This document shows, in pieces, positions 1 to 45,522 of a DNA stretch of 45,522 nt. Made by a program: the position numbers and the translations under genes. The stretch spans positions 1 through 45,522 of the forward strand of contig JAJDOI010000223.1 in assembly GCA_022340245.1 (NCBI GenBank), read 5' to 3'. Each line of letters begins with the position of its first letter. Position 1 is the stretch's first letter. Under the pieces are notes generated by a model that saw only the letters and a program-made list of their open reading frames with translations, was not told where the DNA came from and did no database searches. The stretch comes from Thiogranum sp. (lineage in GTDB: Bacteria > Pseudomonadota > Gammaproteobacteria > DSM-19610).

Positions 1-234
1 TCCACCCGCCTGCTGTCGCCGGTGGTGATGGTCAACCTGCTCGGCGATGCCTGGTCCAACGGGACCCCCGCGTGGGACAAACTGCTGTCCCACCCCCAGG
101 CCAAACTGCATCTCTACGGCAAACAGGAAGCCCGTGCGGGCCGCAAAATGGGCCACTACAACTGCCTGGCGGAAGACGCACAACGGGCGATGGACCTTGC
201 CGAGCTGATACGCGCGCAACTCAACGGCGCCTGA
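1..234 (+). CDS. purK: PurK C-terminal fragment (5-(carboxyamino)imidazole ribonucleotide synthase), truncated at window start
   Basis: Frame 1 is open from base 1 (STRLLSPVVMVNLLGD...HLYGKQEARAGRKMGHYN) and ends at TGA 232-234; it matches the PurK C-terminal MVNLLG / YGK...R.GRKMGH pattern. Confidence 0.85.
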   Translation, partial: STRLLSPVVMVNLLGDAWSNGTPAWDKLLSHPQAKLHLYGKQEARAGRKMGHYNCLAEDAQRAMDLAELIRAQLNGA

Positions 235-334
235 GGACGCGTCAGGCACCGCGACAATAGCGGCCCGCCATTCTGCAAGGCGGAAAAAGGTGTATGCTGA
301 TATCTATCGGATCAGTACCGAGTGGTATACCGCA

Positions 335-1687
335 ATGCGGCACCTGAGAACGTGCTTACTGCTTGTGTGCGCACTGTGTCTGGCGCCGCCGACACCGGCC
401 GCACAATCGGGCATGTTGCTGCAACTGGATGGCCCGGTCAGTCCGGCCAGCGGCGATTTCGTCGTACGTGGAATCGACAAGGCTGCAGCAGCGGGCGCCA
501 GCCTGGTCATCCTGCGTATCGACACGCCGGGCGGACTGGACAGTGCCATGCGCCATATCGTGCAGGCGATACTGGCCTCCCCGGTTCCCGTTGTCGGCTA
601 CGTCGCGCCCAGCGGCGCGCGCGCGGCCAGCGCCGGCACCTATATCCTCTACGCTTGTCACGTTGCCGCCATGGCGCCAGGAACCAATCTCGGGGCGGCG
701 ACCCCGGTGCAGATCGGCGCGGGCGGCGGGCTGCCGAGCCACGTGAAGCCGGAACCCGGCGACAAACCGGGTAGCGATAACGGCAGCGGCAAGGGCGATA
801 CAGCCATGCAGCACAAGCTGATCAATGACGCCGCGGCCTATTTGCGCTCGCTTGCCGAGCTGCGCGGCCGCAACGTGGAGTGGACCGTGCAGGCCGTGCG
901 CGAAGGCGCCAGCCTGTCTGCCAAAGAAGCCTTGAGCGCGGGCGTGATCAACCTGCTCGCCCGCAACCGGGACGATCTGCTGACCCAGCTCGATGGCTAC
1001 CCGGTCAGCATGGATGGCGACACCGAGATTCTGAATACCGAGGATATGACGCTAACGGTGCTCGAACCGGACTGGCGCACCCGGCTGCTGTCGGTGATCG
1101 CCGATCCCAACATTGCCTACATACTGGTCCTGATCGGCATTTATGGACTGATTTTCGAGTTCTACAACCCCGGTTTTGTGTTGCCCGGGGTCGTCGGCGC
1201 AATCAGCCTGTTGCTGGCGCTGTTCGCGTTGCAGGTACTGCCGGTCAATTATGCCGGACTCGCGTTGCTGATACTCGGCATCATATTCATGGTCTCCGAA
1301 GCCTTTGTGCCGAGTTTCGGCGCGCTGGGCATCGGCGGCCTGATCGCGTTCGTAATCGGGTCTATTATCATGATTGACACCGACATGCCCGGCTACGGAA
1401 TTTCGCTGCCGCTGATTTTCACCTTCACCGCCATCAGCGGGGCTTTCTTTCTCGGCATCATCGGCATGGCCATCAAGGCGCGGGGGCGACCGGTCGTCAG
1501 CGGCCAGGAAGAACTGCTCAAAGCCCGGGGAACGGTGCAGCAGGACTTCAGTGACGAAGGGTGGATACATATTCACGGCGAGTCCTGGCAAGCGAAAAGC
1601 GTAGTGCCGCTGAAACGCGGCCAGACGGTACGGGTTACCCGCATCGACGGACTGACCCTGTTTGTGGAACCGCAAGAGGAGGACTGA
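335..1687 (+). CDS. NfeD-family membrane protein with ClpP-class serine protease domain
   Basis: Signal-peptide-like start [17 protein letters not shown], protease segment [32 protein letters not shown], later Lys-containing [15 protein letters not shown]-terminal TM helices and OB-like NfeD domain. The ORF starts at 290; ATG 335 is the likelier start. Confidence 0.85.
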
Positions 1688-1689
1688 CC

Positions 1690-2445
1690 ATGCCTGTCAT
1701 TACTATCGCCGTGGCCGCAGTGATTATCGCATTGCTGGCCTGGACTTTCCGCATTCTGCGCGAATACGAACGGGGCGTGGTGTTTATGCTCGGGCGTTTC
1801 TGGAAAGTGAAGGGACCGGGGCTGGTCATTGTCGTACCGCTGATACAGCAGATGGTGCGCGTGGATCTGCGCACCATTGTCATGGATGTGCCTAGCCAGG
1901 ACGTCATTTCCCGTGACAACGTGTCGGTCAAGGTGAATGCGGTGCTCTATTTCCGGGTTATCGACGCCGAACGCGCTATCATCCAGGTTGAGGACTACCT
2001 GATGGCGACCAGCCAGCTGGCGCAGACGACGCTGCGCTCGGTGCTGGGCCAGCACGAACTCGATGATATGCTCGCCGAGCGCGACAAGCTCAACCGCGAT
2101 ATCCAGTTGCTGCTCGACGAGCAAACCGACACCTGGGGCATCAAGGTCTCCAATGTTGAGATCAAGCACCTCGATATCGACGAGAGCATGATTCGCGCTA
2201 TCGCGCGGCAGGCCGAAGCGGAACGCGAACGGCGCGCCAAGGTGATCCATGCCGAAGGCGAACTGCAAGCCTCGGAAAAACTGCTGCAGGCCTCGGAAGT
2301 GCTGTCGCGCAACCCGGGCTCTTTCCAGTTGCGCTACCTGCAGACGCTGACGGAAATCGCCGGGGATAAAAACTCCACCGTGGTCTTCCCCTTTCCAATG
2401 GACCTGATCAAGCCGCTGCTGAAGACGATCGAAAAAGATACATGA
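1690..2445 (+). CDS. SPFH/band 7 (slipin/stomatin-like) protein
   Basis: Single N-terminal TM, then [43 protein letters not shown], typical of slipins; starts 2 bp after the NfeD stop. Confidence 0.9.
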
Positions 2446-2460
2446 GGCGCTTACCCGGCG

Positions 2461-5157
2461 ATGAACAACTGGTACAGCATGCAGGACAGCGAATGCCTGC
2501 GTCTTATCGACAGCCGGATGACCGGTCTGTCGCGGGAGGAAGTCAGGCAACGGCTGGCACAATACGGCCCCAACCGTCTCAAACCACCTCAGGGCCGCAG
2601 CCCCTGGCTACGCTTTCTCGGCCAGTTTCATAACGTCCTTATCTATATCCTGTTGATCGCCGGCGTGGTCACTGCCCTGCTGGCGCACTGGATCGACAGC
2701 GGAGTGATTTTCGGCGTCGTCGTTATCAACGCCGTTATCGGCTTCCTGCAGGAGGGCAAGGCAGAGCGGGCCATGGACGCTATTCGCAACATGCTCTCAC
2801 CATCGGCCATGGTGCTGCGTGACGGACATTTCCGCGAAATCGACGCTGAAGCACTGGTTCCGGGCGACCTGGTGCAGCTGCAGGCCGGCGATCGTGTCCC
2901 CGCGGACCTGCGGTTGCTGCGACTGCGGGATCTGCGTATCGATGAAGCGGCGCTGACCGGCGAATCGGTGCCGGTCGACAAACAGCTCGCCTGTGTAGCC
3001 GAATCAGCGCCGATCGGCGATCGGTGCAACATGGCCTATTCCGGCACACTGGTGACCTACGGCCAGGGCCTGGGGCTGGTGGTGGCAACCGGCGAACTCA
3101 CCCAGGTCGGGCATATCAGCGAACTGCTCGGTTCGGTACACACCCTCACCACGCCGCTGCTCAACCAGATCGCCCGCTTCGGCCGGGTGCTGACCGTGGC
3201 CATTCTCGCACTCGCAGCACTGACCTTCCTGTTCGGTGTACTGATCCACGGCGAGCCCGCGGACCGGATGTTTCTCGCCGGGGTCGCGCTCGCCGTGGCC
3301 GCGATCCCGGAAGGCCTGCCAGCCATCATCACCATTACGCTCGCCATCGGCGTGCAGGCCATGGCGCGACGCAATGTCATCATCCGGCGCCTGCCTGCGG
3401 TGGAAACACTCGGGTCGGTGACCGTCATCTGTTCCGACAAAACAGGCACCCTGACCCACAACGAACTGACGGTTACACGACTGCTCACCGCCGGTTACGA
3501 CTTCAGTGTCACCGGCGCCGGGTATGCGCCGCATGGCGAATTCTGCCACGACGGAACAGCGGTGGATATCAAGGATTATCCGGGGGTACTGGAAGTCCTG
3601 CGCGCCGGACTGCTGTGCAACGATGCCGAACTGCAGCTTGACGATGAAGGCCAGTGGCTGCCTCACGGCGACACGCTGGATGCCGCCCTGCTGAGCCTGG
3701 CGCGCAAGGCCGGCCTCGACGATGAATTCGAGCGCAGCGAATGGCCGCGCGACGACAACATCCCCTTCGATTCCAGCCACCGTTTCATGGCCACGCTGCA
3801 TCACGACCATACCGGTCACGGGTTCATGTATATCAAGGGCGCACCGGAGCGCCTGTTCGCCATGTGCACCAGCGAACGCTATGCGGGTGAGGACCGCCCC
3901 ATTCACCTTGATTACTGGCACCGCAAACAGCAGGAAATGGGTGAGCAGGGCCAGCGGGTTCTGGCGGTGGCTTTCCGCACACCCACCGACCACTGCCGCT
4001 CGGTGACCTTTGGCGATGTGGAACAGGGCCTCACCCTGCTGGGATTGTACGGTTTCACCGACCCGCCGCGTGACGACGCCCGGCAGGCCGTCGCCGCCTG
4101 TCGCAGCGCGGGCATTCAGGTCAAGATGATTACCGGTGATCACGCCACCACCGCGCGCGCCATAGGCGCCCAGTTGGGCATTGACGACGCTCACCCCGCG
4201 CTCACCGGCCAGGAACTGGAAGTCATGGACGATGTGGCACTGCAGCAGGCCGTCACCGACACCGACATCTTTGCGCGCGCCAGCCCGGAGCATAAGCTGC
4301 GCCTGGTGCAGGCCCTGCAGGCGCGCGGCCAGGTAACCGCCATGACGGGCGACGGCGTCAACGACGCACCCGCGCTGAAGCGCGCCGATGTCGGTGTGGC
4401 GATGGGTCGCAAAGGTACGGAAGCTGCGAAGGAAGCGGCGGAAATGGTGATCACCGACGACCACTTCGCGTCCATCGTTGCCGGGGTGGAGGAAGGCCGT
4501 ACGGTCTACGACAACATCCGCAAGTCGATATTGTTCATCCTGCCCACCAACGGCGCCGAGGCGCTGGTGGTCGTGGCCGCCGTACTGTTGGGACGCATGC
4601 TGCCCATCACGCCCGCCCAGATCCTGTGGATCAACATGATCACTGCCGTCACGCTGGCCCTGTCCCTGGCTTTCGAGCCTGCAGAGCGCAATGTCATGCA
4701 GCGTCCGCCTCGACGGCCCGAAGAGCCACTGCTGTCCGCCCTGCTGGTGGAGCGCATTCTGCTGGTGTCTGTGCTCATGGTGATCGGCACGTTCGGGCTG
4801 TTTATCTGGGCCCGTGAGCAGGGGGCGCCACTCGAGCTGGCGCGCACACTCGCCGTGAATACGCTGGTCGTCGGCGAGACCTTCTACCTGTTCAACACGC
4901 GCTATCTCACGGCCTCATCGCTCAAGCCGGACACCCTGACAGGCAATCGCTATGCCGTTATCGCTACGGTGGTCGTCCTGCTGTTTCAGCTGCTGTTTAC
5001 CTATGCGCCGCCGATGCAGACGCTGTTCGCGACCCAGGGGCTGGACGCGCTGCACTGGCTGCAGATTTTCGCCGTGGGACTGGCGGTTTTCCTGCTGGTG
5101 GAAGTGGAAAAAGCCTGGCTACGGCGCCACCAGCACCAGCACACCCCGCAACAGTAA
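2461..5157 (+). CDS. Cation-transporting P-type ATPase (PMCA/SERCA/MgtA-like)
   Basis: 898 aa with phosphorylation motif CSDKTGTLTHNE, TGES motif (DEAALTGESVPVDK), TGDGVNDAPALKRADVGVAMG and multiple TMs. Confidence 0.93.
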   Translation: MNNWYSMQDSECLRLIDSRMTGLSREEVRQRLAQYGPNRLKPPQGRSPWLRFLGQFHNVLIYILLIAGVVTALLAHWIDSGVIFGVVVINAVIGFLQEGKAERAMDAIRNMLSPSAMVLRDGHFREIDAEALVPGDLVQLQAGDRVPADLRLLRLRDLRIDEAALTGESVPVDKQLACVAESAPIGDRCNMAYSGTLVTYGQGLGLVVATGELTQVGHISELLGSVHTLTTPLLNQIARFGRVLTVAILALAALTFLFGVLIHGEPADRMFLAGVALAVAAIPEGLPAIITITLAIGVQAMARRNVIIRRLPAVETLGSVTVICSDKTGTLTHNELTVTRLLTAGYDFSVTGAGYAPHGEFCHDGTAVDIKDYPGVLEVLRAGLLCNDAELQLDDEGQWLPHGDTLDAALLSLARKAGLDDEFERSEWPRDDNIPFDSSHRFMATLHHDHTGHGFMYIKGAPERLFAMCTSERYAGEDRPIHLDYWHRKQQEMGEQGQRVLAVAFRTPTDHCRSVTFGDVEQGLTLLGLYGFTDPPRDDARQAVAACRSAGIQVKMITGDHATTARAIGAQLGIDDAHPALTGQELEVMDDVALQQAVTDTDIFARASPEHKLRLVQALQARGQVTAMTGDGVNDAPALKRADVGVAMGRKGTEAAKEAAEMVITDDHFASIVAGVEEGRTVYDNIRKSILFILPTNGAEALVVVAAVLLGRMLPITPAQILWINMITAVTLALSLAFEPAERNVMQRPPRRPEEPLLSALLVERILLVSVLMVIGTFGLFIWAREQGAPLELARTLAVNTLVVGETFYLFNTRYLTASSLKPDTLTGNRYAVIATVVVLLFQLLFTYAPPMQTLFATQGLDALHWLQIFAVGLAVFLLVEVEKAWLRRHQHQHTPQQ

Positions 5158-5242
5158 TCAACCAGCCGCCATCACAGGCCAGGCAGTGTGGTGTGGAGCC
5201 GGCCGCGCATCGTTTACCCGGATTGCGTCACCGCGCCAGTCG

Positions 5243-5605
5243 CTAGACCAATGACAGGTACAGCCACACCAGCCCCATGACAAGCCCCAGACCCATCACG
5301 CCCAGCAGCACCGTACTGGCATGGTTTTTCCGCCAGCCTCTGAATATCCAGTAACTTTGCAGTCCTGCAAAACCCGCCGCCACACCCAGCACCATAACCA
5401 GTCGCTTGTCCGGAATGTCCATCGGCATTATGAGAAAGAAAAAGAATACAAATGCCACGCCCAGTGGCGTCAGGGAGAAAATCCAGTCCTGTACTTCCCT
5501 CGGGTCCCTGCGGGTCTTCAACATTCTATGCAGCTTGCTCTCGCCATCCATCGAGCCGATTCCTCTCAAAAACGCATCAACGAAATTGAAGGTTAGCATA
5601 GCCAC
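5243..5605 (-). CDS. Small uncharacterised membrane protein (~120 aa)
   Basis: ORF with about three hydrophobic segments (SLTPLGVAFVFFFFLIMP, LVMVLGVAAGFAGLQSYWIF, VLLGVMGLGLVMGLVWLYLSLV). No family recognised. Confidence 0.55.
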   Translation of the reverse strand: MAMLTFNFVDAFLRGIGSMDGESKLHRMLKTRRDPREVQDWIFSLTPLGVAFVFFFFLIMPMDIPDKRLVMVLGVAAGFAGLQSYWIFRGWRKNHASTVLLGVMGLGLVMGLVWLYLSLV

Positions 5606-5823
5606 GACACGTCTTATTGACTCAGATCAACTGCGGATCGCGACAGTACAGATGACTACCCCTGCCGCTTCTGGCAAGACCCCCCAATGCCTTTTGCACG
5701 CCGGTCAGCGCGCACGTCAGCGCAACGATATCGCGGTCATCGGACGACACGCGGGTATTACAATCTTGCAAACAACATCGGCCCTGACCGTTCGTATCTG
5801 CAACACCGGTTTCGCCGCGAAGG

Positions 5824-6909
5824 TCAGTGGTGGATAGAACCGTCCCGGACCGGTTCATCTATGACGATATTTCTCCTTGGCCCATGACCGACCGGCAACA
5901 GGCGCACAATGCGCTTTTCACGGGCATCTACAATGGCTACCTGATCACGATCGGAAAGTGCAACCGCTGCATAGCGACCGTCAGGTGCAAAGCTGAGCCA
6001 GTAGCCTGTACCACCGAGCTGCAAATGCGCTGTTTCAGCGTAGTTGTCATGGTCCAGGCTATGAACACTCAGGTTGTGACCACAGGTTGACCAGACTTCC
6101 TTCTGGTCCGGCCGCACAGCCAGACCGTGACAATGTACCAGGTCGAACATTTTGCCGTAGCCAAGACGCAAGGATACCCGGTTCATCAGTTTTTGCACCG
6201 GCCGGAACCACCCCAGACCGATACTGTGCCGTACTGTCTTTATAACCGTACTCTGCTCTATATCCGCAACCCTGAAACCATTCACCCCGTCCACCTGCTG
6301 GAAGAGCAACTGTCCGTCGCGCGACAGGTCAAGCGGCCGCACCTGCCCGCCGAACGGGATGAAACCCGTTGCCCGGTGACCGGCCGCCACATCGACAACG
6401 GTTACACCGTGCGGGTTACCCAATGGCGACAGATACGTGTGGCGCCCGTCGCTCGATGCTTTCGCGTTGTGCGGTCGACCACCCGTGCTGATTTTTTTTA
6501 CTGTGGTTCCGGACCCGGTGTCGACGACCCAGTACTCACCATTTTTGCAGGGGACGTACAACCACTTTCCGTCGGGCGTTACAGCGATGTTCTGCGGTTC
6601 TTCGCAGGTTTGCATACGCCTCTCGATATCCAGGCTCGCCGGGTTGATCCACAGCAACTCACCGTGAGGTTGCCGGTAGCGCTCGAGCGAGACATAGATC
6701 ATCCGCTGGTCTTTCGGGACGGCGATGCCGTGCGGGTTGCGGCCGACGTCCAGACGACGCACAAGCCGGAAGTCGTCGAGATTGAAGATATGTATATCAT
6801 TGCCCCAGGCATTTAACTGCCACAGATAGGGCGTTGCCTGGGCCGCTGTTGAAGACGCCAGCACCGCCGCGAGAACTCGCAAAATCCCCCAGCCTCTTGA
6901 CACGCTCAT
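5824..6909 (-). CDS. Secreted YVTN/quinohemoprotein amine dehydrogenase-like beta-propeller protein
   Basis: Signal peptide MSVSRGWGILRVLAAVLASSTAAQA, then blade repeats such as LDVGRNPHGIAVPKDQRMIYVS, PQNIAVTPDGKWLYVPC, GGRPHNAKASSDGRHTYLS. The ORF opens at 6981; ATG 6909 gives the signal peptide. Confidence 0.75.
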   Translation of the reverse strand: MSVSRGWGILRVLAAVLASSTAAQATPYLWQLNAWGNDIHIFNLDDFRLVRRLDVGRNPHGIAVPKDQRMIYVSLERYRQPHGELLWINPASLDIERRMQTCEEPQNIAVTPDGKWLYVPCKNGEYWVVDTGSGTTVKKISTGGRPHNAKASSDGRHTYLSPLGNPHGVTVVDVAAGHRATGFIPFGGQVRPLDLSRDGQLLFQQVDGVNGFRVADIEQSTVIKTVRHSIGLGWFRPVQKLMNRVSLRLGYGKMFDLVHCHGLAVRPDQKEVWSTCGHNLSVHSLDHDNYAETAHLQLGGTGYWLSFAPDGRYAAVALSDRDQVAIVDAREKRIVRLLPVGHGPRRNIVIDEPVRDGSIHH

Positions 6910-6934
6910 CCTGTCAACACTCCCCGTTCCCGGC

Positions 6935-8464
6935 CTATCGCTTCTTGATGCCCCTGCGAACCAGTCGGCTTTTGATTGCATTTTTCACACTCCGCCCTGT
7001 TTTTCTCAGACTGCCCCGCCCTTCACTTTTGTCGGGGTTGATCGGCTCGTCCAACAGGTCCGGCCACATTTTCTCTATGAGCGCGTAAAAAGCCCGATGG
7101 CGGGGTGAACTTCTATACCTCGCGTCTATAGACAACATGGTCGTGAGCAATTCACGACAGTTGAACGGTGTAAACATATCCCGCCACGCCAGGTCAAATT
7201 CCATCTGGGTTGCAGCCAGCCAGTTACCATGTGACTGCTCCCAGCTGAAAAGATCCAGCAAATGTATATTGTAGCGTTCGCCGATTCCGCCAAGCCATCG
7301 CTGAAAGCTGTCCACCGCAAATTCGCACTCGCCCATCGATTGCAGGGTTGCGAGGTCGCGGGCGGTGATTTCACGCTTTTCCGCGTCGATCTTTTTGCGA
7401 AACGGTTCCCTGACAACCTCCGCACCGCTGCCGGTCACAACCACTTTGGTGCGCCCGAAGCGGTGCAGAATGGCTTCCACATCCTGGCCGTAATGGTCGT
7501 GTGCCAGGAACACGTTCTGTTTAAACGCCTTGCTGAATTCGGCGGACATATAAGGAAGCGCTTTGATGACCTCGCGGGAAATCCCGGCCTTGCCGAGCAC
7601 CCGTGCCGCCACCGCAATATCCTGATGGTTGTCCGGCATCCCGCCCTGCCGAACCGTAACCCCCGCAACCCCTTTGCGTATCGCGCTGCTTGCCGCGAGG
7701 ACGATGCGGCTGTCAAACCCCGCGGTCATACCGATGACAACGTCGAAGCGCGCGTGGACAGCACGCATCATACCTTGCAGTAGGCCCGCTGCCTTCTCGA
7801 TCGCCTCATCGAAACCCTCTTCCTGCAGCGCCCGATCCGGCCAATAGCGGTGGCACTGACCCGTGCACAGGTCGAGATAGTGATTGGGCAGCAGGCGCAC
7901 GATCTCCCGGAACGGCGTTGCCGTACCGGGCCAACGATATTCGCGGTGACGCCGGAACTCCAGCGAGTCAATGAATTTCTCCGCCGTGGCATCGACGCGA
8001 AGCTCGAAGAGCCATCCCAGAAGGCCCGGCTGCGACGCGACCCAAAAGCCGCGCGAACATTCGCCGGTGGTGTAAAACACCTGGCGCAGGCCCAGCGCGT
8101 CGGTGAACATCGCCTTGCGCTCAGCGTCATATGCAATGATTATCCATCGCCCCCCGCACACCGCAGTTGCCGCCATCAGGCGTTCAACGCTGGAAAACAC
8201 ATCGAACAGTGCCCGCGCGACACCGGCATTGTCCGCGCCGGGAGTCCGCGGATCGAATATCTGACCGATGACGGTGATTGACCTGGTCGCGTCCGACACC
8301 TGCTCGACAGCGATTTCCGGGTGCACGGTCAGCTTAAACGACTCATCTACCGGTACACGCTGCCAGCCTTGCAAGGCGTCGACAAACGCGCTGCCCAGGA
8401 CGAACTGGTGGCAAAACCGGTCCTTGCTGAAACTTCCCCGCAGGTCTTTTTCAATGAGTAGCAT
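6935..8464 (-). CDS. Asparagine-synthetase-like ATP-pyrophosphatase protein lacking an N-terminal Cys2 nucleophile
   Basis: PP-loop-like motif VVIGMTAGFDSRIVLAASSA and N-terminal NTN-like region (ALGLRQVFYTTG...FWVASQPGLLGWL). Start chosen at MLLIEKDL (8464), after the preceding gene's stop; ORF opens at 8509. Confidence 0.72.
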   Translation of the reverse strand: MLLIEKDLRGSFSKDRFCHQFVLGSAFVDALQGWQRVPVDESFKLTVHPEIAVEQVSDATRSITVIGQIFDPRTPGADNAGVARALFDVFSSVERLMAATAVCGGRWIIIAYDAERKAMFTDALGLRQVFYTTGECSRGFWVASQPGLLGWLFELRVDATAEKFIDSLEFRRHREYRWPGTATPFREIVRLLPNHYLDLCTGQCHRYWPDRALQEEGFDEAIEKAAGLLQGMMRAVHARFDVVIGMTAGFDSRIVLAASSAIRKGVAGVTVRQGGMPDNHQDIAVAARVLGKAGISREVIKALPYMSAEFSKAFKQNVFLAHDHYGQDVEAILHRFGRTKVVVTGSGAEVVREPFRKKIDAEKREITARDLATLQSMGECEFAVDSFQRWLGGIGERYNIHLLDLFSWEQSHGNWLAATQMEFDLAWRDMFTPFNCRELLTTMLSIDARYRSSPRHRAFYALIEKMWPDLLDEPINPDKSEGRGSLRKTGRSVKNAIKSRLVRRGIKKR

Positions 8465-8477
8465 CGAGCAGGATTCG

Positions 8478-8984
8478 CTAGGCGCTCCTGCGCATAATTC
8501 GCCAATCACCGACTATCGTTATGTCCTGGCTGGGTCCGACTTCCTCAAACCCCAGGTGCTGCATGGATGGTACCCGGCTGTTCTGCACCTCCACCCATAC
8601 CTCGGCAGCACCCTGGCGGGCCGCGAGTTCCAGCCGTTCCACATTCAGCCGCATGCCTAGTCCGTTGCCGGAGTACTCCCAGTGAACGACCAGTCGGTTG
8701 AGGACACCTATGGGAAACTGCATACGCTCCACGTATGGCCCGAAACTGCAGCGGTCCGGCACAGCCGCTTGTTCGCTGGCAATAATCAATCGCCCACTGG
8801 CTATGATATTGCCCCGGTCCTGGTATGCGACGTGCCATCCGTCATGGTCGAACTGATCGATACCGAAGCGGCTGGATGCCGCTTTGGTATCGATCACACG
8901 GCTCCAGACGGTCAGCCGAAATTTTTCAATCTCCCTCAGCATATTGATGTTGTCGCTGCCTTTGAAAATCAGCGGATCTTTCAT
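8478..8984 (-). CDS. GNAT-like acetyltransferase
   Basis: Fold-level pattern: GNIIASGRLIIASE, IGVLNRLVVHWEYSGNGLGMRLNVERLELAARQGAAEVWVEVQNSRVPSMQHLGFEEVG resembles GNAT motifs A/B. Confidence 0.6.
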   Translation of the reverse strand: MKDPLIFKGSDNINMLREIEKFRLTVWSRVIDTKAASSRFGIDQFDHDGWHVAYQDRGNIIASGRLIIASEQAAVPDRCSFGPYVERMQFPIGVLNRLVVHWEYSGNGLGMRLNVERLELAARQGAAEVWVEVQNSRVPSMQHLGFEEVGPSQDITIVGDWRIMRRSA

Positions 8985-9736
8985 GACCAGAACCTCAATC
9001 GGCCATCTTCGAAGGCACTGATAAACGAGCCGAAGGCAAGCCGATCCCGGGCTTCCCCAACGGCGTGATAGTTCCGCGAATTGATGATAATCACTTCGCC
9101 GGGCTGAACGTCCACGCTCAACATGCGGGCGCCGCCAACCACCGCCTCAGTGTAAAAATAGCTGTCCGGAACCTGGTGGACATCATCTTCCGGGCTCCAC
9201 AGCTTATCCCAGAGGAGCAGCTCACCGCCTTGCTCGGATACACGCAGGTACAGGTTCCAGGCCAGCTGGGCCGAGGCTGCCCCAATCGCCCAGCCGTCCG
9301 AATCCTGTGCAGCGAAGTCAACATGAATGGGGCTGAAGCCGTTGCGCAACTTGCCGTTGCCGGCAAAATAGCTCCCCAGACCCGGTTCGGACATGATTTC
9401 GGCGTCAAAACCGACCTCACTCAGCTTGCCAATCAGCCGTTGTACCGGTGGAAAGCTCTGCGCGAATATGCGGGAAAAATTCTCGTCCAGCTGCCTGGCG
9501 AGGGCAAAGTAAGCCTGTTTGGAGGCACGCACGCCCTGCTCGTACTGGCTGATGCCAAGCCTCGCCACTTGCTTGATGCTGCTGGTCCGGCAGGCATGTT
9601 CGAGGAGCCCGGCCAGCAGCCGTTGCATTTCCTCATGCGTAGCAAAGTTGTCGATACGAACAGCCGGAATACGACTCTCAATCAGAGCCCGCAGCGAGGC
9701 GTGGCTGAGCGAATGAATCTGAGTATCTTCCCACAT
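8981..9736 (-). CDS. 2-oxoglutarate/Fe(II)-dependent oxygenase-like protein
   Basis: Putative facial triad H-x-D in SPIHVDFAAQD and distal His in INSRNYHAVGEARDRLAFGSFIS with a downstream Arg; overlaps the next gene by 4 bp (ATGA type). Confidence 0.65.
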   Translation of the reverse strand: MWEDTQIHSLSHASLRALIESRIPAVRIDNFATHEEMQRLLAGLLEHACRTSSIKQVARLGISQYEQGVRASKQAYFALARQLDENFSRIFAQSFPPVQRLIGKLSEVGFDAEIMSEPGLGSYFAGNGKLRNGFSPIHVDFAAQDSDGWAIGAASAQLAWNLYLRVSEQGGELLLWDKLWSPEDDVHQVPDSYFYTEAVVGGARMLSVDVQPGEVIIINSRNYHAVGEARDRLAFGSFISAFEDGRLRFWS

Positions 9737-9986
9737 CGTGTCACATGGAGACTTGTCACATTAAAAAAGCTATCGTTTTTCATCGACAGCGCCAAAAAAC
9801 ATGTCGGCACATAGCAGATTTAGTGCACTCCATTTTCACCCACAGGCAGGCGTGGCGCGCCAATCTGCGCTCGCATCCGATTGGTGCCGTCCGGGCGGCC
9901 AGCCGCAGCGCTTTGAGTCAATGGCAACGCCGCTACTCGAAAAGCGTGCAAGACAGCGACCTGATATTCGCATAAGGAAGGGTATT

Positions 9987-10433
9987 TCAACGGTTTTTTA
10001 TCGCTTCCACCTGTTGGGCAGTGATCAACCGGGGCTCGCTGTTGCCCCAGGCATTACGCTCGTAATTGATGATATCGGCTATCGACCGGGTGTCGAGCGC
10101 GCCGGCGAAGGCGGGCATGGCGCCGTTACCCCGGCCGTTGAGAACAATGCCGATATGCAGCGCCACCGGACCGGTTGCCACCGCGCTGCCCCGCAGCGCC
10201 GGTGCCCCCAGCGCAACCTGCCCCTGCCCGGACGTCAGGTGGCAGGCAGCGCACTTATGTGCATACAGCCGTCTGCCGCTTTCCAGTTGCTGAATCTGTG
10301 CCGGAGTCCACGCGGACGGGTCCCAGAGCGGCGGGGCGCCATTGCCCGAATCGCGCTGCCCGCAGGCAGCTGCGAACAGCAGCGCAAGCGCGGGATATGC
10401 CGCGCTCAGACGGTGTGGGCGCCCGTCAGACAT
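9987..10433 (-). CDS. Monoheme c-type cytochrome, probable lipoprotein
   Basis: Heme motif CAACH, Met-ligand region GRGNGAMPAFAGALDTRSIADIINYERNAWGN, lipobox-like LLFAAACGQ. Start MSDGRPHRL at 10433. Confidence 0.8.
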   Translation of the reverse strand: MSDGRPHRLSAAYPALALLFAAACGQRDSGNGAPPLWDPSAWTPAQIQQLESGRRLYAHKCAACHLTSGQGQVALGAPALRGSAVATGPVALHIGIVLNGRGNGAMPAFAGALDTRSIADIINYERNAWGNSEPRLITAQQVEAIKNR

Positions 10434-10557
10434 CCGTGCCGTTGCAGCGCAACGCGCGCCGCAGGCCGGGCAGGCGCCGCAGCGTTCGGCAGCCCGTGTG
10501 GCTGGCAACCAAAGCGGGCCGCAACTGGCGCCTGCACTGAGTTTGCCATGAGCATGC

Positions 10558-11487
10558 TCATGCTTTCGCTCGCGACCCGAGTCTGGGTAAATTCAATATA
10601 GCCGACGACTCGGTCAGCACAAAGTGCTTGAAACTCTGCGCCACAGCCGAGAGCCGCTTACCGGCGCGATGCATGATGTACCACTTGCGCAGGATGGGCA
10701 GTTCGTGCACATCGAGGATTACCAGGCGCTTAAGCGTCAATTCCATCTCCAGGGTGTGCAATGATAACAGTCCGAAGCCGAGTCCTGCCTCGACGCCCTG
10801 CTTGATAGCCTCGGAGCTGCTCATTTCCATGGTCGACGACAGGGAAACACCGTGCTCGACAAAAAAGCGCTCCATGGCGGAACGCGTGCCGGAGCCTTTC
10901 TCACGCACCAGAAAGGTTTCCTCCTGGAGTCGTTTCAGGGGGATATCGCGGGCGCCGGCCAGGGGGTGACTGGGCGGCGCGATCACCACCAGCGGATTGT
11001 CCATAAAGCTTTCAGCGACCAGATCCATGTTGGTCGGCGGTTTGCCCATAATCACCAGGTCGGTCTCATTGGCCGATAGCGCTTCGAGCAGCCGTTTTCG
11101 GTTGGTGACATCGAGGCTCACCTGTACGTTGGGATATCGCTGGCAGAAAGACGCCAGCAGCTGCGGCACGAAATAGTTGGCCGTACTGGCCACAGCAATG
11201 CGCAGGCGGCCACGCTCCAGACCGCGCATTTCATCGAAGACCAGGCTCACTTCGGCCAGCGTCGTCAGCACCGAACCCGCATAGCGCTGCATTTCTTCGC
11301 CGGCATCGGTAAGAAATACCTTTTTGCCCACCTGCTCGAACAAGGGCAGCCCCACCTCTTCCTCGAGCTGCTTGACCTGCATGGACACAGCGGGCTGGGT
11401 CAAATGGAGCTCTTTCGAGGCCTGGGTGAAACTGAGGTGGCGCGCCACCGCGTCGAAGATTTTGAGTTGCCGCAGGGTCAGGTTCAC
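10558..11487 (-). CDS. cbbR: LysR-family transcriptional regulator, probable CbbR
   Basis: HTH LTLRQLKIFDAVARHLSFTQASKELHLTQPAVSMQVKQLEEEVGLPLFEQ resembles CbbR; GTG start at 11487 fits the family N-terminus. Confidence 0.8.
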   Translation of the reverse strand: MNLTLRQLKIFDAVARHLSFTQASKELHLTQPAVSMQVKQLEEEVGLPLFEQVGKKVFLTDAGEEMQRYAGSVLTTLAEVSLVFDEMRGLERGRLRIAVASTANYFVPQLLASFCQRYPNVQVSLDVTNRKRLLEALSANETDLVIMGKPPTNMDLVAESFMDNPLVVIAPPSHPLAGARDIPLKRLQEETFLVREKGSGTRSAMERFFVEHGVSLSSTMEMSSSEAIKQGVEAGLGFGLLSLHTLEMELTLKRLVILDVHELPILRKWYIMHRAGKRLSAVAQSFKHFVLTESSAILNLPRLGSRAKA

Positions 11488-11714
11488 GTGAGTTCTCTTT
11501 ATGCTGCTGGCCGCAATAATAACCATTTCTTATCGGTTTACCAAGTGCAGCCGGTCCGGAAATGGGTCCGCTCCCGCGTCCGTGCGCCCTTCAGGAAATT
11601 GCGCGCCGTCGCGGCGGCTTTGCCCGTGCGGCGACAGTTTTTTGCTAACCTAGCAGGCCGGAATGACAGTTCGATGACCCGCGCGCCCCACGGCCCGAAC
11701 GAAAGGATACCGCT

Positions 11715-12215
11715 ATGCGCACCTTAACCCTGATCCGCCACGCCAAGTCCAGCTGGAAGGACACCACGCTCGAGGACTTCGAGCGGCCCCTGAACCGGCG
11801 CGGCAAGGAGAACGCGCCGACGATGGGTCGGCTGTTGAACAGGATGGGTGTCAGCTTTGATTTGATCGTCACCAGCCCGGCAACCAGGGCTGTCGCGACC
11901 GCCCGGCTGATCGCCAGGGAACTGGGCTACCCGGAAAAGACCCTGAGGGAGGAGCCCGAACTCTACGCGGCGTCGGCGGCGCAACTCCTGAAGACGGTGC
12001 AGCAGCTGCCGGACGAAAGCAACGACGTGGCCCTGGTCGCACACAACCCGGGGTTGACGTCGTTCTGCAATTATCTCTGCGGGGAAACCATCGACAACCT
12101 GCCGACCTGCGCCGTGGCCACCATCGCTTTCGACCTCGATACCTGGCAAGCCGTCTACCGCAATACGGGCAGGCTCACCCGCTACGAGTACCCGCGCAAG
12201 CACACCACCGGTTAG
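11715..12215 (+). CDS. sixA: SixA-like phosphohistidine phosphatase
   Basis: MRTLTLIRHAKSSWKDTTLEDFERPLNRRGKENAPTMGRLL (RHG motif, SixA signature) and VALVAHNPGLTSF. Confidence 0.85.
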   Translation: MRTLTLIRHAKSSWKDTTLEDFERPLNRRGKENAPTMGRLLNRMGVSFDLIVTSPATRAVATARLIARELGYPEKTLREEPELYAASAAQLLKTVQQLPDESNDVALVAHNPGLTSFCNYLCGETIDNLPTCAVATIAFDLDTWQAVYRNTGRLTRYEYPRKHTTG

Positions 12216-13502
<1,287 letters not shown>

Positions 13503-13641
13503 TCACCTCCATCCTTTCTTCAACGGTCTGTCATTAGTTAACTATAGCAGGAAATCATACACCCCTATACGCCACCAGCGCATTGGACAAACGCACACTG
13601 CCCGGCACCGGCTGTCGGACAAATTGGCAGGATATCTTGTG

Positions 13642-14247
13642 TCAGGCCGCTGACACGAAGGGGCGGTTGTGAAACTCCAGCCTCAGCCCCCCGGCGTTGG
13701 CGAGAATCCGGGTGAAAGCCGCATTATCGACGCGCGTGCGATACCAGCCGGCCGGGTCGGCCCGCAGTACAAACCCCAGTGCCGCGCGAATCACCCCGGC
13801 GTGCGCGACCACCAGCACGTGCTTGCCGGCGTACCCCCGCAGCGAATCGGTCAGCGCCTCGGCGACCCGCTCGCCAAACCCTTCAAGGGGTTCGGAACCC
13901 GCCGGCCGGTTGCGCAAGGGATCACGATAAAAGGCCCGATACTCGCTTTCATCAGTGGCGACAATTTCCGCCCGGGTGCGCCCCTCCCAGCTGCCGAAGC
14001 CCACCTCGCGGAAACGTTCATCGACCGACAGGGGCACCGCATCGCGCTCGCTCAGTGCCGCCGCGAAATCCAGGCAGCGCCGCAGGGGCGAACTGACGAT
14101 CTGTTGCCAGGGACCGCGGTCGCCGACGGCGTCCCACATTTGCTGCCAACCCTTTTCGCTTAGGGGGTCATCGGCACCATCCCCCCGGTAGCGCCGTCCA
14201 CCCACGGGTTCACCGTGGCGCAGAAAGTCGATGAGCGTCTCGCCCAT
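13642..14247 (-). CDS. Histidine phosphatase family protein (CobC/GpmB-like)
   Basis: IDFLRHGEPVGGRRYRG...DDPLSEKGWQQMW, SSPLRRCLDFA, VLVVAHAGVIRAALG. Confidence 0.85.
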   Translation of the reverse strand: MGETLIDFLRHGEPVGGRRYRGDGADDPLSEKGWQQMWDAVGDRGPWQQIVSSPLRRCLDFAAALSERDAVPLSVDERFREVGFGSWEGRTRAEIVATDESEYRAFYRDPLRNRPAGSEPLEGFGERVAEALTDSLRGYAGKHVLVVAHAGVIRAALGFVLRADPAGWYRTRVDNAAFTRILANAGGLRLEFHNRPFVSAA

Positions 14248-14253
14248 GACTGT

Positions 14254-14661
14254 CTATTCGCCGTGACGCTCAAAAGGCGTGATCGTTGCATCCGACGGTT
14301 TATGCTGTCGATCTTCCATCAATTCGAGCGCCTTGAAGAATTCGCTCTGCAGGCGGTTCATTATTACGGAGCCTTTTTCATCATAGTAAACGCAGGTGTA
14401 AGTTACCGGTGCGCGGAGATCCTTACGCTCGCCGGATTGAAAGTCGCGCCAGGAAAGTTCAATCAGCCTCGGCCCCTGACCGTCGACAAATACAATTTCA
14501 TCCCTGTCGATAATACCCAGGTACTGCATGGCTCGAATGGGAACAAAGAGGCTGTCACCACTCTTACGGGTAAACAGCAAGTGAATGATGCGATAATGCT
14601 CAGCAGGCAAGGTACGCAGCTCGCGTCCGATTTCGGAACCTCGCTCAAAACTCATATGCAT
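14254..14661 (-). CDS. Uncharacterised protein (135 aa) downstream of cbbO
   Basis: ORF between cbbO and the histidine phosphatase, 6 bp from the latter; no family recognised. Confidence 0.65.
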   Translation of the reverse strand: MHMSFERGSEIGRELRTLPAEHYRIIHLLFTRKSGDSLFVPIRAMQYLGIIDRDEIVFVDGQGPRLIELSWRDFQSGERKDLRAPVTYTCVYYDEKGSVIMNRLQSEFFKALELMEDRQHKPSDATITPFERHGE

Positions 14662-14725
14662 ATTCGATCACCTGCGCGTGGCGGCTAGTTGCCGTCTCCC
14701 AACCCGGGACCCTGTTTCATAGCCC

Positions 14726-17056
14726 CTATGATGTCAGGGTTGCAAACAGAACCGGCAGCTTCTCCGGCAGTTTCTGTACATTATCCACTATGGTGTAGTT
14801 ATTCATCCCGAAGATGCGTTTAACGTAGTTGTCGGCATTGGGATCGAGCGTCAGGCAGTAACTCAGGACGCCCTTGCTGTACAGCTCTTCAACGGCCTTC
14901 TTGGTGTCGTGGCGCAGATGTTGAGGATCGCGTTCGTCGATATCAGCGGGCTCGCCATCGGTGATGAGCAGCAACAGCTTTCTGCGTTCGGGCTGCTTGA
15001 GCAAATGCTGCCCCGCATGACGTATGGCTGCGCCCATGCGCGTGGACAAACCACCCCGCATACCTGCCAGGCGCGATTTAGCCTCATCGTCAAAGTGTTG
15101 ATTAAAATCCTTGAAGCGATAGTACTGTACATCATGGCGGCCATCCGAGGCGAAACCGTGAAGTGCAAACGGGTCGCCAATCCCATTGATCGCCGTAGCC
15201 ACCAGCGTCGATGCCTCTCTTGTAAGCTGCAGAACGGTCTTGTCGGAGCCTTCCACGGTTTCATTGGTGGATTCGGACAAATCCATCAACACCACGACGG
15301 CCAGGTCGCGGGTTTTGAGGACATTACGCATGGTGATGCGAGGATTGGGCTGTTCACCCATGCGGATAGCGACCATGGCATCGATGGCGGCATTGATGTC
15401 GATTTCGTCGCCGTCTTCCATGTTGCGCACGCGTTGAACACCTTCCGGCGTGAGCAGGTCGATGATCTGTTTGATGCGGTGTGCCACCGGTTTGTACTCG
15501 GTGATGATCTTTTCGATCTCTTCCGGATCACCCTTGGGCTGGCGACGTTCGTAAAGTGTCGCCCAATCGGGGCGGTGCAGCTGAATCTGGTAGTCCCACT
15601 CCTGGTAATGAAAGGGTTCCGATACCGATTCCTTGCCCCACATTTCGTTGAAACTGACACCCTCGTCTTCGTAGGGAAACAGCTCGGTTTCGCAAGTCCA
15701 GATCTCCTGGGCGTCGTCACCAGCCAGCTCGCAGTCGAGTTCGTTGATCATTTCCATGACATTGACCTTGCGCCGCACCTGGCGTTGGCTGGCGGGCAGA
15801 TAGTCCACGCCCTGACTCCAGTCGAACTCCTCGAACTCCCAAACGAAGCGATTGTCATCGCGGTACGGTATGCGGATACGCTCGAGGATGCGCAGGCTGG
15901 GGACTTCCCGGCGCGCAGCCAACAGGTTGAACAGATCGACACCCACGTTCCAGGAGAACTGGTTGTTATCCTGCTGTTGCTCAATGCCGGCGTGGAAACG
16001 CTCGGCCAGGGCATTCAATTCTTCGTCATCGCAGCGTTCCGACGAATCCAGCAGCATCAGCGCAAAGTGCTCCAGTACCGGAATAGTCGGATGTTCCGCA
16101 TCCTCCTCATACTCAAGCATCAGCAATGAACGCCAGAGTTTTTTCAGGCCGGGAAATTCTTTTATCGCCTTGTACTCGATGCGGGCGTCTTCGGCCATAC
16201 CGATAAAAAACATCTGTGCCGGACTCAGCTGCTCGGCGGAAATGCGCGACGAGGTATAACAGACATGCGCGGCCATATGCGCCGAGGTCGCGCGGTACAA
16301 CTCCAGACCGGTTATGTCCCCGATCGCATCGACGGCATCCGGCATGTGCACGATGTTCTTGTCGATATAGGGCCTGAAATCGGTGTAGTCAGCGCCCGTC
16401 GGGCGCAAAAAGAAATCACGCCCCCACAGGGCGCGCAAATAAAAATTGAGTTTGCGCTGGGTATCGATAAACAGCGTGCCGCGCCGTTCTTTTTGCAGCA
16501 CGGCAAGACTGTCCTGGGATTCAAGGTTGAAATAGGACGTCAGGTTCTGGAAGTCCCGGCGATAGGCCTGTGCCCCGAAATTGGCCCAGCGGCGCAGTCC
16601 ACTCAGGGTCAGCTTGGACAGCAGTTCGTCGATATGACCCAGCATCGGGCGCAGGCCACGCGCCGCGGTCGCCGAGAGCTGGTGGATCAGCGTCAGGTAA
16701 CCGCGTAACAGCTCGGCATCGCCCAGACGTCGCGAGGCAGTCGGCAGGCTGTCGAACAACAGCGTAATGACCTCTCCCGAGGTCATCGATGAAAGTTTCA
16801 TAGCCGCACTGATGCAGTCGGTAATAATGTCCTCACCGCATTCCTTGGCGACCAGCGGCATCTGCTGCAGATAGGAAATCACCAGGCCTTTGCCGCGGCC
16901 GAGGTTTGCAAGGCTCTTGGCACCTTCCAGATAATTCTCCAAACCGGTCGGCGACATGACATGCGAGGCCTCCGTAAAGGTGCCTTCCAGCACGTCGCGG
17001 ATTTCCGGCGCGATACCTTCCAGATATTTTTCGTAGTCTTCTAGTTTGACGGCCAT
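14726..17056 (-). CDS. cbbO: CbbO, VWA-domain RuBisCO activase component
   Basis: MAVKLEDYEKYLEGIAPEIRDVLEG N-terminus, C-terminal VWA MIDAS VVLMDLSESTNET, position downstream of cbbLS and cbbQ. Confidence 0.92.
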   Translation of the reverse strand: MAVKLEDYEKYLEGIAPEIRDVLEGTFTEASHVMSPTGLENYLEGAKSLANLGRGKGLVISYLQQMPLVAKECGEDIITDCISAAMKLSSMTSGEVITLLFDSLPTASRRLGDAELLRGYLTLIHQLSATAARGLRPMLGHIDELLSKLTLSGLRRWANFGAQAYRRDFQNLTSYFNLESQDSLAVLQKERRGTLFIDTQRKLNFYLRALWGRDFFLRPTGADYTDFRPYIDKNIVHMPDAVDAIGDITGLELYRATSAHMAAHVCYTSSRISAEQLSPAQMFFIGMAEDARIEYKAIKEFPGLKKLWRSLLMLEYEEDAEHPTIPVLEHFALMLLDSSERCDDEELNALAERFHAGIEQQQDNNQFSWNVGVDLFNLLAARREVPSLRILERIRIPYRDDNRFVWEFEEFDWSQGVDYLPASQRQVRRKVNVMEMINELDCELAGDDAQEIWTCETELFPYEDEGVSFNEMWGKESVSEPFHYQEWDYQIQLHRPDWATLYERRQPKGDPEEIEKIITEYKPVAHRIKQIIDLLTPEGVQRVRNMEDGDEIDINAAIDAMVAIRMGEQPNPRITMRNVLKTRDLAVVVLMDLSESTNETVEGSDKTVLQLTREASTLVATAINGIGDPFALHGFASDGRHDVQYYRFKDFNQHFDDEAKSRLAGMRGGLSTRMGAAIRHAGQHLLKQPERRKLLLLITDGEPADIDERDPQHLRHDTKKAVEELYSKGVLSYCLTLDPNADNYVKRIFGMNNYTIVDNVQKLPEKLPVLFATLTS

Positions 17057-17143
17057 AACACACTTCCACACGCCGGCAAGGGCCGGGAGCAAACTGGGCG
17101 GTGTTCTGCCACTAACGCCGGCTCCCGCGCGACCGGGAGTTTG

Positions 17144-17953
17144 TTAACCAAAGAACGTCTGTACCGCTGCGTTCAACGTATCGCGCATGTCCGGATCATC
17201 GGTCAATGGCGTTACCATGGTCATGGTGCAAGCCGCGACGGGCTCGACACCCTTATGGACCAACTGGCCGGCGTACACGAGCAAACGGGTTGAGATACCT
17301 TCATCGAGACCGTGGCCCTTGAGGTTACGTGCACGGTGCGCGATTTGCACCAGCTTGTGTGCGGTATCCTTATCCACACCTGACTCCTGGGCAACGATAT
17401 CCGTCTCGGTCGCTTCTTCCGGATAATCAAAATCCAGTCCGCCAAAACGTTGCTTGGTGGATTCTTTCAGATCCTTCATCAGGCTCTGGTAGCCGGGGTT
17501 GTAGGAGATCACCAGCTGAAAATCCTTATGGGCCTCGATCAACTCACCCTTCTTGTCCAGCGGCAAGGTGCGGCGATGGTCGGTCAGCGGGTGGATCACG
17601 ACCGTGGTGTCCTGGCGCGCCTCCACGACTTCATCGAGGTAACAGATCGCACCGAGACGTGCAGCGGTAGTGAGCGGCCCGTCCTGCCATTTGGTGCCTT
17701 CCTTGTCCAGCAGGAAGCGTCCAACCAGGTCAGAGGCAGTCATGTCTTCGTTACAGGCAACGGTGATCAGGGGGCGGCCCAGCTTCCAGGCCATGTACTC
17801 GACAAAGCGCGACTTGCCACAACCGGTTGGCCCCTTGAGCATCATCGGCATGCGCGCGTTATAGGCTGCTTCATACAGCGCGATTTCGTCGCCGACAGCC
17901 TTATAGAACGGTTCCTTCTTTATCTTGTATTGCGTGATATCAACAGCGGACAT
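17144..17953 (-). CDS. cbbQ: CbbQ, MoxR-type AAA+ RuBisCO activase
   Basis: Walker [39 protein letters not shown]-like Walker B region, adjacent to cbbO. Confidence 0.95.
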
Positions 17954-18002
17954 TTCTCACCTTCCGGATGCTTGTAATAGGGAATCGATGGCTTTCGCGC
18001 CA

Positions 18003-18329
18003 TCAAACCTCATCTTCTGTTTCGATTTCACCACTCCAGCCCGCCGCTCGCGCGCGCTCAATCGCCGCACCGTGAATTCTCTCGTGACGCTCGCGCAACT
18101 CGGCAGGCAGATGACTGACCAGGCAGCCATACTTGTCCCATTCGTCGTTGACCTTGTGCAGCAGGGCATCGATCCTGGCCAGGTTCCAGCCGGCGCACGT
18201 CTCGGTTTCCGGGATCAACCCGAATACCCAGGCATCACGTATCAACTTGCCGATGGACGTCATCCCGCCAAGCATTTCCTTGTCAATACCGACGTATGTC
18301 TGTGTCTGTGGTTTTGTCATATGTCCCAT
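18003..18329 (-). CDS. Uncharacterised small protein encoded between cbbS and cbbQ
   Basis: 108-aa ORF MGHMTKPQTQTYVGIDKEMLGGMTSIGKLIRDAWVFGLIPETETCAGWNLARIDALLHKVNDEWDKYG..., co-directional with cbbS and cbbQ; alternative ATG at 18320. Confidence 0.7.
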   Translation of the reverse strand: MGHMTKPQTQTYVGIDKEMLGGMTSIGKLIRDAWVFGLIPETETCAGWNLARIDALLHKVNDEWDKYGCLVSHLPAELRERHERIHGAAIERARAAGWSGEIETEDEV

Positions 18330-18339
18330 TTCTTATAAG

Positions 18340-18377
18340 AAAAGCCCCTGGCCGATTCAAATCGGGCAGGGGCTTTT
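18340..18377 (-). terminator. Intrinsic-terminator-like hairpin between cbbS and the small ORF
   Basis: Arms AAAAGCCCCTG (18340-18350) and CAGGGGCTTTT (18367-18377) are perfectly complementary, with inner CCGATT/AATCGG; on the minus strand it is followed by TTTTCTT. Confidence 0.8.
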
Positions 18378-18401
18378 TAATGCGACGAACCTGCCGGTGG
18401 A

Positions 18402-18761
18402 TTAAACAGACTTACCGCGGTAAACAACCATGGCGGTCCCTGCAGACTGTGCAAAGTTATCAAAGCCGAGCAAACGAACATGGTTGTTTGGATGCGCTTT
18501 GTGACAGGCTTCCAATTCAGCAAGGATTGCGTCCACATCAGTTTCGCCGAACATGGGTAATTTCCACATGTACCAGTAGTTGCTGGTCGCGTTTTCCGGC
18601 TCGGTATGCTCGATGCCCGGGTTCCAGCCTTTGTCAACGATATACTGAATCTGGGCACGCGTTGATTCTTTGCTCAACGGCGGCAGGTATGAAAAGGTTT
18701 CATACTTACGGCTCTGTTCAGCGTCGCTCAGGCTTGATTTATAATCTTGTACACCACTCAT
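18402..18761 (-). CDS. cbbS: RuBisCO small subunit (form I)
   Basis: [82 protein letters not shown]. Confidence 0.97.
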
Positions 18762-18809
18762 TTTAAAATCCTCTGAATAAATTCGAACTGTTCACTGCAG
18801 GTAGGGGCG

Positions 18810-18841
18810 GTGTCCCGCCGCGATCACTCGCGGTGGGACAC
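18810..18841 (-). other. Intercistronic stem-loop between cbbL and cbbS
   Basis: GTGTCCCGCCGCGA (18810-18823) / TCGCGGTGGGACAC (18828-18841), 14-bp stem with one non-Watson-Crick position and a TCAC loop; no U-run after it on the minus strand. Confidence 0.75.
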
Positions 18842-18894
18842 TGGATTCGCGCCGATGGTCGGCGTTTATGCCCGACGGTTTTCGGGTGATCCTA

Positions 18895-20316
18895 CTATTT
18901 ATGTGAAACGTCCAGCTTGTCGACGGTGTCGAATTCGAATTTGATTTCTTTCCAGGTTTCCATCGCAGCAGCCAGTTCCGGACTGGACTTGGCAGCCTTG
19001 GTAAGAATGTCCTTGCCTTCCTTCTCAAGCTCGCGACCGGAGTTACGGGCTTCGACGCAGGCTTCAACCGCAACACGGTTGGCAGCTGCACCGGCAGCAT
19101 TACCCCAGGGGTGACCCAGCGTACCGCCACCGAACTGCAGGCAGGAGTCATCACCGAAGATGCTGACCAGCGCAGGCATATGCCATACATGGATACCACC
19201 GGATGCAACCGGGATAACGCCAGGCATCGAGCCCCAGTCCTGATCGAAGAACAGACCACGTGAACGGTCTTCCTTGATGAAGGAATCGCGCATGGTATCG
19301 ATCCAGCCCAGGGTGGCTTCGCGGTCGCCTTCCAGCTTGCCGACCACGGTACCGGAGTGCAGGTGGTCACCACCGGACAGACGCAGACACTTGGTCAGTA
19401 CGCGGAAGTGGATACCGTGGTGGGGGTTGCGGTCGAGCACGGCATGCATGGCACGGTGAATGTGCAGCAGGATACCGTTGTTCTGGCACCACTGAGCCAG
19501 CATGGTGTTGGCAGAGAAACCGCCGGTCAGGAAGTCGTGCATGATGATCGGTGCGCCCAGTTCTTTCGCGTATTCGGCACGACGCATCATTTCGTCAGCG
19601 GTCGGAGCGGTAACGTTCAGGTAGTGACCTTTACGCTCACCGGTTTCGGCTTCGGCCTTATGGATAGCTTCCATAACGAAGTCAAAACGGTGTCTCCAGC
19701 GCATGAACGGCTGGGAGTTAACGTTCTCGTCGTCCTTGGTGAAGTCGAGACCACCACGCAGACCTTCGTAGCAGGCGCGACCGTAGTTCTTGGCGGACAG
19801 ACCGAGTTTCGGCTTGATGGTGCAGCCCAGCAGCGGTCGACCGTACTTGTTCAGGATGTCGCGCTCGACCTGGATACCCTGGGGTGGTCCATTACAAGTC
19901 AGCACGTAAGCGATCGGGAAGCGGATGTCTTCCAGACGCAGGGCACGCAGCGCCTTAAACCCGAATACGTTGCCAACCAGTGAGGTCAGAACGTTTACAA
20001 CAGAACCTTCTTCGAACAGGTCGATTGGGTAGGCAACAAAGGCGTAGAAGCAGGTGTCATCACCCGGTACGTCTTCGATGGCGTAAGCGCGGCCCTTGTA
20101 ATAATCCAGGTCAGTCAGCAGGTCGGTCCACACGGTAGTCCAGGTACCGGTTGAAGATTCTGCAGCAACCGCAGCCGCAACCTCTTCACGGGGCACACCC
20201 GGCTGAGGGGTAATCTTGAAACACGCCAGGAGGTCGGTGTCCTTGGGCGTGTAGTCAGGCATCCAGTAAGTTTCGCGGTACTCTTTAACGCCCGCGTTGT
20301 AGCTCTTCACTGCCAT
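18895..20316 (-). CDS. cbbL: RuBisCO large subunit, form IA
   Basis: 473 aa; [85 protein letters not shown], lid/loop [11 protein letters not shown]. Confidence 0.98.
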
Positions 20317-20491
20317 CGTCGTCTCCTAACGTTGATTTAGTTGTAGTGGTCCGGCGATACAACTGTCGAACCCGGTCCGCTGGGGACCGTTTGCGAATCT
20401 GTTCACCGGCACATTAGCCCGCCGGCAAATTGGAAGTGCGATCCTAGCCCCATCGACCCATTATTAAAAGTAAGTATTTATGATCAAGAGA

Positions 20492-20506
20492 ATAAGAGAT
20501 GCTTAT
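20492..20506 (-). promoter_or_regulatory. Candidate CbbR/LysR-type binding site upstream of cbbL
   Basis: ATAAG-AGATG-CTTAT inverted repeat contains the LysR T-N11-A signature; it lies in an AT-rich stretch about 176 bp upstream of the cbbL start. Confidence 0.45.
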
Positions 20507-20610
20507 GATTGCAGGCGCGGCAACACTCGCCTGCCGCACCCACGGGAAGGATAGCAACACTATGAATCGTCGACGAAATTCAGGCTGAGTGGCTACATAC
20601 CGCCGTGTTG

Positions 20611-21489
20611 TTACGACTCGTCGTCGCCCAGTTCCTCGCGCAATTCTTTCTGCTCCCGGCGGCGGGCAACCAGTGCGTCGTAGGCATCGGCTTGCTTTTT
20701 GATGGTTTCTTCGCCAAACATGATCTGCAGAATCATGCGTTCACCGAATTTCAACAGCGCGAGGTCATCCGTATAAAGCTCTTGACGGGTGGCGTCATCG
20801 ATGTCAAAGGTAGCGCTGAACCCCTCGCTCTTGGCGAATTCACGGAACCGGTCGAGATCGTAGCAGGCCATGAAGAAAAACTGCAGGCTGGAGCGTGACA
20901 GTGCGCCGATCGCCGGACCCGCGGATTTCATTTTCAGGATCAGCTGGCGCCACCCGCTGCCGTGCTCGTCATAGTCCTCGAGACCCTGCTCCTTGCGATA
21001 GTCGCGAATGGTGATTTCGCGTTCCTCGAAATGCCCCTTGCAGTGGTCTTCCTGCACCATGGCATAGGACATACGCTCAAAGTTTTCGTCGGCCCGTCGC
21101 GTCGACAGCAGACCGACCGGGTAATACCGGCACGCGGTGGGCCGGTCTTCGTAAACACTACAGCCTTCATCGGTCATGAACTGGCACTCGGTCCCGCCTT
21201 CCACGGGCTCCATCTTGACGCCGGCAATGCTGTTCTTGTTGAACTCAAAGGGGTAAGTGTACTGTTTGAGGAATTCGCCGGACGTAAGGCCCAGGCGTTT
21301 CTTCAAGCGCAGGATGTCGTAGGGCGTCAGCGTGATATCGATATTGCGGCAACAGGCGTTGAAGCATTCGATTCCCTTGTAACAGTTGAACTTGATGACA
21401 TGGCTTTCATCAAACTGCTCCGGCACCACCGGACTCTCGACAAACGGGGATTCCTTGATATCGATCTTTACATCAGCCATGTCATTCAC
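20611..21489 (-). CDS. YkgJ-like cysteine-cluster (Zn/Fe-binding) protein
   Basis: Cys pattern KFNCYKGIECFNACCRNIDITLTPYDILRLKKRLGL ... TECQFMTDEGCSVYEDRPTACRYYPVG matches the CxxCxxxCC-type family. Confidence 0.8.
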   Translation of the reverse strand: MNDMADVKIDIKESPFVESPVVPEQFDESHVIKFNCYKGIECFNACCRNIDITLTPYDILRLKKRLGLTSGEFLKQYTYPFEFNKNSIAGVKMEPVEGGTECQFMTDEGCSVYEDRPTACRYYPVGLLSTRRADENFERMSYAMVQEDHCKGHFEEREITIRDYRKEQGLEDYDEHGSGWRQLILKMKSAGPAIGALSRSSLQFFFMACYDLDRFREFAKSEGFSATFDIDDATRQELYTDDLALLKFGERMILQIMFGEETIKKQADAYDALVARRREQKELREELGDDES

Positions 21490-21580
21490 CTCTCAAGCCC
21501 TTTACAACAAGGGTAACACACCCAGGTCAGAGCACATTTCTCACGAATACTGGGAAAAACTCTGCTCTGCCCCTGACAAA

Positions 21581-21616
21581 GAAAAAGTCCGGGCACCCTG
21601 GGGTACCCGGACTTCT
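21581..21616 (-). terminator. Intrinsic terminator downstream of aprA
   Basis: AAGTCCGGGCACCC (21585-21598) / GGGTACCCGGACTT (21601-21614), 14-bp stem with one wobble; minus strand continues into TTTTTC, about 30 bp after the aprA stop. Confidence 0.85.
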
Positions 21617-21645
21617 CGGCCTTCAAGAGACTGTCAAGGAAAGAC

Positions 21646-23628
21646 TTACTTGAACAGCTTGCTCTTGTCTACCAGATCAACGTGCTTACGCTTGAAGCAG
21701 GTCCAGTTCTGCGTCTTTTGATCGTAGACAGAGTTCACGAAGCATTTCCAGTTATCTTCATCGACAAAGTTCTTGTCCATGCGATAGTAGAAGCCCGGGT
21801 AACGGGATTCCTCACGGAACTGAATGTGTTTCATGTGAGCTTCGGCCGTCAGGATGCGGTGGTAGTTCTCCCAGGCACGCAGCAGTTCATGCAGGTCCTT
21901 GGCTCGCATCTTCATGGCGTCTTCTTTCAGCATATCCAGCTTCTCGCTGGCCACTTCCAGCATTTTGCTGTTGGTGGTGTAGTAAGTCGCGACACCCGCC
22001 ACGTATTCGTCCATGATCTTCTGCAGACGGAACTGCAGCATCTTGGGCGTGATGTAGTGCGGGTTGATGTCGATCGCGGTGGTGTAGTCCTTGTGCTCCA
22101 GGTAGGTCTTCACCGGACGGTAGATATCTTCCACCAGCTCCTCGACCGGGCGGTCCAGTTCAGGTTTCAGATCCTTGTTGTCCAGGCAGTACTTGACCAT
22201 CGACTTGGCACACATACGACCTTCAGCGTGCGAACCGGAAGAGAACTTGTGGCCGGATGCGCCCACGCCGTCACCGGCGGTGAACAGACCCTTGACGGTG
22301 GTCATGGAACGATAACCCCAGCTCCAACCCCTCGGCAGGTGCTCGGGTATACCATCGTACTCTTCATCCGTCGGCGCACCCAGGTCGGTCGGACCGGACA
22401 CCCAGATACCGCAGCAGCCGGAGTGCGAACCCAGCAGGTAGGGCTCGGTCGGCATCAGTTCGGAGTTCTTCTTCTCCGGTTCGATGTTCTCGCCAACCCA
22501 GATACCGCACTGGCCGACACACATGTCGAGGAAGTCTTCCCACGCTTCGGCTTCCAGGTGTTTGACTTCACGAGGAGACAGGGTTTCGCGCAGGTTAGCA
22601 AGGGCAGTCACGGTGTCCATGTAGATGGGACCACGACCTTCCTTCATTTCCTTCAGCATGAGGTGGTTACGCAGGCAGGAAGCCGGAACGGCAGCATGGC
22701 CGTAGGGAGGATAGTCGTCCAGCATGTCCTTGTTGCGGTCCATGTACACTTCACCGAAGGCGTTGGTGGCCTTGGATTTGAACAGCAGGAACCAGGCGCC
22801 GACCGGACCGTAACCGTCTTTGAAACGGGTCGGGACGAAGCGGTTTTCCATCATGGTCAGCTCGGCACCCGCCTGTGCGGCCATCGCATAGGTGGAACCG
22901 GCATTCCAGACGGGGTACCAGGCACGACCCTGACCTTCACCGACGGAGCGGGGACGGAACAGGTTGACGCAGCCGCCGGCAGCCAGCAGGCAGGCCTTGA
23001 ACTTGTAAACGACAACTTTGTGGTCACGCACGGAGAAACCGACAGCGCCGGCGATGCGGTGCGGATCGTTCTTGTCGTTGACCAGTTCGACGACGAAGAT
23101 ACGCTCTTCGATGTTGTCGATACCCAGAGCCTTCTTGGCCGCTTCAGCGACGATCCATTTGTAGGATTCACCGTTGATCATGATCTGCCACTTACCGGAA
23201 CGCACCGGCTTGCCGCCATCCTTAAGCGGGGTCATGCCCTTGGAACCGTCGTGGCGCTCGCCGTTTTCGTCAGTCTTCCAGATCGGCAGACCCCATTCTT
23301 CGAACAGGTGCACCGATTCGTCGACGTGACGACCCAGGTCGTAGGCCAGGTCGTCGCGGGTGATACCCATCAGATCGTTGGAGACCATGCGGGCATAGTC
23401 AGCCGGATCCTGCTCGGTACCGATGTAGGTGTTGATCGCGGACAGGCCCTGCGCCACGGCACCGGAACGGTCCATGGCGGCCTTGTCGACCAGCTTGATT
23501 TTCAGGTCGGTGCCTTCGGCCCAGCGCATAATTTCGAACGCCGCACCGCAGCATGCCATACCACCGCCGATAAGAAGAATATCAACTTCTTCTTCGACGA
23601 CTTCAGGATTTCCGAATTCCCCTGCCAT
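21646..23628 (-). CDS. aprA: Adenylylsulfate (APS) reductase alpha subunit
   Basis: 660 aa flavoprotein: EEEVDILLIGGGMACCGAAFEIMRWAEG, DRSGAVAQGLSAINTYIG, GDGVGASGHKFSSGSHAEGR; adjacent to aprB. Confidence 0.97.
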   Translation of the reverse strand: MAGEFGNPEVVEEEVDILLIGGGMACCGAAFEIMRWAEGTDLKIKLVDKAAMDRSGAVAQGLSAINTYIGTEQDPADYARMVSNDLMGITRDDLAYDLGRHVDESVHLFEEWGLPIWKTDENGERHDGSKGMTPLKDGGKPVRSGKWQIMINGESYKWIVAEAAKKALGIDNIEERIFVVELVNDKNDPHRIAGAVGFSVRDHKVVVYKFKACLLAAGGCVNLFRPRSVGEGQGRAWYPVWNAGSTYAMAAQAGAELTMMENRFVPTRFKDGYGPVGAWFLLFKSKATNAFGEVYMDRNKDMLDDYPPYGHAAVPASCLRNHLMLKEMKEGRGPIYMDTVTALANLRETLSPREVKHLEAEAWEDFLDMCVGQCGIWVGENIEPEKKNSELMPTEPYLLGSHSGCCGIWVSGPTDLGAPTDEEYDGIPEHLPRGWSWGYRSMTTVKGLFTAGDGVGASGHKFSSGSHAEGRMCAKSMVKYCLDNKDLKPELDRPVEELVEDIYRPVKTYLEHKDYTTAIDINPHYITPKMLQFRLQKIMDEYVAGVATYYTTNSKMLEVASEKLDMLKEDAMKMRAKDLHELLRAWENYHRILTAEAHMKHIQFREESRYPGFYYRMDKNFVDEDNWKCFVNSVYDQKTQNWTCFKRKHVDLVDKSKLFK

Positions 23629-23674
23629 TGCAAATACCTCTAAACCCTATCTATAACTACTGTGATCCGCGATC

Positions 23675-24142
23675 TTACAGTTTGATCAGCTCGCTGCGGT
23701 CGCCCGCGCGATAGCCGTTTTCCTGGTTGAAGAAACCCGGTTCTTCGATCTTGGCCATGTCGGCAGCAGGCTTGCCTGCATACGGATCGATAGAGCCTTC
23801 GGGCGTGGTACGGATCGGGAATTTGAAACGCTTCATGGTGCCGTTACGGAACTTGATGGTCCACATGATGGAGTCGGAACCACGCAGCGGCTGCACGGAA
23901 CCGCCAAGCGGTACGATGTCAGCGTAGTGACGCGCTTCGATAGCCTGCTGCGGGCAGATCTTGACGCAGGAGTAACACTCCCAGCACTGTTCCGGTTCCT
24001 GGTTGAAGGCACGCATGGCATGGCCGGTTTCGGAACCGTCCTTGTCGAGTTTCATCAGGTCGTGGGGGCAGATGTACATGCAGGCGGTTTTATCCTGGCC
24101 TTTGCAGCCATCGCACTTATCAGTACGCACAAATGTTGGCAT
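23675..24142 (-). CDS. aprB: Adenylylsulfate reductase beta subunit
   Basis: MPTFVRTDKCDGCKGQDKTACMYICPHDLMKLD and ECYSCVKICPQQAIEARHYADIVPLGGSVQPLRG, two 4Fe-4S motifs. Confidence 0.97.
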   Translation of the reverse strand: MPTFVRTDKCDGCKGQDKTACMYICPHDLMKLDKDGSETGHAMRAFNQEPEQCWECYSCVKICPQQAIEARHYADIVPLGGSVQPLRGSDSIMWTIKFRNGTMKRFKFPIRTTPEGSIDPYAGKPAADMAKIEEPGFFNQENGYRAGDRSELIKL

Positions 24143-24216
24143 GGTTCTATCTCCGCTTCACTTTACTGTACGTGAGTGATATATCATCCGCTGACAGCCA
24201 ACGGCCTCTAGCGTCG

Positions 24217-25434
24217 TTACTTGGCCGAGTGACCCGACATTTTGATTTCGACCTTGTCCTCGTCCTTGAGGCTGCCGTAGTAAGCGCGCAGGATTTCCAG
24301 TACCTCGGGACGCGAGAACTTTTCCGAAACCTCTTCACCCTCGGACAGCGCCTTGCGCAGCTTGGTGCCCGAGAGCAGGATGCGGTCGGAGCCTTCGTGC
24401 GGGCAGGTCTTCATGGAAGCCATGCCGTCGCACTTGTTGCACCAGAAGGTCCAGTCGATCTTCAGCGGCTGGGTCTCCAGGGCGTCGGCGGGGATTTCAT
24501 CAAAAATGTGGTGGGCGTCAAACGGGCCGTAATAGTCGCCAACACCGGCGTGGTCGCGGCCGACTATCTGGTGTGAGCAGCCATAGTTCTGGCGGAACAG
24601 CGCGTGCAACAGGGCTTCGCGCGGGCCTGCATAACGCATGTCCAGCGGATAACCGGCCTGGATCACGGTGTTGTCGGAGAAATAGTTTTCGATCAGCGTG
24701 CCGATGGCGTTGCTGCGCACGTCGGCCGGAATGTCGCCGGGCTTCAATTTGCCCAGCAGCGAGTGAATCAGTACGCCGTCGAGGGTTTCGATTGCGATCT
24801 TCGCCAGGTATTCGTGCGAGCGGTGCATCGGGTTACGTGTCTGAAAGGCAGCGACGGTCTTCCAGCCACGCTTTTCAAACTCGGCACGGGTCTGTGCAGG
24901 CGTCATGAACTGGTCACCGTATTGCTCGGGGAACCCGCCCAGCGACAGCACCTTGATCGGGCCGGCCAGGTTGACGTCGCCCTGCTCCATCACCATCTTG
25001 ACGCCCGGGTGCTCGACGTCGGTGGTCTTGTAGACCATCATGCACTCGTGCTTTTTGTCGATGCTGTATTTTTCGGTAACTTTCATGGTGGCGAGAATCG
25101 TGTCGCGCTCGCCGTCGTACAGCGCAATGTCGTCGCCTGCGCTGATCTGGTCGGCGGCGGCGCCGTCGGTCGACAGCGTCACGGGGATCGGCCAGAACAG
25201 TCCGTTGGCCATCTTCATGCCGTCGCACACACCTTCCCAGTCGGCGTGCGTCATGAATCCATCCAGAGGTGTAAAACCGCCGATACCCATCATGATGATG
25301 TCGCCGGCTTCGCGCGAAGAGATGTTTATCCGCGGCAGCGTGGCAGCGCGTTCGGTTTCAGCAGCGAGGGCAGCGCCCTCGAGAAGCAACGGCTTGAGAT
25401 CGCCGCCACCGTGTGGCTTCACAAGACTGGACAT
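24217..25434 (-). CDS. sat: Sulfate adenylyltransferase (dissimilatory ATP sulfurylase)
   Basis: [54 protein letters not shown]. The ORF opens at 25572; ATG 25434 fits the family N-terminus. Confidence 0.96.
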
Positions 25435-25764
25435 GAGACTCCTTACCAACCGGGTATATATAAGGTTATTGAGCGCGATAGTTCGACGCACGAGGCGCCC
25501 CGCAGGGGGTGTTACCTTAATGATGTGATGAGTGAAATCCAACAGTTTTAATTTACTCAAGCATAAAGCCACCTTATTCTTTGCTTTGTGCTATAAGCTA
25601 TACGCAAGCTTTTGTTATCACTTACTAAAAACTTACTTAGTATATTAGCATATTATGATACCTTATAAGGCTTTCAGTAACGCTAATTGGCCATTGTCGG
25701 CGATACTCGAGTAAATTACTGGGCCTTTTGGCGGCGCCAAGCGTCCATACAGAGATCAGTGACT

Positions 25765-28677
25765 ATGTCCAACCCGCTGCATGACCCGTTGTCCAAGGCA
25801 CTCGATGAGCGCAGCCGCATCGAGGTCAAGAACACCACCTGCTACATGTGTGCCTGCCGTTGTGGCATCCGGGTCACGTTGCGCGACGGCGAAGTCCGCT
25901 ATATCCAGGGAAACCCCGATCACCCGCTGAACAAGGGTGTCATCTGCGCCAAGGGCTCGTCCGGTATCATGAAGCAATATTCGCCGGCTCGGCTCACCAA
26001 GCCCCTGATGCGCAAGCCGGGCAGCGACCGTGGCGACAATGATTTCGTGGAAATCTCCTGGGAGCAGGCCTTCGGCATGCTCGAAGAGCGGCTCGCGGAA
26101 ATCCGCACCACCGACCCGAAAAAGTTCGCGCTGTTCACCGGCCGCGATCAGATGCAGGCGCTCACCGGGCTGTTTGCCCGGCAATTCGGCACACCGAACT
26201 ACGCCGCCCACGGCGGCTTCTGCTCGGTAAACATGGCCGCCGGCATGATTTACACCATCGGCGGCTCCTTCTGGGAGTTCGGCGGCCCGGATCTGGATCG
26301 CGCCAAGCTGTTTGTCATGATCGGCACCGCCGAGGATCACCACTCCAACCCGCTGAAAATGGCGCTGTCGAAATTCAAACGCCAGGGCGGCAAATTCATA
26401 TCCATTAATCCCATCCGCACTGGCTACTCGGCCATTGCCGATGAATGGATCCCCATCAAGCCGGGCACCGACGGCGCGCTGTTCCTGGCGCTGACCAACG
26501 AGATCATCCGCCAGGGCCTGTACGACCGCGACTACCTGGTGCAATACTCGAATGCCGCCGAACTGGTGAACATGGACGAGAAATCCACCGAGTGCGGTAT
26601 GTTCGTGCGCTTCGAGGTGCCACCCGAAGAAGGCTGCTTCGACCCCCAGAACAAGCTGTGGTGGGACCGCGAACTCGACAAGCCGATCTCCACCCATACC
26701 GAAGGCGCCGACCCCTACCTGCTGGGCGAGTTCAAACTCGACGACGGCACGCCGGTAAAACCCGCTTTTCAACTGCTGGTCGATCGCGTCAAGCAGTACA
26801 GCGCGGACTGGGCGTCCAAGATCACCGGTATTCCGGTTGAAACCATCCGACGCCTGGCCCACGAAATGGGCATCACCGCACGCGACGAAAAAATCGAACT
26901 GCCGATCGCCTGGACCGACGTGTGGGGTAACGAGCACGACCATGTCACGGGCAACCCCGTGGCTTTCCATGCCATGCGCGGCCTGGCGGCGCATTCCAAC
27001 GGCTTCCAGACGATTCGCGCCATGTCCATCCTGATGAGCGTGCTGGGCACCATCGACCGGCCGGGCGGTTTCCGCCACAAGGCGCCGTTTCCACGGCCGA
27101 TCCCGCCCTGCGCAAAAACGCCCACGGGACCGGAAGGCGTGCAGCCCGACACACCGCTCAACGGCATGCCACTCGGCTGGCCCGCCGACCCCGACGACCT
27201 GTTCGTCGACGATCGCGGCGAACCGGTGCGCATCGACAAGGCGTTTTCCTGGGAATACCCGCTATCGGTTCACGGCCTGATGCACAACGCCATTACCAAT
27301 GCCTGGCGTGGTGACCCCTACCGCATAGACACCCTGTTGATCTTCATGGCCAACATGGCCTGGAACTCGTCGATGAACACCTCGCGGGTGCGCGAAATGC
27401 TCAACGACAAGGATGAAAACGGCGACTACAAGATCCCCTTCCTGGTGGTCGCCGACGCCTTCCAGTCCGAAATGGTGGCCTACGCCGACCTGGTGCTGCC
27501 GGACACCACCTACCTGGAACGCCACGACTGCATGTCCATGCTCGACCGGCCGATTTCCGAGTTTGAGGGTCCGGTGGACTCGGTGCGCGTCCCGGTGGTA
27601 CCGCCCAAGGGCGAGTGCAAGCCCTTCCAGGAGGTACTGATCGAGCTGGGCTCACGCCTCGGGCTGCCCGCGTTCACCCACGACGACGGCAGCCGCAAGT
27701 TCCGCGACTACCCCGATTTCGTGGTCAACTACGAAACCGCGCCGGACTCGGGTATCGGCTTCCTCGCCGGCTGGCGCGGCAAGGGTGGCGAAAAGTTCAT
27801 GAAGGGCGAACCCAATCCCAAGCAGTGGGAAATGTACGAAAACAACAACTGCGTGTTTCACTACGAATTGCCCAAGTCCTACCAGTACATGCGCAACTGG
27901 AACCAGGGTTACCTGGAATGGGCCAAGCGCCACAGCCTTACGCGCTACGCCGAACCCATCAATATCCATATCTACTCCGAAGTGCTGCAGAAGTTCCGTC
28001 TCGCCGCGCAAGGCAAATCCGACGGCAAGCAGCCGCCTGCGCGGCTGCGCAAGCGTATTGAAACGCACTTCGATCCGCTGCCCTTCTATTCGCAGCCGCT
28101 GGAATCGCAGGTTACCGATCTGCACAAATACCCGCTCAACGCCGTTACCCAGCGGCCCATGGCCATGTACCACTCGTGGGATTCGCAGAATGCCTGGCTG
28201 CGGCAGATCCACACCTACAACTTTCTGCACGTCAACAGCAAGACGGCGCGCGAAGCCGGAATCGAGGACGGCGCCTGGATGTGGGTGGAATCCATGCACG
28301 GCAAAGTGCGCTGCCTGTGTCGCCACTCCGAGTCGGTCGAGCCCGGCACAGTATGGACCTGGAACGCCATCGGCAAGGTCGCCGGTGCCTGGGGCCTGGA
28401 CAGGGATGCCAACGAATCGCAACAGGGTTTCCTGCTCAACCACCTCATCAGCGAGGAACTGCCGCCCTGCGACGACGGCCGACACCTGTCCAACTCCGAC
28501 CCGCTGACCGGTCAGGCCGGCTGGTATGACGTGCACGTGCGCATCTACCCGGCGGGTGCCGACGAACCCAGGGTCACCTCTCCCCAGTTCGCTCCGCTGC
28601 ACACGGTACCCGGGCAGTCGCAGGAGAAAAAGCGCGGCCGCTGGCTGACCTACTTCGCCGGCAGGAAAAAGGTTTAA
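25765..28677 (+). CDS. soeA: SoeA-like molybdopterin oxidoreductase (cytoplasmic-type sulfite dehydrogenase catalytic subunit)
   Basis: MSNPLHDPLSKALDERSRIEVKNTTCYMCACRCGIRV (Fe-S cluster motif), NPDHPLNKGVICAKGSSGIMKQYSPARLTKP; followed by Fe-S and NrfD-type subunits. Confidence 0.9.
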   Translation: MSNPLHDPLSKALDERSRIEVKNTTCYMCACRCGIRVTLRDGEVRYIQGNPDHPLNKGVICAKGSSGIMKQYSPARLTKPLMRKPGSDRGDNDFVEISWEQAFGMLEERLAEIRTTDPKKFALFTGRDQMQALTGLFARQFGTPNYAAHGGFCSVNMAAGMIYTIGGSFWEFGGPDLDRAKLFVMIGTAEDHHSNPLKMALSKFKRQGGKFISINPIRTGYSAIADEWIPIKPGTDGALFLALTNEIIRQGLYDRDYLVQYSNAAELVNMDEKSTECGMFVRFEVPPEEGCFDPQNKLWWDRELDKPISTHTEGADPYLLGEFKLDDGTPVKPAFQLLVDRVKQYSADWASKITGIPVETIRRLAHEMGITARDEKIELPIAWTDVWGNEHDHVTGNPVAFHAMRGLAAHSNGFQTIRAMSILMSVLGTIDRPGGFRHKAPFPRPIPPCAKTPTGPEGVQPDTPLNGMPLGWPADPDDLFVDDRGEPVRIDKAFSWEYPLSVHGLMHNAITNAWRGDPYRIDTLLIFMANMAWNSSMNTSRVREMLNDKDENGDYKIPFLVVADAFQSEMVAYADLVLPDTTYLERHDCMSMLDRPISEFEGPVDSVRVPVVPPKGECKPFQEVLIELGSRLGLPAFTHDDGSRKFRDYPDFVVNYETAPDSGIGFLAGWRGKGGEKFMKGEPNPKQWEMYENNNCVFHYELPKSYQYMRNWNQGYLEWAKRHSLTRYAEPINIHIYSEVLQKFRLAAQGKSDGKQPPARLRKRIETHFDPLPFYSQPLESQVTDLHKYPLNAVTQRPMAMYHSWDSQNAWLRQIHTYNFLHVNSKTAREAGIEDGAWMWVESMHGKVRCLCRHSESVEPGTVWTWNAIGKVAGAWGLDRDANESQQGFLLNHLISEELPPCDDGRHLSNSDPLTGQAGWYDVHVRIYPAGADEPRVTSPQFAPLHTVPGQSQEKKRGRWLTYFAGRKKV

Positions 28678-28680
28678 ACC

Positions 28681-29412
28681 ATGACTCAACTCGCCCTGGT
28701 AATCGACCTGAACGTTTGCGTTGGCTGTCACGCCTGCGTCACCAGCTGCAAGGAGTGGAACACCTCCGGCACGGCCGGGTACATGGCCGACATGAACCCC
28801 TTCGGCCATGATCCGACCGGCACCTTCTTCAACCGGGTACAGACTTTCGAAATCGGGGAGTTCCCGAATACCGAGACGGTACACTTCCCCAAGAGCTGCC
28901 TGCACTGCGAAGACCCGCCGTGCGTACCCGTGTGCCCCACCGGCGCGAGTTACAAACGCGACGAAGACGGTATCGTGCTGGTCGACTACGACAAGTGCAT
29001 CGGCTGCAAGTACTGTTCCTGGGCCTGCCCCTACGGGGTACGCGAAGTCGACGAACACCAGAAAGTGATGAAAAAGTGCACCCTGTGCGTCGACCGCATC
29101 TACGACCGTTCGTTGCCGGAGAACGAACGCAAGCCGGCCTGCGTCATGGCCTGCCCGACCAGTGCGCGCCTGTTCGGCGACGTCAACGATCCGGACTCAG
29201 AGGTGGCGGAAGCGATTCGAGAACGCGGCGGCTACCAGCTGATGCCCGAGTGGGGCACCAAACCCGCCAACCACTACCTGCCCCGGCGCAGGACCCGAAT
29301 CACCATTCACGAAGACGAACTCACGCGTGTCGACAATCCGCTGAACAAAGAGCGTCAACTGCCCATGCCCGACAAGGATGCGCCGACCCTCGACGACGTC
29401 ACCTCGTGGTAA
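28681..29412 (+). CDS. soeB: SoeB-like 4Fe-4S ferredoxin subunit
   Basis: LNVCVGCHACVTSCKEWN, CLHCEDPPCVPVCPTGASYKRDEDGIVLVDYDKCIGCKYCSWACPYG. Confidence 0.92.
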   Translation: MTQLALVIDLNVCVGCHACVTSCKEWNTSGTAGYMADMNPFGHDPTGTFFNRVQTFEIGEFPNTETVHFPKSCLHCEDPPCVPVCPTGASYKRDEDGIVLVDYDKCIGCKYCSWACPYGVREVDEHQKVMKKCTLCVDRIYDRSLPENERKPACVMACPTSARLFGDVNDPDSEVAEAIRERGGYQLMPEWGTKPANHYLPRRRTRITIHEDELTRVDNPLNKERQLPMPDKDAPTLDDVTSW

Positions 29413-29528
29413 TTTGAGTAACGACCGAGAGTATTTGAACATGCCCGACTTCGGCAACATGGCGCCGCCCGCGGCTGACATACTCCGCCCCCCTGGAAAG
29501 CAAGGCAACCGGTATCAGGAGCTAAACC

Positions 29529-30506
29529 ATGCATCCCGCATTCTCAGTCATTTTTCTCACCACCCTGAGCGGGGTCGGCCAGGGACTGTTTCTGGCGCTG
29601 TACACCGGCCAGCTGTACTCGGTCGTCGAAGTTGTGCCCGTGGAGGATTCACACAGCCACTATGGCGTTGGTTCACTGATCGCGCTGGTGTTTCTCGCCG
29701 GTGGCCTGCTCAGTTCCTTCTTTCACCTGGGACACCCGGAGCGCGGCTGGCGAGCCATGGCCCGCTGGCGCACCTCCTGGCTGTCGCGCGAAGTCATCGT
29801 GCTGCCCGCCTTTATGGGGCTGGTGGCGCTCTACGGGCTGGTGCACTATTTCGATCTCAACCCGGTACTGTTTACCTTCCGTGAAAACTTCCACGTCGAC
29901 CTGTCGCTGGTGATCGGCGCGCTCACCACGGTCGTTGCCTTCACGCTGTTCCTCTGCACCGCTATGATCTATGCGTGCATCAAATTCCTTCAGGAATGGG
30001 CCACGCCGCTGACCGTGGTTAATTACACGCTGCTCGGTTCCGCATCGGGCTTCACGCTGGCAACGGTGTTCGCCGCCTACAATCAGTCGCCGCTCACCGA
30101 CTTTTATGCGGGCTGGGCCGTGCTGCTGACGCTGGCGGGTCTGGTGACCCGTGTCTCCAGCCTGATCCGCAACAGCCGCATCGAGCACAAGTCGACGCTG
30201 CGCACTGCCATCGGCATCCGGCATACCAAAATCGTCCAGAAGTCCCAGGGGTTTATGGCGGGTTCATTCAACACCCGCGAATTCTTTCACGGCGCCCCGG
30301 CAAGCGTGTTCAAGCTGATCAAATGGGTGTTCCTGATCGCGGTCTTCCCGGTGCCCGTCCTGCTGCTCTCGCTGGGCATGGGCACCAGCGCCATAGCGGT
30401 GTTCGCGCTGGCGTTTGTGGTCCAGTACCTGGGACTGCTCGCGGAACGCTGGTTCTTCTTTGCGCAGGCCAACCACCCGCAAAATCTCTACTACCAGACC
30501 GTTTAA
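29529..30506 (+). CDS. soeC: SoeC-like DmsC/NrfD-family membrane anchor
   Basis: MHPAFSVIFLTTLSGVGQGLFLALYTGQL with about eight hydrophobic segments, directly after soeB. Confidence 0.88.
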   Translation: MHPAFSVIFLTTLSGVGQGLFLALYTGQLYSVVEVVPVEDSHSHYGVGSLIALVFLAGGLLSSFFHLGHPERGWRAMARWRTSWLSREVIVLPAFMGLVALYGLVHYFDLNPVLFTFRENFHVDLSLVIGALTTVVAFTLFLCTAMIYACIKFLQEWATPLTVVNYTLLGSASGFTLATVFAAYNQSPLTDFYAGWAVLLTLAGLVTRVSSLIRNSRIEHKSTLRTAIGIRHTKIVQKSQGFMAGSFNTREFFHGAPASVFKLIKWVFLIAVFPVPVLLLSLGMGTSAIAVFALAFVVQYLGLLAERWFFFAQANHPQNLYYQTV

Positions 30507-30608
30507 ACCGGCGGCCCCATCCGCTGCGCCGATCGTCGCGGCTATCCGGGCGGCCACACGCATTGCGCGAGCATCAGGACGCCGCGTGGGTTGCCTGAAA
30601 CCGCTCAG

Positions 30609-31427
30609 TTACGAGCCGAGCAGGCTCTTGGCTATCATCGAAACGCCCAGAAACGCGAGGAACACCGCAAACACCTTTCTGAGCCGCCGCTGCGCCGTTC
30701 GGTGCGCGACCCGCGCCCCGAACGGCGCGCTCAGGACGCTCGCAACACTGATCATCGCGACCGCCGGCCAATAGACATACCCCGTGCTGCCCGCAGGCAG
30801 CCCGGGCTGCTGCCAGCCAACCACAGCGAAACCCAGCATGCCGACCAGGGCAATAGGTACCCCGCAGGCCGCGGACGTCGCCACCGCCTGGCGCATGTCG
30901 ATGTTGTGCCAGACCAGCCAGGGCACGGTGAGCGTGCCGCCGGCGATCCCGAGTAGCGCCGATACTGCACCGATCACACCCCCAGCAACCGCGTTACGTG
31001 CGGCGCCCGGCGCGATGCGGTACACCGACGGCCTGCGGTCGAACGTCATCTGCGCCGCCACCAGCAGTTCGAACACGCCGAACAGCCCCGCGAGCAACAC
31101 GCCGCCCAGCCACACCGCCAGCACACCGCCGAGCCAGCCGCCGGCGGCGATGCCGAGGGACAGCTGCAACATCACCGGCCAGTTGACGGCACCGCGCCGA
31201 TGATGCGCCAGGCCCGACGACAGGGCGGTGAAAAAAATGGTCGCCAGCGATGTGCCGAGGGCGAGCTGCATGACATGGTCGACGGAGAAACCCTGCAGGT
31301 GGTAAAGCGTGACGAGAACCGGCACAATCACCAGGCCGCCACCCACCCCCAGCAAACCGGCGATCGCGCCAGCGAAGGATCCCAGAAGCAGGTAGGCCGC
31401 GAGTAAACCGAAATTCATGCCCGCCAT
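30609..31427 (-). CDS. TauE/SafE (TSUP) family permease
   Basis: Two-repeat hydrophobic protein: GSFAGAIAGLLGVGGGLVIVPVLVTLY and GVIGAVSALLGIAGGTLTVPWLVWHN. Confidence 0.9.
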   Translation of the reverse strand: MAGMNFGLLAAYLLLGSFAGAIAGLLGVGGGLVIVPVLVTLYHLQGFSVDHVMQLALGTSLATIFFTALSSGLAHHRRGAVNWPVMLQLSLGIAAGGWLGGVLAVWLGGVLLAGLFGVFELLVAAQMTFDRRPSVYRIAPGAARNAVAGGVIGAVSALLGIAGGTLTVPWLVWHNIDMRQAVATSAACGVPIALVGMLGFAVVGWQQPGLPAGSTGYVYWPAVAMISVASVLSAPFGARVAHRTAQRRLRKVFAVFLAFLGVSMIAKSLLGS

Positions 31428-31500
31428 TGTACCGTGGCGATGAGTCTTTTATTGTTATGCTGACGCTGGTCAGTGGACACAAGCAACCCAACGCACGGAT

Positions 31501-33420
31501 ATGCCGCGGTATTTCAGAATCGTACTTATTGCATTCCTGCTCGTCTCCGGCAGCAGTTTTGCCGACCGCAACGATAAGCAGCGCGAACAGTTCCTGAAGG
31601 CCGAGTCGGCGCTCAAATCGGGCCACAGCCAGGAATTCCGGCAGCTCAAGAAGGCGCTCGCCGACTATCCCCTGCACGGTTATCTCGAGTACTGGGAGCT
31701 GAGCGATCGGCTCGGCACCGCGAAGCCCGCGGAAGTCGAAACTTTCCTGCAACGCTATCGCGGACAACCGATTGCCGCGCGCCTGCGCGCCAGCTGGTTA
31801 TACCGTCTCGGCAAGCACAAGGACTGGGAGGAATACCTGCATTTCTATACCCCGCAGGGTTCGGTCACCCTGCAGTGCTACGAGATTCGCGCGCGCCTGC
31901 AGGAGAGCGACCGCGAACAGGCCCTGCAGGCAGCACTGCAGCTGTGGCTGGCGGGGCATTCGCAACCCGACGCCTGCGACCCGGCATTCGACCAGCTTTA
32001 CGCCGACGGCGTTATCGACAGTGGCCTGATCTGGCAGCGTATACGCCTGGCTTTTGCCCGCCAGAAGTCGAGTCTCGCCGGTTTTCTGGCCAAACGCCTG
32101 TCCGCCAAGGACCGGGAATGGGTCAAGCGCTGGCAACATGCCCACCGCCGGCCCACCTCGGCGATAAAACAGGCCTGGGCGAAGCAGGACACGCCGCTGG
32201 TCCGCGAAATCCTGGTCCATGCGCTGCAGCGCCTGGCGCGGCACAAGCCGGAGCAGGCGTGGAAACACTGGCAGCAGCTGTCCGCCACGCACAAATTCTC
32301 GGCGCAGCAGCAGGGCGCAGTACTCAAACGCATCGCGCTGTCGGGCGCCCTCAGCAACAACCCGAACGCCGCGGACTGGCTGGCCAGTGTTCCGCAGGAG
32401 GCAGCCGATGCCGACATCCGCCAGTGGCGCGTACGCACCGCTCTGCTCGCGCAGGACTGGAAAGGCGCGCTGCAGTGGCTCGACCGGCTCGATAGTGATG
32501 AGCGCGAAGAGGACAACTGGCGCTACTGGCACGCCCGGGCACTGGCCGCCAGCGGAGCCGCGGGCGATGCGTTGACAGAGTACACGCGCTTAAGCGCCGA
32601 GCGCAGCTACTTCGGCTTTCTCGCCGCCGATCAACTGCAACGGCCCTACCAGATGAACGACGCGCGGGTGAAACACGACAAAGAGGGCCTGGCGTCCATC
32701 GAAGCGTTACCGGGCGTGCAGCGCGCGCACGAATTGTACCTGGCCGGCAAGCGCCTCGAGGCACGCCGCGAATGGTTTTCCGCCACCCGGGACCTGCCCA
32801 ACGATAAACTGCGGCTGGCGGCGCTGGTCGCCCACCAATGGGGCTGGCACGATCGTGCCATTGTCGCTGCGGGTCAGGCGAGCTACTGGTCCGACCTGAC
32901 GCTGCGCTTTCCGCTGCCACACCGCGAGTCGATTTTCGCCAATGCCCGGCGCTATGACCTGGACCCCGGACTGATCTACGGTGTCATCCGCCAGGAAAGC
33001 ATCTTCATGGAAGACGCTGTATCCTCGGTCGGCGCCCTGGGACTGATGCAGCTGATGCCCGCGACCGGCAAACAGACGGCGCGCGCCCTGAACATCCGCT
33101 ACCGCAGCGGCCAGACGCTGCTGCATTCGGATCAGAACATCCAACTCGGCAGCGCCTACCTCAACAAATTGATGACGCGTTACAACGGCTCCCCGGTACT
33201 CACGGCGGCGGCGTACAACGCCGGCCCCCACCGCGTCGCCGGCTGGCTGCCCGATGACGGTGACATGGACGCGACCCTGTGGACGGAACTTATCCCCTTC
33301 CGCGAAACCCGCAAGTATGTGCGCCGCGTGTTGACCTATGCGACGATTTTCGACTGGCGGCTGGAACTGCCGCTGACGCGCCTGTCCGCCCGCCTTCCGG
33401 TGGTAAAACAACGCTCCTAG
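31501..33420 (+). CDS. slt: Soluble lytic murein transglycosylase
   Basis: Signal peptide, superhelical region, C-terminal SLT domain LIYGVIRQESIFMEDAVSSVGALGLMQLMPATGKQTA and AAYNAGPHRVAGW. Confidence 0.92.
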   Translation: MPRYFRIVLIAFLLVSGSSFADRNDKQREQFLKAESALKSGHSQEFRQLKKALADYPLHGYLEYWELSDRLGTAKPAEVETFLQRYRGQPIAARLRASWLYRLGKHKDWEEYLHFYTPQGSVTLQCYEIRARLQESDREQALQAALQLWLAGHSQPDACDPAFDQLYADGVIDSGLIWQRIRLAFARQKSSLAGFLAKRLSAKDREWVKRWQHAHRRPTSAIKQAWAKQDTPLVREILVHALQRLARHKPEQAWKHWQQLSATHKFSAQQQGAVLKRIALSGALSNNPNAADWLASVPQEAADADIRQWRVRTALLAQDWKGALQWLDRLDSDEREEDNWRYWHARALAASGAAGDALTEYTRLSAERSYFGFLAADQLQRPYQMNDARVKHDKEGLASIEALPGVQRAHELYLAGKRLEARREWFSATRDLPNDKLRLAALVAHQWGWHDRAIVAAGQASYWSDLTLRFPLPHRESIFANARRYDLDPGLIYGVIRQESIFMEDAVSSVGALGLMQLMPATGKQTARALNIRYRSGQTLLHSDQNIQLGSAYLNKLMTRYNGSPVLTAAAYNAGPHRVAGWLPDDGDMDATLWTELIPFRETRKYVRRVLTYATIFDWRLELPLTRLSARLPVVKQRS

Positions 33421-33571
33421 GTCAGGCGGCAAACCACAAGCAGCATCGATCTGTCGCGGCGTCCCGGCCGGGCCCGCGGACCGGCAGAACCCGAAAGCCG
33501 CACCACCACGCGCTTGACCTTGGGCGGCCTTATCCGCACGCTATAGCTTCCGCCCGGTTGAAGAGAGCACC

Positions 33572-34531
33572 ATGGACGCACAACGGATCATTATAATTGG
33601 CGGCACCGGCTTTATCGGTTCGCACCTCACCCACAGACTCGCCGATCTCGGTCACCAGGTCACCGTCGTCACCCGTCGCCCGGAGCGACACCGGGAGTAT
33701 CGCATCGGCTCCAGGGTGGAGCTGGCACAGGTCGATCCTTACGACGCCGATAAACTGGCGGCCCTGTTCGCCGACGGCGATTGCGTCATCAACCTCGTCG
33801 GCCTTCTCAACGAGGAAGGCGCCAGCACCTTCAGTCGCGCTCACGTCGACCTGCCGCGGGCCGTCGTCAAGGCCATGCGCGAATCCGGCGTCAGCCGCTT
33901 GCTGCACATGAGCGCGCTTAACGCCGACGTCAACGAAGTCCGGGGGCGTTACCTGAAAACCAAGGGTGAAGGGGAAAACCTGGTACACCAGTCGCCGGGC
34001 GTGGTAGTCACCAGCTTCAGGCCCTCGGTGGTATTTGGCCCGGGGGACAGCTTCTTCCGGCGCTTCGCCGGCCTGCTGAGCATGCTGCCCGCCCCGGTGT
34101 TTCCGCTGGCCTGCGCCGATGCGCGGCTGACACCGGTGTTTGTCGGCGATGTGGTCGACGCCTTCGTGTATGCGCTGGACAACAAGCATACCATCGGACA
34201 GCGGCTGGAACTGTGCGGTCCCCACGTGTACACGCTGAAACAGCTGGTCGAATTTACCGCCGGCCTGGTCGGCAAGCGAACCACCGTGGTCGGCCTGCCG
34301 GACTTCGCCGCCCGTATTCAGGCCCACATCATGGGGCTGCTGCCGGGCAAGCCGTTCAGCATCGACAACTACTATTCACTGAAAAAAGACAGCGTGTGCA
34401 CCCAGCCTGCGTTTCCCGCCATGGGCATCAACCCGCGTTCCATAGAAGCTATCGTACCAACCTACCTTGGCTCGGCCAGCAGCCGGGCGCGCTACTACGA
34501 CTACCGTTCGCGGTCACGCCGCGCACCCTGA
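33572..34531 (+). CDS. NAD(P)-dependent epimerase/complex I NDUFA9-like protein
   Basis: MDAQRIIIIGGTGFIGSHLTHRLADLGHQVTVVTRRPER, FRPSVVFGPGDSFFRRFA. Confidence 0.88.
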   Translation: MDAQRIIIIGGTGFIGSHLTHRLADLGHQVTVVTRRPERHREYRIGSRVELAQVDPYDADKLAALFADGDCVINLVGLLNEEGASTFSRAHVDLPRAVVKAMRESGVSRLLHMSALNADVNEVRGRYLKTKGEGENLVHQSPGVVVTSFRPSVVFGPGDSFFRRFAGLLSMLPAPVFPLACADARLTPVFVGDVVDAFVYALDNKHTIGQRLELCGPHVYTLKQLVEFTAGLVGKRTTVVGLPDFAARIQAHIMGLLPGKPFSIDNYYSLKKDSVCTQPAFPAMGINPRSIEAIVPTYLGSASSRARYYDYRSRSRRAP

Positions 34532-35688
34532 TGGATATTTTCCTGGTCGGCGGCGCAGTGCGCGACAGACTGCTCGGCCTGCCGGTGGGCGAGCGTGACT
34601 GGGTGGTGGTCGGGGCTACGCCGCAGCAGATGCTGGAGCAGGGTTACCGGCAGGTGGGCAAGGATTTCCCGGTGTTCCTGCACCCGGAAAGCAAAGAGGA
34701 GTACGCACTGGCGCGCACCGAACGCAAGGTCGCACCTGGCTACAAGGGTTTCGAATTTCACACCGACCCGGGCGTAACCCTCGAAGAAGACCTGATGCGC
34801 CGCGACCTGACCGTCAACGCCATGGCAGAGAACGCCGACGGTGAACTTATCGACCCCTACGGGGGGCAGGAGGATCTCGCCGCGGGCCGCCTGCGGCATG
34901 TCAGCCCCGCCTTCGCTGAAGACCCGGTGCGCATTCTGCGCGTGGCGCGCTTCGCCGCACGCTTCGGCCAATGGGGTTTCAGTGTCGCCCACAGCACCAA
35001 CGCGCTGATGCGGAAAATGGTCGCCGACGGGGAAGTCGACTACCTGGTACCCGAACGGGTCTGGGCGGAGGTAGCCAAGGCCCTGGCGTGCGACAGACCC
35101 GAGCGTTTTTTTACCGTGCTGCACGGCTGCGGCGCCCTCGCGGTGCTGTTTCCGGAGATCGAGCGCGAGTACGCCGACAACCAGACCGGTCATGAACACC
35201 CCGGCCTGCCGCCGGCGCTCGCACGTCTGCAACAGAGCGCCAGACAAACTGACGATCCCCGGGTACGCTTCGCGACCCTGGTGCTCTCCCTGGGCGAGGA
35301 CCTGGTCAGCACGCAGCGCCTGGCCCAGGCCGAGACCCTGTGCACGCGTTTTCGCGTACCCAACGATTACACCCGGCTGGCGCTGCTCGCGATACGCATG
35401 GCGGAACAAATCGCCCGAAACGACGCCGGGAGCGCGCTGGATATCATGGAAGCCAGCGGTGCCTTTCGCGACACAAACCGCTGGAAACAGTTGCTGGATG
35501 TCTACGCGTGCTGCGCCGTGATCGACCGGTCGCGTGCCGCCCTGCTGGAAAACGCACGTCTGAAGGCCGCCGCCATCGGCGCCACCGATATTGACGGCGC
35601 CACGCTGGACGGCCCCGCCATCGGTCAGGCGATCCGGGAAAAACGTCGCCAGGCGATAGAGCAGGTCGTTGCGGGAGCGCAGTCGTAA
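34531..35688 (+). CDS. cca: CCA tRNA nucleotidyltransferase
   Basis: MDIFLVGGAVRDRLLGLPVGERDWVVVG, LARTERKVAPGYKGFEFHTDPGVTLEEDLMRRDLTVNAMA; ATG overlaps the previous stop (TGATG). Confidence 0.95.
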   Translation: MDIFLVGGAVRDRLLGLPVGERDWVVVGATPQQMLEQGYRQVGKDFPVFLHPESKEEYALARTERKVAPGYKGFEFHTDPGVTLEEDLMRRDLTVNAMAENADGELIDPYGGQEDLAAGRLRHVSPAFAEDPVRILRVARFAARFGQWGFSVAHSTNALMRKMVADGEVDYLVPERVWAEVAKALACDRPERFFTVLHGCGALAVLFPEIEREYADNQTGHEHPGLPPALARLQQSARQTDDPRVRFATLVLSLGEDLVSTQRLAQAETLCTRFRVPNDYTRLALLAIRMAEQIARNDAGSALDIMEASGAFRDTNRWKQLLDVYACCAVIDRSRAALLENARLKAAAIGATDIDGATLDGPAIGQAIREKRRQAIEQVVAGAQS

Positions 35689-35691
35689 AGA

Positions 35692-36462
35692 ATGGCTTTG
35701 CTAGCCGCCCTGTCCGACTACCGCAGGTCGCGCGCCGCGCGAAAAACCGTTCGCAAACTCAAGCAGCTGCGCACGCGCACCTCTCCGGCCGGTTACACAC
35801 TTCGCTCTTTCGACCGTCACCGTTGCATCTTCGTACATATACCCAAGTGCGCGGGCGTCTCCGTGTGCCGGAGCCTGTTTGGAGATTACGGCGCCGGCCA
35901 CTACCCGATCCGCGTCTTTCAGGAGGTCTTCGAGCCGCCGCTGTTCGACAGTTATTTCAAGTTCGCCTTTGTACGCAACCCCTGGGACAGACTGCTGTCG
36001 GCGTATCGCTTTTTGAGCCAGGGCGGTTTCAATGAGACCGACCGCCGCTGGGCCCGGCGGTATTTGTCGCCTTACCGTGAGTTCGGCGAGTTTGTGCGCG
36101 ACTGGGTGACACCGGACAACATCGCCTCCTGGATTCATTTCAGACCCCAGGTCGACTTCCTTTCCCTGGCCAACGGGAAAAGCGGCGTGGATTTTGTCGG
36201 ACGCTACGAACACCTCGATGCCGATTTCCGCCGCGTCTGTGAACGGATCGGCGTAAAAAACCGCCTTTTGCACCTGAACAGTAACGGGCACCGTGGCGAG
36301 GACTACCGCCCGGCCTACGATACCGAGACCAGAGCTATTGTCGCCGAGGTCTATGGCCGGGACATCGCCGCACTGGGCTACGACTTTGACGATGACGACA
36401 TCATTCCCGCCGCGTGCGCACCGTCACAGGAACATGGCAAACAGAACGACGCCGAGGATTAA
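35692..36462 (+). CDS. Sulfotransferase family protein (HNK-1/chondroitin sulfotransferase-like)
   Basis: CIFVHIPKCAGVSVCRSLFG (5'-PSB-like) and FKFAFVRNPWDRLLSAYRFL (3'-PB-like) motifs. Confidence 0.85.
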   Translation: MALLAALSDYRRSRAARKTVRKLKQLRTRTSPAGYTLRSFDRHRCIFVHIPKCAGVSVCRSLFGDYGAGHYPIRVFQEVFEPPLFDSYFKFAFVRNPWDRLLSAYRFLSQGGFNETDRRWARRYLSPYREFGEFVRDWVTPDNIASWIHFRPQVDFLSLANGKSGVDFVGRYEHLDADFRRVCERIGVKNRLLHLNSNGHRGEDYRPAYDTETRAIVAEVYGRDIAALGYDFDDDDIIPAACAPSQEHGKQNDAED

Positions 36463-37221
36463 ACGGTAGACCACGAACGGCATCATGCCGATGCGATCCA
36501 GCAGTTTCAAAAAGTAGTGGATGCAAAAGTAGGCGCTGACACCCGAGACCACGACACCCACGAGCATGTCCGTCCACAGGACCGGCTCGGCGGCCTCGAT
36601 GAGCCCGGTCATTTCGTAGCCGGCCGCCATCGCGATCGCCGGCACGGAGAGCAGAAATGAAAACCGCGCCGCGGCCTTGCGATCCAGCCCCACCAGCAGA
36701 CCGGCTGCGATGGTGATACCGGAACGCGATGTACCGGGAATCAGCGCCAGCGCCTGGGCCAGCGCAATGACCGCCACGCGCCCGGCTCCCAGCCGGTATT
36801 CGCAACGGGTTTGCGCCCCGATTCTGTCGGCATAACCCAGCAGCACGCCGAACACGATGGTGGTGGTGGCGATAACCAGCGGCGCGCGCAGGACAGTTTT
36901 GACGGCAGTGTGGAACAGCAAACCGGCCAGGCCGAGGGGAATGGTGCCAAGCAACACCGCCCAGGCGAGTAACGCCTCGTCGTCCGGATTGCGGGTGCGC
37001 AAGGCGCTGAACCAGGAATTGGCCATGGCCGCCAGTTCATCGCGGAAATAGACAATGACCGCCGCGAGTGTACCGAAGTGCACCGCCACGTCGAAGGCCA
37101 GGCCCTGGCCGGGCCAGCCGGTCAGTACCGGCACCAGTACCAGGTGCGCGGAACTGGAAATCGGCAGAAACTCGCTTAGCCCCTGGGCCAGCGCCAGAAC
37201 AATCGCCTGAAAAATGTCCAT
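36424..37221 (-). CDS. uppP: Undecaprenyl-diphosphatase (BacA family)
   Basis: MDIFQAIVLALAQGLSEFLPISSSAHLVL and ALIPGTSRSGITIAAGLLVGLDRKAAARFSFLLSVPA. Confidence 0.96.
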   Translation of the reverse strand: MDIFQAIVLALAQGLSEFLPISSSAHLVLVPVLTGWPGQGLAFDVAVHFGTLAAVIVYFRDELAAMANSWFSALRTRNPDDEALLAWAVLLGTIPLGLAGLLFHTAVKTVLRAPLVIATTTIVFGVLLGYADRIGAQTRCEYRLGAGRVAVIALAQALALIPGTSRSGITIAAGLLVGLDRKAAARFSFLLSVPAIAMAAGYEMTGLIEAAEPVLWTDMLVGVVVSGVSAYFCIHYFLKLLDRIGMMPFVVYRLILGVVLFAMFL

Positions 37222-37234
37222 TTGCGGTTCTTGT

Positions 37235-38398
37235 CTATAAACGGCTGCGCAGGTCAGGCAGGGCGAAGCCCAGGACACCGTGCTCGAGCTGGCGTGAAAA
37301 TCCGATGAATTTGAAACGCTCGCCCATTTCGCCGGGCAGCACCAGGCGCTTGGCCTCGTTGCTCAATTGCAGGAACCGCCGCGTGTCGGCGGGGTCGGCC
37401 GCGGACAGCAGCTGATCGAGGCCGCAGCCAAGGAGAAACTGTGCCTGGCTGGTGTAGCCGGCCAGGCGCATCCCGGCGTCGGTCCCGGCCTCGGCCACCG
37501 CGGTGAAATCGACAAACGCGGTAATATCCTGGAGACCCGGACACCAGAGTGGATCGGCGTGGGCCTGGTGACGGTAGTGGCACAGCAGCGTGCCCATGCA
37601 CCGCTGCGGGTGGTAGTACTCGGCGCGGCCATAGCCGTAGTCGGCCAGCAGCACTGCGCCGCTGGCAATCAGCTCACACAGCGACTGCACCCAGGGCTTG
37701 AGACCGGGGCAGTACTCGGACGCGTACTCGCCCTGCCAGTGGTTGTCGCGCGCCAGCCCCTCAACAAGGCGCTGCAGGTCGTCGTCGGGGGACATTTCGC
37801 ACCACGCCAGTCCCTGCTCGGTCGCGCTGACGCCGAGCGCCTGCACCTGACCGTCGCGCCAGCGGAAGCAGCTGACGGGCAAGGCATCGGCCACCTCGTT
37901 GCCGAACACCACGCCGTTGAACGCCGTCTGCGGCAGGCGATCCAGCCATTCAACGCGTGCCGCGAGCCGAGACAAGCCCTTCAAGCTGTCCTGCTGCAGC
38001 GCCCGCATGGCCGCGCTGCATTCCAGAATATAGTAGCGCTCCGGCAAGGCCTGCAGCACCCCCAGCTCCTGTAACAGGACACCCGCCAGTGCGCCGCTGC
38101 CGGCGCCCAGCTCCAGCACGCAACCCCCGCTGACCTGCTGGAGCACGGACGCAATGGAGCGGGCCAGACAACGCCCGAACAGCGCACCCGACTCCGGCGC
38201 GGTGACGAAATCGCCCTGCTCGCCAAACGGCACCAGGCCGCCGGCGTAGTAACCCAGGCCCGGTTCGTAGAGCGCCATGTTCATATAACTGTCGAAAGGC
38301 AGGCAGCCACCCCGGCGCCGGCTGGCCTGTGTGATTTTTTCCAGGAGTCTGTCGCTGACGGCTCTGGCGTCAGCGCCGGGCGGCGGGGAGAGGGACAT
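37235..38398 (-). CDS. SAM-dependent methyltransferase, MidA/DUF185 family
   Basis: FDSYMNMALYEPGLGYYAGGLVPFGEQGDFVTAPESGALFGRCLARSIA, VLELGAGSGALAGVLL, DYGYGRAEYYHPQRCMGTLLCHYRHQ. Confidence 0.9.
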   Translation of the reverse strand: MSLSPPPGADARAVSDRLLEKITQASRRRGGCLPFDSYMNMALYEPGLGYYAGGLVPFGEQGDFVTAPESGALFGRCLARSIASVLQQVSGGCVLELGAGSGALAGVLLQELGVLQALPERYYILECSAAMRALQQDSLKGLSRLAARVEWLDRLPQTAFNGVVFGNEVADALPVSCFRWRDGQVQALGVSATEQGLAWCEMSPDDDLQRLVEGLARDNHWQGEYASEYCPGLKPWVQSLCELIASGAVLLADYGYGRAEYYHPQRCMGTLLCHYRHQAHADPLWCPGLQDITAFVDFTAVAEAGTDAGMRLAGYTSQAQFLLGCGLDQLLSAADPADTRRFLQLSNEAKRLVLPGEMGERFKFIGFSRQLEHGVLGFALPDLRSRL

Positions 38399-38409
38399 GC
38401 CCGAACAAA

Positions 38410-38895
38410 TCAGGGTGAGTCCACCGGCCACACCGGCTGTGCCGTGGGGTCGAAGTGATCCCAGATCACCGCAAAAGCAAACCCGGTGACGGGGTGTTTG
38501 CGGTCACCGGCGATCTCCGCCAACGGCTTGAGCACGAACGCATATTCGAGAATCTCGCGGCGCGGCAGGTGCAAGCCGTCTTCGTCGACCACCTGGTCGT
38601 CATAGAGCAACAGGTCCAGATCCAGCGTGCGGCTGCTGCACTTGCCGCCGCTGCGGTCGCGGCCGTGCGCGTCTTCGATGGCGTTGAGGGTATCGGCAAC
38701 CTGGCGGGGGCTCTGCTCAGTATCGAAACCCACCACCAGGTTGTAGAACGGATCGCCGGCAAACCCCTCGGCCTCACTTTCGAAAGTGCGTGAGCGCTGC
38801 AGCGGTCCGAAAGCTTTTTCCAGCGCGGCAATGGCACTGGCGATGTTGCGTTCCCGATCGATGTTACTGCCAACGCTTACATAGACTCTGGCCAC
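38410..38895 (-). CDS. folK: 2-amino-4-hydroxy-6-hydroxymethyldihydropteridine pyrophosphokinase
   Basis: VYVSVGSNIDRERNIASAIAALEKAFG, SRTLDLDLLLYDDQVVDEDGLHLPRREILEYAFVLKPLAEIAGD; GTG 38895 chosen because ATG 38922 would overlap folB. Confidence 0.93.
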   Translation of the reverse strand: MARVYVSVGSNIDRERNIASAIAALEKAFGPLQRSRTFESEAEGFAGDPFYNLVVGFDTEQSPRQVADTLNAIEDAHGRDRSGGKCSSRTLDLDLLLYDDQVVDEDGLHLPRREILEYAFVLKPLAEIAGDRKHPVTGFAFAVIWDHFDPTAQPVWPVDSP

Positions 38896-38899
38896 TACT

Positions 38900-39256
38900 T
38901 CAACTCCTTTCACCACGCTCAATCATAACGCCTACCCCTTTGGCACCACGTACCGCGCCACCTTTGTTAAGGGTTAGACGCAACCAGGGGACTGCAAATT
39001 CCTCTCTGACCAGTTCCGCAACACGTTCGGCAAGTGTTTCAACCAGCTGAAATTCGCTGGCCTCAACGAACGCAATTATGCGCTTGGCCACTGCTTTGTA
39101 ATTGAGGGTGTCGTCGATGTGGTCACTGGCCGCAGCCCGGGCGATATCCGTAGCCATCTCCAGGTCAAAGGACAGGGTCTGCTTGATGGCACGCTCCCAG
39201 GCGTAGATACCGATAACGGTATCTACGCGCAGGTCGCGGATGAAAATAATGTCCAT
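38900..39256 (-). CDS. folB: Dihydroneopterin aldolase
   Basis: MDIIFIRDLRVDTVIGIYAWERAIKQTLSFDLEMATDI, ETLAERVAELVREEF. Confidence 0.95.
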   Translation of the reverse strand: MDIIFIRDLRVDTVIGIYAWERAIKQTLSFDLEMATDIARAAASDHIDDTLNYKAVAKRIIAFVEASEFQLVETLAERVAELVREEFAVPWLRLTLNKGGAVRGAKGVGVMIERGERS

Positions 39257-39377
39257 ACTGCCCAGGTCGCTGCCTCGTAAACCCTACACTATATTACATG
39301 TCGCCGTGCCGGCTCCAGCCAAACCGCAGCGACCATGGCGCTTGACCAAAGGCCCTCGAGGCATTCCAATAGTCGCG

Positions 39378-39971
39378 ATGACCACAGCCCCGATCCTCAT
39401 CGCCTTCGCCTATCTCGCGGGTTCCATCTCCTCGGCTATCATTGTCTGCCGTCTGCTCGGCCTGCCCGACCCGCGTGGCGAAGGCTCCGGCAACCCGGGC
39501 GCTACCAACGTGTTGAGAATCGGGGGTAAAAAGGCCGCCGCCATCACGCTGATCGGCGACATGCTAAAGGGCCTCATCCCGGTGCTGGTGGCCAAGCTGC
39601 TCGGCGCGCCTCTCGGGGTGCAGGCCATGGTCGCGGTGGCGGCGTTCCTCGGTCACCTGTATCCGGTGTTTTTCGGCTTTCGCGGCGGCAAGGGTGTGGC
39701 CACGGCGCTGGGAGTGCTGCTGGGTCTGCACTGGCAGGTGGGGCTGCTGACCATCGCCACCTGGCTGGTGATCGCCAAACTGTTCAAGGTCTCGTCGCTC
39801 GCTGCCCTGTTGTCGCTGCTGGTCACACCACTGTATATATGGTGGCTGATCCCCGAACGTTCGCTGATCGCCGCCATTGTCTTTATGGTCGCGCTGCTGT
39901 TCTGGCGGCACCGATCGAATATCAGGAATCTGATCCAGGGCACCGAGGGGCGTATCAGCGGTAAAGATTGA
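39378..39971 (+). CDS. plsY: Glycerol-3-phosphate acyltransferase PlsY
   Basis: AYLAGSISSAIIVCRLLGLPDPRGEGSGNPGATNVLRIGGKKAA, FGFRGGKGVATALGVLLG. Confidence 0.95.
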   Translation: MTTAPILIAFAYLAGSISSAIIVCRLLGLPDPRGEGSGNPGATNVLRIGGKKAAAITLIGDMLKGLIPVLVAKLLGAPLGVQAMVAVAAFLGHLYPVFFGFRGGKGVATALGVLLGLHWQVGLLTIATWLVIAKLFKVSSLAALLSLLVTPLYIWWLIPERSLIAAIVFMVALLFWRHRSNIRNLIQGTEGRISGKD

Positions 39972-40210
39972 GGCAGACGCCCACTCGTATCGCTTGCGAT
40001 GACACCCGCATTAAAAGCGGAGAAAACTGCCACGCTACGAATCTGGCGTCTTGCCCAGGGGCCAGGGGCGGCAGTGCCTCGACGGCTTAGGGCGCGAGCG
40101 CATGCACCGTGAACCCTGTCCCGACCGTAACCCGGCTTTTAGGGTGGCGGAAGGGCGCCTGGTGAAAATGCCGCTAACCCCGGTAATCGAGCTGCTTGCG
40201 TCACGCTCAG

Positions 40211-41224
40211 TTAAATCGCCGCCAGTTCCTCCAGTGACCAGCGCGGCCTGACGCTCACCTCGAGGCCCTCGCACTGCCCCGCCTGGAGGCGACAGGCGCC
40301 TGCATAGGCAATCATGGCGCCATTGTCGGTACAGAACTCCAGCCGCGGATAAAACACCTCGGCGGACACGCGCCGCGCCATCGTCTGCAGCCCCGCACGC
40401 AGAGCCCGGTTGGCGCCGACGCCGCCGGCGACCACCAGACGCCCGATACCGGTCTGCTCGAGGGCACGGCGGCATTTGATGACCATGGTATCGACCACCG
40501 CATCCTCGAACGCGCGCGCAATATCGGCACGCGTCTGCGCGTCATCACCGACATCACGGCTGGTTGTCAGGGCGAAGGTTTTCAGGCCGCTGAAGCTGAA
40601 GTCCAGGCCCGGCCGATCGGTCATGGGGCGCGGAAAGCGAAACCGCGTCGGGTTGCCCTGCTCCGCGAGCTTCGCCAGCTGCGGCCCGCCCGGGTAATCC
40701 AGGCCCAGCAGCTTGGCGGTTTTGTCAAAGGCCTCGCCGGCGGCGTCATCCAGGGTGTCACCCAGAATGCGGTAGGCACCGACCCCCTCGACCTGTACCA
40801 GCAGGGTGTGTCCGCCGGAAACCAGTAAGGCGACAAAAGGATACCCGGGCGCCGGCGTCTCCAGCATGGGCGCCAGCAAATGCCCCTCCATGTGGTGCAC
40901 GCCCAGTGCCGGCACGCCCAGACTCCAGGCCAGGCTGCGCCCGATGCTGGCCCCGACCAGCAGGGCGCCGACCAGCCCCGGTCCGGCCGTGTAGGCGACG
41001 CCGGCGATGGCACGCCGATCGACACCGCTGTCGCTCAGCACCTGCGACAGCAACGGCAGCGCCTTGCGCACGTGGTCGCGCGAGGCCAGTTCCGGCACGA
41101 CACCGCCGTAGCCGGCGTGCAGCGCAACCTGGCTGTGCAATGCGTGTCCCAGCAGGCCGCGTTCGGTGTCGAACAGGGCCACCCCGGTTTCGTCGCAGGA
41201 CGATTCAATTCCCAGTACCAGCAT
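40211..41224 (-). CDS. tsaD: tRNA N6-adenosine threonylcarbamoyltransferase TsaD
   Basis: [47 protein letters not shown]. Confidence 0.97.
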
Positions 41225-41280
41225 GCCGCTATGGTAGCGGCATGCGCGCCACCCGCCTAGTTCCGCACCGGAATCAGGGT

Positions 41281-41309
41281 TTTACCTTTGCCCTCCGCAC
41301 TGCTACAAT
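41281..41309 (+). promoter_or_regulatory. Candidate sigma70 promoter of rpsU operon
   Basis: TTTACC (41281-41286), 17-bp spacer, TACAAT (41304-41309), upstream of the rpsU start. Confidence 0.5.
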
Positions 41310-41347
41310 ATGCGCCCTTTGTGATCACGATTAGTGAGGAAACGGCT

Positions 41348-41563
41348 TTGCCACAAGTAAAAGTACGTGAAAACGAGCCTTTCGAAGTCGCCCTGCGCCG
41401 CTTCAAGCGCTCCTGTGAGAAGGCAGGCATTCTGTCCGAAGTGCGCCGCCGCGAGTTTTATGAAAAACCCACCCAGGAACGCAAACGCAAGCAAGCTGCC
41501 GCCGTCAAGCGTCACGCCAAGAAAGTTTCGCGCGAAAACGCCCGCCGCACCCGCCTGTATTAA
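41348..41563 (+). CDS. rpsU: 30S ribosomal protein S21
   Basis: [61 protein letters not shown] start at 41348 fits the family N-terminus better than ATG 41288. Confidence 0.95.
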
Positions 41564-41583
41564 TTCCCCCGGTCGACCCTGAC

Positions 41584-42030
41584 ATGTCCCTGAAGGAAAC
41601 CCTCCAGCAGGATATGAAGGCCGCGATGCGCGCCGCCGACAAACGCCGCCTGGGCGTCATCCGGCTGATCAACGCCGCCATCAAACAGCGCGAAGTGGAT
41701 GAACGCATCGACCTGGACGACAGCCAGGTCATTGTCGTGCTGGACAAAATGGCCAAGCAGCGCCGCGAATCGATTGAACAATACGAAAAAGCCGGGCGCG
41801 ACGATCTCGCCGAACAGGAACACTTCGAGCTGGAAGTTCTCAAGACCTACCTGCCCGAACAACTGGACGAGGCCGAAATCGACGCCATGATCACCGAGGC
41901 GATTGCCGCGACCGGCGCCCAAAGCGTCAAGGACATGGGCAAGGTCATGGGCCAGCTGAAGGCCCGACTCGCCGGGCGCGCCGACATGGGCGCCGTCAGC
42001 GGCAAAATCAAAGCCAGGCTGTCCGGCTGA
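41584..42030 (+). CDS. yqeY: GatB/YqeY domain protein
   Basis: MSLKETLQQDMKAAMRAADKRRLGVIRLINAAIKQREVDERIDL, DMGKVMGQLKARLAGRADMGAVSGKIKARL. Confidence 0.93.
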   Translation: MSLKETLQQDMKAAMRAADKRRLGVIRLINAAIKQREVDERIDLDDSQVIVVLDKMAKQRRESIEQYEKAGRDDLAEQEHFELEVLKTYLPEQLDEAEIDAMITEAIAATGAQSVKDMGKVMGQLKARLAGRADMGAVSGKIKARLSG

Positions 42031-42099
42031 CAAGCCTGTTTTTTTGCCCCCTTGCCGGCCACTGCTGACGCCAGCCAGGCGTTTGCATACCATACCCGT

Positions 42100-43869
42100 A
42101 TGGCCGGCCGCATCCCGCAAAGCTTCATCGATGAGCTGTTGAACCGCGTTGATATTGTCGACGTCATCGAACAGCGCCTGCCGCTGAAAAAGGCCGGCCG
42201 CGAATATCAGGCCTGCTGCCCGTTCCACAACGAGAAGACCCCGTCATTTACCGTCAGCCCGGGCAAGCAGTTCTATCATTGCTTCGGCTGCGGAGCCCAC
42301 GGCAGCGCCGTAGGGTTTCTCATGGAATACGAAAACCTGGCGTTCCCCGAGGCCATCGAGGAACTGGCACGCTCGGCCGGCATGGAAGTGCCGCACGAAG
42401 CCGGCCCCGCGCCGCGCGCCGACGACCGCCGCCTGGATCACTACAGCCTGCTGGAGAAAGTCGAGCGCTTCTACCGCGCCCAGCTGCGCCAGCACCCGCA
42501 GTCGGCACGCGCGGTCGATTACCTCAAGGCGCGCGGCCTGAGCGGCGAGATCGCCCAGACTTTCGGCCTGGGCTACGCGCCGCCGGGCTGGGACAGCCTG
42601 AGCAGCCACCTCACAGACGCGCACCAGCGGCAGCTGGCGATCGAGCTTGGACTGCTGGTAAAGAAAGACGAGGGCGGCTGTTACGACCGCTTCCGTGACC
42701 GCATCATGTTCCCGATCCGCGACCGGCGCGGACGCTGCGTGGGCTTTGGCGGCCGGGTGCTCGGCGACGAAAAACCCAAATACATGAACAGCCCCGAGAG
42801 CCCGGTCTTTCACAAGGGCCAGGAGCTGTATGGCCTGTTCGAGGCGCGCAAGGCCGGCCAGAAGCTGGAGCGCCTGCTGGTGGTCGAAGGTTACATGGAC
42901 GTCGTCGCCCTGACGCAATTCGGCCTGAGCAACGCCGTGGCCACACTGGGCACCGCCACCACCCCCGAACACCTGGAAAGGCTCTACCGCACCGTGAGTG
43001 AAGTCGTGTTCTGCTTTGACGGCGATGCCGCCGGGCGCCGCGCGGCCTGGCGAGCACTGGAAAACGCCCTGCCGGTAATGCGCGACGGGCGCGAAGCGCG
43101 TTTTCTGTTCCTGCCCGAAGGCGAGGACCCGGACACGCTGGTGCGGCGCATAGGCGCCGACGCTTTTCGCGAGGAAACTGTCGATTCGGTTCCACTTTCC
43201 GAGTTTTTCTATGAATCGCTGTGTCAGCAGGTCGATACCGGCAGTGTGGATGGACGCGCGAGGCTCGTGGAGCTCGCACGACCGCTGTTGAACCGGCTTC
43301 CAGATTCGGTGTTCCGCGACCTGATGCTGGAACGCCTGTCACAGCAGAGCGGACTGAAACTGCCACAGTTGCAGCAGCGGGTCTTCGGCAAGCCCGCGCC
43401 ACCCTCCGGCACGGGCACTGCAACCGAGAGCCGGCGGCGAGATCTGAGCCGCAGCCCGGTACGCATGGCGATACGCCTGCTGCTCGAGCAGCCGGCACTG
43501 GGTAGCGGTCTCGACAGCCCAATGGGGTTCGAGGATCTGGACCTGCCAGGCGTGCCGTTGCTGGCGGAGCTGCTTGAACTTACCCGGCACAGCCCCCATC
43601 TATCCACAGGCGCCATTCTCGAGCACTGGCGCGGCCGTCCCGAGGAGCAGCACCTGGCCCGGCTGGCAACTTCCAGGCTGGATTTACCCAGCGAAGGCTT
43701 TGAACCGGAATTTCGCGGCGCTGTCCAACGTCTCATTGAGCAGCGAAACAGGCAGAAGGCCGAGAACCTGCTGACGAAGGAACGCCAGTCCGGACTTAGC
43801 AGCTTGGAGAAAAGTGAGCTTGTACAGTTGCTTGCCAGTGGCCAGCCGAACAGCGGGCAACGCACCTGA
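42100..43869 (+). CDS. dnaG: DNA primase
   Basis: MAGRIPQSFIDELLNRVDIVDVIEQRLPLKKAGREYQACCPFHNEKTPSFTVSPGKQFYHCFGCGAHG zinc-binding domain and VVEGYMDVVAL TOPRIM. Confidence 0.97.
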   Translation: MAGRIPQSFIDELLNRVDIVDVIEQRLPLKKAGREYQACCPFHNEKTPSFTVSPGKQFYHCFGCGAHGSAVGFLMEYENLAFPEAIEELARSAGMEVPHEAGPAPRADDRRLDHYSLLEKVERFYRAQLRQHPQSARAVDYLKARGLSGEIAQTFGLGYAPPGWDSLSSHLTDAHQRQLAIELGLLVKKDEGGCYDRFRDRIMFPIRDRRGRCVGFGGRVLGDEKPKYMNSPESPVFHKGQELYGLFEARKAGQKLERLLVVEGYMDVVALTQFGLSNAVATLGTATTPEHLERLYRTVSEVVFCFDGDAAGRRAAWRALENALPVMRDGREARFLFLPEGEDPDTLVRRIGADAFREETVDSVPLSEFFYESLCQQVDTGSVDGRARLVELARPLLNRLPDSVFRDLMLERLSQQSGLKLPQLQQRVFGKPAPPSGTGTATESRRRDLSRSPVRMAIRLLLEQPALGSGLDSPMGFEDLDLPGVPLLAELLELTRHSPHLSTGAILEHWRGRPEEQHLARLATSRLDLPSEGFEPEFRGAVQRLIEQRNRQKAENLLTKERQSGLSSLEKSELVQLLASGQPNSGQRT

Positions 43870-43965
43870 CATTCAACAGAACTGGCTAATATAGCTATTT
43901 TCAGCTACAATACTCGTTTGCCTGTTTACCGGGGCAACGGGACTCAACGGGGACACGTTCAGGTG

Positions 43966-45522
43966 ATGAACCAGGACCAACAATCACAACTTAAATTGCT
44001 GATCGCCAAGGGCAAGGAACAGGGCTTCCTGACCTACTCGGAGGTCAACGATCACTTGCCGGACGATATCGTCGATCCTGAGCAGATCGAGGACATCATC
44101 GGCATGATCAACGATATGGGCATCCAGGTACACGAGATCGCCCCCGACGCCGATACCCTGATCCTGACCAGTGAAGCTGCGCCCGATGACGACGCGGCGG
44201 AAGAAGCGGCAGCGGCGCTGGCAACCGTCGACAGCGAATTTGGCCGCACCACCGACCCGGTGCGCATGTACATGCGTGAAATGGGCACCGTCGAACTGCT
44301 AACCCGCGAGGGCGAAATCGAGATCGCCAAGCGTATCGAGGACGGCCTGGCGCAGGTGTTCTCGGCGCTCGCCAGTTACCCGGCGACAAGCGAGGTGCTG
44401 CTCCAGGAATATGCCAGGGTAGAAGAAGGCGAATCGCGGCTGGCGGACCTGTTCAGCGGCTTTATCGATCCGAATGCCGCCGATGAGCCTATTCCCTCGC
44501 CTGCGCAGCAGGCGGCGGATCGCGCCGAAAAGGAAGACAAAGACAAAGACAAAGACGACGACGATGACGACGATGACGATGCGGCGCCGGTCGACACCGG
44601 GCCCGACCCGGAAGAAACCCGCCTTTTCTTCAGCGAACTGGGCAAGCTGCACGACAAGATGCTCGCCACGCTGAATGGCAAGAGCAAAAACGAAGCCCGT
44701 CTCGAGAAGCTGCGTACCCAGATTGTCGATCACCTGATGTGCCTGAAGCTGGCACCGCGCATGGTCGAGCTGCTGTCGGACAACCTGCGCCAGACCGTCG
44801 AGCGCATTCGCGGTCACGAGCGCGTGATCATGAACATTTGCGTGCACCGTGCGCTGATGCCGCGCCGGGATTTCATCACCTCGTTCCCCGACAACGAAAC
44901 CGATCTGAAGTGGCTGGACAGCCAGATCAAGGGTGGACACAAATACTCGCCGGTACTGGAACAGCACAAGGATGAAATCCTGCGCGCCCAGAACAAGCTG
45001 GTGAATATCCAGAACGCCGCCAACCTGACGATCAGCCAGATCAAGGACATCAACCGACGCATGTCGATCGGCGAAGCCAAGGCACGCCGCGCCAAGAAGG
45101 AAATGGTGGAGGCCAACCTGCGCCTGGTGATTTCCATCGCCAAGAAATACACCAATCGCGGCCTGCAGTTCCTCGACCTCATCCAGGAAGGCAACATTGG
45201 CCTGATGAAAGCCGTGGACAAGTTCGAATACCGCCGCGGCTACAAGTTCTCGACGTATGCTACCTGGTGGATCCGCCAGGCGATCACCCGTTCGATCGCC
45301 GACCAGGCCCGCACCATCCGTATTCCGGTGCACATGATCGAGACCATCAACAAGCTGAACCGTATCTCCCGGCAAATGCTGCAGGAAATGGGACGCGAGC
45401 CCACACCGGAAGAACTGGCGGAACGCATGGATATGCCGGAAGACAAGGTGCGCAAGGTCCTGAAGATCGCCAAGGAACCCATCTCCATGGAAACCCCGAT
45501 CGGCGACGACGAGGATTCACAC
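43966..45522 (+). CDS. rpoD: RNA polymerase sigma factor RpoD (sigma70), truncated at window end
   Basis: ATG 43966 [32 protein letters not shown]; region 2 [72 protein letters not shown]; open to base 45522. Confidence 0.97.

Follow-up and report, generated by a model that had tools for sequence, protein, structure and literature searches.

The enzymes and pathways closest to the locus analysed here resemble it in part. WelO5 is a halogenase that lacks the Asp ligand, CarA and BLS have no working glutaminase, and we know of no case in which WelO5 or SadA is encoded beside a GNAT and an asparagine-synthetase-like gene. SadA hydroxylates N-substituted amino acids (PMC3665795), and CarA and BLS, like the synthetase described below, are found beside a 2-oxoglutarate (2OG) oxygenase (PMC6097109). 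In the Wbp/Vim linking-sugar pathway, an asparagine-synthetase-type and an N-acetyltransferase-like enzyme likewise act on one compound (PMC7468200). The nitrilobacillin pathway (PesC) also has an asparagine-synthetase-like enzyme that works with oxidative hydroxylases, the substrate there being a ribosomal peptide (PMC13060819); no precursor peptide was noted at the present locus, in an inspection not aimed at small ORFs. The locus presented here encodes a 2OG oxygenase, a GNAT and an asparagine-synthetase-like enzyme, together referred to as the trio. The enzymes themselves are of known types; as a set they appear to be undescribed, and no account of the gene set was found in the open-licence literature.

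The window, meaning the whole stretch of 45,522 nucleotides that was analysed, makes up a single contig in an assembly of 3.4 Mb and 238 contigs. The features of the locus are the following.

9769..9790, minus strand: terminator-like stem and T run between the cytochrome c and oxygenase genes (consensus scan)
8981..9736, minus strand: 2-oxoglutarate/Fe(II) oxygenase of the WelO5/SadA group, 251 aa (Pfam and Foldseek)
8478..8984, minus strand: GNAT-family N-acyltransferase, 168 aa (Pfam GNAT families; orthologues at the same position in two other genomes)
6935..8464, minus strand: asparagine-synthetase-like ATP-dependent synthetase, 509 aa (AsnB profile match and Foldseek)
5824..6909, minus strand: secreted YVTN/YncE-type beta-propeller (Pfam and NCBIfam propeller models)

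All four minus-strand reading frames listed in the initial annotation are present, with the spacing it claimed: the GNAT start and the oxygenase stop share 4 bp (ATGA), and gaps of 13 bp and 25 bp separate the GNAT from the synthetase and the synthetase from the propeller (taking ATG 6909 as the propeller start). Its assignment of the four folds (oxygenase, GNAT, asparagine synthetase and propeller) is borne out by Pfam and by profile comparison. A single transcript for the four genes is plausible from the sequence. The terminator-like stem upstream of the oxygenase suggests that the trio is separate from the transcript of the cytochrome c gene and does not continue it; the stem comes from a consensus scan that yields not many more such sites here than in shuffled sequences. 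Further terminator-like matches within the cluster are weak and lie inside coding sequence. No Rfam match to a structured RNA leader was found anywhere in the window.

We compared the locus with a sample of 20 genomes from the same order. The oxygenase is present in exactly three of them, namely the source genome (G000), G014 and G016, and close GNAT orthologues occur in the same three. The synthetase is found in 5/20, one of these being a distant match of only 26%, and the source genome carries a second copy, 39% identical to that of the trio. Order and orientation of the three genes are identical in G000, G014 and G016, which belong to one genus, apparently Thiogranum, and the 4-bp overlap between oxygenase and GNAT is kept in all three; the G016 contig ends inside the synthetase gene. 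The trio is flanked by cytochrome c and propeller genes in the source genome, by SulP-type and CxxCH-motif genes in G014, and in G016 by a PhnD-like gene and one for a large sensor (names in the latter two genomes assigned by eye). The trio proteins are 48-67% identical in pairs, while their genes are saturated or nearly so at synonymous sites, and the three trio synthetases form one clade with full support. When relatives were compared for an empty site, the genes flanking the trio proved not to be syntenic. Upstream of the oxygenase, the three genomes share no convincing promoter motif, a negative weakened by sequences that are out of register at the start codon. Outside the genus, the trio was found at none of 13 synthetase loci from a scan of 85,000 genomes, which used a single peptide pattern and may miss divergent copies, and no close oxygenase was found in the class and phylum samples.

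The conserved unit is thus the first three genes, which cluster beyond chance. The initial annotation had proposed a system of four genes, to be refuted if neighbourhood analysis found them apart elsewhere. The trio passes this check because its genes do co-occur in other genomes, with oxygenase, GNAT and synthetase in the same order in three genomes, the source genome included; the propeller is not supported as part of this pattern. The picture of closely packed genes that look co-transcribed and encode an oxygenase, an acyltransferase and a synthetase of the ATP-dependent, amide- or lactam-forming type is upheld.

The oxygenase matches the Pfam family WelO5 (PF22814; E 2.2e-12, with 47.5 bits where the cut-off is 27), and in Foldseek its best match is WelO5, followed by SadA. 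Family and fold are therefore shared with these two enzymes, although the identity to each is only about 17%. The metal-binding triad, His138-x-Asp140...His224, is intact and has the HxD...H form also seen in SadA; the triad and Arg232, the 2OG-binding Arg, are invariant in six relatives. In the halogenase form the Asp ligand is replaced. Because Asp140 is present, the enzyme should be of the hydroxylase type and hydroxylate rather than halogenate its substrate. The GNAT scores above the cut-offs of Acetyltransf_10 and Acetyltransf_1, and all three trio orthologues match general GNAT families as well as Acetyltransf_5. The action of SadA on N-substituted amino acids fits the presence of an N-acyltransferase partner.

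On a Pseudomonas plasmid, a full-length relative of the oxygenase adjoins proC, with an ornithine cyclodeaminase nearby, and distant relatives in two unrelated genomes (L056:4300-5869 and L058:4842-6452) adjoin AlaX-type tRNA-editing genes, as if these were keeping a free hydroxy-amino acid from tRNA charging. Together with the substrates of SadA, these neighbours point to an amino-acid-like substrate for the trio oxygenase. At a further locus (L057:2880-7098), two genes come after an oxygenase relative; by eye one resembles an aromatic amino acid lyase and the other an acyl-activating enzyme, possibly a small pathway.

The synthetase-like protein (P0003) has no notable match in Pfam or NCBIfam. 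Profile comparison of its 20-member family with AsnB gives an E-value of 9e-13. In a Foldseek search with the predicted model (pLDDT 90.7), carbapenam and beta-lactam synthetases come first and AsnB close behind; the values for the former (E 2.8e-16, TM ~0.57) are near those for AsnB itself. CarA and BLS are the best fold matches, at 13-15% identity. Across 20 relatives, none of the N-terminal positions that are conserved is a Cys, and the glutaminase nucleophile is thus missing. The loop aligned with the ATP-binding SGGxDS of AsnB reads TAGxDSR, with Asp and Ser kept. Opposite the catalytic Lys of AsnB, in a C-terminal region where the alignment is weak, no conserved Lys was found, so chemistry identical to that of AsnB should not be assumed, and formation of amides by the trio enzyme is not assured. 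Like the Asp and Ser of the loop, many other polar positions, such as Glu349, Trp408-Glu409 and Asn435-Cys436-Arg437, vary little or not at all between phyla.

In several phyla, the genes around synthetase relatives encode glycosyltransferases, AsnB, sulfotransferases and polysaccharide exporters. Glycosyltransferase families top the Pfam count for 66 neighbouring proteins at ten loci, and plasmid-borne relatives in E. coli and Natrinema have a similar polysaccharide-type setting; the relative at L022 is an exception. Beside the trio itself, no glycosyltransferase or sugar-nucleotide gene was found in any of the three genomes. The earlier remark that no polysaccharide partner lies nearby is therefore true locally but misleading, since most synthetase relatives are in polysaccharide loci. 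On this distribution, a polysaccharide-locus synthetase family seems to have been recruited into a stand-alone cassette, the trio. Proteins that are FemAB-like by eye and have no Pfam match come after the synthetase relatives at two loci (L019:6989-10568 and L017:6784-10370); L019 has two of them in tandem, and L017 also has a proline-dehydrogenase-like gene, again named by eye. Ahead of the second synthetase copy of the source genome (L015:216-3861) is a gene for a 663-aa protein that begins with an NHL propeller and whose C-terminal part appears glycosyltransferase-like by eye.

We hypothesize, with a probability of roughly 0.4, that the trio is a stand-alone operon of three enzymes that act on one amino-acid-like substrate by N-acylation, hydroxylation and ATP-driven amide formation. 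Gene order, conservation, folds, iron triad and the loss of the glutaminase Cys are observed; the common substrate, the order of steps and the product are what we infer. In the proposed scheme, the GNAT would N-acylate the amino-acid-like substrate, the WelO5/SadA-type oxygenase would hydroxylate an unactivated C-H bond with 2-oxoglutarate, and the synthetase would adenylate a carboxylate with ATP and couple it to an amine, giving an amide or a lactam. Since the synthetase's own glutaminase site is missing, the amine would belong either to a second molecule or to the one that carries the carboxylate. The product may plausibly be a small molecule. The hypothesis is supported by the kept gene order, the differing flanks, the near-saturated synonymous sites and the fully supported synthetase clade, as well as by the triad and fold of the oxygenase, the substrates of SadA, the fold of the synthetase and its missing N-terminal Cys, and the amino-acid and AlaX-type genes near oxygenase relatives. 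The substrates assigned to the GNAT and the oxygenase are predictions from fold alone, the synthetase relatives mostly point to glycans, which counts against an amino-acid reading, and no genes for substrate supply, export or resistance were found beside the trio.

The main alternative, suggested by the setting of the synthetase relatives, is decoration of a cell-surface glycan by the trio, which we consider possible but less likely. In that case the synthetase would amidate a uronic acid or attach an amino acid to it, the GNAT would acylate an amino sugar, and the oxygenase would hydroxylate the appended acyl or amino-acid group. Glycan loci harbour synthetase relatives in several phyla, including those on the E. 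coli and Natrinema plasmids, the FemAB-like proteins that follow other relatives fit as well, and there is a precedent in the AsnB-type WbpS and the N-acetyltransferase-like VimA, which build an amino-acid-modified uronamide (PMC7468200). However, none of the three trio genomes has a glycan gene adjoining the trio, and the trio oxygenase's own relatives lie outside glycan loci. WbpS-type proteins are full amidotransferases that retain the glutaminase half, whereas the trio synthetase does not, and the Wbp/Vim pathway, unlike the trio, includes genes for sugar nucleotides and lacks a 2OG oxygenase. A pathway of the lactam or beta-lactam type, in which the synthetase closes a ring that the oxygenase modifies as in clavam and carbapenem biosynthesis, is improbable. 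Such a synthetase paired with a 2OG oxygenase follows the logic of those pathways (PMC6097109), and carbapenam and beta-lactam synthetases are the top fold matches, but fold ranking among asparagine-synthetase relatives is a weak guide to reaction. The trio oxygenase is moreover of another type, with CarC and clavaminate synthase not among its listed fold matches, and neither a CarB- or CEAS-like supply gene nor a self-resistance gene was noted adjoining the trio.

It is less probable still that the synthetase-like protein has become a binding or regulatory remnant, leaving acylation and hydroxylation as the only chemistry of the operon. The altered ATP loop and the lack of a conserved Lys at the AsnB position would fit such a loss, but the retained Asp and Ser of the loop and the many polar positions conserved across phyla argue for an active enzyme. 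The initial annotation had included the propeller as a member of the system; we regard such a four-gene unit, in which the secreted propeller would bind or carry the product, as unlikely. The propeller lies on the same strand after a gap of 25 bp, and propeller-type proteins occur near two other synthetase relatives, at L015 (NHL repeat, source genome) and L023 (DUF4915), but these match families other than those of the trio's neighbour (YncE and Cytochrom_D1 in Pfam). In G014 a different secreted-looking CxxCH protein stands behind the trio and there is no propeller orthologue, while in G016, where the contig stops in the synthetase, the sole clear relative in the order (a 30% match) is on a different contig from the trio. 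We therefore dropped the propeller as a core member for want of conservation, and it is best treated as a local neighbour, with one other genome readable at this position. Its reading frame, which stops at 5824, runs in frame up to 6981 and so overlaps the synthetase gene; the start at 6909 opens straight onto a signal-peptide-like stretch.

Returning to the stand-alone operon, we tentatively suggest that surface-polysaccharide loci of several phyla were where a glutaminase-less asparagine-synthetase family, outside Pfam, evolved. One sulfur-oxidizer lineage would then have recruited it, together with a GNAT and a SadA-like hydroxylase, for the synthesis of an undescribed N-acyl hydroxy-amino-acid amide or lactam. 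To our knowledge, few natural products are known from autotrophic sulfur bacteria, in which the trio would constitute a minimal, self-contained enzyme set. The synthetase relatives would represent a widespread family of predicted amide-forming enzymes, encoded in surface-polysaccharide loci and largely missed by Pfam and NCBIfam. As an operon of three genes, the trio is simple to express and test.

A defence system was considered and rejected, PADLOC having returned only a generic 2OG match. Elsewhere in the window, positions 14726-30506 look by eye like a region for carbon fixation and sulfur oxidation, with CbbO/CbbQ, RuBisCO-like and adenylylsulfate-reductase-like genes and a molybdenum oxidoreductase set, which is ordinary for a sulfur autotroph.
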